From the IMG/VR virus record IMGVR_UViG_3300023235_000989, positions 1 to 59,346 of that record: a DNA stretch of 59,346 nt. One strand, given 5' to 3'. The DNA is from a virus. Numbering within the stretch: position 1 is the first letter of the stretch; the number at the start of each line of letters is the position of its first letter. The notes beneath the pieces were generated by a model. That model saw only the letters and a list, made by a program, of their open reading frames with translations, made no database searches and had not been told where the DNA came from. Below are positions 1 through 59,346 of this stretch, in pieces. The translations under genes were made by a program, and so were the position numbers.

Positions 1-144
1 CTTATAGCCAGAACATCCGCCACCATGCATGGCGATACGCACGCGGGGGGCATTCCCCTCAGCGGCTGCGATGCGCTTAAGCTCAGTGATCGCTGACTCA
101 GTAATACTAATCACCTTCTGTCCTACTTTACGTAGATCTCTCAT
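1..144 (-). CDS. A-type Fe-S cluster carrier (IscA/ErpA/HesB family), 5' part only
   Basis: The first 48 codons are present and the gene runs off the window edge. The peptide opens with a basic stretch, then ISITESAITELKRI and an acidic/alanine helix, a beta strand (VRIAMH) and GGGCSGYK. This is the N-terminal layout of A-type carriers, with C44 as the first of three conserved cysteines; the C-terminal CGC is outside the window. Such proteins accept and pass on 2Fe-2S or 4Fe-4S clusters. The ATG overlaps the stop of the upstream gene as ATGA, so translation is probably coupled. The family call is fairly firm, but the missing C-terminal cysteines cannot be checked. Confidence 0.75.
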   Translation of the reverse strand, partial: MRDLRKVGQKVISITESAITELKRIAAAEGNAPRVRIAMHGGGCSGYK

Positions 145-605
145 TCCCCTACCTGCCTGATCTCTGTCTCACCATCTTCGTTCACAAAAGATTCATGAGC
201 CTTGCCTGTTTCCATTACCTTTTGAAGTAAATCGGACTGTTCTGGTAGCTCCCTCCTAGGTTCTTTCTTGGTGTATTGCGGGCGCTCATCCTTGTCTCGT
301 TTCACGAGCCACACATCATCCATCTTACCGCCCCAGCCCGCATAATCGACCCATGTATCGAGTGGCACGATGCGATAGCCTAGTCCCGCGTAAGCTACTT
401 CTAGTTCATCTAGAATATGATAGACCTCGGGGTCCTTGATGTTGTAATACTTGCCCCTGATATCCACCTCTACACTACCCATATGAGCGTAGCTGATCCC
501 GTCGCCAAGGCTAACCGCTGCTCGTCGGTATTCGCTCGTGATCTTGTCGTGATTGTATTTGTCGCGTGCCGTCTTACTTAGTAGTCGTTTAATCAAAGAG
601 ATCAT
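141..605 (-). CDS. hypothetical phage protein, 154 aa
   Basis: I do not recognise a family. The basic N-terminus (ISLIKRLLSKTARDK) is followed by a compact mixed alpha/beta region containing VEVDIRGKYYNIKD and a Trp/Gly-rich segment (TWVDYAGWGGK), then a charged, probably disordered tail rich in Glu, Lys and Arg. There is no signal peptide or membrane segment. It overlaps the preceding gene by 17 bases and the following Fe-S carrier gene by 4, so it belongs to the same transcript. Confidence 0.6.
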   Translation of the reverse strand: MISLIKRLLSKTARDKYNHDKITSEYRRAAVSLGDGISYAHMGSVEVDIRGKYYNIKDPEVYHILDELEVAYAGLGYRIVPLDTWVDYAGWGGKMDDVWLVKRDKDERPQYTKKEPRRELPEQSDLLQKVMETGKAHESFVNEDGETEIRQVGE

Positions 606-813
606 CTATGCTTTTCCTTTTTGCTGGGTGGTATATGTAAGCGCTGTGTGTCCACAGCCTATTAAGAAGGTAGTCCCTACCCTCATGTGTCACTGTTATG
701 GGTGGTGTGATCTTACCCAGTGTGTTTGGGTAGCGTTTCTGTGAGATGACAGCTATCAGAGCTTCATCATCCTCACGAACCAGTATCAATTGTAGCGTTT
801 CACTTGTTGCCAC
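589..813 (-). CDS. hypothetical small protein, 74 aa
   Basis: Short soluble protein of unknown function. It starts with MATSETLQLILVRED and ends in an acidic tail (SIDDLFD). It overlaps both neighbours (14 and 17 bases), which is the normal packing here, and its reading frame is open across the whole interval. No motif is recognisable; it may be a beta-rich domain (alternating hydrophobic stretches such as LQLILV and ALIAVI). Confidence 0.5.
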   Translation of the reverse strand: MATSETLQLILVREDDEALIAVISQKRYPNTLGKITPPITVTHEGRDYLLNRLWTHSAYIYHPAKRKSIDDLFD

Positions 814-1474
814 TTGACTTATTCTCTAGGTAGTCCCGGAACGTTCTCTGAAAGATAAGAGCATGGTCCCATGGGATATCAGCGCTGTCAACTAGGTCAT
901 CCAACTCAAGAACTGACGATGTGGCTAGGTAGGCTGCCGTCTCATCATCTAGAACCGCCTCGCAGTATCCCATCTTGATTAGATGATGGCGAATCCTATG
1001 GCGGAATGTCTTTGGAAGCGACTCTACCATTCCCTGCATCATCTCGCGATACTCCCTATGGAGATACCAGAATGCGTGGGATAACTCGTGATTCATAATC
1101 GAGTCTCCGCCAGATTCAAACGTGCCAATCACGTAATAGGGCTCGTCGCCTACTGGCCTGTGGCATTTGATGGTTCTGATTAACCCAGCCTCCATAAAGT
1201 CTGGCTCAAACGTCCATATGAATCTATCAGCTACGTCACCGGGGACGTTGAATCCACCCCAGTCATCGTAGTAGGTAAACTCCTCATAGCCAACTCCCGT
1301 CCCCATCGTTTTCGCGTAAGCCTTCTTGAACTCATCACGCGTAAAATGCTTACCTCTAAAGCCAGGAATCCCTGACTCATAGAACTCCTGCATCCGCATG
1401 AATGCCCTAGCAAGCATTGTCTGGTTGGGGCAGACGACGTGGACTATGCCGGGGAACGGGGTTAGGACTTTCAT
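800..1474 (-). CDS. putative zinc-metallopeptidase-like protein (HExxH)
   Basis: The 224-residue protein contains NHELSHAFWYL, an HExxH zinc site with H129, E130 and H133, and a later acidic segment DDETAAYL (about 165 residues from the end of the N-terminal region) that could supply the third ligand and is typical of gluzincin-like arrangements. The rest is aromatic-rich (YYDDWGGFNVPGD) with no signal peptide. It may be a small metalloprotease acting on host or virion proteins, but only the motif supports this; inactive HExxH lookalikes exist. It lies between a secreted-protein gene and two unknown genes in one transcript. Confidence 0.5.
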   Translation of the reverse strand: MKVLTPFPGIVHVVCPNQTMLARAFMRMQEFYESGIPGFRGKHFTRDEFKKAYAKTMGTGVGYEEFTYYDDWGGFNVPGDVADRFIWTFEPDFMEAGLIRTIKCHRPVGDEPYYVIGTFESGGDSIMNHELSHAFWYLHREYREMMQGMVESLPKTFRHRIRHHLIKMGYCEAVLDDETAAYLATSSVLELDDLVDSADIPWDHALIFQRTFRDYLENKSSGNK

Positions 1475-1478
1475 TTCC

Positions 1479-1910
1479 CTATGGGTATGTTACAGTGCCC
1501 GTGCCAGTTAAATTACTACCCCAGGGGGTTCCGTTAGGATAAAATCCCTGACACCAGTATTTTACCCACGTAAACGTGTCGGGGTCGTCGGGATTCTGCT
1601 GAAAGAGATAGTAGTCATTTGTTGGGCTCATACCGGTGCCGTATCGGTTTTTCCAAACACGATAGTATTCCACATTAGAGCCATTGGGGTTGGTGCCGCC
1701 AATAGTAAAAATCAAAGACTCGCTAGTTCTAGAGTTAGAGAAGTCAACCTTGGCGGCAAGGCCATTGGCATCACATGTAAACTTGCCCGTCGTAGTAGGA
1801 CCCTCCTGATAAGCACCCGTGCTGCTTGTTCCGATCGGCTTGACGGTTTCTTGTGATAGCGCTGGGAGCGCAAGAAGAGCGATGGTTGTGATAAATGCTA
1901 GTGTGTTCAT
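1479..1910 (-). CDS. putative secreted protein with signal peptide
   Basis: Residues 1-19 form a classic signal peptide: short N-region, hydrophobic core (FITTIALLALPA) and an ALS-Q style cleavage site. The mature part, about 124 residues, is rich in Thr, Gly, Asn and aromatics and has two cysteines (TCDAN and WCQGF) that could form one disulfide. It has no transmembrane segment after the signal. It would be exported by the host Sec system to the periplasm or outside. I do not recognise the fold; a beta-sandwich is plausible. Possible roles are superinfection exclusion or surface modification, but this is only inference. Confidence 0.6.
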   Translation of the reverse strand: MNTLAFITTIALLALPALSQETVKPIGTSSTGAYQEGPTTTGKFTCDANGLAAKVDFSNSRTSESLIFTIGGTNPNGSNVEYYRVWKNRYGTGMSPTNDYYLFQQNPDDPDTFTWVKYWCQGFYPNGTPWGSNLTGTGTVTYP

Positions 1911-1953
1911 ATTATTTTCTTACTGGCTGCAATAGATCGAAAGTGATCTGTTC

Positions 1954-2814
1954 TTACTTAGTTGGTGGGACATAATTGTCAAGATGCTCTCCCTTCAGCA
2001 TCTTCCTGTATTGAATCCAGCCTTTGAAGTTACCACTCCAGGCATTAGGATTGGCGTCAGGGGTCGCAATATGCTCAAATGGACTGAGGTGTTTGCTGCT
2101 AAATAGCCTATCATACAAAGCTATGTCTAGGTCGATAGTCGGTGTCTTGTTATCATGCGTCAAGTAAGACACACGAGCACACCTAGCGATCGATGCGCGG
2201 ATTAGACTGCGCTCGTTCTTAAGATGACTATTCTTCGTGTGTCCCGGAGCGAACCGTTCCTCATCTTGAATATACGGTAGATGCCATTGGCCAGGGTTAA
2301 GACGACGGGGTTGACCAGAGTAATACAAGTCCCTCATCTGATCAGCTAGGACTTTGATCTCAGGCTGTGCGTCGGGATGACAACGAAGTGAGAAAAAGTT
2401 GTCGAACTCTGTTGCCGTAAGCACTACCGATATGTGTGCCCATGGCTCGGTCATTCGATTAACTACCTGCTTATGTAGCCCCATGCTTTCTAGACCGCGT
2501 GCGATAGCTAGAACTCCATCTCTTGCTTCTAGCCATAGCTTTTCACAAGCCTTAGCCTGGAAGGCGTCCATCTCCTTTTCTGCCTGCATACCCTTCTGGT
2601 TCAAACCCCAGTGAATAGGCATGGCTGGATTGGTCTCGATGTCATTAAAGAGTCGAGCGGCTGGAATCGCACGGCTAGACGATGCGTTACGACTAAAGAG
2701 TCGATGAGTCATCAATTCCGCGTGAATAAACCTAGGGTAACGCAGTTGAAACGTAGTCAACCTAGCCCGTGTTGGGCTGATCGAGTCTTCAATGATTTTT
2801 GCTTCGATTGTCAT
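1954..2814 (-). CDS. thyX: FAD-dependent thymidylate synthase ThyX
   Basis: ThyX makes dTMP from dUMP using methylene-tetrahydrofolate, NADPH and FAD. The signature is visible as THRLFSRNASSSR (residues 36-48), the family RHRxxSxNxxSxR box with the first Arg replaced by Thr. It is supported by TEFDNFFSLR and AQPEIKVLAD downstream and by LSPFEHIA near the C-terminus. At 286 residues it is slightly longer than many bacterial ThyX proteins. It overlaps the upstream gene stop as ATGA. With dCMP deaminase, dUTPase and class II RNR nearby it completes a dTTP route. The T in place of the first R of the motif is worth noting but occurs in divergent members. Confidence 0.88.
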   Translation of the reverse strand: MTIEAKIIEDSISPTRARLTTFQLRYPRFIHAELMTHRLFSRNASSSRAIPAARLFNDIETNPAMPIHWGLNQKGMQAEKEMDAFQAKACEKLWLEARDGVLAIARGLESMGLHKQVVNRMTEPWAHISVVLTATEFDNFFSLRCHPDAQPEIKVLADQMRDLYYSGQPRRLNPGQWHLPYIQDEERFAPGHTKNSHLKNERSLIRASIARCARVSYLTHDNKTPTIDLDIALYDRLFSSKHLSPFEHIATPDANPNAWSGNFKGWIQYRKMLKGEHLDNYVPPTK

Positions 2815-3146
2815 ACTTCTCTAATGGAGTTGCTTTCAGGGCTATAGATCATATCGTTGACAATAGCGCCGCCGAACTCGTGGACTTGATAAAAACAGTC
2901 AACGTCAAGCTTTTGCTTGCTAGTCATCGTGACACCTAGATTTCCATAGCACCTAGCCATTAAGGAGTCTCTAAGGCTGTCAAAGATGCCAACAATAAAG
3001 TGGTGATGTTCGCTTTCGACATGCATCACGAGGACATACTTGCTGTCTTGCTTATCATACTTTTTAGCCAAGTCCTTATGAATAAAGTTACGATGCCCAG
3101 GTGCTGGAGGAGGGAGTTCGGTCCAATCTTTATTTACGGATGTCAT
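2811..3146 (-). CDS. hypothetical protein, 111 aa
   Basis: Unknown soluble protein. The N-terminus is proline-rich (DWTELPPPAPGH) and the middle has a strand-rich histidine stretch (YVLVMHVESEHHHFIVGIF). It ends four bases into thyX (ATGA overlap), so it is co-translated with it. No catalytic motif is recognised. Confidence 0.5.
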   Translation of the reverse strand: MTSVNKDWTELPPPAPGHRNFIHKDLAKKYDKQDSKYVLVMHVESEHHHFIVGIFDSLRDSLMARCYGNLGVTMTSKQKLDVDCFYQVHEFGGAIVNDMIYSPESNSIREV

Positions 3147-3148
3147 TT

Positions 3149-3370
3149 TTAGAACTGACCTGGATTGCCGAACTCCTTAAGCTTGGCGTTGGCGTCCTCT
3201 AGGCGGGTATTCATGGTGATCCTTTCTGCCGCTAGGATAAAAGACCTTTCCGTCACTTCATCAAGCTCGACTTGCGTCGTAGCACATTGCTTAAACAAGC
3301 CTACTACCTGCTGGTTGGTGAGGTGGACGGTTTCTCCGTCTACATCAATCTTAATCGTCTTATCAAACAT
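3149..3370 (-). CDS. hypothetical small protein with helical/coiled-coil character, 73 aa
   Basis: Starts MFDKTIKIDVDGETVHLT (a short beta hairpin) and continues as a long amphipathic helix (VELDEVTERSFILAAERI through ANAKLKEF). There are no cysteine or catalytic motifs. It overlaps the preceding membrane-protein gene by 8 bases. Its function is unknown; it may pair with that membrane/coiled-coil protein. Confidence 0.45.
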   Translation of the reverse strand: MFDKTIKIDVDGETVHLTNQQVVGLFKQCATTQVELDEVTERSFILAAERITMNTRLEDANAKLKEFGNPGQF

Positions 3371-3767
3371 TCCCTTCTCCTGTTAGCTTGTATACATCAG
3401 CTAGTGTTGTGCCGTTGTGCGTTAGTCGTTTATTGTTATACTCTGCGTTAGTGTTACTAACCCTACGAGTAAGAGCTTCTATCAGAGCGTCCTTGGTTCT
3501 TCCATCAGCGACTTGACTACTGAGGTCGTGGATATCTTTTGCAAAATCCTCTATGATCAATTGGCTAGCGGCGAGGTCAGCCCTCGCCTCCTTATGGGCG
3601 CTTTCCGCTTGACCCCTAGACCTTTCTGCACGCCGTGCAATACGACGCAGTTCGTCACAACGAAACATGAGGTTGAATCCCATGATGCCTAGTCCAGCCA
3701 ACACTGATGTCATAATGCCCATCGTTAATCCTATCAGAAGATAGACCATAGCAAAGTTGACTACCAT
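3363..3767 (-). CDS. membrane protein with long coiled coil (start uncertain)
   Basis: From the chosen ATG the protein begins with one long or two short transmembrane segments (VVNFAMVYLLIGLTMGIM, then SVLAGLGIMGFNLMF). A basic stop-transfer stretch (RCDELRRIARRAERSR) and a long charged coiled coil follow. This layout resembles small phage inner-membrane anchors or spanin/holin-associated proteins, but no family is recognised. The frame stays open to a GTG at 3890, which would overlap the upstream gene by almost 100 bases, so I place the start at the ATG at 3767; no good Shine-Dalgarno is visible there. Confidence 0.45.
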   Translation of the reverse strand: MVVNFAMVYLLIGLTMGIMTSVLAGLGIMGFNLMFRCDELRRIARRAERSRGQAESAHKEARADLAASQLIIEDFAKDIHDLSSQVADGRTKDALIEALTRRVSNTNAEYNNKRLTHNGTTLADVYKLTGEGNV

Positions 3768-3792
3768 GTAGGCAACTAGATTAGTATAGGAG

Positions 3793-4161
3793 CTAGTCTT
3801 CAGTAGCGGGATCGTCGCCAAAGATCTTGTCGATAAGGTCTTGGGTCTCTTTATATTCTGCTCGTTCTCGTTCGGTATTGTAGTAGACACGTGGTTTTAG
3901 AATCTCTGTTGAAATATGACCGCAGGCTGCTTCGCCAGCGTGAGCGCAGACCGAGCTACCGTAGTCCGCCTCTTCACTCTCCGCAGCGTCCAGGAAGACC
4001 GCCCTTAGCTCTAAGACCTCTTGCCTAACGAGGCGATTCTCTCGCACCATCAGCTTAGAAAGCTCTGCATACAGGGCGTCTTGCATCCCTACTGGGATCT
4101 TAGCGGCGTCAATCGCTTGGTAGATACGTGCTCTAAGCTCGACAGGAAGTGGATAGCTCAT
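3793..4161 (-). CDS. hypothetical protein, first gene after a candidate promoter
   Basis: Acidic, helix-rich protein of about 122 residues with no recognised domain. A central segment has one Cys-His pair cluster (CAHAGEAACGH) that might bind a metal. I place the start at the ATG at 4161 because AGGGG directly precedes it; the longer frame (TTG at 4179) would run through the conserved motif at 4168-4195. It heads the block leading to thyX. Confidence 0.5.
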   Translation of the reverse strand: MSYPLPVELRARIYQAIDAAKIPVGMQDALYAELSKLMVRENRLVRQEVLELRAVFLDAAESEEADYGSSVCAHAGEAACGHISTEILKPRVYYNTERERAEYKETQDLIDKIFGDDPATED

Positions 4162-4167
4162 ACCCCT

Positions 4168-4195
4168 ATTATGTGGCAACTAGGGTTTTTCGTGC
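4168..4195 (-). promoter_or_regulatory. candidate phage promoter, copy 1
   Basis: Read on the minus strand: GCACGAAA, ten bases, then GCCACATAAT. It matches the five other copies with identical spacing; one G-to-C type change is present in the downstream box (GCC for GAC). The ATAAT end lies only six bases upstream of the ATG at 4161, so a transcript started here would be leaderless or nearly so. Confidence 0.55.
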
Positions 4196-4212
4196 GGTTT
4201 TTTATCGGCGTT

Positions 4213-4647
4213 TTATAGCTCCACCATCTCCACTCCAGCCTCATCAGCCATTTCGTTAGCTAGTTGAAAAGATTCCCCCCAACGCTCAAGCTCGTCAGCG
4301 CTAGGCTTTGGGAAGACAACACGTTTAATGCCAGCGTTAATCATAAGCTTCATGCAATCAGAGCAAGGAGCTAACGAGTTGTAGGCGGTAGCCCCCACTG
4401 TTGACTGAGTTGCGTTTAGGACCGCGTTTACCTCAGCATGAACAACTAGTTTGTATTTAGTAGGGCGATGATTCAGCCTCTCTGGTGTGTCGGCAATCTT
4501 ACGAGGAAAGCCATTGTAGCCTAGGCCAATTGGGATGTGTCGGTCATTAGCCAACACGCACCCGACTTTGGTTGACGGGTCCTTGCTCCATTTAGAGCCA
4601 ATGTAATTCGCCAACCCTACAAGTTTCTTGTCCCACTCTTCGCTCAT
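4213..4647 (-). CDS. deoxycytidylate (dCMP) deaminase
   Basis: Zinc-dependent deamination of dCMP to dUMP, the substrate for ThyX. The catalytic HAE is at residues 70-72 (HAEVNAV) and the zinc cysteines are in PCSDC (C95, C98). The N-terminus (LVGLANYIGSKWSKDPSTKVG) is the family start, and GYNGFPR follows as expected. The frame extends 12 codons upstream, but that would overlap the preceding gene; the ATG at 4647 follows an AGAGAGAT stretch. Length of about 144 residues fits the phage dCMP deaminase family. Confidence 0.9.
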   Translation of the reverse strand: MSEEWDKKLVGLANYIGSKWSKDPSTKVGCVLANDRHIPIGLGYNGFPRKIADTPERLNHRPTKYKLVVHAEVNAVLNATQSTVGATAYNSLAPCSDCMKLMINAGIKRVVFPKPSADELERWGESFQLANEMADEAGVEMVEL

Positions 4648-4658
4648 TTTTATCTCTC

Positions 4659-6683
4659 TTACATGATAGCCAAAGCTTCCCATCTCCCATACTCAGCAAA
4701 AGCGTGAGGTTGTGGTAGATAGTTACTTCTTTGAAAGGCTAGGTATTCAGTTGCTAGTTCAGAAGTCTGACCAAACAACGCTGGATTCTCTGCGATCAAC
4801 TTAATTGCTGGAGTTCCCCATAGTTGTAGTCCGCCGCCCGCGTGCTCGAATAGTGCAGGGTCTAGGTATTGTGCCGGGGTCAATGGGCTACCATCTGGAT
4901 TCCACTTAACGCCAGCACCGACCTGTGCGTTTAGTAGGGTGGGACCATCACGAGTTGCAAGCCAGCCATGCTCGACAAGGGCAACGCCCCACGCGATCAT
5001 AAGATCACGCACGATAGGATCATGAGTAGTATTATAGAGTGCGACTACACCAACAAAGCCGAGGGTCTCATTCCACGGAACCCAAGCTTCTACTAGCCCA
5101 TTAAGGACCCTGTTGTCTAAGACGTGACCCCAGTTCCTAACCGGAGAGATGTTAGCACCATCCCATTGGATATTACATACTTCATGGAATCGATTAAGCA
5201 TATGCTGCTTGATCTCTTCTCGTCCAGTTAGAAGATAGTGGTTACAGACCGCGTGAGTATTTCTACCAAAGCCACGGGGTGCGCGCTTGTCACAAGTTGA
5301 CCAGCCTGGATACTCACTAGGTAGCGTCATCCCAGCAAAGTAATGCTCCATCTCTACGTCTGCTTCGTCTTGGAGCATGTAAGAACCGGTGAGCAGCGCA
5401 GCCATAGTTAAGAGATTGCTAGAGTGATGCTGGGCGTCCTTACCAAACCAACCATGATGAACATCACCTGGACCCGCGAGGGTTTTACCAAGACGATCTG
5501 GTGACACGGACGTATGCCAGTGAGTCTGACCCGACCATGTCACCCATTGTGGGTGGCTTGTGTGCCTTACTGGACTAGCGTCAGCTTCATAATAGTGTCC
5601 TGGTCGCTTCGTATCTTCAGTAGCCATAAACAGGTAAGCATCTAGCAACTCAGCAGCTCCAAGATACAATACTTCGCCACCTTCGATACAACCGAAGTCT
5701 CGCTGCGCACCAGTTTGTCCAGCGGTCTTAGCCAAACCTAGAAGATACGAGTCCCAGGGGTTACCATTGTCGTTCATGTAAGAACTAAACGTATGATAGC
5801 GGGTATAGACATGACTCCACGGGTTATTACCCTGTGGTGGCTGGATTATACCGAACGAAGCGTATGCGTTGGTGTCCTTCCACGAGGTAGACATACCATA
5901 CAGTGGGAAGTCAAGGGCAGCTAGACCGTTAGATGCTTGGAATGTATCAGTAAGGTCGATAGCTGGCATCAGCTCGCCATACCATACCTGCTTCTGTCCA
6001 TCACCAAAGTAGCTATTCATAGGCATGAGACGGAAGTCAGCATGCGGCTCTAAAGCCTCTACGCCACGCCTTCTCATCCCACGGACATTCATTAGGTTCC
6101 CACCACCAGAGAGTAGGCGGATATCCTCAAACGGATAGGAGTATAGCGTGTTGTCTGGGTTAGACCCAGTGATCGCCAATTCAAACTTGATGAGCTGTTG
6201 CTGTGACGATATGTAATACTTCATATCAACCACAAAGTTACCCATGCGGTGACGAGACTGATAGACCCCACGTAGTCTATTGTGCTCTAGAAGCGTTACA
6301 TCTCCAGTAAACTGAGTCCACTCCCAGTTGCCATTTACCTTAATACCTAGCCTGGGGGAGTTGGCACCGGCAGTGTCAAGAACTGCTTGATGAATTCGGT
6401 ATCTCGGCTGGACTAATAGCTGACCGTCAACTAGGTTATGAACTTGTGTTGTCTGTCCTGGAATCGTAAGCCGAGCCAGTAGCCTAGCGTAACGGACTGT
6501 CCCGTCGTCCCACCTAGCGCCAAAGGGCTCAACAAGGGAGTCAATTTGTTCCCCCGCGCTGTCCTCTAAGACTAGGGGTGACTGTCCATCCCATTCGCCA
6601 GTGGCAAAGTCTACGGTAGCATAAGCCACCTCTGTTCGATCAAAGTTGGATAGATTAGGGAAACGGATTTGCTTGTTGATCAT
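4659..6683 (-). CDS. large putative glycan-active protein (PcRGLX/YetA-like layout)
   Basis: The 674-residue protein has an N-terminal beta-rich region with WDDGTVRYARLLARLTI, a pattern I associate with the RIFT-barrel domain of PcRGLX/YetA-like exo-lyases. A beta-sandwich-like middle follows (residues about 130-320). The Trp/His-rich helical C-terminal half looks like an alpha/alpha toroid (HHSSNLLTMAALLTGSYML, NTHAVCNHYLLTGREE). There is no signal peptide. It could cleave or bind an acidic polysaccharide, yet it lies between dCMP deaminase and RNR, not with the tail genes. The family call is tentative; a virion depolymerase encoded away from the tail cluster is the main alternative. Confidence 0.4.
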   Translation of the reverse strand: MINKQIRFPNLSNFDRTEVAYATVDFATGEWDGQSPLVLEDSAGEQIDSLVEPFGARWDDGTVRYARLLARLTIPGQTTQVHNLVDGQLLVQPRYRIHQAVLDTAGANSPRLGIKVNGNWEWTQFTGDVTLLEHNRLRGVYQSRHRMGNFVVDMKYYISSQQQLIKFELAITGSNPDNTLYSYPFEDIRLLSGGGNLMNVRGMRRRGVEALEPHADFRLMPMNSYFGDGQKQVWYGELMPAIDLTDTFQASNGLAALDFPLYGMSTSWKDTNAYASFGIIQPPQGNNPWSHVYTRYHTFSSYMNDNGNPWDSYLLGLAKTAGQTGAQRDFGCIEGGEVLYLGAAELLDAYLFMATEDTKRPGHYYEADASPVRHTSHPQWVTWSGQTHWHTSVSPDRLGKTLAGPGDVHHGWFGKDAQHHSSNLLTMAALLTGSYMLQDEADVEMEHYFAGMTLPSEYPGWSTCDKRAPRGFGRNTHAVCNHYLLTGREEIKQHMLNRFHEVCNIQWDGANISPVRNWGHVLDNRVLNGLVEAWVPWNETLGFVGVVALYNTTHDPIVRDLMIAWGVALVEHGWLATRDGPTLLNAQVGAGVKWNPDGSPLTPAQYLDPALFEHAGGGLQLWGTPAIKLIAENPALFGQTSELATEYLAFQRSNYLPQPHAFAEYGRWEALAIM

Positions 6684-6707
6684 ATGATCGCCTCGATGGA
6701 TATTTAG

Positions 6708-8780
6708 TTAAATCTCACAGATGTCGTTACTACAATACTTCTCCCCCTCCGCCTCTCCGCCACGTAACGACGCAAGTCGTAGCTTCTTCAAGCCTGCAAC
6801 ATAAAGATCAAAGTCTTCCTTTTCGCATTTTTGATAGGGGGCCTGTTCATACTTATGGTCTTGTAATGGCAAGAAGCTTAGTGTCTTAACGTAAGGAGCG
6901 TGATACTCAATAGCGCTCTTCAGGTCGGGCACTTCTTCTGGCTTGAATGTCACGGTGATACTCACAGAGTTATCAGACCACTTGTCCTGCATTTCACGAG
7001 CTAGACAAAGCTGCTCCCACAGAGAGATGTCGAACTTACTCTTAGTGAAGTTCTTCTCTTTGACTGGGAAGTAGACAACTAGCGATCCACCAGCGGCGGC
7101 GAATCCATCCAGCGTATCCTGACTAACCTCTTCGATCGTTAGTCCAACACGCCATGCCGTATCTTTATTTACAGCAATAACCTTCTCATAAACCTTTTGG
7201 TCTGTTGCAGAGAATTCAATGCGGTAGTTAGCAGTAGACAGCTTGGCAACCAGAGGATGCATTGCAGCGATCCGGAAGGTGCGCCAGTAGTATTCAGAGT
7301 GAGTGCAATGAACACCTGGAGTAGCGCCAGCTAATAGCGACACCGTGCCACTTGGCTTGACTGTTGTCACCTTGATAGAGGTAGGAATACCCAACCAGCG
7401 TGAATATACTCGATCCCAGTGCTTGACTACGTCATATCCCTTATCGCAGAAGTCACTGAAGAACTTGGCTGATCCAAACTTCTTTAGCGCTTGCTGAATA
7501 CCTGACATGCTAAGCCCAATACGACGATTGCTTAACATAACCTGATTAGTTAGGGCATTATGCGTTGGGATCAACGTAACGGTCTTCGCATACATAAATG
7601 CATACTTGAGCGTCTCGTGATACTCTTCAACAGTCTCGTGGTTAGCGGGGAATGTTTCAACTAGACAGCATAATTCACCATGCTTAAGACTTTGCTCAGC
7701 ACAGGGATTAAATCCATCTACATCATCAAAGCGACTGCTTGTTTCCGGCATCCAACCATCCTTAAGTCTGCCATAGTGGCGCGCATTCTTAAGAAAGATG
7801 AGTCCAGGCTCTCCATTCTTAGCGATAGACTCAACCGCATTCTCAAATGTGCTGTCGGACGTTACGAAGATAGAGTTGTTCGACGCCCAGCGACGATCCA
7901 TTAGCTCCTTAGAGAAGCGCTCAGGGTCTTTCATTTGGACGAAGTCCAAGTCATCCTCTTCACCAATAGCAATCTCGGCTCCGCGACGCACGTTTCCGCT
8001 CACTACAAACTTACCGATGAAATTCATTACGTCGGTAATACCAACAGACGTTAGTGTCTGACCCGCAAATCCATCTAGAAGAATACGGATAGACTTCAAC
8101 CCCTCTTTAAGTGGCTCTGGTCCACATGCAATACCACCAAAGCCACGAATAGGCTCGCCAGCCTTGCGGATAAGATGGAACTCGAAATCAACGCGCTGCT
8201 GACCCGCCCTAGAATACGAGTCTAGTAGCAATTTGACAGCCTCAACCCAACCCTCTCTGGTATCAGGGATGGTGTAGGTGACCCCATCATCTTTGGGCTT
8301 GTGGATAGTGGCCTTGCCCGCACCCTTTACGTCAAAACCTACACCGACACCGAGCATCATCATATCAGCACACCAAACGAATGGCATGGAGAACTCGCGA
8401 TGGATGTCCCTTGTGCTAATGAAGCCACAGTTCTGTAGCGCGGCTGATCCGATCTTCTCTACGACTGGTGAGCCCATGATCCATAGACCACGTCCGGGTG
8501 GTAGGAACTTGAATTCCCACATCTTCTGAAACATCTTATGTGCGGTAGCCTGAGCCTTTTGAGGAATCCACTCTAGCCCTACCTGCTTGCAGTGCTTTAG
8601 CTGAATGTTGAAGATGCCCTCAACTACACGCTGACAAGTCTCCCAATACTCTTCTTGCTGTCCATTAGTTTTCTTCCTGGCATACTTAGTCTTGTAGACA
8701 AAATATGACAGATCTCCAAAGCCCCATTCTGGTTGCTTTCCTTTATACTGACCAATGAATAGGTCGGATAATCTAAACAC
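6708..8780 (-). CDS. nrdJ: class II (adenosylcobalamin-dependent) ribonucleotide reductase, monomeric type
   Basis: Reduces ribonucleoside triphosphates to dNTPs using B12-derived radical chemistry, independent of oxygen. The 690-residue length and order match the monomeric Lactobacillus-type enzyme. PPGRGLWIMGSP is followed by the first active-site Cys in ALQNCGF (C118), the NPCAEQSL loop with C360 and E362, KPSGTVSLLAGATPGVH, and a C-terminal redox pair in CSNDICEI. It is immediately followed (one-base spacing) downstream of the FAD oxidoreductase gene. All catalytic cysteines appear intact, so activity is likely if the host supplies cobalamin. Confidence 0.92.
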   Translation of the reverse strand: MFRLSDLFIGQYKGKQPEWGFGDLSYFVYKTKYARKKTNGQQEEYWETCQRVVEGIFNIQLKHCKQVGLEWIPQKAQATAHKMFQKMWEFKFLPPGRGLWIMGSPVVEKIGSAALQNCGFISTRDIHREFSMPFVWCADMMMLGVGVGFDVKGAGKATIHKPKDDGVTYTIPDTREGWVEAVKLLLDSYSRAGQQRVDFEFHLIRKAGEPIRGFGGIACGPEPLKEGLKSIRILLDGFAGQTLTSVGITDVMNFIGKFVVSGNVRRGAEIAIGEEDDLDFVQMKDPERFSKELMDRRWASNNSIFVTSDSTFENAVESIAKNGEPGLIFLKNARHYGRLKDGWMPETSSRFDDVDGFNPCAEQSLKHGELCCLVETFPANHETVEEYHETLKYAFMYAKTVTLIPTHNALTNQVMLSNRRIGLSMSGIQQALKKFGSAKFFSDFCDKGYDVVKHWDRVYSRWLGIPTSIKVTTVKPSGTVSLLAGATPGVHCTHSEYYWRTFRIAAMHPLVAKLSTANYRIEFSATDQKVYEKVIAVNKDTAWRVGLTIEEVSQDTLDGFAAAGGSLVVYFPVKEKNFTKSKFDISLWEQLCLAREMQDKWSDNSVSITVTFKPEEVPDLKSAIEYHAPYVKTLSFLPLQDHKYEQAPYQKCEKEDFDLYVAGLKKLRLASLRGGEAEGEKYCSNDICEI

Positions 8781-10046
8781 TTACTCTCCCTGTTCTAGCC
8801 TTTTCGGCGTAAAGATGTTAAACTCAGGAATACTCAACTTTGATCGAAGAATCTTCTCTGCTATGTTTTTTGCGCCTGCGAAAGCAAGTCCAAATTTATT
8901 GCGCCCGTGAGCGGCGTTAATGTAATGATTCTCGAAGTGTGGAATCTCTCCCATAAGCGGAAGACCATCCTCCATCTCGGTCTCAATGTAAGTCCATGCG
9001 TGAGTAACCTCCATATGGTTTGTAATAGGGATACTATTCATCATGGTCTTATCTAGCTGGCCTAGCACTCTCTCATTAAACCCAGTGTCATCAGTGATGC
9101 CAACCTCTGGATCCTTCGTAAGTCCGTTCTTACCACCGGTCATAATTACAGAACGGTTATGGATCCTGACCGAGTCTAGTCCACGGTTTAGTTCTACTGG
9201 CATGAGAGGTAGCGGCATGTCATCTAGATCCATAGATAGAGGTTCTGTGCGGATAACCTGCTCGCGACGATGGATCACTGTTTCTTGGATACGATCCCAT
9301 GGTGCGGTATCCGTAGATGTGTGAATGATCTTACCTGCGGTTAGGACGTGACCGTTCGACAAGTGGAGCTGCGGGCCAAACTCCTCTGATGTTTCAGCGC
9401 GCTTAACTCTAGTGCCATAAGCCATCCATACGTTATTCTTACGCATCAATCGTGCCAACTTATTAGTAAAGGCAAACGGATCAAACATCCCCTCACCAGG
9501 AACGAATAGAGAGCCCTTAACATGAGGGACAACCATTACGTGCTGTGACTGACTGTGGTCAAATCGTGCGGGGTAGTATCCCCACTTACGTAGTAGTTCA
9601 AAGCTTTCATCTAGCTCAACCAACTCTTTAGCGGTAGATGCCATGCGGAGGCCACCATTAAACTCTGCGTCGCAATCAATACCACGCTCGATAAGATCCC
9701 GGAGAGCGATGTTGTTCTTTGAGCTGTAGTTATACAGCTTCTTCGCCGTGTTTTTACCCAATAGGTCCGACATGTATCTAGCCGGGTGGTTACTACCAAG
9801 ATAGACACTCCCATTCATTCGACCACTAGACTTGAACCCCGGGTAGGAGGCTTCATCAAGCACTATGACGCGCAAAACCTTCTTATTCTTCTTCGCTAAG
9901 CGAGTAAGCCAGTAGGCTGTGCTGATGCCACTAAACCCAGCACCAATGATAGCCACGTCAGCATACTGTGGTAGTTGCGTTTGGAATGCAAAGTCAGGAG
10001 CCGTATTCTCCCACCAAAAACTATACTTCTTTGAGGTCGCACCCAT
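8781..10046 (-). CDS. FAD-dependent oxidoreductase, DAO family
   Basis: 421 residues with an N-terminal lead SFWWENTAPDF, then a Rossmann dinucleotide fold VAIIGAGFSGISTAYWL (GxGxxG), an acidic strand end (VIVLDEA) and GRMNGSVYLG. The C-terminal GLPLMGEIPHFENHYINAAHGRNKFGLAFAG is the closing FAD-binding region of DadA/PuuB-like oxidases. These enzymes oxidise amines or D-amino acids. The gene is sandwiched between a zinc-ribbon gene and nrdJ without gaps, so it is co-expressed with nucleotide genes. The substrate cannot be inferred from sequence; polyamine derivatives or amino acids are possible. This is an unusual gene for a phage. Confidence 0.8.
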   Translation of the reverse strand: MGATSKKYSFWWENTAPDFAFQTQLPQYADVAIIGAGFSGISTAYWLTRLAKKNKKVLRVIVLDEASYPGFKSSGRMNGSVYLGSNHPARYMSDLLGKNTAKKLYNYSSKNNIALRDLIERGIDCDAEFNGGLRMASTAKELVELDESFELLRKWGYYPARFDHSQSQHVMVVPHVKGSLFVPGEGMFDPFAFTNKLARLMRKNNVWMAYGTRVKRAETSEEFGPQLHLSNGHVLTAGKIIHTSTDTAPWDRIQETVIHRREQVIRTEPLSMDLDDMPLPLMPVELNRGLDSVRIHNRSVIMTGGKNGLTKDPEVGITDDTGFNERVLGQLDKTMMNSIPITNHMEVTHAWTYIETEMEDGLPLMGEIPHFENHYINAAHGRNKFGLAFAGAKNIAEKILRSKLSIPEFNIFTPKRLEQGE

Positions 10047-10047
10047 A

Positions 10048-10359
10048 TTAATTTAGTGAAAAGTCCTTGTGATCTGTATCTCTATCATCGTCAGCGGCCT
10101 CTTGCTTTATCATTGCCTTAGAAAGCTTCCGAAGGTTTTCTCTTACAAAAACTTTGTCTTGTTGTTGGTATCTACTTACACAGAATGTGCATGCCTCAAG
10201 GTGTCTTTCACTGCCACGAACAGCTACGGTCTCTTGACTAGGTTGCGTTATGCTACCATCACTATTCACATACTTACCAAGACGCTTCTTATTACATGCA
10301 GGGCAGTCAACCATCCTGATTGTTGGGATACCATTACTGCTGTTGTTTACGCTGAACAT
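10048..10359 (-). CDS. small zinc-ribbon-like protein
   Basis: About 103 residues. A CPAC near residue 21 and a CTFC near residue 60 form a two-knuckle zinc ribbon, followed by a basic helix (ENLRKLSKAMIK) and an acidic tail. The GGAGGAAAG directly before the ATG at 10359 fixes the start; the longer GTG frame would consume the ribosome-binding site. It may bind nucleic acid or a protein partner; the function is unknown. Confidence 0.5.
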   Translation of the reverse strand: MFSVNNSSNGIPTIRMVDCPACNKKRLGKYVNSDGSITQPSQETVAVRGSERHLEACTFCVSRYQQQDKVFVRENLRKLSKAMIKQEAADDDRDTDHKDFSLN

Positions 10360-10380
10360 CTTTCCTCCATTATACACTAA

Positions 10381-10872
10381 TCATTTGCCGGTAGAACCAA
10401 ATCCACCAGCGCCACGAGTTGTTTCATCCGGATCCGGATACTCATACTCAACTTCATCTTCTAGCTCGTGAATTTTTACGATACGAGCTTGCGCGATGCG
10501 GTCGCCAGCCTTGACCAAGTAGTCTATACCGCTGTGGTTATAGAGCAAGATCTTAATTAAGCCACGATAATCAGAGTCGATCTCACCAGCCTCTACAGTG
10601 ACTGCTTTTTTGGCAGCCAGCCCCGAACGGGAACGTAACACCAATGCATATCCTGGAGGTATTGAGGCAACTACCAGTGAATTTATGAGGGCGCTACCCA
10701 CGCCCAGAATGGGGTCATGCTTGGGGATGACGATAGTTTCGGGTGAGACTAGGTCAAAAGCCATAGAACCGACAGTCACGCGGACAGGGATTAGGTCATC
10801 CCTATTCTCTGGCACATGCCAGGTAATGCGCGGTGCGGGTTCTGGCTTATTACTTGGCCAGAACCACCCCAT
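10381..10872 (-). CDS. dut: dUTPase (trimeric dUTP pyrophosphatase)
   Basis: Hydrolyses dUTP to dUMP and pyrophosphate, keeping uracil out of DNA and feeding ThyX. All five motifs are visible in order: AFDL (38-41), RSRSGLA (80-86), GEIDSDYRG (96-104), GDRIAQ (123-128) and the C-terminal flexible arm RGAGGFGSTGK (153-163). The catalytic Asp in motif 3 is present. An N-terminal extension of about 25 residues precedes the core. Length of 163 residues is normal. It lies between a putative DNA-binding gene and the zinc-ribbon gene. Confidence 0.92.
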   Translation of the reverse strand: MGWFWPSNKPEPAPRITWHVPENRDDLIPVRVTVGSMAFDLVSPETIVIPKHDPILGVGSALINSLVVASIPPGYALVLRSRSGLAAKKAVTVEAGEIDSDYRGLIKILLYNHSGIDYLVKAGDRIAQARIVKIHELEDEVEYEYPDPDETTRGAGGFGSTGK

Positions 10873-10873
10873 C

Positions 10874-11386
10874 CTATTCCTCTACTCCGAACCCCAGCAT
10901 ACGGGTGAGTGACTCGCGAGTAAAGTGAGCGAGGATACCCAACTCTTCTGCGTTAAGGAACATCTGAACACGTTGTGTGCTTCCCCCGGCAGTGCGACTC
11001 AACTTAAAGCCGAAGTTAGGCTCACCGTTGTATTCCCCAGCATTGATCTCAAGCACGCTAGTGATTTGCTTCTCTGGTTGGCTATGCAGGCACTTAGCCT
11101 GACTCTTCCGACCATTAAAGAGAGGTAGCAGCTTAGCAATATCTGCTACTCCGATCTTAAATACGATCTTGCCGTTCCAATCAAACTGATCCTTTGCGCC
11201 AATCGCAAGCTTCGGACCTCTCTGATTTGCCGCCTCTAGGAAGATAGCCTTCTTGACGGGATCGTAAGAGAACTGAATAGCCGCACCGGCATCATCCTTC
11301 TTTAGCGGCTTGTAAACATTCCAGTGTGGCTTCTTGCGATATGCCCGATTCTGTGTGTCATCATCTCGATTTTGCGTGTCACTCAT
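10874..11386 (-). CDS. hypothetical protein, possible ssDNA-binding (whirly-like) fold
   Basis: After a polar N-terminus the 170-residue protein has alternating strands (AIQFSYDPVKKAIFLEAA, KIVFKIGVADIAKLLPLF, SVLEINAGEY, FGFKLSRT) and ends in helices (ELGILAHFTRESLTRMLGF). This strand-rich core plus C-terminal helix resembles whirly/PUR-type single-stranded DNA-binding folds, but I cannot name a family. The ATGA overlap with the putative annealing protein gene suggests a joint role in DNA metabolism. Confidence 0.45.
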   Translation of the reverse strand: MSDTQNRDDDTQNRAYRKKPHWNVYKPLKKDDAGAAIQFSYDPVKKAIFLEAANQRGPKLAIGAKDQFDWNGKIVFKIGVADIAKLLPLFNGRKSQAKCLHSQPEKQITSVLEINAGEYNGEPNFGFKLSRTAGGSTQRVQMFLNAEELGILAHFTRESLTRMLGFGVEE

Positions 11387-12225
11387 AGCTTCTTACCCTT
11401 CTTTTTTGCCTTCTTCTTTAGATCGTTAAGTATACGAAGCGCCTTACGGGCTTCTCCCGTAGTCAGCTTCTCGACAGAGAATACCTCTCTGGTGGTAATC
11501 CCCTCTAGTAATTCCTTCAGGGATAACTCAAGACCTGTCAGTATCTTATCGATAAGCTTTGCTTGTTCAGCCTTAATTGGACTATCATCATCTGGCGCTA
11601 GCTCTTCACCAGCATCCTTATCCACGATCTCTTCCGCTGCGTGAGCTGCAATGCCAAGAACCTTACGCAAGCAACGCGCCTCCGCACGAGCTGATGCTAC
11701 CGCTGTTGGGAAAAGCGCTAACTCTTCACAGTTAGAATAAAAGGCGTCAGCCGAATCAGAGAACGTCCTGCCATCCTTCAGAGTGATATTGAAGGTCACG
11801 GATGCCATCGGAAAGTTATGCGTTGCGATCTCTTCATGCACGGACATGACATCATCATCTCCATTCTTACTTGTTAACTCTTGAATGTGTTCCCGTGGCA
11901 CAATTATGAGTTGATTAACCTTGCTCTCTTCTTTTAGGATGAAGGGTTTGGCTAAGCGTCGCAAGCCATGTAGTCGTGGAGCTGGCCCCTTAGCTGAATT
12001 GAAGACCTCGCCCTCCTTGAGCTTACTCATCCAGTCCTCTGTGTCTAGGTCTGGCTCAATTTCAGGAGTCTCCTCAACAACTTCCTCCGCAGCTTGTTCT
12101 TCGATTACCTCGTCGGTTGAAACAATTTCTTCGGTGATAGGCTCATCCAGTATGATGTTGTTAACATCCACTTTCTCGCCGTCCTCTTTAGTTTTGTTCA
12201 ACATACCAGACTGATGCTCTGTCAT
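11383..12225 (-). CDS. putative recombination/annealing protein
   Basis: The acidic low-complexity N-terminus (about 65 residues, Glu-rich) is followed by a conserved-looking core. That core has SVTFNITLKDGRTFSDSADAF and TAVASARAEARCLRKVLGI, a pattern I associate with Rad52/annealing-type phage proteins (DG turn, then Ala/Arg helix ending in LGI). The C-terminus is a lysine-rich tail (KKKAKKKGKKL), suited to nucleic-acid contact. The start is the ATG after AGGAGATAGGTGAAG, lying inside the end of the upstream nuclease gene. The family call is tentative. Confidence 0.4.
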   Translation of the reverse strand: MTEHQSGMLNKTKEDGEKVDVNNIILDEPITEEIVSTDEVIEEQAAEEVVEETPEIEPDLDTEDWMSKLKEGEVFNSAKGPAPRLHGLRRLAKPFILKEESKVNQLIIVPREHIQELTSKNGDDDVMSVHEEIATHNFPMASVTFNITLKDGRTFSDSADAFYSNCEELALFPTAVASARAEARCLRKVLGIAAHAAEEIVDKDAGEELAPDDDSPIKAEQAKLIDKILTGLELSLKELLEGITTREVFSVEKLTTGEARKALRILNDLKKKAKKKGKKL

Positions 12226-12952
12226 CTTCACCTATCTCCTTAATCGCTTGTTCGATTTTGTCAATTCTCAGTTGGCTAAGTGGACCATTATTATCCCGCA
12301 CTCGTAAAACGTTGTAACCCACTGCATTGATCATGTCATCCTTGCGGGTATCGCGTTCCTGTTGTTGGGCAAGATGCTCCTCTCCATAGATAGGCAGGAA
12401 GTGTGTGGGGCCGTCAACTTCAATAGCGATACGTTCCTTTGGTAGACCTAAGTCTACTTCAAAATCCTTACCGGTGGTATAGTTAGTTGACCTCTCTTCT
12501 ACTGTGTATCCTCGCTTACGAAGCTCTTCTGCAATGAAGCGTTCTAGACGAGAGCCTTGACCTTGCGCCTCCTTAGCCTTGCTGGCGAGACCCTCCATCA
12601 TTAGCTTTCGATCTTGTTCAGACATACCAGCCCACTTGCGCTGCCATGCTGATCCGATCTTGCGTTTGACTTCGTCACGCTGTTCGTCATCTAGAGATTC
12701 CCAGAAGTCACCTAGACTATGAGAAATCTTCTTCTTGGTTTCATCCGTATGCTTACGACCCTTCATTTGATGGTCGTGCTCTTTTAGGAAGTTCTTTTGT
12801 GCCTCGCCCTTAGATCGAGCGGTGATACCCACCTTTTTCATAAAGCGAGATAAGGATGCCAGGGGCACCTTCATCTTTTTAGCTGTGGCACGCATACTTA
12901 ATCCCTCTTCGAGATAGAACTCGCGCACAATCTGTTCGTTGATTTCAGCCAT
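12188..12952 (-). CDS. putative homing endonuclease: HTH, NUMOD-like and VSR/EDxHD-type nuclease
   Basis: The N-terminal HTH (LSMRATAKKMKVPLASLSRF, residues 14-35) is followed by NUMOD3-like segments (GRKHTDETKKKISHSLGDF). The C-terminal nuclease domain reads SRLERFIAEELRKRGYTVEE, FEVDLGLP, then IAIEVDGPTHF, and ends in VLRVRD. The E/D...EVDGPTH pattern matches VSR-like EDxHD nucleases found in phage homing enzymes. It lies between an unknown gene and the putative annealing gene, whose ribosome-binding site is inside its 3' end. The catalytic residues appear intact. Confidence 0.7.
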   Translation of the reverse strand: MAEINEQIVREFYLEEGLSMRATAKKMKVPLASLSRFMKKVGITARSKGEAQKNFLKEHDHQMKGRKHTDETKKKISHSLGDFWESLDDEQRDEVKRKIGSAWQRKWAGMSEQDRKLMMEGLASKAKEAQGQGSRLERFIAEELRKRGYTVEERSTNYTTGKDFEVDLGLPKERIAIEVDGPTHFLPIYGEEHLAQQQERDTRKDDMINAVGYNVLRVRDNNGPLSQLRIDKIEQAIKEIGEDDRASVWYVEQN

Positions 12953-13647
12953 TATGGTCTCATTAGGTCTGGGTCCATATCAGGAACTAATCGCTTGACT
13001 TCATTCATGATATCCACCGCCGTGCCACCAAACCTACGTTGTAGATGAGAGACTCCATGTGGCGCGTTCTTCTTAAAGTCGCGAATGTCCGCCAGTGCAA
13101 TGCGGAAGCTGGTCTTACCAGTCGCGGGATCTAGCCCCTCAGAGATTAACTGACGGAGGCGATCCTCTTTATTCTTTCTCTGAGCAACGTCTCGACGGGT
13201 TGTCATGGTGGCGTCAACGTCCTCTGGCGACTTGACTACCTCCTTCATAGCTTCCTGTTGATCAACTAGCTTCTGCTCTGCCACTGCGTGGTCTGTAACA
13301 CTCTGTGCTTGACGTTCCTGCTCGTTCTGTGCATGGGCACTATCCAGTTCGGCAATCACTCCTGAGTTGACTAGGGACTTCGCATCCTCAATTGACCTAA
13401 TATCGAATGCGGCCAGCACTCTACGAACCTCTTCAACTGACACATCAAATCGATTCGAAAGATAATGAGCGTCGCCAATATCGGCATACATCTTCACTAA
13501 ACTGACTGCACTCTTCGTGGTTAGCTTATTGGAGGCTGCGAGCAACTTATCGCGCAACGCATCTCCCTTACCACGGTTCCATGCATCAATCTCGCCTTGC
13601 TTGATCTCTGGCACTTCTTCGTGATTTAATCGCTTCTTGTCGTTCAT
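12952..13647 (-). CDS. hypothetical protein, 231 aa, helix-rich
   Basis: The start is the ATG after a strong TAGGAGG; a TTG just upstream is less likely. The protein is almost entirely charged and helical. It has a possible HTH (FDVSVEEVRRVLAAFDI), a Gln/Glu-rich central coiled coil (AQNEQERQAQSVTDHAVAEQ) and a C-terminal domain with SFRIALADIRDFKKN. The function is unknown; a DNA-binding or scaffold role is possible. It is the first gene after promoter copy 2. Confidence 0.5.
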   Translation of the reverse strand: MNDKKRLNHEEVPEIKQGEIDAWNRGKGDALRDKLLAASNKLTTKSAVSLVKMYADIGDAHYLSNRFDVSVEEVRRVLAAFDIRSIEDAKSLVNSGVIAELDSAHAQNEQERQAQSVTDHAVAEQKLVDQQEAMKEVVKSPEDVDATMTTRRDVAQRKNKEDRLRQLISEGLDPATGKTSFRIALADIRDFKKNAPHGVSHLQRRFGGTAVDIMNEVKRLVPDMDPDLMRP

Positions 13648-13664
13648 CAATATCCTCCTATTCT

Positions 13665-13692
13665 ATTATGTGTCTACTTGACGAATTCGTCC
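13665..13692 (-). promoter_or_regulatory. candidate phage promoter, copy 2
   Basis: Minus strand: GGACGAAT, ten bases, GACACATAAT. It overlaps the last codons and stop of gmd and precedes the next gene (ATG at 13647) by 17 bases, leaving room for the AGGAGG. The upstream box differs from the consensus at two ends only. Confidence 0.55.
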
Positions 13693-14741
13693 TTCATTTT
13701 TACCCTATCAACTACTCCTTCTCGCAGACAGTCGCGGTATACCATACTATACACTAAGTCTTGGAAGTCGTGTTCGGGGGTCCAGCCTAGCTTGTTGTGT
13801 GCTTTGGCTGAGTTGCCAATCAGAACATCAACTTCCGATGGGCGAACAAACTCTGGGTTAATGGTTACGTATTGGCTCCAATCATCAATACCGACAAAGC
13901 CGAAGGCAAGATCTAGGAAGTCTCTGATGCGATAAGTCTGCCCCATAGAGATTACAAAATCCTCCGGGTCCTTTTGTTGTAGCATCATCCATGCTGCGCG
14001 CATGTAGTCTTCTGCATGCCCCCAGTCACGATAGGCATCTAGGTTACCAAGTTCTATAGTGCTCTTCTCTCCTGTTAGGATACGCGCAATGCCATCAGTG
14101 ATCTTACGAGTCACAAACTCAATGCCGCGATAGGGAGATTCATGATTGAACAGGATGCCGCCGACCGCGAACATGTCATAAGCCTCTCGGTAGTTACGCA
14201 CCAACGAATGGGCTGTAAGCTTAGCTACGCCATAAGGTGAGCGCGGAATCATAGGAGAGTTCTCATCCAGAACCTTCTCGAAGACCACACCTTTCTCTGG
14301 CCTATCCTTACCTAAGATAGCCGAGTTACCGAACTGCTCTGAGCTACCCGCTTGATAGAAGCGTGTCTTTGGAGAGAACTGTCGAACGGCTTCTAGACAG
14401 ATAGCAGCGCCTTGACCGGTGATCTCTAAGGTAGAAAGCGGAGACTTGAATGAGTGCCACACCTGACTTTGTGCTGCGAGATTGTAGAAGAATTCTGGCT
14501 TGTATTCAACGACGATGCGAGCAATTGATGACAAGTCTGTGATGTCACCCGCCTCAATAATAAGATGTCCATCGGCGCAAAACTTCTCATATCCTGGAAT
14601 ATCTGTTAGCCGCCATCCAGTGGATGAGCTAGTCCGGCGCTGGATGCCAACAACACGATGTCCCTTCTCTAATAAGAGCTTAGCGAGGTAAAAGCCATCT
14701 TGTCCATAAATTCCAGTAATGATTGATGTTGGTTGATTCAT
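13674..14741 (-). CDS. gmd: GDP-mannose 4,6-dehydratase
   Basis: Converts GDP-D-mannose to GDP-4-keto-6-deoxy-D-mannose, the entry point for GDP-fucose, perosamine and colitose. This is a short-chain dehydrogenase fold: TGIYGQDGFYLA (NADP loop, residues 9-20), RRTSS after the second strand, YNLAAQSQV, the QAGSSEQFG active-site strand and PRSPYGVAK with Y170 and K174. The start at 14741 forms an ATGA overlap with the reductase gene upstream, and GAGG precedes it. Length of 355 residues is normal. Intact motifs suggest activity. Confidence 0.92.
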   Translation of the reverse strand: MNQPTSIITGIYGQDGFYLAKLLLEKGHRVVGIQRRTSSSTGWRLTDIPGYEKFCADGHLIIEAGDITDLSSIARIVVEYKPEFFYNLAAQSQVWHSFKSPLSTLEITGQGAAICLEAVRQFSPKTRFYQAGSSEQFGNSAILGKDRPEKGVVFEKVLDENSPMIPRSPYGVAKLTAHSLVRNYREAYDMFAVGGILFNHESPYRGIEFVTRKITDGIARILTGEKSTIELGNLDAYRDWGHAEDYMRAAWMMLQQKDPEDFVISMGQTYRIRDFLDLAFGFVGIDDWSQYVTINPEFVRPSEVDVLIGNSAKAHNKLGWTPEHDFQDLVYSMVYRDCLREGVVDRVKMKDEFVK

Positions 14742-15706
14742 AATACCTCGTTCTCCTGTGCCCACTTGTAGCTCCGGTCTAGCATTACATCTAGACTAGT
14801 TTGAGCTGTAAAACCAAAGCCGGTTCGCGCACGACTCACGTCGAGACAACGCCTCGGCTGTCCATTGGGTTTGGTCTTGTCCCAGATGGTTATGCCTTCA
14901 TATCCGACTACCTTCTTAATCTTCTCGGCTAACTCCAGGATCGTTACCTCTCTACCCGTGCCAATGTTTACAGGCTCCTGATCATCGTGTAGTAATGTTG
15001 CGCGGAGGATCGCATCTGCGCAATCGCCCGCATATAGAAACTCTCGTGACGCAGACCCGTCACCCCACAACGTTACGCTAGGTGCGCCGCTGATCTTTGC
15101 CTGATGGAACTTCTTAAGCATCGCAGGAATGACGTGACTACTTTCGTCCTTAAAGTTATCCCACTCTCCAGCCATGTTAACTGGGATGAGAAAGATTCCG
15201 CTAAGCCCATACTGGGCACGGTATGCCTTAAGCATCTCTAGCTGCACACGTTTGGCGATACCATAGGGCGCGTTAGTCTCCTCGGGGTAACCGTTGTATA
15301 GGTCTTCCTCCTTGAACGGAACCTGGGTGTGCTTGGGGTAACTACAGACAGTGCCGATACCAACAAACTTACATTGTGGTAAGACGCATCGCGTTTCCTC
15401 AATAAGGTTAGTGGTCATCATCAAGTTATTATAAAGGAACTCTCCTGGCTTATTTTGATTGATTCCAATACCACCACATTGAGCAGCTAGATGAATAATA
15501 ATGTCTGGCTGCTGCTTAAACAGATAGGTGTTGATGTGATCCTGTTCCAAAAGATTAAGCCGTGAACGAGTTGGTGTTAGAATCTTGATATCAAGTCTTG
15601 CTCCATTAGTGCCTCCTTCACGATACTCCTCTAGAGCCTTAACGACGTGATGTCCCAAGAAACCGCCAGCGCCAGTCACAAGAATGGTTGAATTATCAGC
15701 TATCAC
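14738..15706 (-). CDS. NAD(P)-dependent sugar epimerase/reductase, GDP-L-fucose synthase (WcaG/ColC) type
   Basis: 322-residue extended SDR: TGAGGFLGHH (residues 11-20), HLAAQCGGIGINQNKPGEF, GTVCSYPKHTQVPFKEEDLY with the catalytic Ser/Cys region near C121, and NAPYGIAKR with Y148 and K152. The GGI..N motif and the SYP...P..E..L block are diagnostic for GDP-fucose synthase relatives, which epimerise at C3/C5 and reduce the 4-keto group. ColC, used for GDP-colitose, belongs to the same family, so the product depends on whether the ColD-like neighbour acts first. It lies between gmd and that gene. Confidence 0.85.
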   Translation of the reverse strand: MIADNSTILVTGAGGFLGHHVVKALEEYREGGTNGARLDIKILTPTRSRLNLLEQDHINTYLFKQQPDIIIHLAAQCGGIGINQNKPGEFLYNNLMMTTNLIEETRCVLPQCKFVGIGTVCSYPKHTQVPFKEEDLYNGYPEETNAPYGIAKRVQLEMLKAYRAQYGLSGIFLIPVNMAGEWDNFKDESSHVIPAMLKKFHQAKISGAPSVTLWGDGSASREFLYAGDCADAILRATLLHDDQEPVNIGTGREVTILELAEKIKKVVGYEGITIWDKTKPNGQPRRCLDVSRARTGFGFTAQTSLDVMLDRSYKWAQENEVL

Positions 15707-16853
15707 CGTTCACCGCCTTAATGATGATGTCTGACATAGCGTCGATATCAGAAAGTTCTAACTCAGGATGCACTCCGACATAGAACCCCTGACGATTGAT
15801 CCTTTCGGCGTTAGGAAACTCCGTCTGTAACGTGCTGCCGAAATACTTCTGCACGACAGGCTGGGTGGTGATAGGCATCATACGCCTGACTTCGATACCA
15901 CCATCGTTAAGCTCGCGAATGATTCTGTTGGCATCCATCTTTTCACCTAGCAGGATTGGGTATACCATAAAGGTGTGACCATTCCTATCGGGAAGGTCAA
16001 CGCCACGAACCCTTAGGTCGTGTAAGCGCTGCCGGAAATTCTCAGCGTTCAGCTTTCGCTTCTCGTAAAGCTCATCCCTGCGCTCAATCTGAGCCTTTGC
16101 TAGGGCTGCTGGAACATCACTCCACTTCATGGAGTGTCCCCAGATATCGAAGTGGAACTTGTCAGCAATCTGATGGATGTTCTCATTACCAAATCTAGCA
16201 CTACGACCATGGTTGATCAACTTCCAGCAGTGATGGTCGAGCGCTGAGTCATTAGTCATAATGACACCACCACCACCGGCAGAGATCAGGTGATTGCTAA
16301 AGAAGGACGTAGTGAGAATATGTCCTCGACCTATGCCAGGAGCAAACGTTGACTCACATGCATCTTCCACGACCCACACATCATGCTTCTCACATACGTC
16401 GAACACCTTAGGACTACAAGCCTTGCCAAACAGGTGAACAGGAACTACAATGTCTACTGGTCGACCAATATTACTGGCGTCGTTCAAGACATTCTGTAGA
16501 CTGGCAGGACACATGTTAGCGGAAGGTAGTTCTACATCGACTAGCACGATATCACATCCGGGTAGGACAGCGGCAGCTAGAGTAGAAATGTATGTGCAAG
16601 CTGGCACTGCGACTAGTGGCCTACGCCCATTATTAGCGAGGCGCGTTTCTACGATCGCTTGGATTGCTACGTGAATAGCGCTCTGTCCTGAGTTAAGTGC
16701 TAGCCCATGCTTCATACCATGTAGTCGCGCCGTTTCTTTCTCGACGTGATCTACGACAGGACCGGGAGAAATAAAGTTTGCGCTCAATACATCCATGACG
16801 TAACGCTTCTCTAATTCTCCTATGCTTGAACTTCCTAGTGTGAAACGTTTCAT
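15696..16853 (-). CDS. DegT-family PLP enzyme with His at the PLP-lysine position (ColD-like 3-dehydratase candidate)
   Basis: Fold-type I PLP enzyme of the DegT/DnrJ/EryC1 family, 385 residues: LNSGQSAIHVAIQ, VPACTYISTLAA, VEDACES (163-168) and the cofactor loop TTSFFSNHLISAGGGG. The residue that is Lys in sugar aminotransferases is H188 here. ColD, which removes the 3-hydroxyl of GDP-4-keto-6-deoxymannose, also has His at this place. The gene stands next to gmd and a fucose-synthase/ColC-like gene, exactly the three enzymes needed for GDP-L-colitose. An inactive aminotransferase is the alternative; the otherwise well-preserved core argues against decay. Confidence 0.8.
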   Translation of the reverse strand: MKRFTLGSSSIGELEKRYVMDVLSANFISPGPVVDHVEKETARLHGMKHGLALNSGQSAIHVAIQAIVETRLANNGRRPLVAVPACTYISTLAAAVLPGCDIVLVDVELPSANMCPASLQNVLNDASNIGRPVDIVVPVHLFGKACSPKVFDVCEKHDVWVVEDACESTFAPGIGRGHILTTSFFSNHLISAGGGGVIMTNDSALDHHCWKLINHGRSARFGNENIHQIADKFHFDIWGHSMKWSDVPAALAKAQIERRDELYEKRKLNAENFRQRLHDLRVRGVDLPDRNGHTFMVYPILLGEKMDANRIIRELNDGGIEVRRMMPITTQPVVQKYFGSTLQTEFPNAERINRQGFYVGVHPELELSDIDAMSDIIIKAVNGDS

Positions 16854-17200
16854 CGTGCTTTGTAGTCCTTAAGGTCCGGTTCTTTAATGATATCAGCGTC
16901 TTTACCCAAGATGGCTTCTGCCGCCATGTCACCTAGAGAAGCGATAAGACGCGGGCGCACCTTGCCATTCCAGTAGTCAATCTTACGCTTGATGGCACCG
17001 ATCTCTTCGTCGGATAGTTCTTCTTCTCGGGCTGCATTTTCAAGCATGAATAGCTTAACGTGAGTGATCATCAGACGTTCTATAGCATAGGTCATCGTGA
17101 CGGGGTGCTCTGTAATAGACTCCCCCCTCATTTCAGCCATACGGGTTGTAAATTGTTTTGACCTTAAGAAGTCATACAGATATTGGTCAATGTCTTTCAT
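16850..17200 (-). CDS. hypothetical protein, 116 aa
   Basis: Helix-rich, charged protein (VTMTYAIERLMITHVKLFML, then EIGAIKRKIDYWNGKVRPRL). No motif is recognised. It overlaps both neighbours by four bases (ATGA), so it is tightly coupled between a heptosyltransferase-like gene and the DegT-family gene. It may assist glycan synthesis, but nothing in its sequence shows this. Confidence 0.5.
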   Translation of the reverse strand: MKDIDQYLYDFLRSKQFTTRMAEMRGESITEHPVTMTYAIERLMITHVKLFMLENAAREEELSDEEIGAIKRKIDYWNGKVRPRLIASLGDMAAEAILGKDADIIKEPDLKDYKAR

Positions 17201-18084
17201 TCTATGTATCCCTCAATTAGATCACTTATGACTGAAACACTGGGCGCGGGGCACAATTCCAATACTTTGTGATCACTTCTTAGTCCCATTGCTTTGATCC
17301 CCGTCTTGTTAAGTGGGAAGTCTCTGCTGTGTAGTTTAATGATTGGCGTATTACCCGCACAGGCTAAGGCGACCGCGCCGCTGTCTAGCCCCAGCCAAAG
17401 ATCGCTAGCTCCAATGAGATAAGACCACACTCTGTATGGCATACCCCGCGCATCAATAGCGCCATCAGGAATAGGTTCGTTGGGTGCCCCGGTGAATACT
17501 GACTTGATTCCGCGAGACTCTAGTTCTGCTACTAGTAGCTTGTAGTTCTCAGGTGACCATACCGGACTAGCTGCGTAACTAATGTGGTTGACGGTGATAA
17601 ACTTGTCTTCTGGCTTGGCGATGTTATTAGCGTGTAGGAAGTCTGCCGTTGCCTGATGGTCGGCGGGGGTGCATTCCAACACGATCTTACGATCGATTGG
17701 TGGTTCCAACCCAGCATTACGTGCCCTTAGCGAGATGAAGTCTTCGCTGGGGCGCTCATAGAAGTTGCTTTGGCGTGGCCAGTATTGCAGATCGTAAACC
17801 TTGGAGTATTCCTGAGTGGCATAAACGCGGATTATATCGTCCATGATATATTCTGCGTCTTGACGGCTGTCGTGTCCTTCGGGGAGTGTGAACTTAACCA
17901 CATGATTGACATCAGGGTTGGTCTCAACCACCTCTGCAAACTTATCTCGGATCAACCAAGAGATATCTGCCTCCGGATGCATGAGTCTTATCTTACGAAC
18001 GATAGGAGTGGCGTATAGCACGTCCGCCATAGCGCCCCAGGCAATGATCCCGATGGTTTCTTTAGTGCTTGTTTTTTGAGTCAT
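17197..18084 (-). CDS. glycosyltransferase family 9 (heptosyltransferase-like)
   Basis: GT-B fold of the ADP-heptose:LPS heptosyltransferase type. The N-terminus IGIIAWGAMADVLYATPIVRKIRLMHPEADISWL is the GT9 start (G.GD.L..TP...), and the C-terminal half has FITVNHISYAASPVWSPENYKLL and LIGASDLWLGLDSGAVALACA, the usual donor-binding helix. At 295 residues it is shorter than typical members (about 330-350). It is the first gene after promoter copy 3 and starts the gmd/ColD/ColC block. Confidence 0.75.
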   Translation of the reverse strand: MTQKTSTKETIGIIAWGAMADVLYATPIVRKIRLMHPEADISWLIRDKFAEVVETNPDVNHVVKFTLPEGHDSRQDAEYIMDDIIRVYATQEYSKVYDLQYWPRQSNFYERPSEDFISLRARNAGLEPPIDRKIVLECTPADHQATADFLHANNIAKPEDKFITVNHISYAASPVWSPENYKLLVAELESRGIKSVFTGAPNEPIPDGAIDARGMPYRVWSYLIGASDLWLGLDSGAVALACAGNTPIIKLHSRDFPLNKTGIKAMGLRSDHKVLELCPAPSVSVISDLIEGYIE

Positions 18085-18139
18085 TGTGGCTTTTTATTGG
18101 GGTCAATGCGTGCCTTTCGAGTCACTACGGTATACATCT

Positions 18140-18167
18140 ATTATGTGTCCGTATCCGTTTTTCGTGC
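18140..18167 (-). promoter_or_regulatory. candidate phage promoter, copy 3
   Basis: Minus strand: GCACGAAA, ten bases, GACACATAAT, a perfect match to the consensus. It overlaps the 3' end of a 51-codon gene whose TAA stop lies inside the ATAAT box. It would start a transcript with a leader of about 50 bases before the GT9 gene. Confidence 0.6.
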
Positions 18168-18296
18168 GTCTTTTTTGACGTAGCCTGCCAGGGTTAAGAG
18201 GAAATTAATGTCATCCACGACATCCACCATACCCGGCGCATCCTCATCCTCATTATACCGTTTGTTGATCTCTTCTAATACATCCTGAATTATCAC
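18141..18296 (-). CDS. small acidic protein, 51 aa
   Basis: GTG start overlapping the TGA of the upstream glycosyltransferase (GTGA) and preceded by CAGGAG. The peptide runs VIIQDVLEEINKRYNEDED, then GMVDVVDDINFLLTLAGYV and a basic/Thr tail, and ends at a TAA inside the downstream promoter box. Codon order and an amphipathic helix pattern look genuine. No function is recognised. Confidence 0.55.
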   Translation of the reverse strand: MIIQDVLEEINKRYNEDEDAPGMVDVVDDINFLLTLAGYVKKDARKTDTDT

Positions 18297-19009
18297 ACAC
18301 TCCTGATCGATGAACTATCTAGTCTCCATAAAGCGCACAACTCTAACAGTCGATGAAATTTATGTCCTGCCATAATAGCCTTCTTCCAAGTTTCAAAGTC
18401 AGGGCTTTTTCCATCGGTCTTAACATCCGAGCGAGAGAAGCCACCGATAGTCTTAAGAACCTCGGGGCGATACATCATGGTGGTATGCCCTAAACAGTTC
18501 TGTCCCTTGTCAATTATGCAATGCTTAATCTGATCATGCGTGGTGACATCTACGTTAGGCTCATTAGGTTCTACGTAATTTAGCTCAAGCATTTCTGGCT
18601 TGGGATCTCCATAGAACCCGACCATTCTAGTCCCTAGGAAGTCAGTATCCGGATTGGCATCTAGAAACTCAGACTGTAGAAGCAGGCGATCAGGGTGGAT
18701 GATGTCATCTAAGTCATGATGAGCCATGAACTCAGTCTCAACCTTACTAGCCGCGAAGTCAATCACCTCACCAATTACCGGCGCGCTCTTGAATGAGTAA
18801 GAGGCCACCCTAAAGAACAAGTCATCACTCAGGCAGCTCAGATCCTTGTTGAATTGAGCCATGCTCTCTGGAGTATCCCATTCCCAGTTGTGGGCAACGA
18901 ACACAATGTCAAAGTCACGGAACGTTTGCTTCTGTAGCTGTTCAGCCCAGAATGGAATCCACTTCCTATGAGCCTCGTGACAATAGCTTACTACTGTTAG
19001 TTTAGTCAT
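18293..19009 (-). CDS. glycosyltransferase family 2 (GT-A fold)
   Basis: 238 residues beginning LTVVSYCHEAHRKWIPFWAEQL, then FDIVFVAHNWE. The metal/nucleotide-binding cluster is in FMAHHDLDDIIHPDRL, the DxD-like element after the fourth strand, and the acceptor region has GFSRSDVKTDGKSPDFETWKKAIMAG. This is a soluble GT2 with no membrane segment. Donor and acceptor are unknown. It overlaps the 75-codon gene upstream by a few bases and the 51-codon gene downstream. Confidence 0.75.
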   Translation of the reverse strand: MTKLTVVSYCHEAHRKWIPFWAEQLQKQTFRDFDIVFVAHNWEWDTPESMAQFNKDLSCLSDDLFFRVASYSFKSAPVIGEVIDFAASKVETEFMAHHDLDDIIHPDRLLLQSEFLDANPDTDFLGTRMVGFYGDPKPEMLELNYVEPNEPNVDVTTHDQIKHCIIDKGQNCLGHTTMMYRPEVLKTIGGFSRSDVKTDGKSPDFETWKKAIMAGHKFHRLLELCALWRLDSSSIRSV

Positions 19010-19214
19010 CTAGAACCTCAAATTCATCGTAACCACAAAGCTCCTCGTCTTCATACTTTACACCAATAGGCTTATTAGCTTCGGAGCTAGGGTTCTCACA
19101 GGTTCTGATTCCTGAGAAGATCCCCATTTTAACATGCTGGCTACTGCAATCCTCAACTAGCTTACACTCTGTTCCTTTATCGAACCAAGTGCCGTCTGAA
19201 ATATATCTCACCAT
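19002..19214 (-). CDS. hypothetical small Cys-containing protein, 70 aa
   Basis: Starts MVRYISDGTWFDKGTECKLVEDC and ends in an acidic tail (YDEFEVLDD). Four cysteines (TEC, EDC, RTC, LCG) might form disulfides or a metal site. The start at 19214 is chosen because the last codons of the homing endonuclease upstream supply GGAG nine bases before it; the frame could extend five codons further. Function is unknown. Confidence 0.5.
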   Translation of the reverse strand: MVRYISDGTWFDKGTECKLVEDCSSQHVKMGIFSGIRTCENPSSEANKPIGVKYEDEELCGYDEFEVLDD

Positions 19215-19951
19215 GTTATATGTCTCCAAGTTCTACCAGTCTTAATATCACTAATGCTAGATTGAGATACATCGAATTGACGAGCAATAACAGATGTTTT
19301 CTCTCCGTCTAGGATTAAAGATTTGATTTTCTTTACTGTTTGTTTAGTAAGTTTACTGTTCGCATTTCGCTCTCCGCGATGAACCTCTCTTAGTCGTTCA
19401 CGACATTGATCGGATACTTTTCTTCCGATACCTGCTTGGCTGATCTTTCTCTTTGCAGATTCGGTATGGGTTTTTCCAGACATGGGGTGATTCTCAGAAA
19501 TTTCAAAACGCTGTTTGGCGGCTCTGCTCATCCTCTGTTTTGATTCTTCTGACACCACACGACCTTGAGCCTTTTGGCTTATGACTTGTTTAGTCTTATT
19601 GGAATGAGTCTTCCCCGCCATCCCCGGAGGTCGTCTTGCTTCTCGGCTAATATTGTAACCCACCCTGTCAAAGCGATCATCACGTCTAGATGCAAACAAT
19701 AACCCATTTAGGTAATGCTGCTCGCGGTCAATACATTGTTCGGGTTTACATTCCTCTAGTATCTCAAAAACAAACGCCTCGTGTCCGTATTTATTCCAAG
19801 CATTCTGTAACTTGAGTGAATGATGCTTATTCGTTTCAAGCAATCTTCGATGCGTATTCCATCTATGATTAAACCCTCTTTTGCCTGCGGCGCTCCCGAC
19901 GTATCTCTTGTTGCTAGCTAGATGTCGTATTTGATATACTCCTGTTTTCAT
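19208..19951 (-). CDS. GIY-YIG homing endonuclease, intact
   Basis: The N-terminal GIY-YIG nuclease reads TGVYQIRHLASNKRYVGSAAG, then the catalytic-Arg helix FNHRWNTHRRLL and a Glu-containing segment (IDREQHYLNGLL). The linker carries repeated NUMOD3 motifs (MAGKTHSNKTKQVISQKAQGR, MSGKTHTESAKRKISQ). The C-terminal HTH is FDVSQSSISDIKTGRTWRH. It is free-standing between two genes, and its last codons overlap the next gene's ribosome-binding site. It probably cuts phage lacking the insertion and spreads by repair. All domains look complete. Confidence 0.88.
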   Translation of the reverse strand: MKTGVYQIRHLASNKRYVGSAAGKRGFNHRWNTHRRLLETNKHHSLKLQNAWNKYGHEAFVFEILEECKPEQCIDREQHYLNGLLFASRRDDRFDRVGYNISREARRPPGMAGKTHSNKTKQVISQKAQGRVVSEESKQRMSRAAKQRFEISENHPMSGKTHTESAKRKISQAGIGRKVSDQCRERLREVHRGERNANSKLTKQTVKKIKSLILDGEKTSVIARQFDVSQSSISDIKTGRTWRHITW

Positions 19952-19959
19952 GTAGTATT

Positions 19960-20967
19960 CTACACTAGCCAGAACTCCGAAGAGATGAATTCTTTTAATC
20001 TAGTTGTCCATAGGTGCTCCTCTCGTTTTAGATATGCACGATCAGCCATATCTTGCCGCAGTGCGTCATCATTAACGTAATTACGGATCGAATCTGCAAG
20101 ATCGATCATATCAACTTCTACAAACTCCTGTCCCGGAACGTAAAGCTCGTTGAAGTCTTGAGTCTCAAAGTGCTTTGTTGCCATCATGAATGCGCCACAT
20201 CCCATTAGTTCAAAGTCGCGCCCCTTGATCTGACCATGCTGTTCGCTTCTAGAGCACCAGCGGAGATTAAGGTTGACCTTACTCTGATTGAAGATAGAGT
20301 TCATTTCTCGATATGATGGTCTATGATGGTTGTCTGGATGCTCCGGCCAAAAGAACCCGAATACATCAACCTTGATTCCGGCACCTCTAAGCTGAGATAT
20401 CACACGCTCTCTAATTCCGTGTTTTTGTCCAATAAAAGTCACATCGTATTTCTTATCGCAGTCCTCTTTTGAGGAATACTCCGGGATGCCGAATGGCATA
20501 CAGTAAGATCGAACCCCCTCAAGTAACAACCTCGGCATCATATGCTGCGCGGGAGTAATCGTATGAGTATCGTAACCTTCGGTTACTCTCGACATTACAA
20601 AGCGATCACCAGCAGGATGATCGTAACGAAGGTGAAGATCAGGATGAAAGCTAACAATAGGTGTGCCTCCTTCGATGATTTGTCTAGCTTGCGGTAAATG
20701 AATCCCCAAGGCATGCGTCACTGGAATTTGAAAGACTAGATCAACATCTTTGGCGATATTGACTAACCTATCAAGCCCCTTTGGAGTTGACTGCTGGTCA
20801 ACCCAATGTGTCTGTAGCTCAATCAGTCCCTCATCTGCTAGTTTTTGCCATGATGGAAATACGCTAGCTTTTTCCCATGATTCATTTACTGCATTATTAT
20901 TCTCATCGAATTGCAATACTCCATTTTGACCAAACTCTGCATTGATAGAAACAAACAAGACCTTCAT
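19960..20967 (-). CDS. glycosyltransferase, group 1 / CgeB-like GT-B
   Basis: 335 residues with a GT-B layout. The N-terminal Rossmann half begins KVLFVSINAEFGQNG. The C-terminal half has YDVTFIGQKHGIRERVISQLRGAGIKVDVFG, SKVNLNLRW, then GRDFELMGCGAFMMATKH and ELYVPGQEFVEVDMIDLADSI. The GRDFELMGCG motif is the nucleotide-sugar-binding region of this group. It has no membrane anchor. A TTT-rich, uninterrupted GT cluster surrounds it. Confidence 0.75.
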   Translation of the reverse strand: MKVLFVSINAEFGQNGVLQFDENNNAVNESWEKASVFPSWQKLADEGLIELQTHWVDQQSTPKGLDRLVNIAKDVDLVFQIPVTHALGIHLPQARQIIEGGTPIVSFHPDLHLRYDHPAGDRFVMSRVTEGYDTHTITPAQHMMPRLLLEGVRSYCMPFGIPEYSSKEDCDKKYDVTFIGQKHGIRERVISQLRGAGIKVDVFGFFWPEHPDNHHRPSYREMNSIFNQSKVNLNLRWCSRSEQHGQIKGRDFELMGCGAFMMATKHFETQDFNELYVPGQEFVEVDMIDLADSIRNYVNDDALRQDMADRAYLKREEHLWTTRLKEFISSEFWLV

Positions 20968-21734
20968 TATTCTTCCTCGACTAACTTAAGATGGATCCGG
21001 TAAAACTTGCCGTCAATCCGAACGCGCATACCAGACTCAAGGTTTTTGAATGTTCTAGCCCTTAGGTCATCAAGCAACCAACCGATATGCTCATAGTCAT
21101 CTAGGTCTAGTATCTTGTCACGATCAAAGTCTTTAGCTAGGTGAAACGTAGCGTCCTCTTCATTCTGGTCCTTACCAGCAGGAAACCTTTGGGCGGCAAT
21201 TTCATTGATGTTAGCCATAAATAGATGAACCATGTTGGTGACCCCCGCATGGTATAAACCCCCTCCGGTTGACTCTGGAGGCACATCAATCTTTGATTGC
21301 CAAAGTATTCTACCGGTGTCAACACCGTTATCGATACGATGAATCGTTACTCCGAATGGTGTCCCATCCATGATAGACCAGTAGTATGGATACTTCCCAC
21401 GGTTGTAAGGCAGTAGTGAGGGATGGGTGTTGATGACGTTGATCACATGCTTTTGCAATAGCTTAAGGATATGTGGCCACCAAAGACACACGATGGTTGT
21501 CACCTCCCTGTCCTGAGCCAGTTCTAGTAGTCTTTTCTCGCTACGATATTGGAGAAGCGGGACTACACGGTTCTTGCACGTAGTCTTGATGGCGTTCCTG
21601 TTAGAAACATACTTGGTAGTATCATTGCCAATCTTGCAGACAAAACCTACTCTTTCAGGAAACCTATCGGTGAACACCTCGGCACAGTGTCGTGCCGCTG
21701 CCGTGTCACCACATAGAAATGCGATCTTACCCAT
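20967..21734 (-). CDS. sugar N-formyltransferase (formyl_trans_N family)
   Basis: Transfers a formyl group from N10-formyl-tetrahydrofolate to an amino sugar. The catalytic triad is visible: N102 and H104 in NTHPSLLPYNRGKYPYYW and D139 in HRIDNGVDTGRIL. Length of 255 residues matches WbkC/VioF-type sugar formyltransferases and is shorter than Met-tRNA formyltransferase. The start at ATG 21734 follows GGTAAGAAGC; the frame extends upstream but without family sequence. A DegT aminotransferase two genes upstream could make the amino-sugar substrate. Confidence 0.82.
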   Translation of the reverse strand: MGKIAFLCGDTAAARHCAEVFTDRFPERVGFVCKIGNDTTKYVSNRNAIKTTCKNRVVPLLQYRSEKRLLELAQDREVTTIVCLWWPHILKLLQKHVINVINTHPSLLPYNRGKYPYYWSIMDGTPFGVTIHRIDNGVDTGRILWQSKIDVPPESTGGGLYHAGVTNMVHLFMANINEIAAQRFPAGKDQNEEDATFHLAKDFDRDKILDLDDYEHIGWLLDDLRARTFKNLESGMRVRIDGKFYRIHLKLVEEE

Positions 21735-22413
21735 GCTTCTTACCGATAAATGCCATCTGTGGATGATGACGTTCGTAGATGATAGCGGGAGACTCTCGAT
21801 ACTCACAATATGACATCGTCTTCTCGATGTAACCCCACTCATCCTCTGGGATGACATCCACCTTCGTAATGGGAATACCAGCCTCGATCTGCTTGATGAT
21901 GTTCCTTGTTGGTGTGACCTTGGACTTATTGTATAGGTTACCATCCCACCAGTTCTCTCCAGTGATAATGTCCTCTATGATATACACGCCACCACCACTT
22001 AGCCAGTGAAACAATACACCCCACGCAACCTGCATGTCTTTCTGGTCGTGACTACCATCGTCGATGATGATGTCAAACTTATCATCTGCCGCAAAGAAAC
22101 TACCAAGCTTAATGGAATCGCCAGTGTCTACTAGATAAGTTGAGATGCGATCGTTATCCAACATCCCAGGTAGCTCATACTGACGCGTGATATCCAAGCC
22201 TGTCACACTAGCGTTAGGAAAATACTCAGCCCACATCCTAAGAGATGAGCCCTTGTTAGTTCCGATCTCCAAGATATTCAGAGGTGCGTCGCGCTTGAAC
22301 CCCTGACGTTTGAAATACTCTAGATACAACGCTAGGTATTCGTTTTGCCCTGCCTGCTTGTCCGTATCGAACTTGCGGGCAAGGGCTTCTAGATCAGTTA
22401 GGCTGTGTTCCAT
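21727..22413 (-). CDS. class I SAM-dependent methyltransferase
   Basis: 228 residues: KFDTDKQAGQNEYLALYLEYF, LNILEIGTNKGSSLRMWAEYFPNASVTGLDI (motif I and the acidic end of strand 2), FDIIIDDGSHDQKDMQVAW and GGGVYIIEDI. This is the MycE/TylF-like sugar O-methyltransferase pattern (DTDK N-terminus, DDGSH). In this island it probably O-methylates a sugar. It overlaps the N-formyltransferase gene by eight bases. Confidence 0.78.
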   Translation of the reverse strand: MEHSLTDLEALARKFDTDKQAGQNEYLALYLEYFKRQGFKRDAPLNILEIGTNKGSSLRMWAEYFPNASVTGLDITRQYELPGMLDNDRISTYLVDTGDSIKLGSFFAADDKFDIIIDDGSHDQKDMQVAWGVLFHWLSGGGVYIIEDIITGENWWDGNLYNKSKVTPTRNIIKQIEAGIPITKVDVIPEDEWGYIEKTMSYCEYRESPAIIYERHHPQMAFIGKKHG

Positions 22414-23566
22414 TAGTGATATCTATTGCGATCTTAAGCATATCTACTACTCGGTCAACGTCTTCATTTGTGACACCAAGGTGGATAGGCAGTGTTAGTA
22501 ATTCATCCGACAGCTTGTGAGCTACGGGGCAGGTATCCATACCATGTCGATACATGCGATAATGAGTGTTGTCGACGTAATGCACACCTGGATAGATATC
22601 CATGTTGTTTAGTTCTACCAAAACCCCGTCACGGTTTGGAATGCTGATTTGAAATAGGTGACCAGAATGTTCCACAAGCGACAATATCCCAGGCTCGTTA
22701 TGGATTTTGACCCCGTTGAGCTTTAGCTTCTCGCTATACCTACGTGCGATCTGGCGACGACGGAGGTTATCCTCATCTAAATACTTAAGTGCAACTAGAC
22801 CTAGTGACGCCATGATTGAGTTGCCGTGATACTTGAATCCCATCTCGGGCACATCATACTTCCACTTGTAGTCGCCCTGCATGCTGCTGCGAAGATAAGT
22901 ATCCTTGTCGATACCAAGCCAAGCTAATTTGCGCGCCTTGGCATCGAACTCAGCATCTTGAAAGCAGATCATTCCTCCGTCAGCAGTCGGTAGGTTCTTA
23001 ACCGCCTGAAAACTGAACACTGTCACATCAGCTTCGTGCCCCACGTGACGACCACCTATCTTGGTGCCAGCCATGTGTGCAGCATCAAGGATTAACTTTA
23101 GTCCCTTGCGCTTACATAGTGCTCTTATTTCATCTAGCTGTCCTGGACTCCCACCGACGCCGACATACATTACTGCTCGCGTTCGCGGCGTGATCTTAGC
23201 TTCGACCGAAACCGGATCCAAGCACAGAGTATTAGGGTTAATATCAGCGAATGAGGGGAAGAGCCGTTCATATAGAATGGCATGATTGGTTGACACAAAG
23301 GTTAGCGGTGTGGTAATGATTTCATCACCGTCTTGCCAGCCGTATGCGTCCTTAAGGATCTTGACAGCTAGATGTAGTCCTGCCGTGGCAGAGTTTAGGA
23401 AGTGAGCGTGTGGGAGATTTGTATACCTCTTCCACTCTTCTTCAAATTCAGTAGTCTTGAACCCTAGTCCCGTCCAGCCACATTCCAAACACTCGCGAAT
23501 AGCCTCAAGACATTCGTCTACTCTGTAAAAGGGCTTAAGCACCTGAATCTTATGCTTGTTATTCAT
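22394..23566 (-). CDS. DegT/DnrJ/EryC1 sugar aminotransferase with intact PLP lysine
   Basis: 391-residue PLP-dependent aminotransferase, presumably acting on a 4-keto (or 3-keto) NDP-sugar. Key elements: FLNSATAGLHLAVK, TTPLTFVSTNHAIL, LILDAAHMAGTKI with D161 and H164, and the Schiff-base loop FSFQAVKNLPTADGG with K190. Contrast with the His variant at 15696. The start at 23566 overlaps the TGA of the upstream HTH relic (ATGA). If it uses the Gmd product it would be a perosamine synthase; the exact substrate is inferred from context only. Confidence 0.85.
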   Translation of the reverse strand: MNNKHKIQVLKPFYRVDECLEAIRECLECGWTGLGFKTTEFEEEWKRYTNLPHAHFLNSATAGLHLAVKILKDAYGWQDGDEIITTPLTFVSTNHAILYERLFPSFADINPNTLCLDPVSVEAKITPRTRAVMYVGVGGSPGQLDEIRALCKRKGLKLILDAAHMAGTKIGGRHVGHEADVTVFSFQAVKNLPTADGGMICFQDAEFDAKARKLAWLGIDKDTYLRSSMQGDYKWKYDVPEMGFKYHGNSIMASLGLVALKYLDEDNLRRRQIARRYSEKLKLNGVKIHNEPGILSLVEHSGHLFQISIPNRDGVLVELNNMDIYPGVHYVDNTHYRMYRHGMDTCPVAHKLSDELLTLPIHLGVTNEDVDRVVDMLKIAIDITNGTQPN

Positions 23567-23751
23567 ACGTGAGTCCATGTTCTTCTATTTAGGATTGATG
23601 TAATCGTAGGAGAGGATACGTTATAGTTCTTTGCTAAACTTCTATGGGTGTGACCGCCACCATCATAAAGCTTGCGTATTGCGATAACGTCATCTTCTGT
23701 TAGTTCTGTTTTGTCTACTTTTAGCCAAAACCTTTGCCTAGGAGTAGCCAT
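23563..23751 (-). CDS. HTH-only relic of an HNH homing endonuclease, 62 aa
   Basis: Begins MATPRQRFWLKVDK, the usual opening of HNH homing endonucleases, but the HNH catalytic core that should follow is missing. The frame jumps directly to LTEDDVIAIRKLYDGGGHTHRSLAKNYNVSS, the C-terminal HTH, and ends NRRTWTHV. It is in frame and open, so a small DNA-binding protein may still be made. The last codons (TGG ACT CAC GTA TGA) overlap the next start. It overlaps the upstream GT2 gene by 14 bases. Confidence 0.6.
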   Translation of the reverse strand: MATPRQRFWLKVDKTELTEDDVIAIRKLYDGGGHTHRSLAKNYNVSSPTITSILNRRTWTHV

Positions 23752-24454
23752 ACTTTTTACGCATCTCCACCTTATCTAGCTCAAGCTGTCGAGGCACATT
23801 GATTTGATTCGTTAGCTGATTTTTCCACATACGAATAACAACCGCTACGTCGGATAGGATCACTGGCTCTCCACCGCTCCTAAATAAATCAATCCACATC
23901 GAACAGTCCATTGCGTAAAAAACGTTCGGGTCACATCTTAGTTTTAACGACCTTTCAAAAATCACGACTGACGGACATCCAATAGAATTAACGCCCTCAA
24001 CCATACTCTTCTCACCTCTCCAGACTGGAGTATGTAGTCGATCTAGATATGTTTCATAGTCATCTGTATGCAAGCATGCCGCCGCGAGCCACTTCTTGCC
24101 TGACGATTGCAATAACGGAATAGCATCACGTAAAGCATTCTCGTGGTAAAAGAAATCATCCTGATTCAAAACCTGAATATACTCACCTGTTGCATGAGCG
24201 AGTGCATTATTAGTGTTATGAGCTGAGATACCACTGTCGTCTTTGAAGTCTAGATACCTGAGTTGAACCTTTGCATCTAGAAACTTAAGGATAGCGCGCT
24301 CTTTCTTCTCTGTGGCGTCCTGGTCACTGATGACTAGCTCAATGTTGGGATAGACCTGTTCCTTCACAGACATGATCAGTCGTGTCAAGATCCTTTCCTG
24401 CTCACCGTTCGCGTGATACGTGGGCACACATATAGAGACTAGTGGTTGACTCAT
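23738..24454 (-). CDS. glycosyltransferase family 2 (GT-A fold)
   Basis: 238 residues with a textbook GT2 N-terminus: LVSICVPTYHANGEQERILTRLIMSV, YPNIELVISDQDATEK, NTNNALAHATGEYIQVLNQDDFFY (DxD-equivalent QDD). The later acceptor-side region is GCPSVVIFERSL and YAMDCSMWIDLFRSGGEP. Soluble. The ATG at 24454 overlaps the stop of the upstream HTH element (ATGA), whose TGGAGTCA supplies the ribosome-binding site. Confidence 0.8.
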   Translation of the reverse strand: MSQPLVSICVPTYHANGEQERILTRLIMSVKEQVYPNIELVISDQDATEKKERAILKFLDAKVQLRYLDFKDDSGISAHNTNNALAHATGEYIQVLNQDDFFYHENALRDAIPLLQSSGKKWLAAACLHTDDYETYLDRLHTPVWRGEKSMVEGVNSIGCPSVVIFERSLKLRCDPNVFYAMDCSMWIDLFRSGGEPVILSDVAVVIRMWKNQLTNQINVPRQLELDKVEMRKKYGYS

Positions 24455-24765
24455 AGGTGACTCCATCTATATCCATACTTGATGTTTTTAATACAAGATA
24501 CAGACACGCCAAACGTAGTTGCTATATTCTTAACAGTCGTATTCTTAAGCATTAGCTTGATATGCAATACATCTTGTTCTATCAACTTAGATCTACCATT
24601 TCTAGAACCTAGATTGGGCTCTTTTGAATTGCTTTGTCTAAGTCGTTCAATCTCATTACTAACCAAAATATGTGACCAACTTTTACCAGACATAATCGCC
24701 TTAATTTGAGTTCGTGATAGGTTATATTTCTGACTTGATAGACGCCATTCTTCATAGTAAATCAT
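24451..24765 (-). CDS. tandem HTH protein, probably decayed homing-endonuclease tail
   Basis: 104 residues with two copies of the same C-terminal module: an HTH ending NLSRTQIKAIMSGKSWSHI (residues about 16-33) and another ending GVSVSCIKNIKYGYRWSHL at the C-terminus. No GIY-YIG, HNH or other catalytic residues are present. It resembles the DNA-binding tails of the homing enzymes in this window and overlaps both neighbours. It might be a relic or a domesticated DNA-binding protein. Confidence 0.55.
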   Translation of the reverse strand: MIYYEEWRLSSQKYNLSRTQIKAIMSGKSWSHILVSNEIERLRQSNSKEPNLGSRNGRSKLIEQDVLHIKLMLKNTTVKNIATTFGVSVSCIKNIKYGYRWSHL

Positions 24766-25648
24766 TTGTCTTGGCGAAGGCTATAATAGATTCTGCCCTA
24801 TTGCGGTAGGTGTGATGTTGATACATATATTGTTGAATACGTTCTCCATACCCTTCTAGGGTAGGTAGTTTTTCGCTCCACTCAAACATCCATTTTTGAA
24901 TATCATCTGCGCCATCAAACACAAAAATACACTCATGTAATTCTTGTGGCAAAAACTCTACGAAGTCTTCATATGAAGAACGATCCATTAGTAGTGTTGT
25001 GCCACAGCCAGTGCTTTCAAGTGGCCGTCCCGGCACAAGCCCCTTACATGCATCCTGATTAATGTGGACCATAGTGTAGAGTTGATTAGTTGCATTAATT
25101 AGTGCCTCGCCAAATACGCCCTGAACGCAGCGAACACTCTGTAATAACTGCTCTCTTTCTGGAGTCATACTACCAACGAAGCCAAGAATGTCTGTCTTAA
25201 GGATCTCTGGCTTACGTCTATGGATAGTAGGTGAGCACGCATAAGGCAGCAGTAGAGATGGCTTGCCGAACTTCTTAGCGAAGTCATCAACGAAGAATCG
25301 ATTACCTACTAGGTAACCATCGTAGGCGATCTTGCCAGCCCGTGCAAACGACACGTCCGGGTGATAGCTAACATCAAAGTCCCAGTAGAGTCGCGGCACA
25401 TCCTTAAGTCTATAGTAGTTGAATAGCGATTCATACCCCCACATACCGTCGTTCATTTCGGTGACTACTACTAGGTCGAAGTCTGCTCCTTGGACTCCTT
25501 TGACACCTAGAAAGTTATTAGGCTCTCCATAGAAACAACCGTAGAACACACACTCGTGCCCCGCTTGACGGAAACCCTCCGCAAGCTGCTGCCCCGTGCA
25601 GCGATCAGGCTGGGTGGGGATACATCTCCCCGTGACTAATACTTTCAT
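24752..25648 (-). CDS. glycosyltransferase, CgeB-like / group 1
   Basis: 298 residues. The N-terminus KVLVTGRCIPTQPDRCTGQQLAEGF is followed by FDLVVVTEMNDGMWGYES, DILGFVGSMTPEREQLLQSV and VHINQDACKGLVPGRPLESTGCGTTLLMDRS. That last motif (GRPLESTGCG) is the equivalent of the GRDFELMGCG site of the gene at 19960, so the two are related GT-B enzymes. The C-terminus ends in a helix with HHTYRNRAESIIAFA. Start is the ATG at 25648 after GGTGGGTG. Confidence 0.7.
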   Translation of the reverse strand: MKVLVTGRCIPTQPDRCTGQQLAEGFRQAGHECVFYGCFYGEPNNFLGVKGVQGADFDLVVVTEMNDGMWGYESLFNYYRLKDVPRLYWDFDVSYHPDVSFARAGKIAYDGYLVGNRFFVDDFAKKFGKPSLLLPYACSPTIHRRKPEILKTDILGFVGSMTPEREQLLQSVRCVQGVFGEALINATNQLYTMVHINQDACKGLVPGRPLESTGCGTTLLMDRSSYEDFVEFLPQELHECIFVFDGADDIQKWMFEWSEKLPTLEGYGERIQQYMYQHHTYRNRAESIIAFAKTNDLL

Positions 25649-25681
25649 GACACCCACCTACAGTTCCGTTCCTTGTCACAC

Positions 25682-26215
25682 TCAGACATGTTTCATCTCC
25701 GCGTTATTGATGGCGTGTTGAAGAATGCTATCGAAGTTCTTCTCTGTTTCGAGATCTCCGACATTGATTACTGGAATATTGTTTGCAGTTGCGATTTTGA
25801 TAGCCAGTCCAGTTCCCCCGGTTACCTCACCATATGGTGTCCAACATACAATTAGATCTGAAGGAGACTTTAGATTCTCACCCAGAATTTGATAGACGTT
25901 GCGCGACTTGATAAGCTTCACTCCATCACTGAGGTCTTTAGCATACTTCTCGTGCTTGTATACAATCTTGAGGACTTCATCCCTCAATTGCTGGGTCCTG
26001 GGGACACCTAGAACCTCCTTGTCTTTATTAAAGGTCGACCATGGCATGTAGACGATACAGCTACTTGTAGCGCCCTTCTCGAAGGCGTAGTCCGCACCAT
26101 CAGCATGACCAGAACGAACCCACCAACCGCGAGTGCGGGCTTCTCTACCAAGCTCTGTGAACAACTCACAGATATGATCTGGGGTTGCTCGTGCTCCAAT
26201 TCCAGTAATAATCAT
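25682..26215 (-). CDS. SLOG-superfamily nucleotide-binding protein
   Basis: 177 residues starting [22 protein letters not shown], then GWWVRSGHADGADYAFEKGA and IVYMPWSTFNKD, with a closing LIVCWTPYGEVTGGTGLAIKIA. The GIGAR.TP and SG.ADGAD elements are the ligand-binding loops of SLOG/DprA-LOG-like Rossmannoid proteins common in phages. Some relatives cleave nucleoside monophosphates to free base; others only bind nucleotides. The ATG overlaps the IMP dehydrogenase stop (ATGA), suggesting purine-linked chemistry, but this is inference. Confidence 0.7.
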   Translation of the reverse strand: MIITGIGARATPDHICELFTELGREARTRGWWVRSGHADGADYAFEKGATSSCIVYMPWSTFNKDKEVLGVPRTQQLRDEVLKIVYKHEKYAKDLSDGVKLIKSRNVYQILGENLKSPSDLIVCWTPYGEVTGGTGLAIKIATANNIPVINVGDLETEKNFDSILQHAINNAEMKHV

Positions 26216-27270
26216 GATGTGTGACGTGGGTGACTTTCCCTAAGGGTGTTGTTTGTGACTACCACAAACTCAGCGGCGTCGCGTAGTTCAGTAATATTGC
26301 GAGCACCGCTATAGCTAAGCCCGCTACGAATACCAGCCTCAAGATCGCGAAGAGTATCCCCAACAGGACCACGATAGGGAACACGAGTAGCAATACCTTC
26401 GACCCTGGGATACCGCCCTGGCCTTTTTTCTGTTTGAACTTCACGAGACGCCATTCCCCTAAACATTTTGTATGAAGTGCCATCCTCTATGATGCGACTA
26501 CCTGGGGTTTCTTCCGTCCCAGCCAATAGCGAACCTAGCATAACCGCATCAGCACCAGCGGCAAGAGCCTTTACGATGTCGCCAGAGTAACGGATACCAC
26601 CATCTGCAATGATCGAAGTGTAGTGTCCGTTGGCATCGCGATACCCATTCAATCTTAGCTCTTGCTCTACGTTAAGGATAGCGCTAAACTGAGGGTAGCC
26701 ATGACCACTTACTATTCGTGTTGTGCATACCGACCCAGGACCGATACCCACTTTGACGATAGTTGCGCCAGCCTCTACTAGTCGACATGCCGCCTTGCCA
26801 GTCGCTACATTACCAGCAATGATATCAACCGTGTCGCGTAGAACGGTATTCATATCACGAATAACCTCTATCACCCTTTGATGATCTCCATGAGCAACGT
26901 CAACGCATATGCCATCTAAGCCATACTCATCAGCCATAAAACGAACGTCTTTTGGTTTTGTATCCAAACCAACCGAGATGATTCTTGGCTCCACACCCCC
27001 AGAGCGCATGTCCTGTAGCCAGAAATATTGCCTCTCTAAATCCGCAAACCTATGTAAGACCCCCGCTCCACCGTTATTGGCCATTTCGATAGCCATAGAC
27101 GCTTCAGTTACCGTATCCATATTGGAAGACAAGATTGGCAGCTTTAGATAGAGTCCACGACCTAGCTTAACGCTAAGGTCTACGTCCTGTCTAGATACAA
27201 TCTTGGAATGCTGAGGCACCATCAAGACATCATCGAAGCTGTATGCTGGTCTATCGTTAATTCTTGTCAA
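26212..27270 (-). CDS. IMP dehydrogenase / GMP reductase family, CBS-less, IMPDH-like
   Basis: About 352 residues, a TIM barrel with [28 protein letters not shown], the catalytic loop [11 protein letters not shown] (C182), [27 protein letters not shown] and the C-terminal flap with [17 protein letters not shown]. The Arg-Tyr of the flap is an IMPDH feature (Arg is the IMPDH base). The CBS pair normally inserted after the second strand is absent, as in GMP reductase. I choose the TTG at 27270 after GGGAGAAAGACC; an ATG at 27306 is possible but lacks a ribosome-binding site. It would supply XMP/GMP for GTP and GDP-sugars. Confidence 0.82.
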
Positions 27271-27694
27271 GGTCTTTCTCCCAAGGAAACTGCAACCACC
27301 GATCATCATCAATAGCGAATGCGTAAAAGTCCGCAGTGAACTTGGCACCAATACGATGATATAGCGTCGCAGTCCTTGCCATAGGGAACAACTGCTTGAG
27401 AACCCTGAAGGTATCTCCGCTGTCACAGATTTCGTCTACGATTACAAGCTTGTGCAGCTCACTAGGTAAGACGTGGTAGATATCAGGAACGAGCCTTACC
27501 CTAACACCTTGATCTTCTAGATGATGAGCAATCGTTACTGCTGGAACCATTCCGCCGCGTGGAATTCCATATAGGACAACGTCGTTACCGACCTTCTCTT
27601 GGATCCACTTAGAGATATAGACAGAGCCAAGCTTAACTGACTCCCATGCTACGATATCAATCGGCTGGTCTTTCTTGATTACGTTACTTGGCAT
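27257..27694 (-). CDS. phosphoribosyltransferase, xanthine-guanine (Gpt) type
   Basis: 145 residues with the PRPP loop in KLVIVDEICDSGDTF, an N-terminal VLYGIPRGGMVPAVTIAHHL and a C-terminal DDRWLQFPWEKD, which resembles the W..FPWE end of Gpt. It would condense xanthine or guanine with PRPP to give XMP or GMP. It is directly upstream of, and overlaps, the IMP dehydrogenase gene (14 bases). The short length is similar to Gpt (about 152). Confidence 0.8.
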   Translation of the reverse strand: MPSNVIKKDQPIDIVAWESVKLGSVYISKWIQEKVGNDVVLYGIPRGGMVPAVTIAHHLEDQGVRVRLVPDIYHVLPSELHKLVIVDEICDSGDTFRVLKQLFPMARTATLYHRIGAKFTADFYAFAIDDDRWLQFPWEKDLDKN

Positions 27695-28392
27695 TACTTG
27701 AGTATTGCATGATGTTCGGGATGAAGTCTCTCTTCGTTCGGACCAATGATGGAACCTATGAAGTTGTCCGCATCTCTAGGTATCGGGAATCTATGACACC
27801 CCGGATGGATATCACTAGCTGCATGCACCTTATGGGCTATTAGCGGAAATACGTGCTGCTTGAGAAAATCTTGATCGCACTGCCAAGCATCTGGATACTG
27901 TAAGCAAAACTGCTTGATTAGCTCACTCATCTGCGGGCAGGCATACTTCTTCATTCCAAACATACCACCCATCAAGGCGTAAGACGGATTGAAGTGATGA
28001 GGGTGGTCTCCCATTGAATGAACCAACTTAGGTCCATCTAGCCACTCTTGAACTGCCTTCGCCTCACGTTCACTCAGTCGTGAGTCACAGTCACGAGAGA
28101 TAAAAACATCTACGTCATCCTCACTGGCTGGTAGGAATCGAGCAAACATACCCTTCCATCCCCTCATGCCCCCTGGCATATCTACTAGTTCGGTTCCGTT
28201 ACCAGCCTGAGCTAACATCATTTGATATTGAAGTGGAACCGTATTACGGTCAACATAGAAGCGACAAGTCCAATCAGGGTAAAGCTTCTGTGCTAGTATA
28301 ACATTACGGCACGCCCCGACTGTATATTTTTCTTCACTTCCCCAAAGTGAGAATGTGATTAGTTTCTTAGTCATTGTCATTCTATTAGACAT
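27694..28392 (-). CDS. putative glycosyltransferase (GT-A-like), start uncertain
   Basis: The core reads LITFSLWGSEEKYTVGACRNVILAQKLYPDWTCRFYVDR, then RGWKGMFARFLPASEDDVDVFISRDCDSRLSEREAKAVQEWL, where RDCDSRL is a DxD-like metal site. This is a pattern I have seen in phage- and virus-encoded glycosyltransferase-like proteins. Starts at 28392, 28380 and 28374 are all possible; none has a clear ribosome-binding site. It abuts the Gpt-like gene as TAATG. Confidence 0.55.
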   Translation of the reverse strand: MSNRMTMTKKLITFSLWGSEEKYTVGACRNVILAQKLYPDWTCRFYVDRNTVPLQYQMMLAQAGNGTELVDMPGGMRGWKGMFARFLPASEDDVDVFISRDCDSRLSEREAKAVQEWLDGPKLVHSMGDHPHHFNPSYALMGGMFGMKKYACPQMSELIKQFCLQYPDAWQCDQDFLKQHVFPLIAHKVHAASDIHPGCHRFPIPRDADNFIGSIIGPNEERLHPEHHAILK

Positions 28393-28408
28393 GTTAAAAA
28401 CCAGGGCT

Positions 28409-29224
28409 TTATGCAAATTCTTTAAGGAAATCTTTGTAGCGTTTGTAGTAGTCAGGAGACTTAAACTTCGTTTCCGTCTCTAATCCGACAGCAGATGGAC
28501 CACCGGGGTAGAACGACTGCATGGCACGCATAGCTTCGAAGTTACTACGCTCTTTGTCGGACTGCTCTAGTGAGTCCTTTCTCTGATTGTAGATACTGAA
28601 GCACGATGGGATGTCTACGCCTTTAGCACCTAGAGACATAAAGTAGAGGACGAGCCAGTAGTCGAAAGCCGACCGATACTCGTTGCCAGCCTTAATCATC
28701 AGATCCCAATCAGCCACGTCGCGCAGTTTATTATCCCAGTGAACATGCACGCCACAGCGGAAGAACTGTTGTAGGTCGAGTTCTGTATACTTCGGCGGGA
28801 TGCCCTTAGCCGTGACGATGTCGTCGACCCGCGTTTCATAACCGCCGTAGTAGAAGTGGAGCTTCTCCCAACGTAGCATGGCAGCCTGTCGATTAGCCTT
28901 GTCAGCCGCGCTTAGAACCTGCACGCCGCGCCAGGGGTAGGACCTGTCATCGCTGTTGGTGTTGCACACTATGCCACCCTTCGCTACATGCCAGCCCTCT
29001 AGCCATGACACGCCATACGGTGTTCGCTTAGTCTGCTCTAAGAGTTTGATTCTCGGGTCACGCTTCTGCCACTTCTTGATGATCTCTACGCTTCTGTCGG
29101 TTGACTCACTATCTACAATGATATGTTCGTAGTTAGGGTTACTCTGCTGGCTAAGGTTCTCGATGAGTCCATCTAGAAACTCTTCCGAGTTAAAACAGCT
29201 AGTAATAAAGGATATGTCAACCAT
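28409..29224 (-). CDS. glycosyltransferase family 2
   Basis: About 271 residues starting VDISFITSCFNSEEFLDGLIENL, then HIIVDSESTDRSVEIIKKWQKRDPRIKLLEQ and GGIVCNTNSDDRSYPWRG, giving the GT2 nucleotide loop and a DD metal site (NSDD). The later DWDLMIKAGNEYRSAFDYWLVLYF is the acceptor-side helix with the usual E/D-W. The start at 29224 lies one base after the upstream stop; 24 upstream codons in frame have no family sequence. Confidence 0.8.
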   Translation of the reverse strand: MVDISFITSCFNSEEFLDGLIENLSQQSNPNYEHIIVDSESTDRSVEIIKKWQKRDPRIKLLEQTKRTPYGVSWLEGWHVAKGGIVCNTNSDDRSYPWRGVQVLSAADKANRQAAMLRWEKLHFYYGGYETRVDDIVTAKGIPPKYTELDLQQFFRCGVHVHWDNKLRDVADWDLMIKAGNEYRSAFDYWLVLYFMSLGAKGVDIPSCFSIYNQRKDSLEQSDKERSNFEAMRAMQSFYPGGPSAVGLETETKFKSPDYYKRYKDFLKEFA

Positions 29225-29225
29225 C

Positions 29226-29474
29226 TTAAGTCTTGATGTCAAAGACATACACCACACCATGGATGTCATGTGGGTGACGCTTAACATCAGACACACGAGG
29301 ATCGTTACCGACCTTGACGATCGTCTCTAGAAAGCGAGTCTTCTTCACTTCCGTCTTTAGATCATCGGGCGATGGCCAGACTGAAAGCCTCGCCTCGCCA
29401 GCGGTAATCGCACTACTAACCCAAGGATGCTTACGCGGCTTCTCTGGAAGCTTTGCTAGTGGTTGCTTCGTCAT
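29226..29474 (-). CDS. hypothetical small protein, 82 aa
   Basis: A basic, Pro-rich N-terminus (LAKLPEKPRKHPW) followed by charged helix and a strand end (HGVVYVFDIKT). No recognised family. It shares its start A with the stop of the glycosyltransferase gene upstream (TAATG-type junction) and is followed immediately by a GT2 gene. Confidence 0.45.
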   Translation of the reverse strand: MTKQPLAKLPEKPRKHPWVSSAITAGEARLSVWPSPDDLKTEVKKTRFLETIVKVGNDPRVSDVKRHPHDIHGVVYVFDIKT

Positions 29475-30517
29475 TACGCATCCACCAAGTTAAAGAGCTT
29501 GTCGTATCCTTGCTTGCCCTCTTCGGCAAAGATCCAAATCAAGGGGACATGAGTTAGGCAATATGGTGCCGCCAACTCGTGATTCATAATCTCTTCCTGT
29601 GCGTCTAGGAATGCATCCTTACGTTGCACAATCGGATGATTAGCCATGGCTGGAGGATGAATACCATCAAAGAACAGGACCGTATCCATATCTTCTGACT
29701 GAGCTAGATACTCATCAGTCTGACCGCCACGAGCATAGGCTCCTACGTCACCGTGTTTGTCCTTGCCAAGCTCCTCATCATAGAACGCCTTCTTCTCCGC
29801 GATCTCCTTATCATTATCCTTGCAGTAAGAGTAATGGTAAACTGCGAACTCAGGAAGAACGAAACGACGACTCAGATAACGAGGGTCGAAGTATGTGCAA
29901 ATCCCATCCTTGTCACGAGCAACGGGATGATTCTGATAGTTCAGTCCAGGCTGAAAGCGAATGAACCTCTGGTGTTGCTGACCCCAATCCCCACTAGGCT
30001 TACGCACATGATAGGCATCGCGCCAAAAGTGATAGAAGCCAGCGGGAACAAACTCTGTAGCCCACGGCTCCAGGCTGATGGCTTCACGAAGCTTGTCGGC
30101 AACGTCCGGCATGATAAACTCGTCAGCGTCAGTGATCAGCATCCAATCGCCCTGCTGCATGTATTGGAAGAAGCTGTTCTTTAGTTCTTCTAGGTCAGCC
30201 CATGGACGATCAATCTGCACAAAGATAATCTTCTTGTCTGGGTCCTTGTTTGCCTTCACGTCCTTGATGATCTCGACCGTGCGATCTAGCGAGTGACCAT
30301 CGGGAGTAGCCTGACCGGCAGCCGCCTTACTTTGGACTGCGCCTTCGATAACGATGATGCGATCTACCTTATCGTAGAGCTGAAGCATACACGCCTCGAC
30401 GAGCTTCTCTTCATTACAGACTTGAATGCACTGCACAATCTGAGGCTTTGCGTCAAGCGCATCAACAGTGACAGAGATCTGATTGGGAAGATTGTTATTG
30501 AATGGGTTATTAGACAT
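29474..30517 (-). CDS. glycosyltransferase-like (GT2/GT17-like), 347 aa
   Basis: Residues about 25-130 read QIVQCIQVCNEEKLVEACMLQLYDKVDRIIVIEGA, ...HSLDRTVEIIKD, and GDWMLITDADEFIMPDVADKL, where DADEF is the DxD metal site. The rest includes HFWRDAYHVRK and QHQRFIRFQPGLNYQNHP. This is a GT-A catalytic domain without membrane anchor. The ATG at 30517 follows AAGGAG with seven-base spacing. It overlaps the upstream GT4 gene by eight bases. Confidence 0.7.
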   Translation of the reverse strand: MSNNPFNNNLPNQISVTVDALDAKPQIVQCIQVCNEEKLVEACMLQLYDKVDRIIVIEGAVQSKAAAGQATPDGHSLDRTVEIIKDVKANKDPDKKIIFVQIDRPWADLEELKNSFFQYMQQGDWMLITDADEFIMPDVADKLREAISLEPWATEFVPAGFYHFWRDAYHVRKPSGDWGQQHQRFIRFQPGLNYQNHPVARDKDGICTYFDPRYLSRRFVLPEFAVYHYSYCKDNDKEIAEKKAFYDEELGKDKHGDVGAYARGGQTDEYLAQSEDMDTVLFFDGIHPPAMANHPIVQRKDAFLDAQEEIMNHELAAPYCLTHVPLIWIFAEEGKQGYDKLFNLVDA

Positions 30518-31706
30518 TGCTAGTCTCCTTAGTCTTGCTAGCTGCAATCTCTTCAATCACAGCAAGCATTTTTGGTCCAACTACCGAGTGGTCGAACTCT
30601 GTCATGTTTGGAGCTTCAAGTGTTTGAGCCTCCTTGGCGATCTTCATTTGAACCATCATCGAAGAGACAGATGGTTCTGCGATCATGTCAAAGCTCGTGT
30701 AAAGCTCTGGGTCAGCATGTTGTTGGCTGACTAGGGGCTCCATCGAGAAGGCTATAGGATACACGTTGTCTCGTGTGCGCTCCACCTTGTATGTTGAGTG
30801 TCCATCGGGATATTCTGCTGTTTGAGCAAACTCACCCATACCACCCCAGAGGGTAGTGATCAACTTATTGCCATGGGTTAGTGCGTCGAATGCTGGAATA
30901 CACCAACCCTCACCACGCGAACTACACACGTAAGCGTCACCAGTCTTGTGGATCTTTCGGATCTGATGATCAGTTAGCGTCTTTGTTACCAGCATCACTG
31001 GAGGAAAACCATCTGCGGGAAGTCGCATACCCTGCTTTACATTATCAATGTAAGCCTTTAGCTTCTGCTGTTCCTGCGAGCGTCCCTGCATGTTCACATA
31101 GGTCTTTAATAGTAGCACGACCTCATCTTGTTTGCCATGGAATGCACCAAAATAGGCACGTAGCAAACTATCGATACCCTTCTTCTGGGAGAATTGACTG
31201 ATATTGTAGAATACAAATCGGTCCTTCAAGAAGTTAGGATCACTAGGTGACACGATTTCCTCAACGTCATCTAGAGAATAAGAGGGGATGTCGAAGGTGT
31301 GCGGCACCTTGTGGATTGGCACAGTGACACCGGAGTCCTTAAACGCCTTGACACTAGCATCGCAGAAGGTCATCACTGAGTCGAACTGGTTAAGCTTGTC
31401 CGCCCAGTAGCTAGGGATCCTTGTAGTCTCCCAAGCGACGATAGCGATGTTGACCTTGCCGGATGCTGGACGACATTCATTGGGTGTTGTATGCTGAATA
31501 ACAACATCAACATCATTTAAGCTTCCCTTGAATAGCTCTCGCTCTCGCTCTGTTGGTTTATATGAAGAGCCCGGATCTGCTTGATCGTATCTAACCGGAC
31601 GGGTTACGATATTAGCACCAGCCTCATCCAACGCCCTGACATATGCACGACTAGCTGTTGCGTATCCGCTAAAATCTCGCAGGGGTGCGATATAAAGAAT
31701 TTTCAT
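30510..31706 (-). CDS. glycosyltransferase family 4 (GT-B)
   Basis: 398 residues: KILYIAPLRDFSGYATASRAYVRALDEAGA (N-terminal GT-B start), VNIAIVAWETTRIPSYWADKLNQFD, RFVFYNISQFSQKKGIDSLLRAYFGAF, and AYVCSSRGEGWCIPAFDALTHGNKLITT, with E-G-W...D replacing the usual E-x7-E. Retaining GT4 enzymes build many surface glycans. The ATG overlaps the TGA of the homing-endonuclease scar upstream (ATGA), whose TGGAGTCA gives the ribosome-binding site. Confidence 0.8.
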   Translation of the reverse strand: MKILYIAPLRDFSGYATASRAYVRALDEAGANIVTRPVRYDQADPGSSYKPTERERELFKGSLNDVDVVIQHTTPNECRPASGKVNIAIVAWETTRIPSYWADKLNQFDSVMTFCDASVKAFKDSGVTVPIHKVPHTFDIPSYSLDDVEEIVSPSDPNFLKDRFVFYNISQFSQKKGIDSLLRAYFGAFHGKQDEVVLLLKTYVNMQGRSQEQQKLKAYIDNVKQGMRLPADGFPPVMLVTKTLTDHQIRKIHKTGDAYVCSSRGEGWCIPAFDALTHGNKLITTLWGGMGEFAQTAEYPDGHSTYKVERTRDNVYPIAFSMEPLVSQQHADPELYTSFDMIAEPSVSSMMVQMKIAKEAQTLEAPNMTEFDHSVVGPKMLAVIEEIAASKTKETSNV

Positions 31707-31790
31707 ACATGACTCCAGATTTTTCTATTATTGATAGCGCTTACTGTAGTTTGCGCTATGTCGAATTTGATATACACCATTCTTCATCAT
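31703..31790 (-). pseudogene. scar of a homing endonuclease (GIY-YIG start fused to HTH tail)
   Basis: Two reading frames meet here. From 31790 the frame reads MMKNGVYQI, the start of the GIY-YIG gene family seen at 19208 (MKTGVYQI). The other frame ends the element with FDIAQTTVSAINNRKIWSHV, the same HTH tail as FDVSQSSISDIKTGRTWRH. The whole catalytic middle is gone, with the junction near the shared TATATCAAATT. The tail codons TGGAGTCA remain as the ribosome-binding site of the gene at 31706. A 25-codon peptide (31703-31780) may still be made. Confidence 0.75.
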
Positions 31791-33664
31791 AGAATCATTG
31801 CCTCGAACGAATCGGTGTCTTCACTGCCCACTTGCGCGGACGGTTCATTAGTCTTCCCTGCACGCATAAGCTCAACTTGATTCTGAGCCTCAGCCTGCTG
31901 ACGGAAGAAGTTAGCTATCTCGCCACGGGTCTTTTCGGCGGGGACTCCTCGCGATACTTCGACAGATAGCTTCTGCATCCAGTTACGTCGTCCGTCCTCA
32001 TCAATGTCATGCTCGGTTGCATAACCTAGCACCTTTGTGTAGCACCAGACAACGAACGCTTCGTCAGTTGCATCTGCTGGAGGTTGCTGCGCATCGATCT
32101 CAACTAGAGACACAGGCTTATCCCAGGTCTTGTCACGATCCAATGGCGTGATATGGTCTAGGATGAACTCCCATTCCTTATAGTTCTTATCCCAGTCATA
32201 ATGCTTCTCAGCACACTCGCGGGCTTCGACACTCATTGTCTTAAGTCGCTTATGATCACTTAGCATGTCACCCATCTTCTGAGCGCAGTCAGTCATAGAC
32301 GTGGCAGCACGCCAGCAAGTAGTTTCGGGCTCTTCGTAAAGCTGACTGACCTTCATTACCTCGCCACCCTTGTTGACATCGTAAGTCTTCTTGTCGATGT
32401 GGTCATAGTCAGGGACCTTGCCCTTCTCGGAGATGGCAGCGTAGTCAGTCACCAGCACTGGGATACCGCACGCCTTTCCTTCTTGGACGGGCATGCCGCA
32501 GCCTTCCGCAATACTCATCTGCACCATAATGTCAGCCATACCGTAGACTTCGGATAGCTGCTCACGAGTAAGTCCAGCTCCAGTAGTTGGAGTTCTAGCT
32601 GATTGCTGACCGCACTTAGGACACATAATTGTGTGACTTTGGCGTAGGTTAATTGAAGGAGCAACAAACACATCACCACATGTTGTGTTATGACACATGA
32701 ATGTCGAACATACTTCTCGAATGATTCCCTTGCGAGTTACCGGGATACCGTGAGTGCCAGTTTGGATGCGGGCAATAGCACGAGGGAAGTCGATTGACAT
32801 AGCGTTGTCTGGCCATGCAGTATGCATAAGCAAAATTGACTTCTGCACGGTCTCATCATCCGGGAACGCCTTCTTCATAAGCGCGAACGACTGGATGACT
32901 TCCGAGATACGCTTTCGAGCTTGGTTTCGCTGCACCAGCAAGATGATTGGCACGTCAGGCTTGAGACCCCACTTTTGCCTCAGCTCCGCCTTAGCCTTAT
33001 CGTCACGCGGATGGAACGTCTTCAGGTCAACACCTGGACGCATTGGCACAGGGTGTAGCTTGCCGGGCATCTTATCAATACCAATGAACCCAGGCTTGCC
33101 CGGTGGGTCAGAGCGTAACTCTAGACGTGGCGAAGACTTGCGAAGCGAGTCAATACCAAAGTCGGAGTATGCCATGACATAGGTAGCACCGTTATAGGTG
33201 TTGATCCATTCTTCCTTCTGAGGGATCGAGTCAACAGTCGGCATTACCAACCAGTTGAAGTATTTGCGGAATGGGCTTCGCTCTTGGAATGCGACCATCC
33301 ACCAGTCACGAATATCAATTACGATATCAGGACGAAAATCAGAAAGAACATGCTCGAACTTCCATCGACCAAACTGATTAGTGTTCTGTCCTGGCTGAGC
33401 CGGATCCTGCTGTTGGAATACCTGCTCCTCTTCAGGAGTCATTGGTTGGTTGCCGTAGAACTTCCACCGGCCTCGGATAGATCCCTTGATACGGGGATCA
33501 TCATCCCTGGCATAGGAACCGAACTCCGCAATCTCATACTTACCAGTCGCAGCAAGGCGAGGCAGTAGTTGATCGTAGATATTAGAAAATCCCGTGTTTA
33601 GAAAAGACGCTTCTCCGACAAAGAGAATGCGCTTCTTGTAGTCTTCTTTACTCTCGACACCCAT
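31787..33664 (-). CDS. glycosyltransferase family 4 with an inserted zinc ribbon
   Basis: 625 residues. The N-terminal half begins ILFVGEASFLNTGFSNIYDQLLPRLAATG, with HPVPMRPGVDLKTFHP and VPIILLVQRNQARKRISEVIQSF. The C-terminal half has VYGMADIMVQMSIAEGCGMPVQEGKACGIPVL, the retaining GT4 acid motif (AEGCGMPVQE). Between them sits a four-Cys cluster, CHNTTC (C324, C329) and CPKC (C348, C351), an unusual insertion. A C-terminal extension of about 120 residues follows. It is the first gene of the glycan island and overlaps the homing scar at its stop. Confidence 0.8.
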   Translation of the reverse strand: MGVESKEDYKKRILFVGEASFLNTGFSNIYDQLLPRLAATGKYEIAEFGSYARDDDPRIKGSIRGRWKFYGNQPMTPEEEQVFQQQDPAQPGQNTNQFGRWKFEHVLSDFRPDIVIDIRDWWMVAFQERSPFRKYFNWLVMPTVDSIPQKEEWINTYNGATYVMAYSDFGIDSLRKSSPRLELRSDPPGKPGFIGIDKMPGKLHPVPMRPGVDLKTFHPRDDKAKAELRQKWGLKPDVPIILLVQRNQARKRISEVIQSFALMKKAFPDDETVQKSILLMHTAWPDNAMSIDFPRAIARIQTGTHGIPVTRKGIIREVCSTFMCHNTTCGDVFVAPSINLRQSHTIMCPKCGQQSARTPTTGAGLTREQLSEVYGMADIMVQMSIAEGCGMPVQEGKACGIPVLVTDYAAISEKGKVPDYDHIDKKTYDVNKGGEVMKVSQLYEEPETTCWRAATSMTDCAQKMGDMLSDHKRLKTMSVEARECAEKHYDWDKNYKEWEFILDHITPLDRDKTWDKPVSLVEIDAQQPPADATDEAFVVWCYTKVLGYATEHDIDEDGRRNWMQKLSVEVSRGVPAEKTRGEIANFFRQQAEAQNQVELMRAGKTNEPSAQVGSEDTDSFEAMIL

Positions 33665-33685
33665 GCAGTTCCTTATTTATCCTGT

Positions 33686-34324
33686 CTAGCTGTCCTGGCC
33701 CCATGCCAGGATCTTGTCACGAATAGATGCTTTGATAACGAATAAGGTGGAGCGACTCACCGCCATCTCCGTTACGATATCATCCATCGAATAGTTACTT
33801 GTTACTAAGTTGACGAACTTCAATTCCTGTTCAGTCAATCCGATCTCATCTAGCACCTTAAAGATGCTGCCTTCTTCAGGAGAAGTGTCATCGACTACCT
33901 CAATCTGATTGGGATCAACGGAACGATTCTCAACTAGTCCTAGTAAAGAAAGAAAAGTAGCCCGGGTTTTGATTCCGAGCTTAGCCATGATCTCCGCATC
34001 GTCAACTCCGTCTCGCCTCATACGATGAACGGCATTGGCTTGACGGCGCACTTTCTCATCAACCGTAAATACGTTACTGAATGAGTTGGCTTGCTCTAAT
34101 AGAGCGTGGCGGATACACTTACGTATATAGGATGGGAGAGACCCAAGTGATGGATCGTATGACTTCAGCGCAACCACAAGTGCTAGAGCACCTGCCTGTT
34201 GTAGATCTTGCGTATCTACGACTGCTGGGTTATTTACCACGATCGAGTTAATCAGAGATCTGATTAAGCCTCGATGCTTGAGATATACCTTATCTGGAGA
34301 TTGATCCATCCTACACAACGTCAT
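33686..34324 (-). CDS. sigma-70-family RNA polymerase factor
   Basis: 212 residues. Region 2 is clear: LIRSLINSIVVNNPAVVDTQDLQQAGALALVVALKSYDPSLGSLPSYIRKCIRHALLEQA (approximately residues 20-80), where DLQQAGALALVVALKSYDP is the core-binding and -10-recognition block. A region 3/4-like C-terminus follows (LTEQELKFVNLVTSNYSMDDIVTEMAVSRSTLFVIKASIRDKI, about 163-206), with an HTH. There is no region 1. It lies between SSB and the glycan island, overlapping neither. It is the best local candidate to read the repeated GCACGAAA-N10-GACACATAAT element. Confidence 0.72.
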   Translation of the reverse strand: MTLCRMDQSPDKVYLKHRGLIRSLINSIVVNNPAVVDTQDLQQAGALALVVALKSYDPSLGSLPSYIRKCIRHALLEQANSFSNVFTVDEKVRRQANAVHRMRRDGVDDAEIMAKLGIKTRATFLSLLGLVENRSVDPNQIEVVDDTSPEEGSIFKVLDEIGLTEQELKFVNLVTSNYSMDDIVTEMAVSRSTLFVIKASIRDKILAWGQDS

Positions 34325-34338
34325 GGCAACTAGACCCC

Positions 34339-34755
34339 CTAGAAGGGGATCGGAGCGGACTCGCTGCCCTGCGACGAGGAGCGATCATTACCACCACTAG
34401 CTTGACCACCACCAGCATTAGCGGTTGCATCTTCGTTGTCCGAACGACGGGTGCTTGTGGTCGCAGTAATACTATTCACATTCACCTGGACACGGCTTAC
34501 CTTAACGCCTTCCTTATTCTCATAACTATCCTGTTCAAGGTCACCCGTGATAAAAATGCCCATACCCTTGGTGAAGTCACGCATGATATCTGCACGCTTG
34601 CCCCAGGCGATAGCGTCGATAAAGTTTGCCTTACGCTTCTCGTCACGACCGCGATTATACGCGATAGAGAACACTGCGCGCTGCTTGTCACCCTCTCCAA
34701 AGAACTGGGGGTCACGCGAAAGGCGACCGACTACAACTGCTGATCCTTGATCCAT
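34339..34755 (-). CDS. ssb: single-stranded DNA-binding protein (OB fold)
   Basis: 138 residues: an OB-fold start GSAVVVGRLSRDPQFFGEG, then AVFSIAYNRGRDEKRKANFIDAIAWGKRADIMRDF, GIFITGDLEQDSYENKEGVKVSRVQVNV, and a disordered Gly/Ser/Asn-rich tail ending in the acidic-type tip APIPF. The tip matches the SSB C-terminal PIPF-like peptide that binds replication partners. Essential companion of the polymerase and helicase in this block. Confidence 0.9.
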   Translation of the reverse strand: MDQGSAVVVGRLSRDPQFFGEGDKQRAVFSIAYNRGRDEKRKANFIDAIAWGKRADIMRDFTKGMGIFITGDLEQDSYENKEGVKVSRVQVNVNSITATTSTRRSDNEDATANAGGGQASGGNDRSSSQGSESAPIPF

Positions 34756-34766
34756 ATTTTTTTTTC

Positions 34767-35273
34767 CTACTGACTTGGTTTTCTAACTGCCAAAAAGATT
34801 CCAGAGGCTCGAATTTGAACGAGACTCAAGAAGTCATCCACAATACCCTCATCTTCTGCAATTTGAATGATCTCAGCATTAAGGACACCAACCTCATCAT
34901 ATCTAGAATATACGTTGAGTAGCGCCGTCTGCTGAGAAACAAACATCGTGATGTCTGCCTCATTCCCTTTTAAGGTTGGGGGTAAAAACTGCACATCGGA
35001 GAGACACTCTCCCATGTGGTTGATAATCGTTAGGTCTCCTGGCTTGACCTCGAAGGTTCGAACTAAGCTAGCTGTAACCGTGCGGATGAATTGCTCAGCC
35101 GCAAGTTCAGTTACCATAATCGGACCTTCACTAAAGGATGTTACAAATCCTGTCGATTGATTTTCGTCAAAGATACACCACCGGAAGTCCATTGTCTGCT
35201 TCTCGTCTTTATCGACGATGACAATCTTGACAGTTCCATGAATGCCATTAATGGTAGTAGTGATCTTGGCCAT
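34767..35273 (-). CDS. hypothetical protein, 168 aa, first gene after promoter copy 4
   Basis: Beta-rich N-terminus (TINGIHGTVKIVIVD) and a C-terminal part with VSQQTALLNVYSRYDEVGVLNAEIIQIAEDEG. There is no recognised motif. The ATG lies only six bases after the ATAAT box of the promoter copy, with AGAGG between. It precedes ssb and is co-transcribed with it. It may be a small transcription or replication regulator, but nothing shows this directly. Confidence 0.5.
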   Translation of the reverse strand: MAKITTTINGIHGTVKIVIVDKDEKQTMDFRWCIFDENQSTGFVTSFSEGPIMVTELAAEQFIRTVTASLVRTFEVKPGDLTIINHMGECLSDVQFLPPTLKGNEADITMFVSQQTALLNVYSRYDEVGVLNAEIIQIAEDEGIVDDFLSLVQIRASGIFLAVRKPSQ

Positions 35274-35279
35274 ACCTCT

Positions 35280-35307
35280 ATTATGTGTCTAGATGCTAAA
35301 TTCGTAT
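35280..35307 (-). promoter_or_regulatory. candidate phage promoter, copy 4
   Basis: Minus strand: ATACGAAT, ten bases, GACACATAAT. The upstream box differs from the consensus mainly in its first two bases. Located in the short gap between the 77-codon gene and the next ATG at 35273; the mRNA would be leaderless or nearly so. Confidence 0.55.
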
Positions 35308-35308
35308 G

Positions 35309-35542
35309 CTATTTTTCAGACTTATCTAAAACAACTTTACGTTCCAAAACTAGATACGGAAAGTTAAATCCAGCCCACACAGCCCTCCAGCCTTCGTTCT
35401 CTGCAAGTGCATTTAGGAATTCGAAAAAACCAGCACCACCTAGCGTCGGCGGGTTAGCAGGATCATTCGCCGTCCGCATAGCCTCAAGCTTTTCACACAC
35501 ATTATCCGGGACCTTAACTTCCTTGTATTCCATATAACTCAT
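35309..35542 (-). CDS. hypothetical small protein, 77 aa
   Basis: Sequence such as MEYKEVKVPDNVCEKLEAMR, PPTLGGAGFFEFLNALAENEGW and VLERKVVLDKSEK suggests a compact alpha/beta protein. No family is recognised. It shares its initiation A with the stop of the polymerase gene (TAATG), so translation is coupled to DNA polymerase. It may be an accessory factor, without direct support. Confidence 0.45.
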   Translation of the reverse strand: MSYMEYKEVKVPDNVCEKLEAMRTANDPANPPTLGGAGFFEFLNALAENEGWRAVWAGFNFPYLVLERKVVLDKSEK

Positions 35543-38500
35543 TACAACAACCTCATTTGATTTACGATTAGTCCTCGATCGGACATCTTACCATTTACAG
35601 ATACAACATCACCTACGCCAATTCCCATCAATCTGACTTTGTCATAAAGATCTGGGAAAATACATGAGCCATCTAGACTATATGTAGAGTCACTTAAGGT
35701 GATAAACGACATGAGACGACCTTGCGTTTTACCACGCTTAACCGTCACTTCCTTCATTTCTTCGACGACCACGCAGAGATTAACGTAAGTCCCCGGAGGC
35801 ATGCCGGTGCCTACATCTCGACACGTGTGCTTCGCCCCACTCATGGCCCGCTCAAGGTCAGCCATGCTGCCCGAAAGCGTAGCTCCGAGGTAAGCCTTCT
35901 CCCATACCAGAAGCTGAGCCACTGTGTCTCTGTGGCTCTCCTGGTTAAACTCGTCGATCAAGACTCTGATCTTTGCTCTGCGGTTCACATTGGGAACCGC
36001 CATCTTCTTTTCCTTCCGCTCATCTAGCGTAGTCTCGTCCGTGAGCGCCGTAAGCTGCTCTAGGAGGACCCCGGGATAAAAGCCTAGGTTGGAACGCTCC
36101 TTATCCGTCAGTGCGTCCCAGAGGGCATACTGCGCCTTCATGGAGCGTCTGGCGATGCCGTAGCCATCTAGTGCGCCAGCACAGATGAATGCTTCGACTA
36201 CCTGCTTATTCATCTTACTTGTAGAGGCAAGATTAAGGAACTCGGTAAAGGTCTTAGCGCCCTGGCAGGCTTTAACTGACTTAAGTGCAGACACTCCGAC
36301 TCCCTTGATGTGAGAGAAACCATACGAGATAGTCGTTGGACCCACGATGGCGAAGTCGATCTCGCTAGTCTCAATACGTGGCGGAACCACATCGATATCC
36401 TTCAGCTTGCCATCATTCACAAACTGAGCGATAACATCCTGTGGGGTTCGTTGTTGGTTAGCCTTATCCTTGGCGTGCATCAAATTGGCGGTCATGAACT
36501 CTAGGAAGTAGTTGGCCTTTACCCATGCGGTCCAGTAAGCCATAACAGCATAGCCAACCGCGTGACTCTTGTTAAAGCCATAGCCAGCCTGCTTCTCAAT
36601 CCAGCCCCAAATCTCTTCTGCAACCTTCTTGGTTACGTTCTTTGCTGCGCCATCCATGAACTCCTTCTTCTTCTGTCGAAGTTCTTCTGGCTTCTTCTTA
36701 CCAATAACCTTTCGGACAGCATCAGCATCCTTTAGGTCCATTCCAGCAACAGCCTGACAGATAGCCATAACCTGCTCCTGGTAAAGCAAGATGCCCTTCG
36801 TCGGCTCTAGGATAGGCTCAAGGATTGGGTCAATGTAGCTCGGAGTCTCTTCACCACTCTTGATCTTCGCGTAACTCTCAGACATCCCCGTGTCCAAACA
36901 CGCAGGACGAATGATAGCCACAAGTTCAGCGATCTCTTCAATTGTCTGTGGCTGACACTTCTTAGACCATGACTTACCTAAGTTAGACTCTAGTTGAAAT
37001 ACACCTTGGTTGTATCCATCACCTAGTAGCTGAAATACCTTCTTGTCATCTAGAGGGAGTTCTAGTAGCTCGTAGGTCTTGCCATGGCGCTGCTTGATTA
37101 GCCCGAGTGCAGTCTTAAGAACGTCGAGTGTCGCGATTCCCAAGATATCCACCTTGAGCAGACCAAGCGCATCAACCGAATCCATGTCCCAGCCGCAGAT
37201 CAAGTCTTCCTTTCTAGCGCCCTTTACGAGGGGGACACCAGCACGGCAGAAATCATCATCAGCAATAACAACCGCAGCAGCATGAACTCCGCTAGTTTTA
37301 TAGCACCCCTCAAGACGACCCGCAATGTCGAACAACTCTTTCCAGGACGTTGTTCTAATGACTCTTCCTCCTCGGATGATATCGAATGGTTTTGCATCTT
37401 CTGAATACTCCTTCAGCTTTGGGACTGCCGCGATAGCCTCTTTAAGACTGATCGAACCATGGTCCTCGTTCTTAGCTGGGATCAAGCCAGCGATAAGGCT
37501 CTTGACGCTTTCGTCAATACCCGCAACCTTAAATACATCTCGGATGACTTGTTTGGCACCTAGAGATGATAGGGTGACGATCTGCGCCACTCGTTGTTCG
37601 CCAAAGCGCTTTCGAATATAGGCGATGACCTCGTCGCGCCGACTTTTCTCCACGTCAGTATCAATATCTGGCATGGAGCCCTTACGACCAGCGTTGTAGA
37701 ATCGCTCCCAGATCAGACCATACTGAATCGGATCGATCTGCGTGATACCCAGTAGGAAACTAGCAAGCGAGCCACCAGCAGAACCGCGGCTCGGACCAAG
37801 CATTACATCATTCTTACGACAGTAGTCAGTAATGTCGGACACGATCAGGAAGTAGTCTTCTAGACCGGCACCCTCGATGTCTTTAAGTTCGTGTTTAACG
37901 CGAGCAGCGTAGACACCCTTAGGGTCCTTGATGTCACGGCGGGTCCAACCTTCACGCAGCTTCTCCCTGAGGATCTCGATAGATGGGCGCGGATCCTCTG
38001 TTGGATAAGTCGGCAGGCGCATCTTGTTGAGATCTAGCACTGCGTTGCATCGGTCTGAGATCTCTCGCGTGATGTCTACCTCTGACGGCTTAATGTCAGA
38101 GTCTGTTAGGACAAGCTTCCTGTTTTTAATGTAGAATTCGTTGGTGGAGAATCCACTCTCCCCCTGTGGGACTCCAACCTTTCCCCACGCCATAGCCTTT
38201 AGAAAGCCATGCGCGGTAGCGTCGTCCTGGTTGACATAGTGCGCGTCTTGTGTCGCCACTGTCTTCAACCCCATCTCTCCCGCCATCTGACGGACCCTCT
38301 TGTTGATCAAGAGCTGCTCTGGGATACCACCGTCTTGGACTTCTAGAAACAAGTTGTCCGGTCCTAGGATTCGCTTCAGCTCATTAGCAAAGCGATACGC
38401 CTCTGGAACGTTAGCTGCTTCCTTAAGCTTGGACTCTTCGCCGGGGACTGGCCATGACATCTTATCAAACAACCAGTAGGAGATAGGACCGTGCATGCAC

Positions 38501-38901
38501 GCAGTTAGGACAATCAACCCCTCCTTATGACGCTCAAGGTCCTTAAGGTCAATACGTGGCTTGTAGAAGAAGTTCTCGTTTGCGCGGGTGGTTAGCTGCA
38601 CGATGTTATTCAATCCAACCTCGTTTTCCGCAAGCACAACTAGGTGATGTGCATGACGGTTCTTAAGGTCGTGCTCGTCCGTCATGTAGAACTCACTACC
38701 AAGGATCGGCTTGATTCCAGCCTTCTGGCACTCCTTGAAGAACTCTACCCAGGCAAAGATATTACCATGGTTGGTAATAGCCATGGCGTCCAACCCTAGC
38801 TCCTTTGCCCTAGCAACCATATTCTTGATAGAGGCTTGACCATCAAGAAAGCTGTGACTTGAGTGATTGTGGAGGTGGACGATTTCGTTATTTTTAGTCA
38901 T
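35542..38901 (-). CDS. dnaE: DNA polymerase III alpha-type (DnaE) replicative polymerase with PHP domain
   Basis: 1119 residues. The N-terminal PHP domain carries HLHNHSSHS (residues 8-16), TNHGN, GSEFY, HAHHL, LTACMHG and TQDAH, so all metal-ligand positions of an active PHP look present. The polymerase has PDIDTD (411-416, catalytic D414 and D416), the lysine/RRDEVI helix and LLKVDILGIATL with the third Asp, then HhH and a C-terminal OB region (GTYVNLCVVVEEM). Start at 38901 follows GAAGAGAGAC; a longer frame would overlap the upstream gene by about 70 bases. A main replicase of the phage. Confidence 0.92.
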   Translation of the reverse strand: MTKNNEIVHLHNHSSHSFLDGQASIKNMVARAKELGLDAMAITNHGNIFAWVEFFKECQKAGIKPILGSEFYMTDEHDLKNRHAHHLVVLAENEVGLNNIVQLTTRANENFFYKPRIDLKDLERHKEGLIVLTACMHGPISYWLFDKMSWPVPGEESKLKEAANVPEAYRFANELKRILGPDNLFLEVQDGGIPEQLLINKRVRQMAGEMGLKTVATQDAHYVNQDDATAHGFLKAMAWGKVGVPQGESGFSTNEFYIKNRKLVLTDSDIKPSEVDITREISDRCNAVLDLNKMRLPTYPTEDPRPSIEILREKLREGWTRRDIKDPKGVYAARVKHELKDIEGAGLEDYFLIVSDITDYCRKNDVMLGPSRGSAGGSLASFLLGITQIDPIQYGLIWERFYNAGRKGSMPDIDTDVEKSRRDEVIAYIRKRFGEQRVAQIVTLSSLGAKQVIRDVFKVAGIDESVKSLIAGLIPAKNEDHGSISLKEAIAAVPKLKEYSEDAKPFDIIRGGRVIRTTSWKELFDIAGRLEGCYKTSGVHAAAVVIADDDFCRAGVPLVKGARKEDLICGWDMDSVDALGLLKVDILGIATLDVLKTALGLIKQRHGKTYELLELPLDDKKVFQLLGDGYNQGVFQLESNLGKSWSKKCQPQTIEEIAELVAIIRPACLDTGMSESYAKIKSGEETPSYIDPILEPILEPTKGILLYQEQVMAICQAVAGMDLKDADAVRKVIGKKKPEELRQKKKEFMDGAAKNVTKKVAEEIWGWIEKQAGYGFNKSHAVGYAVMAYWTAWVKANYFLEFMTANLMHAKDKANQQRTPQDVIAQFVNDGKLKDIDVVPPRIETSEIDFAIVGPTTISYGFSHIKGVGVSALKSVKACQGAKTFTEFLNLASTSKMNKQVVEAFICAGALDGYGIARRSMKAQYALWDALTDKERSNLGFYPGVLLEQLTALTDETTLDERKEKKMAVPNVNRRAKIRVLIDEFNQESHRDTVAQLLVWEKAYLGATLSGSMADLERAMSGAKHTCRDVGTGMPPGTYVNLCVVVEEMKEVTVKRGKTQGRLMSFITLSDSTYSLDGSCIFPDLYDKVRLMGIGVGDVVSVNGKMSDRGLIVNQMRLL

Positions 38902-39307
38902 TTCGTAGTCTCTCTTCGCCTTGGCCTTTGCCGTAGCCTTCATGTCTGTCTTGTCGTCTTCCACCGCCCATCTCTTTATTAAGTTTGTCGAGGACGCGCT
39001 TGCGATGTCTGTCTGCCATCTTAGTTTCCAACTCTTCCTCCTTGCGCTTGTAGTTGTCTGGATTCAACTGCTGGTAGCGTTCCATGCTGACATATCCCTT
39101 TGTCCCGCCAAGAACAGAGGGTCCGTCACCGGAGGTATGATAAGACATGCTGGCAGAGCTGCACTTCTCACACGTCTCAGTCTTTGTCTTTTTATCCTCA
39201 TCCAGATATTGACCTTCAATCTGATAGAAGCACTTATCGGACTTGATCTTTAACGATTGAATATGAGTGCAGTTGTCGCATTCAAAGTAGATTGTAAACG
39301 TGTTCAT
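38894..39307 (-). CDS. zinc-ribbon protein with basic coiled tail
   Basis: 137 residues. An N-terminal ribbon has CDNC (residues 10-13) and, after a beta-rich spacer, CEKC (near 47-50). The second half is a charged helical stretch (YKRKEEELETKMADRHRKRVLDKL) and a Gly/Arg/His tail. Similar to FmdB-like small zinc-binding proteins. First gene after promoter copy 5; its stop overlaps the polymerase start by eight bases. Confidence 0.55.
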   Translation of the reverse strand: MNTFTIYFECDNCTHIQSLKIKSDKCFYQIEGQYLDEDKKTKTETCEKCSSASMSYHTSGDGPSVLGGTKGYVSMERYQQLNPDNYKRKEEELETKMADRHRKRVLDKLNKEMGGGRRQDRHEGYGKGQGEERLRND

Positions 39308-39318
39308 GTCCTGTCCTT

Positions 39319-39346
39319 ATTATGTGTCGACATAGCAAAATCGTGC
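39319..39346 (-). promoter_or_regulatory. candidate phage promoter, copy 5
   Basis: Minus strand: GCACGATT, ten bases, GACACATAAT. Located in the gap between the SprT-like gene and the zinc-ribbon gene; ATAAT ends 11 bases before the ATG at 39307, with AGGACAGG between. Confidence 0.6.
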
Positions 39347-39361
39347 TGTGTTTCTTGCAAC

Positions 39362-39748
39362 TTAGTCTTCTATGTAAGCCCTGTAGAGCTTTCCGTATGC
39401 ACGAGCAAAGACATCACTATGATCCTTACCTTGCTCTACTTCATTCCAGGTTAAGGCGTGAGCCCATTCGTGGAGGATAGTGTCAAATTGCTGAGACCAC
39501 GAACAACTCTTATTGATAGTGATTAGAAAATACTTCTTGGCTTTTGGCCCGTCACTATTAACTAAAGAGCACCATCCGAAAATCTTCCGTTTGATGATCT
39601 CGCCAGTAAGCCTGCGAACTTTGATGGGTGCGACTGCTGGGAAGTCCGCACGTAACAGCTTTAGAATAAGCCTAAACTTTTGACTTACGCTGAGATCCTT
39701 TGGTTGGCCAAGAAGATACTTGGCGCGATCGTCTGGAACATCATTCAC
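39362..39748 (-). CDS. SprT-like zinc metalloprotease
   Basis: 128 residues with ILHEWAHALTW: H93, E94 and H97 form the HExxH site, and H110 in KDHSDVFARAYG is the probable third ligand, as in SprT/Spartan proteins. The preceding segment (FGWCSLVNSDGPKAKKYFLITINK) is the usual strand before the active helix. Spartan-type enzymes digest DNA-protein crosslinks, which would suit a gene placed between a RecB-like nuclease and the replication genes. The cellular substrate is inferred. Confidence 0.75.
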   Translation of the reverse strand: MNDVPDDRAKYLLGQPKDLSVSQKFRLILKLLRADFPAVAPIKVRRLTGEIIKRKIFGWCSLVNSDGPKAKKYFLITINKSCSWSQQFDTILHEWAHALTWNEVEQGKDHSDVFARAYGKLYRAYIED

Positions 39749-40740
39749 TTTGCTTCAGGCTCTCTTGGCTTCTTTGCCGGATTTGATCCGTCAATACCAT
39801 TAAGTAATTCTGCCCACTTCTTATCACAAAGCGGACGATTACATAGATACTTGCAGTAGTGATCCATACCCCGGCGTTTGATTGATCGAGCCTTTTTAAT
39901 CTTGTTGTATAACTTGGTGACTTGACTACGCGTGACCTCATCATCCTCGGCGGTGAATGCATGCTCTAGTGGGATGCTACGGAAGTAATCAAACTGAACC
40001 CAGTAGTATTTATAGTCTGGATACATAGTCTTGGCTGCAAAAGAATACATCCTTGGCTGTAGGTCTTCGATGAACTTCTCATGCTGTGGGACTGAATACC
40101 CAGTCTTATAGTCAACGACCAACAGTGTCTCAGGATCATATTCAAGCACTAAGTCAATAAAGCCATTCATTAGAATGGGGTTACCATCCTCGTCTGGTCC
40201 CCACGAAATATTCTCGCCCTCGGCAAGCGCGCCCTCTCTAGTCGGTGCCTCAATGCCAATCACCTTACCACCAGGGTTGTCCTTGCTCTTTACACCAGTG
40301 TCAAAGTATTTGCCGTATCGATCGATCGCCGTCTCGACCATCTGAAGACCTTCCTTGTAGAGCTTCCTGGGGCATCCCTCGAAGTGTTCTACGTGTTTCT
40401 CTACGATACTACAACTAGCCTTCTTCGCATTAAAAAATGGACAGTTCTCACAGTCCTTCTCAATGAAGAAAGAGGCACGCGCCTTCGACGGTGCCTTGTT
40501 CATGTCGTCACTAAATGGACGTAGATCATCTACATTCTTAGCGTAAAGCTCTTCGTAGCTTGCTGTCCCCTTGGATTCCGCATACTGCTCCAACGTATAG
40601 TGAACGGCACTGCCAAATTCGCTACAGAAGGTGTATTGGAATAGCGCATCTGCCCAGCCCCATTCATACGAGAGGAAGTATTGGAATTCACACTCTAAGG
40701 CTTTCTTGAGCCTTGATGGACTGACGTAAGGGATTTTCAT
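39745..40740 (-). CDS. PD-(D/E)XK nuclease, RecB/Cas4-like, probable Fe-S cluster
   Basis: 331 residues. Nuclease core: GSAVH (H47), GFIDLVLEYDPETLLVVDYKTG with D196, D210 and K212, and the QPRMY (Q-x3-Y) helix. A lone early cysteine (C17 in LECEFQYFL) plus a C-terminal triplet C296, C300 and C305 matches the arrangement that holds a 4Fe-4S cluster in Cas4 and AddB. Two further cysteines occur in the middle (CENC). There are no cas genes, so it is likely a DNA-end processing exonuclease of phage recombination. It overlaps the SprT-like gene as ATGA-type. Confidence 0.78.
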   Translation of the reverse strand: MKIPYVSPSRLKKALECEFQYFLSYEWGWADALFQYTFCSEFGSAVHYTLEQYAESKGTASYEELYAKNVDDLRPFSDDMNKAPSKARASFFIEKDCENCPFFNAKKASCSIVEKHVEHFEGCPRKLYKEGLQMVETAIDRYGKYFDTGVKSKDNPGGKVIGIEAPTREGALAEGENISWGPDEDGNPILMNGFIDLVLEYDPETLLVVDYKTGYSVPQHEKFIEDLQPRMYSFAAKTMYPDYKYYWVQFDYFRSIPLEHAFTAEDDEVTRSQVTKLYNKIKKARSIKRRGMDHYCKYLCNRPLCDKKWAELLNGIDGSNPAKKPREPEAK

Positions 40741-41366
40741 ACTACTAGGCTGTTACCAGTTAGGATTGCACTTACTGCGCGGCGGAGATCATCAAAGCTA
40801 CCGTTATTGTCAATGACATGGTTGTAGCCAGCGTAGTCATCTAGGGCTGTTTCAGACTTATGTCCGTCAGACTTCAAACCAGTCTCTCGTTCAACGCCAA
40901 TGAGGATACCATTGTTCCTAGCAAAGTCGCATTCATTAGGAAAGCGAGCATCGGCAACTACAACAATATCATCATCACGATACTTCTTGCGGTAGACCGA
41001 CTGCACCCAAATATCCGGATCTAGTTGATTGCGAAATAGGTCAGTGCCAACGAACTGAAGCACCTCTCGGACAGTCATGAACTTTTCAGGGACCATATCC
41101 TTGTGCTGTTCATATGGCTCATATCCTAGAGTAGCGCCATTGCGCTCAATTCCTACGGGCCACTTAACCTGAGTCAGCTTTTGCTTACCAGTCTCAGTCT
41201 CCATATCCTCTCGTTGGATACCAAAGATAAGAACGCACGCATCCTTTAGGGCGTCAGCGAAGTGAACGATGTGCGTCCGCTCTTCCCCAAGGAACTGCTT
41301 GATGTATTGAGCAGATGAATCCTTACCTACTTGCTTCTTGCCCGCCAGGGTGATGAACTTAACCAT
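40737..41366 (-). CDS. deoxynucleoside monophosphate kinase (T4 gp1-like)
   Basis: About 209 residues: MVKFITLAGKKQVGKDSSAQYI carries the P-loop, then VHFADALKDACVLIFGI, MTVREVLQFVGTDLFRNQLDPDIWVQSV, and DDIVVVADARFPNECDFARNNG. This layout matches T4 gp1-type dNMP kinase and relatives. It would phosphorylate dNMPs from host DNA and from the dTMP made by ThyX. ATG at 41366 follows GGGAG; it overlaps the HAD gene by eight bases. Confidence 0.82.
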   Translation of the reverse strand: MVKFITLAGKKQVGKDSSAQYIKQFLGEERTHIVHFADALKDACVLIFGIQREDMETETGKQKLTQVKWPVGIERNGATLGYEPYEQHKDMVPEKFMTVREVLQFVGTDLFRNQLDPDIWVQSVYRKKYRDDDIVVVADARFPNECDFARNNGILIGVERETGLKSDGHKSETALDDYAGYNHVIDNNGSFDDLRRAVSAILTGNSLVV

Positions 41367-42084
41367 TGCTTTTGACTCCCAAAATGATGTCAGGTGTATA
41401 TGATAGATCCGGAACCGTAATAACACCATCGGGCATCTGGTCCTTACCAACCTCGACACTTCCCCAGTTGGAGGTGTCAAGGTGAATTGCATTTAGACCG
41501 GCTGCATGGGAAGACAAGATGTCACTCCTAATGCTATCTCCGATCATCCAAGAGTTTTCCTTGTCCACGTTATGCTTGATGCAGAAGTCCTCAAAGACAT
41601 CACTAGTCTTCTTTAGAACGACCCAGCAGTCATGGAATAGGTTGCGCATTGTTAGGTCATCGAATCGCTTAATCTGAACCCAGCGTTCGCCAGCGGTGAC
41701 TACGGCAACCTTGAAGCCAGAGTTAGCAAACTGTCGCACGACGCCCGCTGCATAATCATACTCAATCGATGTCTGTTCGAACACATCCATAGCAAACTGC
41801 CTAACTTGAGCTACGACCTCTTTGCTACGCTCCTCATCCATGAACCCGAACTGAAAGAAGTGCTTGGCGGTTCTCTCAAAAGACTCTGCAAACCTATCTG
41901 TAGAGTATCCGAACTCTTCGAATAAGCCAGCGTCAATTTCGTCCTGCTTCTTCATAACTTGTTCTTTATTGAAGCCATGACTAGACATGAAATCGCCAAA
42001 GTTCTTAGATGCACTGGTGTAAAGCGGTTCAGTGTCAATGAGCGTATTGTCCATATCAAAAATTACCCACTTAGACTTTATCAT
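41359..42084 (-). CDS. HAD-superfamily hydrolase
   Basis: 241 residues with DMDNTLIDTEPLY (motif I, nucleophile D10), VAVVTAGERW (motif II), VVLKKTSDVFEDF (motif III Lys) and WMIGDSIRSDILSSHAAGLNAIHLD (motif IV). This is a phosphoglycolate-phosphatase-type subfamily I member with a helical cap. It may dephosphorylate a nucleotide or small metabolite. It lies between primase and dNMP kinase, overlapping both. Confidence 0.8.
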   Translation of the reverse strand: MIKSKWVIFDMDNTLIDTEPLYTSASKNFGDFMSSHGFNKEQVMKKQDEIDAGLFEEFGYSTDRFAESFERTAKHFFQFGFMDEERSKEVVAQVRQFAMDVFEQTSIEYDYAAGVVRQFANSGFKVAVVTAGERWVQIKRFDDLTMRNLFHDCWVVLKKTSDVFEDFCIKHNVDKENSWMIGDSIRSDILSSHAAGLNAIHLDTSNWGSVEVGKDQMPDGVITVPDLSYTPDIILGVKSNG

Positions 42085-43178
42085 ACATACTCCTTAAAGA
42101 TGAGCTTAAGTTGTGATGGGTCGTGATCTCCTGGATCCTTACCAGACTCTAGCTCTACGTTTACAAATGTGAAATACTCACTACACGTCTTTTCTACACT
42201 CTTCTTTGCCTTCTGTCCTGGCTCATCATTGTCAAACACACACATGATCCTACTGCAACCGATCTTATGCAGGAGTGTTCTGTGATGCTTTCCAAATCCA
42301 GTTCCCAGAACCGCAACCACATTCTTGATACCAGCTTCCCACATACGCATTACGTCACCCGGTCCCTCCACCAGAATGATCGTCTTAGACTCACCCATAA
42401 AGCCCTTTGCGCGATGCAGGTTATACAGCACGGATGATGCGTGGAACTTCTCTTCGTCTGCCCTGTCAGCGGACTTCTTACGTATGTCTGCAAAGTTAAG
42501 CGCATGACACCACTTCGGACGCCACTGCTCAACCAAGTTGTCGTCCAGTAGGCGACATGTGAATGCGATAAGGAATCCGTCCAACGGATCATAGACTGGA
42601 ACGATTGCACGGTTCTCACCATACGTTCCGTTCTTGTGCCATTCACCCCAACAGCCAAACTCCTGAACCACCTCTTCAGAGAAGCCTCGGTTCGTGAAGT
42701 ATGAGCTGGGCTTTAGATGACGCATTAGGTCATCCTCCATCTTCTGGTGCTTTACCAACTGAGACCGCTTACGAATGACTTCTTCTATCCTGTCGGACTC
42801 ATCCTTGTCTAGCTCCTTAATGTCGTCAATGTCCTTCTCGACTGCATCTAGAATCCACTGTAGTGAGTCTTTGAAACCGATCTTCTTCACACACTGAACC
42901 AGCGCGAAGACATCAGACCCGCTTATGTCGTGACAACGATTGCTGAAGCACTGCCACATCTGTCTGCTGAAGTCCCAGCTAAATGCCTGTTCGTTATCAT
43001 TAGGGCTCCTGCCATCTCCATGAGGAATGGGGCAGCAACCCACTAAACGACTACCATAGTCGAAGCCCTTAAAGTTGAGCTTCTTCATGATGATACGCAT
43101 GTTCTTGTGCGCGAGCCTACGGATGCCCTCAAGCTTGGACTTATTTAGTTTGCCAGTAATTGGCTGTGAAGTTGTCAT
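42081..43178 (-). CDS. DNA primase (DnaG-like, zinc and TOPRIM domains)
   Basis: 365 residues. The N-terminal zinc domain has GCCPIPHGDGRS and, 25 residues on, WQCFSNRCH (CHC2-type Cys/His ligands). The catalytic TOPRIM reads IILVEGPGDVMRMWEAGIKNVVAVLGTG and, later, CVFDNDEPGQKAKK (DNDEPG acidic metal site). A central part with NRAIVPVYDPLDGFLIAFTCR is the toprim N-terminal domain. No helicase-interaction domain is visible. It immediately follows the helicase gene, overlapping by four bases. Confidence 0.85.
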   Translation of the reverse strand: MTTSQPITGKLNKSKLEGIRRLAHKNMRIIMKKLNFKGFDYGSRLVGCCPIPHGDGRSPNDNEQAFSWDFSRQMWQCFSNRCHDISGSDVFALVQCVKKIGFKDSLQWILDAVEKDIDDIKELDKDESDRIEEVIRKRSQLVKHQKMEDDLMRHLKPSSYFTNRGFSEEVVQEFGCWGEWHKNGTYGENRAIVPVYDPLDGFLIAFTCRLLDDNLVEQWRPKWCHALNFADIRKKSADRADEEKFHASSVLYNLHRAKGFMGESKTIILVEGPGDVMRMWEAGIKNVVAVLGTGFGKHHRTLLHKIGCSRIMCVFDNDEPGQKAKKSVEKTCSEYFTFVNVELESGKDPGDHDPSQLKLIFKEYV

Positions 43179-44689
43179 GGCGTTTGTGTCTTTGGGGTGC
43201 CCGGGGTCGGTGCTTGTGGTATATTAGCGACTGATGGTGCCTTGCCCCTAGCGGCGGGCTTGACTACCTGCTGAGATACTGGTGGTGCGAACTTAGCTAC
43301 ACCTAGCTCTTTGAACTTGCCGATACCCAGGTCGGCTGAGATGTCAACATGAGTGCTGACGCCCTTACCGTATCGTGTTCCTAGGATGTGCATTTCGTGT
43401 GTGCCATTAGGAGCCTTTACAATGTCGTCGGGGTCCTTCTTGTGGAATAGGCTGATCGAGTCAACTAGCTCAACAATCTTCTTGGCACCAGCAATCATAC
43501 CGAGGTCTTTATCCATCGCACGGTTAGTCTGACCGAACGCAAGGATTGGTAGGTTGAACTCTTCTGCGAAGTCATGAAGCGCCATGCAGGTATCGCCAAG
43601 CACATCGTGTGCCCCAACACCCATAGCCTTAACTTCATCAATACGAGCCAACTTAACATAGTCCCAAACGATCAAGCAGCGTGCTTGCCTTGTCTGAGTA
43701 TCGAGACCGACATGTTGCATAACCCAACGACGTAGGAATGGCAGCATATCTCGCGCTGTCATACCCGTCATCTTCTTGTAGTAAAGCTTCTTGGATTGAA
43801 ACTCTGCTCTGATATTCTCATCCTGAACCAACTGACGAGCCAACTGACACTGAGTCGCAAATGTCCTGTCATAGCCGTCTCTGACGATAGTAGAAGGATC
43901 AGACTTCCAGTAGCCAGTCTCTAGGATCTCATAGTTAATTTCTGCGTGCATACCAAACGAGCGAACTGATTGTGCGATCTCATTCAGCTCACTGTCACAG
44001 TATAGCACAGGCATGTGGCGAGATAGCTCAACTGCTGCACGAGCCCCAATTTGAGACTTGCCAGCCTTAGCCGTAGCCGCCACAAACGTCACACTACCAT
44101 TACGAAGTCCACCGACGGCACGCTGCCAAACTGGAAATCCGATATCCACACCAAGCTCACCTGGGTGATCCGCCAAGTCCTCAATGATCTCTAGGGCTCG
44201 TTCTGGTAGGTGAATGATCTCGTCATCTACCACGCCCTGAAGCTTGTTCGATAGTGTCATTAGCGAGTTATCGACCCTGCCGATCATGTCGCTAGTATCA
44301 TCAGAAGTGTCCTCTAGATACTTTCCTAGTTGCTTGAGCATACCCTGATAGCTGCCCTTCACCGTTTCACGCTTTACTTGCAAGAAGGATCGACCCGTAT
44401 CAGCCGCAGACGCCTCATGCTCGAAACAAGCGTCGAGTAGTTCTCCATCCCGCATAACCTCAAGGAAGTCCTTGAAGCCTAGGGCACTTGCTTCCGCTAA
44501 GAGACCCGCACGAGTAACTGTCAGATCTCCAGTGGCGTTCATCAAAAAACGCTGAAGGACGATAAAGAGCTTCTGATGTGCCTTCGTTGAGAAGTCATCT
44601 ACTGAGACATGCTGCTGAATGTTGAAGTAGACATCTGGGTTCTTGCATAGACCTGCAATGAACGTGAACTCAGCGGCAATATTACCCAT
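43175..44689 (-). CDS. replicative DNA helicase (DnaB-like RecA fold)
   Basis: 504 residues. An N-terminal helical domain (PDVYFNIQQHVSVDDFSTKAHQKLFIVLQRF) typical of DnaB is followed by RNGSVTFVAATAKAGKSQIGARAAVELS with the Walker A lysine, then VLYCDSELNEIAQSV, LIVWDYVKLA (Walker B), LPILAFGQTNRAMD and the last motif FHKKDPDD...LGTRYGKG. The C-terminus is proline-rich and disordered. Unwinds DNA at the fork and pairs with primase. It starts inside the end of the small nuclease gene. Confidence 0.82.
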   Translation of the reverse strand: MGNIAAEFTFIAGLCKNPDVYFNIQQHVSVDDFSTKAHQKLFIVLQRFLMNATGDLTVTRAGLLAEASALGFKDFLEVMRDGELLDACFEHEASAADTGRSFLQVKRETVKGSYQGMLKQLGKYLEDTSDDTSDMIGRVDNSLMTLSNKLQGVVDDEIIHLPERALEIIEDLADHPGELGVDIGFPVWQRAVGGLRNGSVTFVAATAKAGKSQIGARAAVELSRHMPVLYCDSELNEIAQSVRSFGMHAEINYEILETGYWKSDPSTIVRDGYDRTFATQCQLARQLVQDENIRAEFQSKKLYYKKMTGMTARDMLPFLRRWVMQHVGLDTQTRQARCLIVWDYVKLARIDEVKAMGVGAHDVLGDTCMALHDFAEEFNLPILAFGQTNRAMDKDLGMIAGAKKIVELVDSISLFHKKDPDDIVKAPNGTHEMHILGTRYGKGVSTHVDISADLGIGKFKELGVAKFAPPVSQQVVKPAARGKAPSVANIPQAPTPGTPKTQTP

Positions 44690-45020
44690 TAGTGGCTTCC
44701 TCTAGTTTAGACAGGACTAAGTCCTTGGTCATTTCTTCGTTGTATGCTACTCGAATCAAAGTTATTTCCTCTTCCTCGCATCGCTGGTCTTTGTTGGCGT
44801 CGCGTCGCTTCGCCTTAATGAAGTTCTCTTTACTACCATGGAAGTGTTCATTATATGAGAAGTGGAATTCTCCATCATACTCAAATCCGATCTTAAACCT
44901 AGGTAGATATATGTCAATGAACAACCCGCCGCGTATAGCAACGTTATGTTCTAGCTCTATCCGTTGGTTTGGATAGATCAGTTTCACAATCTCTAGCAGT
45001 GCCTTAGCTCCCTTGCTCAC
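44682..45020 (-). CDS. small VSR/EDxHD-like nuclease
   Basis: 112 residues: LEHNVAIRGGLFIDIYLPRFKIGFEYDGEFHFSYNEHFH, where D in FIDIYLP, then E and D in GFEYDGEFHF, followed by ITLIRVAYNE, match the EDxHD/VSR-like nuclease fold of phage DUF559-type proteins. There is no HTH or NUMOD module, so it may be a resident DNA repair or junction enzyme and not a homing enzyme. It overlaps recA by 17 bases and the helicase by eight. Confidence 0.6.
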   Translation of the reverse strand: MSKGAKALLEIVKLIYPNQRIELEHNVAIRGGLFIDIYLPRFKIGFEYDGEFHFSYNEHFHGSKENFIKAKRRDANKDQRCEEEEITLIRVAYNEEMTKDLVLSKLEEATNG

Positions 45021-46068
45021 CGAATGTCTCTGGGTAAAGTCCCTTCAGTTCATTTAGAGTAGACATGAATAGGTTTATGTCACCGCGCATGATCTCCACT
45101 GTGGTCTTGTGAGGTCTCTTTACAAGCTCACCCTTTGCGTTCGGTAGCATGAAGTATTTGCCGTCCTTCTCAAGCACACCAAGGTCGCCCGCCATCGTCA
45201 CAAGCTCTTCACAGATATCGATACCCTTGCCGTAGATGAGGGGAAACTCACCGCTCACGAAAGGTGGAGCAACCTTATTCTTGATGATCTTGAATCGAAC
45301 AGTGTGCCCGATCTGGTCACCATCCTCGCCCATGATACGAGTCGCCTTAGTGATGTCCATCAGCTTGATTCGCTGCGCTGCATAGAAGGGGAGTGCGCGA
45401 CCACCACTAGTGGTGTCCGGGTCGCCGTATGCGCCAATGTTGGTGCGTTGCTGGTTCAGAAAGATGATCGTGCTCTTAGCCCTGCCGACCGCAGCTTGTA
45501 GCTTGCGACATCCAGCACTCATAAGCTTAGGCAGAGTTCCAACATCGGTCTCTCCGATCCCCTTAGAGTCTGTCTGTTCTGGGAGTAGTGCATCTACAGA
45601 GTCAATAGCGATGACTGACCCAGGATATTGCAGCGCCCAAAGCTCTGCTAGCCTTAGCGCGTCTTCACCTGTCGGTGCTGTAATAACCTCTAGGACTCCG
45701 GGGTCTCGTAGTATGGGGAACGAATCAACCAGCGTGGGCTGTAGCGCCTGCTCTTGGTCAATGAATAGAACCTTCTTGCCCCTCTTTGCAGCCTCTGCCA
45801 GGATGGACAGCACGAGCGTCGTCTTACCAGCGCCTGAGTTACTGAAGATCTCGATGATGCCACCTTGGTAGCATGGCACCTGTAGGTTGATGTCCAGGCT
45901 AAGTGACCCAGTGGAGTTACCAATTGGTAGCTCTAACTGATCACCAGAGTGAAACTGAGTATCCTCAAACTGCTTCTTCAGTGAACGCATAAAGACCTTG
46001 TCTTCTTTTGAGTCACTATTCCCTTCATTCGATTCTGTCACGTTCGGTTCCTCAGTTGGTTGTTCCAC
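45004..46068 (-). CDS. RecA-like recombinase
   Basis: 354 residues. The polar N-terminal tail precedes GGIIEIFSNSGAGKTTLVLSILAEA (Walker A, residues 75-83), VLFIDQEQALQPTLVDSF, VIAIDSVDALLPEQTD (Walker B), TIIFLNQQRTNIGAYGDPDTTSGGRALPFYAAQRIKL (L2-like loop), and a C-terminal lid. The SNSGAGKT P-loop replaces the bacterial GPESSGKT. Strand exchange in phage recombination and repair. The gene begins the recombination operon with its upstream partner at 46052, which it overlaps. Confidence 0.85.
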   Translation of the reverse strand: MEQPTEEPNVTESNEGNSDSKEDKVFMRSLKKQFEDTQFHSGDQLELPIGNSTGSLSLDINLQVPCYQGGIIEIFSNSGAGKTTLVLSILAEAAKRGKKVLFIDQEQALQPTLVDSFPILRDPGVLEVITAPTGEDALRLAELWALQYPGSVIAIDSVDALLPEQTDSKGIGETDVGTLPKLMSAGCRKLQAAVGRAKSTIIFLNQQRTNIGAYGDPDTTSGGRALPFYAAQRIKLMDITKATRIMGEDGDQIGHTVRFKIIKNKVAPPFVSGEFPLIYGKGIDICEELVTMAGDLGVLEKDGKYFMLPNAKGELVKRPHKTTVEIMRGDINLFMSTLNELKGLYPETFGEQGS

Positions 46069-46522
46069 TCTCTAGCTCCTGTAAGATGTCACTTAGGCTC
46101 TTCTTGCGATTACTACTACCAGTCTTCATCTTGTAACCAGAGGTCTCTTCTACGTAGTTACTACTCTCCCTTACTAGGGTTGAGTGAAGAGCAGTGTAGT
46201 AAGCTACAAACTTATCGACGTTACACCACTTAAAGTAGTTCTTGACCTTCCACTTAAGTAGGCCAAACTCCTTATAGTCCAGGTCGGTCACCTTGTAGAA
46301 TTGGACGAACCATGCCAGTTGCTCTACCTCCACACCGAGCTTGCTCACGCGCCTTACCTTGGTGAGCAGTTGACCCCATTCCTTCGCGAATGGACCGTCC
46401 TTTCTCCAGCCGCCTTCGGGTAGCGCTCCATGCCTATTCATCAGGATGGCTTCTACGACGAAGTTTGGCAGGTCGTGTGCGACTTCTGACGTAGACGGGC
46501 TGGCATATTTCTTAGCTGTCAT
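46052..46522 (-). CDS. hypothetical protein, first gene of the replication/recombination operon
   Basis: 156 residues, helical and aromatic-rich (LAWFVQFYKVTDLDYKEFGLLKWKVKNYFKWCNVDKFVAYY), with a Ser/Lys-rich tail. The family is not recognised. It is the first gene after promoter copy 6, overlaps recA by 17 bases and is likely an accessory factor for recombination, by position only. Confidence 0.5.
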   Translation of the reverse strand: MTAKKYASPSTSEVAHDLPNFVVEAILMNRHGALPEGGWRKDGPFAKEWGQLLTKVRRVSKLGVEVEQLAWFVQFYKVTDLDYKEFGLLKWKVKNYFKWCNVDKFVAYYTALHSTLVRESSNYVEETSGYKMKTGSSNRKKSLSDILQELESGTTN

Positions 46523-46538
46523 GGTTCCTCTCTACACA

Positions 46539-46566
46539 ATTATGTGTCGAGAAGAGAGTTTCGTGC
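46539..46566 (-). promoter_or_regulatory. candidate phage promoter, copy 6
   Basis: Minus strand: GCACGAAA, ten bases, GACACATAAT, a perfect match, in the 65-base gap between the last virion gene and the replication operon. ATAAT ends 16 bases before the ATG at 46522 with an AGAGAGG ribosome-binding site between. This position divides the structural and replication blocks. Confidence 0.6.
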
Positions 46567-46587
46567 GTCTTTTCTTAAGTTTGGCTT

Positions 46588-49500
46588 TTAGCTAAATCTC
46601 AGGAAGTTCTGTCTATTCGAAACAAAGAAGCTCCCAACCCTTGTAGAGCCATCGCCTGGAGTGGTGGGGTTTGTGCTTAAGACCTCGGCGGTCATTAAGA
46701 TCCCCTTGTCACCTACGATTATGAACTCCGGGTTTGGGAACGGCGTCACGTCGCCCTCTGGAATAGCGCTCTGATCTAGATTACCGTTATCCGTAAGACC
46801 CTGCACTGTCACTATAGCACCAGATGTCCCCACATTAGTTATAGCCGTAACCTGCACTGGGGTTGAAGAGTTACCACCAGGGTTTAGGAATACGCCAGGA
46901 GTCTCAAGCGTTGCACCTGGGCGCTCTAGGACTCTGGGGGTTCCATTACTTGCTTGCGAGGCAAGGGTGGTGAGGTCTCCAAGATTAACCGCGCCGTTGA
47001 GAAGCGGAACGTTAACGAGACGACGAACAGGATCGGTGTCCAGTAGAGCCACATCAAACGTGTTAGAAGACGTTCCTACGCCACTGACAAACACAACCGT
47101 GCCATTAGAGAATGGACGCCCACCAGTCCAGTAACGTTGAATTTCGCGCCCCTGCCCCGGAAGCCTAAGCTCGTTTACGTGATAGAGCGCTTCGTCACCG
47201 ACATTTAAGAATCCGTCTACACAGACGGAGCCACCACGACCAGCACCAGTCTCAAAGTTTGGATCAGAGCTGCCGGGAGACTTCGCAGGAACGGTATAGT
47301 CTTGTGCGGTTATACCACGATACCTTTCTTGTGTTCCCGCGTCTGGAGTGTTGGAGAATGTTAGCGCAAAGTTGACTTCATTGATTGTTGCCTTGCGAAT
47401 GGTCTCACCCTTACCTCGTGGCGCACCAATGATGTTAGGCGGCTGGGGGCGCGCACGGCTACGCGTGCCTGGGGCTAAGGGGCTGGCTATGTCGAAGTTG
47501 ATTGGTGTGATGATGCCATTTAAGATCGAGCGCTGACGCTCACCAAGTGGTGCATCCTTGCCAAATTCAGCAAAGAAACTAGCAATACGATAGTTGCTTC
47601 TAATACCAGCAGTTCCAAGAGTGAAGTTTACCTCGGTGATACCATGGTTGCGAACACCAATAATCCCACTTGCGTTAGGTGAAGAGTTGGAAAATGAGTC
47701 AAAGGAAATCTTAGGAAGTCCAACTAGTTCAATTGCAGAGAACTGAGAGTTAGCCGCTGGAGCAATCAGTCCCTGAAGACGACGGAACGCACGATCTTCC
47801 ATAAGCTGGATAGACGTTGTGCGACCTTGTGGTGGGAAGTTCCATGGGCCAAACTGATCATCAATGACGATCGACTCTGAATCACATGGTGTAGCTAGTT
47901 CCCCACTTACCCACGCCTGTGGAAACGACATGCCGTATCTCTCAGTAAACTCTACTGGGATCGCGACACCATCCAACCTGATGTATGGATCGATAAGGAT
48001 ACCCGGATCAACGAAATCTACGATACCAGAACCAGATGACTCTAGCGCGTCTTCAGTTAGCGTTACTAGGTTGCGGAACGTAAAGTTCTCACTCGATCCA
48101 GTGCCTGCAATAATAGGGATCTCAGCTAGGAGTGTGCCTTCTGGGTATTCTTCAAACGCCCTTAGTGGGTCACGTGGATCAATAGTTAGCTGGCCTACTT
48201 CCGTCAAGGTGATAGGAATATAGTGCTCTCCGGTGCGAGTCCGACGACCTGAATCAGCAGTCGTGTTGCCAATATTATAGTCCTCGGTCCATTGACCGAA
48301 TCCCGCTGGTGCATCCTCGCCTTCTGGACCATAAACCGTTCCGGAAGGAAGAACACAGTATGCAGAAATCTTATCGTCGGTTCCTTTGAATGGCGAAAGT
48401 GGACTTAGGTCACGGTTGATCTCATAGTTGTTTACGAAGAGACCACTAGAACCACCTGTTGAGATGCCTTGTCCCTCCATCTGGTTCTCTACATTACCCC
48501 ATGCTGCATTGGCTAATTTGAATGCACCCGAAGCTGCATTGACTAGAATACCAGAAGCGATATAGGCACGACCAAAGAAGCGTGTCGCATGGTCACGGAC
48601 ACGGTTGTAGAAATTAAGGACCCAGTTCTGATTAGCGTCGCGGCGGTTATTGATAAGACGGATCTGACCAGACTCGTTACCGCCAAGTGCAGCAATCGGC
48701 TGCGCTGGATCATATCGACTTTCGAAGTCAGGATGTTGCGCGGCAATACTACCGGCATCAATTGGCTGACCAAAACCCGGTGACGTAAGACTAATGTCCG
48801 CTGCGTTAGTCTGATACTTTTTGAAGTATGTCCAATGCTCGATCCCCTTTAGGGCAGCCTGTAGTTCTAGATCGCTTGGCTTGTAGCCACGCAGAATACC
48901 AACAGCATCTGTAAACTGAACTGAAAAATTAGGCCAAGCTGGCTGAAAAACAACTCCAGACTCAGGTGCTGGCACTCCATCAATTCCACCTAGTAGCGGA
49001 GAGTTGAGCCAACCTTCTTGGTGAGCACCAAGTAGACGAACGCGACGTGGTTGGGTAACTAAGTCATCACCATACTGCAAGCTAACCGTTTGCTCTAGAC
49101 CACTTACGGACCCTAAACCTGCTACGATGTTGAGTAGCTCATCCTCACGTAGGTCGAATGCAACCTTTCTATTGACTAGACGAACCTTCTGCTCGGACAT
49201 ACTCCAATACCAGTCATACGCAGTGGCTTCTAGAATACGAGTGAGGGCTTCTGTTAGTGGCGTTCCATCAAAGTTAAACCTAACGGCTGATGCGTCACCG
49301 CCCAAGTTAGCCTCAAGGTCTTCTTTAGATGGGATTTTATCAAGGTCGAAAAGAATCTCGCCCTCGTCGATTGCAAGCTGAATCGCATCCAAGATCTGAG
49401 GGTATGTGCAGCCTTGCTCAAGGACAAGGCGATACTCTCTGAATAGCGGCTCTGAGACATTCCCGTCAATATTAGTGAACCCCTTCGTGATGCGAACTCC

Positions 49501-49950
49501 ACGAGCTACAGAGACCGAGCCCGACCCAGGGTTGTTTCCTAGGTCTTCTGTAATTAGCTTAATGGCATCTAGACAACGACGGTTGTCACGGATGTTTACT
49601 TGGATGATTGAGCCCTGCGAGTTAGCGCTATACTCAGAGTGAGTGATCTCACCGCTAGCTAGGAACTCTCCAACCGTAAAGCCGATGATGCTGCCGGGTG
49701 CGGGAGCTTGACCACTAGCGCCATGGAACGCCTTCGGGTCGTCACGGGTTGGCACCCACGTGGTGTTGAACGAGTGAGGAGTCGTGTTGAATCCAAACGT
49801 TGCATTGATCTGAATCAACGCCGCTTCAAGATCACGTCCTGGCGCTCCTGCCGGGATCTGACCAGATGGAAACATTATGATAGGCTGACAGTCACCTAGA
49901 CCGAGCCCCTCAACGTTTATCTGTTGGCCTGTGATATTGAAGTTTGCCAT
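46588..49950 (-). CDS. large virion structural protein (probable tail/baseplate component), 1120 aa
   Basis: The N-terminus (NFNITGQQINVEGLGLGD) and a helical domain with CTYPQILDAIQLAIDEGEILFDLD are followed by a very long beta-rich region with many Gly, Asn, Ser and Thr. Ser-Gly pairs are frequent, as in the other virion genes. ALTRILEATAYDWYWSMSEQKVRLVNR resembles the domain-fold of tail hub proteins. No enzyme motif is seen. Tail hub/spike is likely because it sits with fibre-like proteins in one transcript. Confidence 0.6.
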   Translation of the reverse strand: MANFNITGQQINVEGLGLGDCQPIIMFPSGQIPAGAPGRDLEAALIQINATFGFNTTPHSFNTTWVPTRDDPKAFHGASGQAPAPGSIIGFTVGEFLASGEITHSEYSANSQGSIIQVNIRDNRRCLDAIKLITEDLGNNPGSGSVSVARGVRITKGFTNIDGNVSEPLFREYRLVLEQGCTYPQILDAIQLAIDEGEILFDLDKIPSKEDLEANLGGDASAVRFNFDGTPLTEALTRILEATAYDWYWSMSEQKVRLVNRKVAFDLREDELLNIVAGLGSVSGLEQTVSLQYGDDLVTQPRRVRLLGAHQEGWLNSPLLGGIDGVPAPESGVVFQPAWPNFSVQFTDAVGILRGYKPSDLELQAALKGIEHWTYFKKYQTNAADISLTSPGFGQPIDAGSIAAQHPDFESRYDPAQPIAALGGNESGQIRLINNRRDANQNWVLNFYNRVRDHATRFFGRAYIASGILVNAASGAFKLANAAWGNVENQMEGQGISTGGSSGLFVNNYEINRDLSPLSPFKGTDDKISAYCVLPSGTVYGPEGEDAPAGFGQWTEDYNIGNTTADSGRRTRTGEHYIPITLTEVGQLTIDPRDPLRAFEEYPEGTLLAEIPIIAGTGSSENFTFRNLVTLTEDALESSGSGIVDFVDPGILIDPYIRLDGVAIPVEFTERYGMSFPQAWVSGELATPCDSESIVIDDQFGPWNFPPQGRTTSIQLMEDRAFRRLQGLIAPAANSQFSAIELVGLPKISFDSFSNSSPNASGIIGVRNHGITEVNFTLGTAGIRSNYRIASFFAEFGKDAPLGERQRSILNGIITPINFDIASPLAPGTRSRARPQPPNIIGAPRGKGETIRKATINEVNFALTFSNTPDAGTQERYRGITAQDYTVPAKSPGSSDPNFETGAGRGGSVCVDGFLNVGDEALYHVNELRLPGQGREIQRYWTGGRPFSNGTVVFVSGVGTSSNTFDVALLDTDPVRRLVNVPLLNGAVNLGDLTTLASQASNGTPRVLERPGATLETPGVFLNPGGNSSTPVQVTAITNVGTSGAIVTVQGLTDNGNLDQSAIPEGDVTPFPNPEFIIVGDKGILMTAEVLSTNPTTPGDGSTRVGSFFVSNRQNFLRFS

Positions 49951-49951
49951 G

Positions 49952-50431
49952 TTAGCTGATTAGTCCTAGCCTTCCAGAGTGCTTTGCGTTCTTACTAAAG
50001 TCACGGTTTTCGGTAGTCACCCTTCCATGGTGCGAATCAACCCAATGAATCGTAAGGGTCTCGCCGTGTAGTTCACCAAACCCCTGAGCCTCATCCTGAT
50101 AGTTGGCGAAGTGTGGGTTCTGCGACATCATTCTGCGGACGCGCTTGCTATAGAAGTAGCCATCCGCCTGAGATGTCAAGTTGATTTGGGCGACTGGGTT
50201 AAGATCCTGTCTAGCAAACGACATGCCAATTATTTTGCAGTCATTGTCTACACAGTATCGTTTTAGACGAAGCCATGGGTTTGGCTCCTCTAGCGAGGGG
50301 TCCTCAAGCGTTTGATAAACTTCAATTCCACAACTAAGAAAAACAACCCAAAATCTCCATAACGGACACTCTTCTATTCTAGTTGCTAAATTATACGGCG
50401 TCTCTTTTATCACATCTCGATAGTCTTTCAT
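49952..50431 (-). CDS. hypothetical virion-cluster protein, 159 aa
   Basis: Contains YNLATRIEECPLWRFWVVFLSCGIEVYQTL and a C-terminal beta-rich region (HGETLTIHWVDSHHGRVTTEN). It lies one base after the 1120-residue gene end and starts inside the decayed homing endonuclease region. The N-terminal hydrophobic stretch might be buried. The function is unknown; position suggests a minor tail protein. Confidence 0.5.
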   Translation of the reverse strand: MKDYRDVIKETPYNLATRIEECPLWRFWVVFLSCGIEVYQTLEDPSLEEPNPWLRLKRYCVDNDCKIIGMSFARQDLNPVAQINLTSQADGYFYSKRVRRMMSQNPHFANYQDEAQGFGELHGETLTIHWVDSHHGRVTTENRDFSKNAKHSGRLGLIS

Positions 50432-50818
50432 ATGTGTCCCATCCTTTTATTGTTATACCACTCCAACTTTTCCCATACTTGATTCGTTTAATGACATGAA
50501 TACTAACACCGAATATTGATGCAATCTCATGTTCGTTCATTCCACCAACAAGCATATCCTTTATTTTACTAACCCTCGACTCATCTAACAGTGCGCGTGG
50601 GTTTTTAGACCCAGTATTATTAGAACTCATTTTGGCTCTAGTTTCGAGAGACGCCCTGATACCAAGTTTTGCACGACGAATCCTATCCTTTGTCAAATCG
50701 GATGTTTTGACTCCAAGTCTACTACCAGCAATCTTATATTAAATCCCTTACCAGCAGCACTGCCAATATAACACTTACCTGTTTTTAAGTGTTGGATCTG
50801 ATAGACCCCATTTTGCAT
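50391..50818 (-). pseudogene. broken GIY-YIG homing endonuclease
   Basis: From the ATG at 50818 the frame reads NGVYQIQHLKTGKCYIGSAAGKGFN, an intact GIY-YIG start, then drifts and stops at 50693. The other frame carries SRLGVKTSDLTKDRIRRAKLG (NUMOD3-like), GSKNPRALLDESRVSKIKDML and a C-terminal HTH (IASIFGVSIHVIKRIKYGKSWSG). The catalytic centre between FN and SRLG is deleted and the frame is shifted. Note the TAATG junction with the upstream virion gene. Confidence 0.78.
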
Positions 50819-51489
50819 TAAAGGAACTCTATGACCATAAAAAGTCCAAAGTCACTCCGCTGCCCCGCCGCTTCCGGTGATGCCGAAAGTCCGATGAAGA
50901 AGTCATGAACAAGATTGCTTACATTACGATCTTGTAATAGAAGACGATTATCAATCGCGCCAGCGCCAGCAGTCTGAGTCCAGGTAGCGTCCGCTCCTGG
51001 TTCATATCCCTGTATCTTGAGACCGGTCACGACAGAGCTTACGTCATCAACACCACTAGCTGCGTTTAGGGCTACGGTGTAGAGGATGGCATTCTGAGTT
51101 CTAACCTCGGTAGATCCAGATGCTTCAAATCTAGCTAGGATAGTGCCAGACTCTGGGGTCACATTGATCAGAGCAACCTCACCTAGACCACTAACATTGA
51201 CAGTGCTAGTTGAAACATACTTGTGGTTGATAAGCTGACCACTAGCTGGGACGCCATATGGCTCTTGCCCTAAATTGGTCCCGCTTGTGTTGGTGATAAA
51301 GGTTAAGTCCTGATAGCGGCTTACAATAACCGCAAACGGGACACCTTCCGGTCCTCCCGCTCCAAAGAATCCGACGTGATTAGCGCCACTGGTGTTACCC
51401 GGTGGATCCAACGACTCAATCGGCACCAAACTCGTAAAGTTTGAGCTTGCTGGCGATCCGGATGGAGCGTAAAAAGTAAGAGTATTCAT
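50818..51489 (-). CDS. virion-associated protein, Ser-Gly-rich, 223 aa
   Basis: Beta-rich sequence with repeated ASG, TSG and SGL pairs (PASGQL, NVSGLG, AASGVDD), and a C-terminal VHDFFIGLSASPEAAGQRSDFGLFMVIEFL. No signal peptide or catalytic motif. It follows an AGGAG and a palindrome (51503-51516). Probably a minor tail or head-decoration protein by location and composition; the family is unknown. Confidence 0.5.
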   Translation of the reverse strand: MNTLTFYAPSGSPASSNFTSLVPIESLDPPGNTSGANHVGFFGAGGPEGVPFAVIVSRYQDLTFITNTSGTNLGQEPYGVPASGQLINHKYVSTSTVNVSGLGEVALINVTPESGTILARFEASGSTEVRTQNAILYTVALNAASGVDDVSSVVTGLKIQGYEPGADATWTQTAGAGAIDNRLLLQDRNVSNLVHDFFIGLSASPEAAGQRSDFGLFMVIEFL

Positions 51490-51502
51490 TGTGGCCTCTC
51501 CT

Positions 51503-51516
51503 GGTGACTAGTCACC
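51503..51516. repeat. 14-bp perfect palindrome GGTGACTAGTCACC
   Basis: Perfect inverted repeat just upstream of the ribosome-binding site of the 223-residue gene. Centred on ACTAGT, like the palindrome at 59308. As RNA it could form a short hairpin at the 5' end of the message if transcription starts near the TATAAC-like element at 51521. Confidence 0.45.
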
Positions 51517-51527
51517 TATGTTATACA

Positions 51528-53723
51528 CTAAATGTTTAGGACGGCTGCGCGCCCACTGAGAATTACGTCGGTGGCAGCTACCTGGTTAATATGAACGATC
51601 TGGAAAGATGAGTTCATCTTGGCGAAGTAAGATGGTCCAGCAAATCGTGTGGTAAAATACAAGTAATGCAAGCTGGTCACTGGATCCCATACTGCGGGAC
51701 CATACGTATCAACTGTGGACGGCGTCATCGGCACGTCTGGAGCAAAACTGATGGTCGCCGAACCCGCTGGTGTAATCGCCATCGAGTTTGGAATTGTGAA
51801 TTGGTTGTTCGTCGTTACGGATAATCTGATCTTCCAGCTAGGGTAGAAACCAACAATATAGGTTGTTGACGAGTGTGACGTAGAAGGTGTTAGAGTTGAA
51901 GTTCTCGCGACCGTGCTAATGGGCGCGAACTTATCATTCTTGGGTAGGATCGGAATCTGTAATGCACCAACATCACTCCATTGAATATACGTCGAGCCGT
52001 TAATATGCACAAAGCCATGACCGGGCTTGCGATTGAAAAAGAACGACATGATGTTTCCGATATCGTAAGTGTCAGAAAAGAACTCGATGTTCTGTGAGTA
52101 AAAGAGTGGTGACTCGGGAGGGTCTAGTTCGATCCATTGGAATTCGCCGTTGGCTGGGTTTGTTCCCTCTCTGTAGACATGTCTCTCGAAATCAATAGTC
52201 TCTGTTCTCTTGTCTCCACCACCAGAACGATCCTGACCTGGACATACCATACGATCTAGGGCTCCCCACTCGTTATATGCCTTGAACCATACAACTCCGT
52301 CCCCCGCCGCGTTGATATCTCCAATAGTCCATGTCGTGCCACCATACAAATTAGGCTGATATGAAGTCACAAATTCTTGCGACCAATTGGCTGGTGATAA
52401 AGTATTGTCTAGAGTTGCCCAGTCGACTATCGACAAACCATTTGATGTATTAGACGAGCTTACACCACCAAACGCATAGATGGTGTTTCCATTAACATAC
52501 TTCAGTGTTGATGAAACGTTCCCACCTCGCGGGCTGGTCTCTGATCCAACGAAGTGACCGAACACCTTTTTACCATTGATGAGACTTCTACCTACCGCTA
52601 GGTTGTTAGCATTGAACTCACCTAGACCATAAAGAAGCCTGCTTGTGTTATGAACTCCAGGATGAGCAATTCCATTCTTGTTGATGCCACTAGTTGCTGA
52701 GTAGTTAGCAGGATAGTTTTGAATGACCAAGCCACTACCGCCATCATCAGAAACATCTAGAAGATAAACTGTATCGTCCGTCAAAGGGCCAGGAACGTTA
52801 TAGATCGCCTGCCTACCAGATGCGTTGATACATCCACTATTCTGAGTCTCGTAGTATCTGTTAAGTTCCTCACCCGCTGGGAATTGAGCCCATTCAACGT
52901 TCTCTCTAAATGTTCCTTGCGGTGCCGCAAACTGTCCGGAACCTGTGAGGAGCTTAATGCTCGTCCCTGCCACAAGTCTATCACCAGTGATGATCATACC
53001 GCCAGATGTAGCTGCATCAAAACCAAGCTTGCCAAAGTTCTCTTTGTCTAGGTCACTGAATGTTGGTAGATTACCATCCACAAGAACCGCTGGGAATACT
53101 GGCTCTAGTGGTATGTCACTAGGTCCGACCCTTGGTTCCTTTGGACGGGTGAATGGCTGCCACATCACTTCATCAAGGTCAATGTCTTGGAACTGTTGGG
53201 CACCTAGCTCAACCGTGTCGCCAGATGTGACCAAGCTTGATGGAGCAACTGGCACCGTATTCACTGGCGCGGGATGCACATACTCTAGATCGCTTGTTCC
53301 TGACGCACTTGTGTTGGGAATGTCGTAGATCGCACGATTACGCTGCATGTGTGCAATGAAGAACTCATCTGCCGAGTATTGAGAGTCCCCGGCGTGAAGG
53401 GCTGTAACTTCTTCTAGCAGGGTCCTCATATCGAGGATGTAGTCTGCGTAATGTGGAGTCGCAGCCTCATAGCCACTAGCATTTAAGGTCGGCTCAATAG
53501 ACTGAGAAAGTCCTGCATCCCTATTGATGTAGAGCTTGATCGGAGTATTTACTGGATGGCTACTAGCTGTCGTAAATAGACGCTTATCAAGCAGTAGACC
53601 GAAAGCCGGGATAGAGAAGTAGCGCCCCTCATACGCTACTAGATCTTGGAGACCAAGCCTGAATGGTTCGCGTGAGTAAGGATATGGTCGATGTAGAAAT
53701 TCAAATCCGCTTGGGCACGTCAT
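51528..53723 (-). CDS. long virion protein, 731 aa (tail fibre/spike-like)
   Basis: Begins PSGFEFLHRPYPYSREPFRLGLQDLVAYEGRYFSIPAFGLLLDK and has a long Ser/Gly/Thr/Asn-rich body with DADEFFIAHMQRNRAIYDIP and QDIDLDEVMWQPFTRPKEPRVGP. No catalytic residues or collagen repeats are seen. Its composition matches the LamG-like protein next to it. Likely part of tail fibre or adhesin. It follows, in the same transcript, a small zinc-knuckle gene. Confidence 0.55.
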   Translation of the reverse strand: MTCPSGFEFLHRPYPYSREPFRLGLQDLVAYEGRYFSIPAFGLLLDKRLFTTASSHPVNTPIKLYINRDAGLSQSIEPTLNASGYEAATPHYADYILDMRTLLEEVTALHAGDSQYSADEFFIAHMQRNRAIYDIPNTSASGTSDLEYVHPAPVNTVPVAPSSLVTSGDTVELGAQQFQDIDLDEVMWQPFTRPKEPRVGPSDIPLEPVFPAVLVDGNLPTFSDLDKENFGKLGFDAATSGGMIITGDRLVAGTSIKLLTGSGQFAAPQGTFRENVEWAQFPAGEELNRYYETQNSGCINASGRQAIYNVPGPLTDDTVYLLDVSDDGGSGLVIQNYPANYSATSGINKNGIAHPGVHNTSRLLYGLGEFNANNLAVGRSLINGKKVFGHFVGSETSPRGGNVSSTLKYVNGNTIYAFGGVSSSNTSNGLSIVDWATLDNTLSPANWSQEFVTSYQPNLYGGTTWTIGDINAAGDGVVWFKAYNEWGALDRMVCPGQDRSGGGDKRTETIDFERHVYREGTNPANGEFQWIELDPPESPLFYSQNIEFFSDTYDIGNIMSFFFNRKPGHGFVHINGSTYIQWSDVGALQIPILPKNDKFAPISTVARTSTLTPSTSHSSTTYIVGFYPSWKIRLSVTTNNQFTIPNSMAITPAGSATISFAPDVPMTPSTVDTYGPAVWDPVTSLHYLYFTTRFAGPSYFAKMNSSFQIVHINQVAATDVILSGRAAVLNI

Positions 53724-53726
53724 GAT

Positions 53727-53948
53727 TTATGATAGAAATTCAATGATCTTTTCATGACAGCAAGAACAGGATGGGCAATCTGTATCGCTATAGTGAGATA
53801 AAGTTTCGTCTTTTAGATTCTGCCTAGCCAATCCTCTTCGTTTTAAAATACAGAATCTACATGTCATGTATTTGACACTATAGAAATCGGAATACGGTCT
53901 TGTCTCGTTACAACTACGACATTCCTTTTCTCCCATCCTGCCATCCAT
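53727..53948 (-). CDS. small zinc-ribbon protein (HNH-associated type), 73 aa
   Basis: A classical four-cysteine ribbon: KECRSCNETRPYSDFYSVKYMTCRFCILKRRG (CxxC, Asn-Glu-Thr-Arg-Pro, FY, CxxC), the same pattern that precedes many phage recombination endonuclease VII/HNH genes, followed by more cysteines (CPSCSCC). It has no nuclease core of its own. It lies between two virion genes without gaps. It may be a remnant or a small DNA-binding protein. Confidence 0.55.
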   Translation of the reverse strand: MDGRMGEKECRSCNETRPYSDFYSVKYMTCRFCILKRRGLARQNLKDETLSHYSDTDCPSCSCCHEKIIEFLS

Positions 53949-53949
53949 A

Positions 53950-56900
53950 TTATTCCACCCCAATTGCCGTAGACACAATTCCCCATGAACCGCTTACAGC
54001 CCAAACTGCATTATAATGCCCCGGCATGGTATAATCATGTGTCTTAACAGAATTGGCGAACTGCGTTCCGCTAGGTGTCTCCATGCTATTCATCAAGCTT
54101 TCTTGCTGATCGCAGAAGTTCGTATATTCTAATATACCACTTGTCGTTTCTAGGTCGGCGTGATGAGTGAAGAATACTCGATGGATAGCACTGCCACTTA
54201 GTGGTGTCCCAGAAATTGAGATAGACGGCAAGCTAGCAAGATATGTTCCAGATTCAGAACCACTTGGAACAAGCAAGAATTCTCTCACGCAACTAGAACG
54301 ATACCCATAGCTATCCAATACTTCAATTGCTACGTTGTAGAGTCCCGGAGTTTCAAAAGTCCTTGATGCTTGGTATAGACCACTGAATGACACTCCATCA
54401 ACTAGGGTTCCATCTTCACCCTTCTTGAAGTCGGCGAACGTAAACCTCACCTTGCTGACATCCTTCTGATCCTGGGCGATGCCGCTTCCCTCTACCGTCA
54501 AAGTATAAGGAGTTCCAGACGCAATCAAGCCGACCTCTGGCATTTCCAAAGTGCAGACCGGTGGTTGGGTTATTCTGATTACACCGAGCCTAGAGTCAAA
54601 GCCATAGATCTCAGTCTTTTCTACACCAAGACGTGCGTCAAAATCCTTTGAGGTTACAATCTCAAACGTGAGGGTTACATCAAACTCATCCAGTGTCTGA
54701 CATGCACCAAAGGTATAGGATCCGAGTAGTCCGCTCACGATACCAAGACCGTGCATGAAGTGACCAAATATACCGCTTTGAGAAGCTATACCATGGGTGA
54801 ATCCACCAGTCAAGCCACTAGCGAAAGCGCGACCATGAATAAAGCCACCATACTCATTGACGATGCCGGACACACCACTGATACTACCACCGAATAGATC
54901 AATGTCTTGACCTAGACCATGCATGTATGCGCCGATCATACCCGACACTATTTCCTGGTTGATACCACTCATCCACATACCATACGTGGAGTTGATAGTT
55001 CCAGCGTTACTCGTGAAATTGTAGGAATTTGCTGCTAGTCCAGAAATCTCAGGTAGGGTCAATACCCTACTGAATAGCATTGTGTCATCTAGAACACCAG
55101 AGAATGCGCTACCGCCATTGACGGCATTACCCTCTTGGTCTCCACGACCACCAAGCGAGAGACCAGAGTTGTTCGCTACAATCTCCCCAAGTGGGGTGAA
55201 TGAGGTGCCAGCATAGCGACCATTGACGATCACACCAAACTCGTTGTTGTCTTGATCGTAAGTAACAGCTAGATGATTCCATTCTTGTGGAGCTAGATCA
55301 CCATTCTGTCCAGACACACTGCTATTAGCCGCAAGTGCTTGTGCGGTAAGTGAACTTTGAGGTGTGAATACCTTGATGCCGGTTGGTGATGCGGATGGAC
55401 CACTTCCCTTATTCATGATTACATGAAGATCGGTAGCACTGGGGATGGGTGGCTTGAGCCAAGTCAACATGGTCCACGATTGGGTTCCAGAGCCAAGATC
55501 AAGACGGCGAGATCCTGGGTTTGATGGAATTGTATCTAGGTATTCCAATCGACGGACTACGACACCACTAGAGTGGACAGACCCTTCCACACCGACCTTA
55601 TGCCCGTCAGTATTGATTGGGAATAGGGTATTGTTTTCCCTACCGAAGTCTAGAACCTTATTTCCAGCCTTGTCAAACTTCCAGTGGCTGATATTAGCTG
55701 GGTCCGTAACCGACACATCCCCACTGACCAAGACGATATCATCGATAGCTCCACGCTTGGTGCGAATCCAACTAGCGTCATCTAGATGACCAAGATGCAT
55801 GAACGCCAGTCCCATCCTGGTGGTCTGTGGGAATCCATAATCTAGATTTGGAGCATTCAGGATACTGAATCCACTAGCGCCCACTGCCTGTGGGATCTGA
55901 TCAGATAGTCCGAATGTTTCATCAATAGCGTATCTTACCTCTACCGTCTCACTCAGTTCAGCTTGCACCACCTGAGCCCGTAAGGCAAAACCTGATGAGA
56001 ACACATTGCAACCAATGAAGAATGGGCTGTTGAATGGCACCTCGTTTTCGGAGGTGTATTCAACTAGTGATGATGCGCTATCTCTAAACTTGATGTGTGG
56101 TTTGTTGTCTTGAATACCAAGGAACCACGACTGCTCTGTGGATACCTGTGACCATGCTCCCATGATCATATGATCACCGTCTAGACCACTACTACCATGT
56201 CCCTCGGAGCCTAAATCGCCAGAAGGTAGGTATACCCAAGCGCCAGCGGAGAATCCGCTCGTAGCAAACAGATTCTGTGCGGAGGCATCTAGGTTATCCC
56301 CATGAAGAACTCTCTCAAGCGACATCATAGATCCGCTAAGTGAGACATTCAATCCGCTACTCACTGACGAAAGTTCTGTGTTGAGTCTACCACCAAGCGT
56401 AAAGAGACCACTAGTGTTGGTCAGGTGATGTGAATACCAACTATGATCATCTAGCCTAATGCCAGAAACAAATGTTGGGTCATAGTTTACGAATTCGTCC
56501 AAAGGCCAGTATCCCACCAACGCCTTTTGCGGAGTGCTAAGAACTGGTCCTGGTGCCGGGGTCGCAATATTGGCTAGACCGAATCCAGACATCTCTGGGA
56601 TAGACAAGATCCTATTGTAAACAGCAAAGCTGTCGAATTCCACCGACCGCACATTCTGCGGGGCAAATCCAAACCAACCAGCCTCTCCGTCTAGTCCGTC
56701 TGATGCAAATCCAGATGCTGATGAGATTTGCTGGGTCATCTGAAAGACCGTCTTCGCATCTCTGACCATATACATCTGGCCACATTTGACATCGAATACA
56801 CCAGCCCATAGATGCCAGCCGTCATCACCTGTATCAAATTCCGGATCCGAAACAGATGACGAATTACTTAAGCCAAGTTGACCGCCATATGAATTTGTCG

Positions 56901-58536
56901 CATCGCTGTTTCGTGATGTAAATCTAACGCTAGGTAGTGTTCCTATGCCTGTTCCACTAGCTAGTGCATTGACGGATAACGCATTTGTATTACCACCGAC
57001 ACCACCATTTTGAGACTCGGCAAAGAAATTATTGTGACGACCATCACGACCGAACCATCCAAATCCACCACCGACAAGATTCGTGCCAGTGGGAACTGAC
57101 CTCATCCATCCAATAACAGTCATACCCTCATCTACGGTATGTCCACTTGGGAATAGTAGGGAGAGACCACTGTTCGCTGGAATCAGCGGATATGCCTTTG
57201 ACGCCCGTAGGGCTTCACCACCAGTAGCGCCTAGGATGCTTTGGTCACCCAGAACCCTAATCGCACGACCGCCCCCTATGCCATCGACAAACGACATCTG
57301 AGATGGAGTTCCACTAAGAGATAGGTTTAGTCTTGGGTCAGTTAAGGTATCTGGTGCTGTGTTATCACCATTGTCACTATCAAATCCCCAGTATGCTACT
57401 AGACCGCTTGACTGAGGAAACTCTGGAACGAATCCACTGCTTTCCGGATTGGACGTTTCGATATACCGCATGCCGCTAAGTGCATAATGCGCGATTTGAT
57501 CCTGATCGAGATTACCATCTGCTACATATACGACTTCGTCAATCTCTCCACCGTTAGGTAGGTGTCTATTAGTTGTCGTGCCATCTCTAACTCCTTCCGA
57601 GCTAGACCCAAACGTCATCGGGTTGCCACCAATTCCTGGCCCGGCGTAGTTTGCAACGATGTTTGGCCCTCTGAACATTATGGAGCTAGATCCGATGATA
57701 CCGCTCTCGGCAGTGCCGACCCAAATCGTCATCTGCCCACTGCCATTAGCAGTAAAGCTACGGTTCTCTTCTACGTCTTCTCTTCTAACCTGAGCGGCGA
57801 AAAAGAATGGTTCATATGGATTACCCGGAAAGTTAGGGACAGCCTCGTTTCTAACCGCAGCATCAACAAACCATCCTGGGTCGTTGGTAACAGTAACACC
57901 ATGAACAATTGAACCGTTGAGTGGACTGATAAGGTTGGCTTCCGATGCCATAATGAGAGAAATAGCCATTGAGTCGCCGGGTGGGGAATGACTAGCAATG
58001 TCCTGCCATGTCACACGCCACTGCACCATGCTTCCCAATCCACCCTCTTGAGTGGATCGACTAACGATGTTTTGTGCTGTGCTAACTCCTGGCGACTTCC
58101 TTCCTGGGCGACACCAGCCAATGACGGTGAACCCAGAATACATTGCAACTCCGTGACTAAGAGTTCCATGTGTCTCATTAGAAGCGGCGTAATTTTCGAT
58201 TACGGTATCTGAAGGAACATAAATCGTATCAGCGTTAGCTCCATCATCCCAAAGAAATCTGATGCCACTTCCGTCGAGTGCCCATGGGGCTAATCCCGAC
58301 GTTGGTTGTATTAACGCTTCAGGAGTATCAGAAATGAAGTATGGCTTAAGGTGATGCTTCTGAGGACCAGAATCAACTAGAAGACCAGAGAGATAGTTAG
58401 TCGAGGTCTGCTCTTCCGGAGTCTGGAAATTATTCTTAGGCGTATCGTCGCCAAAGCGCCACCAGCCTTGAATCAGGGGGTTGTCACTTCTCCAATAATC
58501 GTAGTTCGATCCGTTAGGTTGCCACTCGCGTGTCAT
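53950..58536 (-). CDS. giant lectin-like virion protein with about four LamG domains, 1528 aa
   Basis: LamG (concanavalin A-like) units are recognised by their opening and closing strands: unit 1 ends GGEIDEVVYVADGNLDQDQI (about residues 20-375); unit 2 opens SSGLVAYWGFDSDNGDN and ends SFAVYNRILSIPEM (about 390-660); unit 3 opens VGYWPLDEF (about 675-960); unit 4 opens ISHWKFDKAGN and ends LDDTMLFSRVLTLPEI (about 960-1215). A 14-residue Gly/His repeat follows (see findings), then two Ig/PKD-like domains with CTLEMPEVGLIASGTPYTL and FETPGLYNVAIEVLDSYGY. Probable receptor-binding tail fibre that binds sugars. Confidence 0.72.
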   Translation of the reverse strand: MTREWQPNGSNYDYWRSDNPLIQGWWRFGDDTPKNNFQTPEEQTSTNYLSGLLVDSGPQKHHLKPYFISDTPEALIQPTSGLAPWALDGSGIRFLWDDGANADTIYVPSDTVIENYAASNETHGTLSHGVAMYSGFTVIGWCRPGRKSPGVSTAQNIVSRSTQEGGLGSMVQWRVTWQDIASHSPPGDSMAISLIMASEANLISPLNGSIVHGVTVTNDPGWFVDAAVRNEAVPNFPGNPYEPFFFAAQVRREDVEENRSFTANGSGQMTIWVGTAESGIIGSSSIMFRGPNIVANYAGPGIGGNPMTFGSSSEGVRDGTTTNRHLPNGGEIDEVVYVADGNLDQDQIAHYALSGMRYIETSNPESSGFVPEFPQSSGLVAYWGFDSDNGDNTAPDTLTDPRLNLSLSGTPSQMSFVDGIGGGRAIRVLGDQSILGATGGEALRASKAYPLIPANSGLSLLFPSGHTVDEGMTVIGWMRSVPTGTNLVGGGFGWFGRDGRHNNFFAESQNGGVGGNTNALSVNALASGTGIGTLPSVRFTSRNSDATNSYGGQLGLSNSSSVSDPEFDTGDDGWHLWAGVFDVKCGQMYMVRDAKTVFQMTQQISSASGFASDGLDGEAGWFGFAPQNVRSVEFDSFAVYNRILSIPEMSGFGLANIATPAPGPVLSTPQKALVGYWPLDEFVNYDPTFVSGIRLDDHSWYSHHLTNTSGLFTLGGRLNTELSSVSSGLNVSLSGSMMSLERVLHGDNLDASAQNLFATSGFSAGAWVYLPSGDLGSEGHGSSGLDGDHMIMGAWSQVSTEQSWFLGIQDNKPHIKFRDSASSLVEYTSENEVPFNSPFFIGCNVFSSGFALRAQVVQAELSETVEVRYAIDETFGLSDQIPQAVGASGFSILNAPNLDYGFPQTTRMGLAFMHLGHLDDASWIRTKRGAIDDIVLVSGDVSVTDPANISHWKFDKAGNKVLDFGRENNTLFPINTDGHKVGVEGSVHSSGVVVRRLEYLDTIPSNPGSRRLDLGSGTQSWTMLTWLKPPIPSATDLHVIMNKGSGPSASPTGIKVFTPQSSLTAQALAANSSVSGQNGDLAPQEWNHLAVTYDQDNNEFGVIVNGRYAGTSFTPLGEIVANNSGLSLGGRGDQEGNAVNGGSAFSGVLDDTMLFSRVLTLPEISGLAANSYNFTSNAGTINSTYGMWMSGINQEIVSGMIGAYMHGLGQDIDLFGGSISGVSGIVNEYGGFIHGRAFASGLTGGFTHGIASQSGIFGHFMHGLGIVSGLLGSYTFGACQTLDEFDVTLTFEIVTSKDFDARLGVEKTEIYGFDSRLGVIRITQPPVCTLEMPEVGLIASGTPYTLTVEGSGIAQDQKDVSKVRFTFADFKKGEDGTLVDGVSFSGLYQASRTFETPGLYNVAIEVLDSYGYRSSCVREFLLVPSGSESGTYLASLPSISISGTPLSGSAIHRVFFTHHADLETTSGILEYTNFCDQQESLMNSMETPSGTQFANSVKTHDYTMPGHYNAVWAVSGSWGIVSTAIGVE

Positions 58537-59086
58537 TGCTTGCTCCTATGTATAATGGATCTGCACTGAAGCGATGTAGAATCTCGCCTGAGTCATCTAG
58601 AACGTCCGCGTTTACTGACTGCAAGCATAGCGAATTAGCGTCGAATGGCAGTGGGTTATGAAGTGGGATATGACAGATCTTACCACTCTCATCAGTAGGG
58701 TCTAGGTGCTCAACCAAGTAAACAGAATCTCCCATACCGAATGAATGGTCATGCCTATTATCAGTTTCTACGATGCCTTCCATCGTGAGCACAAACATCT
58801 TTAGGTCCGTTATCCTTTGCACTACTCCAGCCCTCATGTTGACACTTGACATTGCCGTGAACGATACTATGGTCTTTGGCTCTTGAGATTTTGGAAGCTC
58901 TATCGTGGCGACATGCTTTCTCTCGCGGCTGAATAAGTCCACGAACCTTAGTTCTAGAGTGTAGATACTAGTGTCTTGTTCGTCATGAGAATGAATCAAT
59001 CGTGACGATGCATCTAGAAACCTACTCTTCATCCTTTCAAACCCCATCCTAATAAATAGCCACTCCCCCAAAGGAGGAGCAGCCAT
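58514..59086 (-). CDS. virion-associated protein, 190 aa
   Basis: Strand-rich protein with FVDLFSRERKHVATIELPKSQEPKTIVSF and GMGDSVYLVEHLDPTDESGKICHIPL, which looks like a beta-barrel/OB-like structural subunit. No enzyme motif. It overlaps the giant lectin-like gene by 23 bases. Start is the first ATG; a second ATG at residue 14 is possible. Confidence 0.45.
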   Translation of the reverse strand: MAAPPLGEWLFIRMGFERMKSRFLDASSRLIHSHDEQDTSIYTLELRFVDLFSRERKHVATIELPKSQEPKTIVSFTAMSSVNMRAGVVQRITDLKMFVLTMEGIVETDNRHDHSFGMGDSVYLVEHLDPTDESGKICHIPLHNPLPFDANSLCLQSVNADVLDDSGEILHRFSADPLYIGASNDTRVAT

Positions 59087-59104
59087 GATCCAGTCTACTG
59101 CCGA

Positions 59105-59290
59105 TTAGCCCACGGTGAATGGGTTCGTCGCAGTCACTTCGTTTACCGACAAGCGGCTCACAAAGATCGCAGCACCGAGAAACGCGCCACTGGTGACATT
59201 TACGTCACTGTAGAGCAATAGCGTGCGAGACTTGCTCATACGCATGCGGTTTGCACGGTTGGTGCTGGAAGTTGCATTGATAGTTGCCAT
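59105..59290 (-). CDS. small virion-cluster protein, 61 aa
   Basis: MATINATSSTNRANRMRMSKSRTLLLY followed by NVTSGAFLGAAIFVSRLSVNEVTATNPFTVG. Very strong ribosome-binding site (AAGGAGGAAAC). A basic N-terminus and a beta-rich, hydrophobic C-terminus. No family is recognised. It is the first gene after the palindrome pair at 59308-59342 and may be abundant, judging only by its strong initiation signal. Confidence 0.5.
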   Translation of the reverse strand: MATINATSSTNRANRMRMSKSRTLLLYSDVNVTSGAFLGAAIFVSRLSVNEVTATNPFTVG

Positions 59291-59307
59291 GTTTCCTCCT
59301 TAAGGTT

Positions 59308-59342
59308 AAGAACTAGTTCTTGCTAGCGGGGAGAACATCCCC
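59308..59342. repeat. two inverted repeats: AAGAACTAGTTCTT and GGGGAGAACATCCCC
   Basis: A 14-bp perfect palindrome (59308-59321, centred on ACTAGT) lies just upstream of the strong ribosome-binding site of the 61-residue gene. It is followed in the next 21 bases by a stem with five-base arms and a five-base loop (59328-59342). There is no U-run, so this is not a typical terminator. Read as RNA, both would form hairpins in the leader of the virion operon. Confidence 0.45.
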
Positions 59343-59346
59343 ACGT

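Follow-up and report, generated by a model that had tools for sequence, protein, structure and literature searches.

A stretch of viral DNA of 59,346 nucleotides (IMG/VR virus record IMGVR_UViG_3300023235_000989, positions 1 to 59,346; hereafter the window) encodes four putative tail proteins in which the dipeptide Ser-Gly (SG) is in strong excess. This SG excess is a trait of a phage lineage. Across the tail-protein families of the lineage, SG lies within a four-residue motif, [P/A/V]-Ser-Gly-[I/V/L], which is in excess itself, confined to the tail region and conserved as a unit. The motif Ser may well be the acceptor of a covalent modification on exposed tail proteins, most likely O-glycosylation by a phage enzyme, and we regard this reading as evenly balanced.

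A preliminary description of the window had reported SG enrichment in four consecutive virion proteins of 1120, 223, 731 and 1528 residues. All four ORFs were found on the minus strand with these lengths (Table 1). They are not strictly consecutive, as a 159-aa ORF separates the first from the second; this ORF is not enriched, and its family contained 30 SG versus 27 expected in 38 members. Their designation as virion proteins comes from gene order behind the tape-measure gene in a relative, not from sequence similarity, and they are called putative tail proteins here. Only the 1528-aa protein had a Pfam match above cut-off, a PHROG search gave no match for any of the four, and PDB searches at the thresholds used gave no relative for either the 1120-aa family or the 1528-aa protein.

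Table 1. Features of the window. SG counts are observed/expected from composition, and p values are from 1,000 shuffles of each protein.
Feature	Coordinates	Strand	SG	Shuffle p
Putative tail protein, 1120 aa	46588..49950	-	18/8.7	0.004
159-aa ORF between 1120-aa and 223-aa genes	49952..50431	-	1/0.6 (not enriched)	
Putative tail protein, 223 aa	50818..51489	-	8/2.6	<0.001
Putative tail protein, 731 aa	51528..53723	-	12/5.8	0.007
Putative tail protein, 1528 aa, Laminin_G_3 domain at residues 1018-1165	53950..58536	-	50/21.3	<0.001
Family-4-type glycosyltransferase, 625 aa, Cys4 insert and DUF4214-like C-terminus; candidate modifying enzyme	31787..33664	-		
Glycosyltransferase, 398 aa, adjoins 625-aa gene; candidate second enzyme	30510..31706	-		
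Sugar-nucleotide and glycosyltransferase cluster	13674..29296	-		
GT9-like gene	17197-18084			

Pooled, the four proteins contain 88 SG compared with about 38.6 expected from composition, and the maximum in 4,000 shuffles was 59. In 2,000 shuffles restricted to the inside of 25-residue blocks the mean was 39.9 and the maximum again 59. Dipeptide statistics had been proposed as the check on the enrichment, and composition does not account for it. The tripeptides said to recur in these proteins were all above expectation (observed/expected: ASG 16/2.8, TSG 10/2.8, ESG 5/1.8, SGL 16/2.9), and the 223-residue protein, credited with at least eight SG, has exactly eight. Among all 400 dipeptides SG alone was extreme (z 8.0). 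The turn pairs NG (20/23.4) and DG (22/22.7) showed no excess, the reversed pair GS was at expectation (41 vs 38) and TG was depleted (15 observed vs 29.2 expected). The excess had been described as lacking from the replication proteins. We analysed 58 of the 76 window ORFs of at least 100 aa, namely all those on the minus strand except three small ones, and in the 54 other than the four there were 61 SG versus 64.9 expected. No tandem repeats were found by TRF. A cause at the DNA level was rejected: serine is encoded from both of its codon boxes, and other genes of the window share the T-before-GG codon context, which indicates selection at the protein level.

In relatives, SG was above expectation in 246 of 246 proteins from seven tail-protein families, by 2.1- to 3.1-fold per family, although these sequences are related and the counts are not independent events. 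Most of the seven families have no detected similarity to one another. Relatives of the 1120-aa protein came from 52 viral loci, each above SG expectation; the homologue in genome G010, which is otherwise strongly SG-rich, was not enriched (7 vs 6.3). The tape measure, an interior protein, was not SG-enriched (38 vs 59 and 12 vs 12.6); it is probably helical, and its low SG content could be due to its fold and not to its interior position. Neither the motif signal nor the SG conservation pattern described below was shown by the replication proteins of these phages, and one control family, a RecA-like protein, had SG at 1.55-fold. An SG-rich fragment on a random contig (L076) was dropped, as the big proteins of its 94-kb record lack the trait. 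The single genome match was to a contig binned with a Hydrogenophaga MAG; this contig could come from a phage that was co-binned, and not from the host.

The motif [P/A/V]-Ser-Gly-[I/V/L] occurred 455 times versus 40 expected in the tail families, counted in members of <70% identity after exact duplicates and matches shorter than half the query length had been removed from the alignments. It occurred 57 times versus 44 expected (1.3-fold) in random viral ORFs, with all ORFs of locus L087 left out because this locus holds simple repeats. No excess was found in 106 random viral ORFs whose composition resembles that of tail proteins (24 vs 20.4) or in 12 tail proteins of lambda, T4 and Staley (3 vs 2.5). 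W, H, K, D, R and Y stood before SG at 0.20 of expectation (Asp 0.22-fold), and I, V and L followed it 2.3-fold over expectation. These flank rules were not shown by TG, NG, DG, AG or GS in the same proteins. Within the same alignment columns, a bulky or charged residue preceded SG in 2.3% of sequences, compared with 12.3% where SG was missing. A short sequence rule beyond composition, as expected of sequon-directed O-glycosylation sites, is thus present.

As expected of a sequon, the acceptor residue is conserved above its surroundings. At 75 consensus SG sites, among family members of <90% identity in the alignments filtered as above, Ser had a frequency of 0.85 and Gly of 0.91, compared with 0.52-0.63 for the flanks. 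Ser and Gly tend to be lost together: where Ser was retained Gly stood next to it in 98% of cases, where Ser was missing in 46%, and among the XG classes listed the drop in Gly on loss of the first residue was biggest at SG. Pairwise retention of Ser in the tail families was 0.66 within SG versus 0.30 for other Ser; the corresponding values for eight control families, whose genes are non-virion or unassigned, were 0.23 and 0.34.

The window was said to encode ten glycosyltransferases; we found nine candidates, five of them above Pfam's curated cut-off. Besides several glycosyltransferases, the large cluster (Table 1) contains a GDP-mannose dehydratase, an epimerase, two DegT aminotransferases, a formyltransferase and a methyltransferase. 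The 625-aa glycosyltransferase was found in 21 of 21 SG-rich records of >100 kb and the 398-aa one in 20 of 21; relatives of the 625-aa enzyme are encoded in 351 stretches, far more records than those used here. Three genomes chosen because they carry this glycosyltransferase have the same pair: in G012 and G013 the best of the 20-kb pieces examined had SG at no more than about 1.4-fold, and in G011 SG and TG were both raised in one piece. The presence of the 625-aa gene in relatives with weak SG leaves it an unproven candidate. The GT9-like heptosyltransferase (a gene in G001-G003, a domain in G010) looked promising in eight genomes and was rejected as the SG enzyme, being absent from 17 of 17 further large SG-rich records. 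Sigma-like and HD-domain genes, seemingly specific to the SG clades, are not plausible modifiers.

We infer the modification, the identity of the attached group as a sugar and the role of the 625-aa enzyme as initiator from these sequence patterns. The Ser of the motif would be the acceptor on exposed tail proteins, and a phage-encoded cytoplasmic glycosyltransferase would add an O-linked sugar before or during tail assembly. The 625-aa enzyme may start the glycan, which later enzymes of the sugar cluster may extend; the extended glycan could then give the virion a surface suited to adsorption or evasion. More tentatively, the motif may constitute a lineage-specific code, a four-residue sequon in at least seven tail families that is read by a phage glycosyltransferase and would yield modified serines on the exposed tail numbering of the order of a hundred per protein set. 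The earlier suggestion of O-glycosylation at SG is supported in part: the pattern fits a modification site better than a plain turn preference, and the link to an enzyme has partial support.

The main rival is a recurrent structural motif: the tail beta-proteins of this lineage would reuse a tight turn or bulge formed by Ser-Gly where a small residue leads into a beta strand, with nothing attached. We consider this less likely than not. An AlphaFold model of the 223-aa protein placed all eight SG in loops between strands, in line with this account, at low confidence (mean pLDDT 55); fold searches with this model gave no match under E 0.001, and the model of the 1120-aa protein (pLDDT 31) was too poor for use. 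An aliphatic residue after Gly also suits the beginning of a strand. Gly outlasted Ser in 164 of 356 cases, and at several sites with a universal Gly the Ser position is taken by Glu, Ala or Asp, which makes a purely structural role likely for some of the glycines. However, only 3% of cases among close relatives have Thr in place of Ser, the flanks are at background conservation, and one rule holds across seven families, most of them without detected similarity to one another, and is missing from the random tail-like ORFs and from the lambda, T4 and Staley tails. The preliminary description had named a plain turn preference as the simpler explanation. This does not agree with the lack of NG and DG enrichment, the depletion of TG, the poorly conserved neighbours or the flank rules. 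Ser is also conserved nearly to the level of Gly, and no other dipeptide tested in these proteins follows the flank rules; on balance, a modification sequon accounts for the pattern better than a preference for turns.

The motif might instead be modified by a host enzyme or with a non-sugar group such as phosphate or acyl. Glycosyltransferase presence does not follow SG strength in the wider clade, as such a modification would allow. Against it, the phages of the lineage have a glycosyltransferase pair of their own, conserved in order next to the DNA polymerase gene, and the large sugar-nucleotide cluster is found in the window and in its closest relatives; we think a host enzyme or a non-sugar group unlikely. 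Short linear motifs with hydrophobic flanks are frequent partner binders, and the flanks of SG are hydrophobic. That SG serves to dock a partner protein or a processing protease is nevertheless highly improbable, as there are up to 50 copies per protein, which cleavage would shred; few partners need so many sites, and no candidate partner was seen.

Sequence is usually a poor predictor of O-glycosylation in bacteria and phages. If the motif is an acceptor site, it would make the sequon readable, pinpoint sites in hundreds of proteins and narrow the candidate enzymes to a few. It would also suggest that heavy tail modification is ancient and has been maintained in this aquatic lineage of large, uncultured tailed phages, with a bearing on adsorption and virion recognition. 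If it is structural, these tail proteins share a motif of unusual specificity that lacks an explanation.

Literature searches, which covered few subscription journals, listed no match for a modification of phage tails at Ser-Gly. In eukaryotic proteoglycan xylosylation the core acceptor is Ser-Gly and acidic neighbours are favoured. The Ser-Gly core is common to both, but that system belongs to another domain of life and uses other enzymes, and Asp before SG is depleted here. The BAHT enzymes are GT9-type heptosyltransferases. According to one report, the BAHT heptosyltransferases TibC and AAH modify the secreted autotransporters TibA and AIDA-I, repetitive beta-rich surface proteins with many sugar-bearing serines, in which Ser is used and not Thr; of the mapped sites, Ser-313 is followed by Gly (NSGG) and Ser-322 by Ala (PMC4358343). 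Like these substrates, the tail proteins would carry modifications on many Ser, not Thr, of beta-rich surface proteins, here as read from sequence. Unlike them, they are not autotransporters, and the GT9-like gene of the window is missing from all 17 other large SG-rich records tested. In mycobacteriophage virions, Freeman et al. 2023, as summarized in PMC12619734, located the glycans on the C-terminal ends of the subunits that form the capsid and the tail tube. In contrast to these C-terminal glycans, as the summary gives them, the motif described here is spread through many tail proteins; like them, the predicted glycans would reside on phage structural proteins.

The four putative tail proteins of the window (1120, 223, 731 and 1528 residues) were confirmed on the minus strand, and the Ser-Gly (SG) enrichment that the preliminary description had claimed for them was borne out. 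They contain 18, 8, 12 and 50 SG pairs against 8.7, 2.6, 5.8 and 21.3 expected from composition. In the dipeptide statistics that the same description had proposed, the pooled count reached 88 for 38.6 expected, and the highest value among 4,000 shuffles was 59. When residues were shuffled only within 25-residue blocks the outcome was the same, so local composition does not explain the excess. Of the 400 dipeptides, SG stood alone with z = 8 and LD followed with 3.8; GS, NG and DG were all at expectation and TG was at half of it. The remaining 54 of the 58 window ORFs analysed had 61 SG against 64.9, and the ORF between the first two of the four proteins was not enriched. No tandem repeats were found in a search for them. 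Serine codons in SG were of both types (AGN 49, TCN 39), and T was preferred before GG in other window genes too (0.45 versus 0.32 before other codons), so selection acts on the protein.

Searches with the 1120-aa protein gave 13 viral loci at first and 52 later. Every one of the 52 homologues, at 41-100% identity, was above expectation, with 12-23 SG against 7.4-9.9. Twelve families, seven tail and five control, were aligned over these loci; the 175-, 196- and 495-aa tail families lie outside the window and were seeded from the related phage G002. The first two may be related to each other, as both matched the same proteins of another relative, G010. SG ratios in the tail families were 2.08, 2.87, 2.06, 2.28, 3.14, 2.77 and 3.05, and 246 of 246 members exceeded expectation. 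As previously claimed, replication proteins lacked enrichment (helicase 0.92, polymerase 0.74, primase 0.67, exonuclease 0.73); the RecA-like control family had a ratio of 1.55. A tail-spike-like protein of 755 aa, encoded elsewhere in G002, had 19 SG against 8.7; no enrichment was seen in that phage's 2216-aa tape measure (12 against 12.6), terminase or putative portal. The G010 homologue of the 1120-aa protein was not enriched either, which counts against the modification reading given below. A 45% relative of that protein (L329) is encoded on a contig of 158 kb that binning placed in a Hydrogenophaga MAG, possibly a host lead or a co-binned phage.

When all non-redundant tail proteins were compared pairwise, the fraction kept was 0.66 for Ser within SG and 0.30 for other Ser; in eight control families the values were 0.23 and 0.34. 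The contrast was present separately in each of the seven tail families (0.54-0.81 versus 0.19-0.44). At 75 consensus SG sites the frequency was 0.85 for Ser and 0.91 for Gly, and the flanks (-6 to -1, +2 to +7) were at 0.52-0.63, close to the column mean of 0.58. Where Ser was present, Gly accompanied it in 98% of cases, and where Ser was absent, Gly was found in 46%; in the other XG classes listed, Gly was found in 53-98% without the first residue.

Flank preferences were determined in 145 tail proteins of <70% identity, holding 2,369 SG. Pro, Ala or Val was favoured before SG (2.2-fold), Trp, His, Lys, Asp, Arg and Tyr were avoided there (0.20-fold), and Ile, Val or Leu was favoured after it (2.3-fold). 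No flank bias of comparable strength was found around TG, NG, DG, AG, GG or GS in these proteins. Where aligned columns lacked SG, bulky or charged residues at the preceding position were at 12.3% instead of 2.3%, and I/V/L at the following position at 35% instead of 55%. The four positions of [PAV]SG[IVL] act as a single unit.

Two strictly linked residues with loose flanks under steric rules, repeated across different exposed proteins and absent from interior and replication proteins, favour a linear acceptor site. On these sequence patterns, we consider the chances evenly balanced that the SG serine is modified by a phage glycosyltransferase. A recurrent structural motif is possible, if rather doubtful. 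The turn preference that had been called the simpler explanation predicts that NG and DG are enriched as well, that Thr, Asn and Asp can replace Ser, and that the surroundings are conserved; none of these was seen at the predicted level. In the 1528-aa protein, SG occurs at residues 650 (LSIPEMSGFG) and 1165 (LTLPEISGLA), the latter at the end of a Laminin_G_3 match. The end of this domain often carries a short helix; if it does here, the local structure around the motif is not always of the same kind. A different modification, or one made by a host enzyme, is unlikely, and docking or cleavage very improbable.

Nine window ORFs resembled Pfam glycosyltransferases to some degree, and five of them passed the curated cut-off; they accompany GDP-mannose dehydratase, epimerase, two DegT aminotransferases, formyltransferase and methyltransferase genes. 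Of the window's glycosyltransferases, the distant relative G004 (66-kb fragment) kept only the 625-aa and 398-aa ones, in the same order, after DNA polymerase. Among 21 SG-rich records >100 kb (G001-G003, G010 and 17 others), the 625-aa type was found in 21 and the 398-aa type in 20; G010 lacks the latter, and its 625-aa type forms a fusion with GT9 and GT2 domains. The pair was also present in G011, G012 and G013, records selected for having it. The overall SG signal was weak in G012 and G013 (best pieces 59/41.7 and 79/56.1), with one and two motif-rich proteins, respectively, and six or seven SG still in their 223-aa homologues. Thus presence of the enzyme is not sufficient. In L162 and L170, the 625-aa gene carries inserts at two different sites with Hint, intein-splicing and LAGLIDADG matches, which are probably inteins; the G018 gene, too, is broken at one of the two sites.

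Coordinates of features in the window and in related viral loci
Record	Positions	Feature
Window	12188-12952	Homing-endonuclease-like gene (MTES_1575/DUF559 with NUMOD3), inside sugar cluster
Window	13674-22413	Set of genes (GDP-mannose dehydratase, DegT aminotransferases, formyltransferase) that may point to an N-formyl-perosamine-like sugar
Window	19208-19951	Homing-endonuclease-like gene (GIY-YIG with NUMOD3), inside sugar cluster
Window	30510-31706	398-aa glycosyltransferase
Window	31787-33664	625-aa glycosyltransferase
Window	33686-34324	Sigma-70-like gene near glycosyltransferases and DNA polymerase III-type polymerase
Window	46588-58536	Four SG-rich proteins
Window	49952-50431	ORF between the first two of these
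L162	7250-10270	625-aa glycosyltransferase gene with in-frame insert, ~380 residues
L170	3768-6806	625-aa glycosyltransferase gene with in-frame insert, ~380 residues
L236	9890-13534	1215-aa phage protein fusing GT4-type, zinc-ribbon-like, DUF4214, GT9 and GT2 domains

[PAV]SG[IVL] occurred 57 times against 44 expected in random viral ORFs, and 24 against 20.4 in random ORFs with tail-like composition. The 145 tail proteins had 455 against 40 and the four window proteins 10 against 1.5, compared with 3 against 2.5 in 12 proteins of phages lambda, T4 and Staley.
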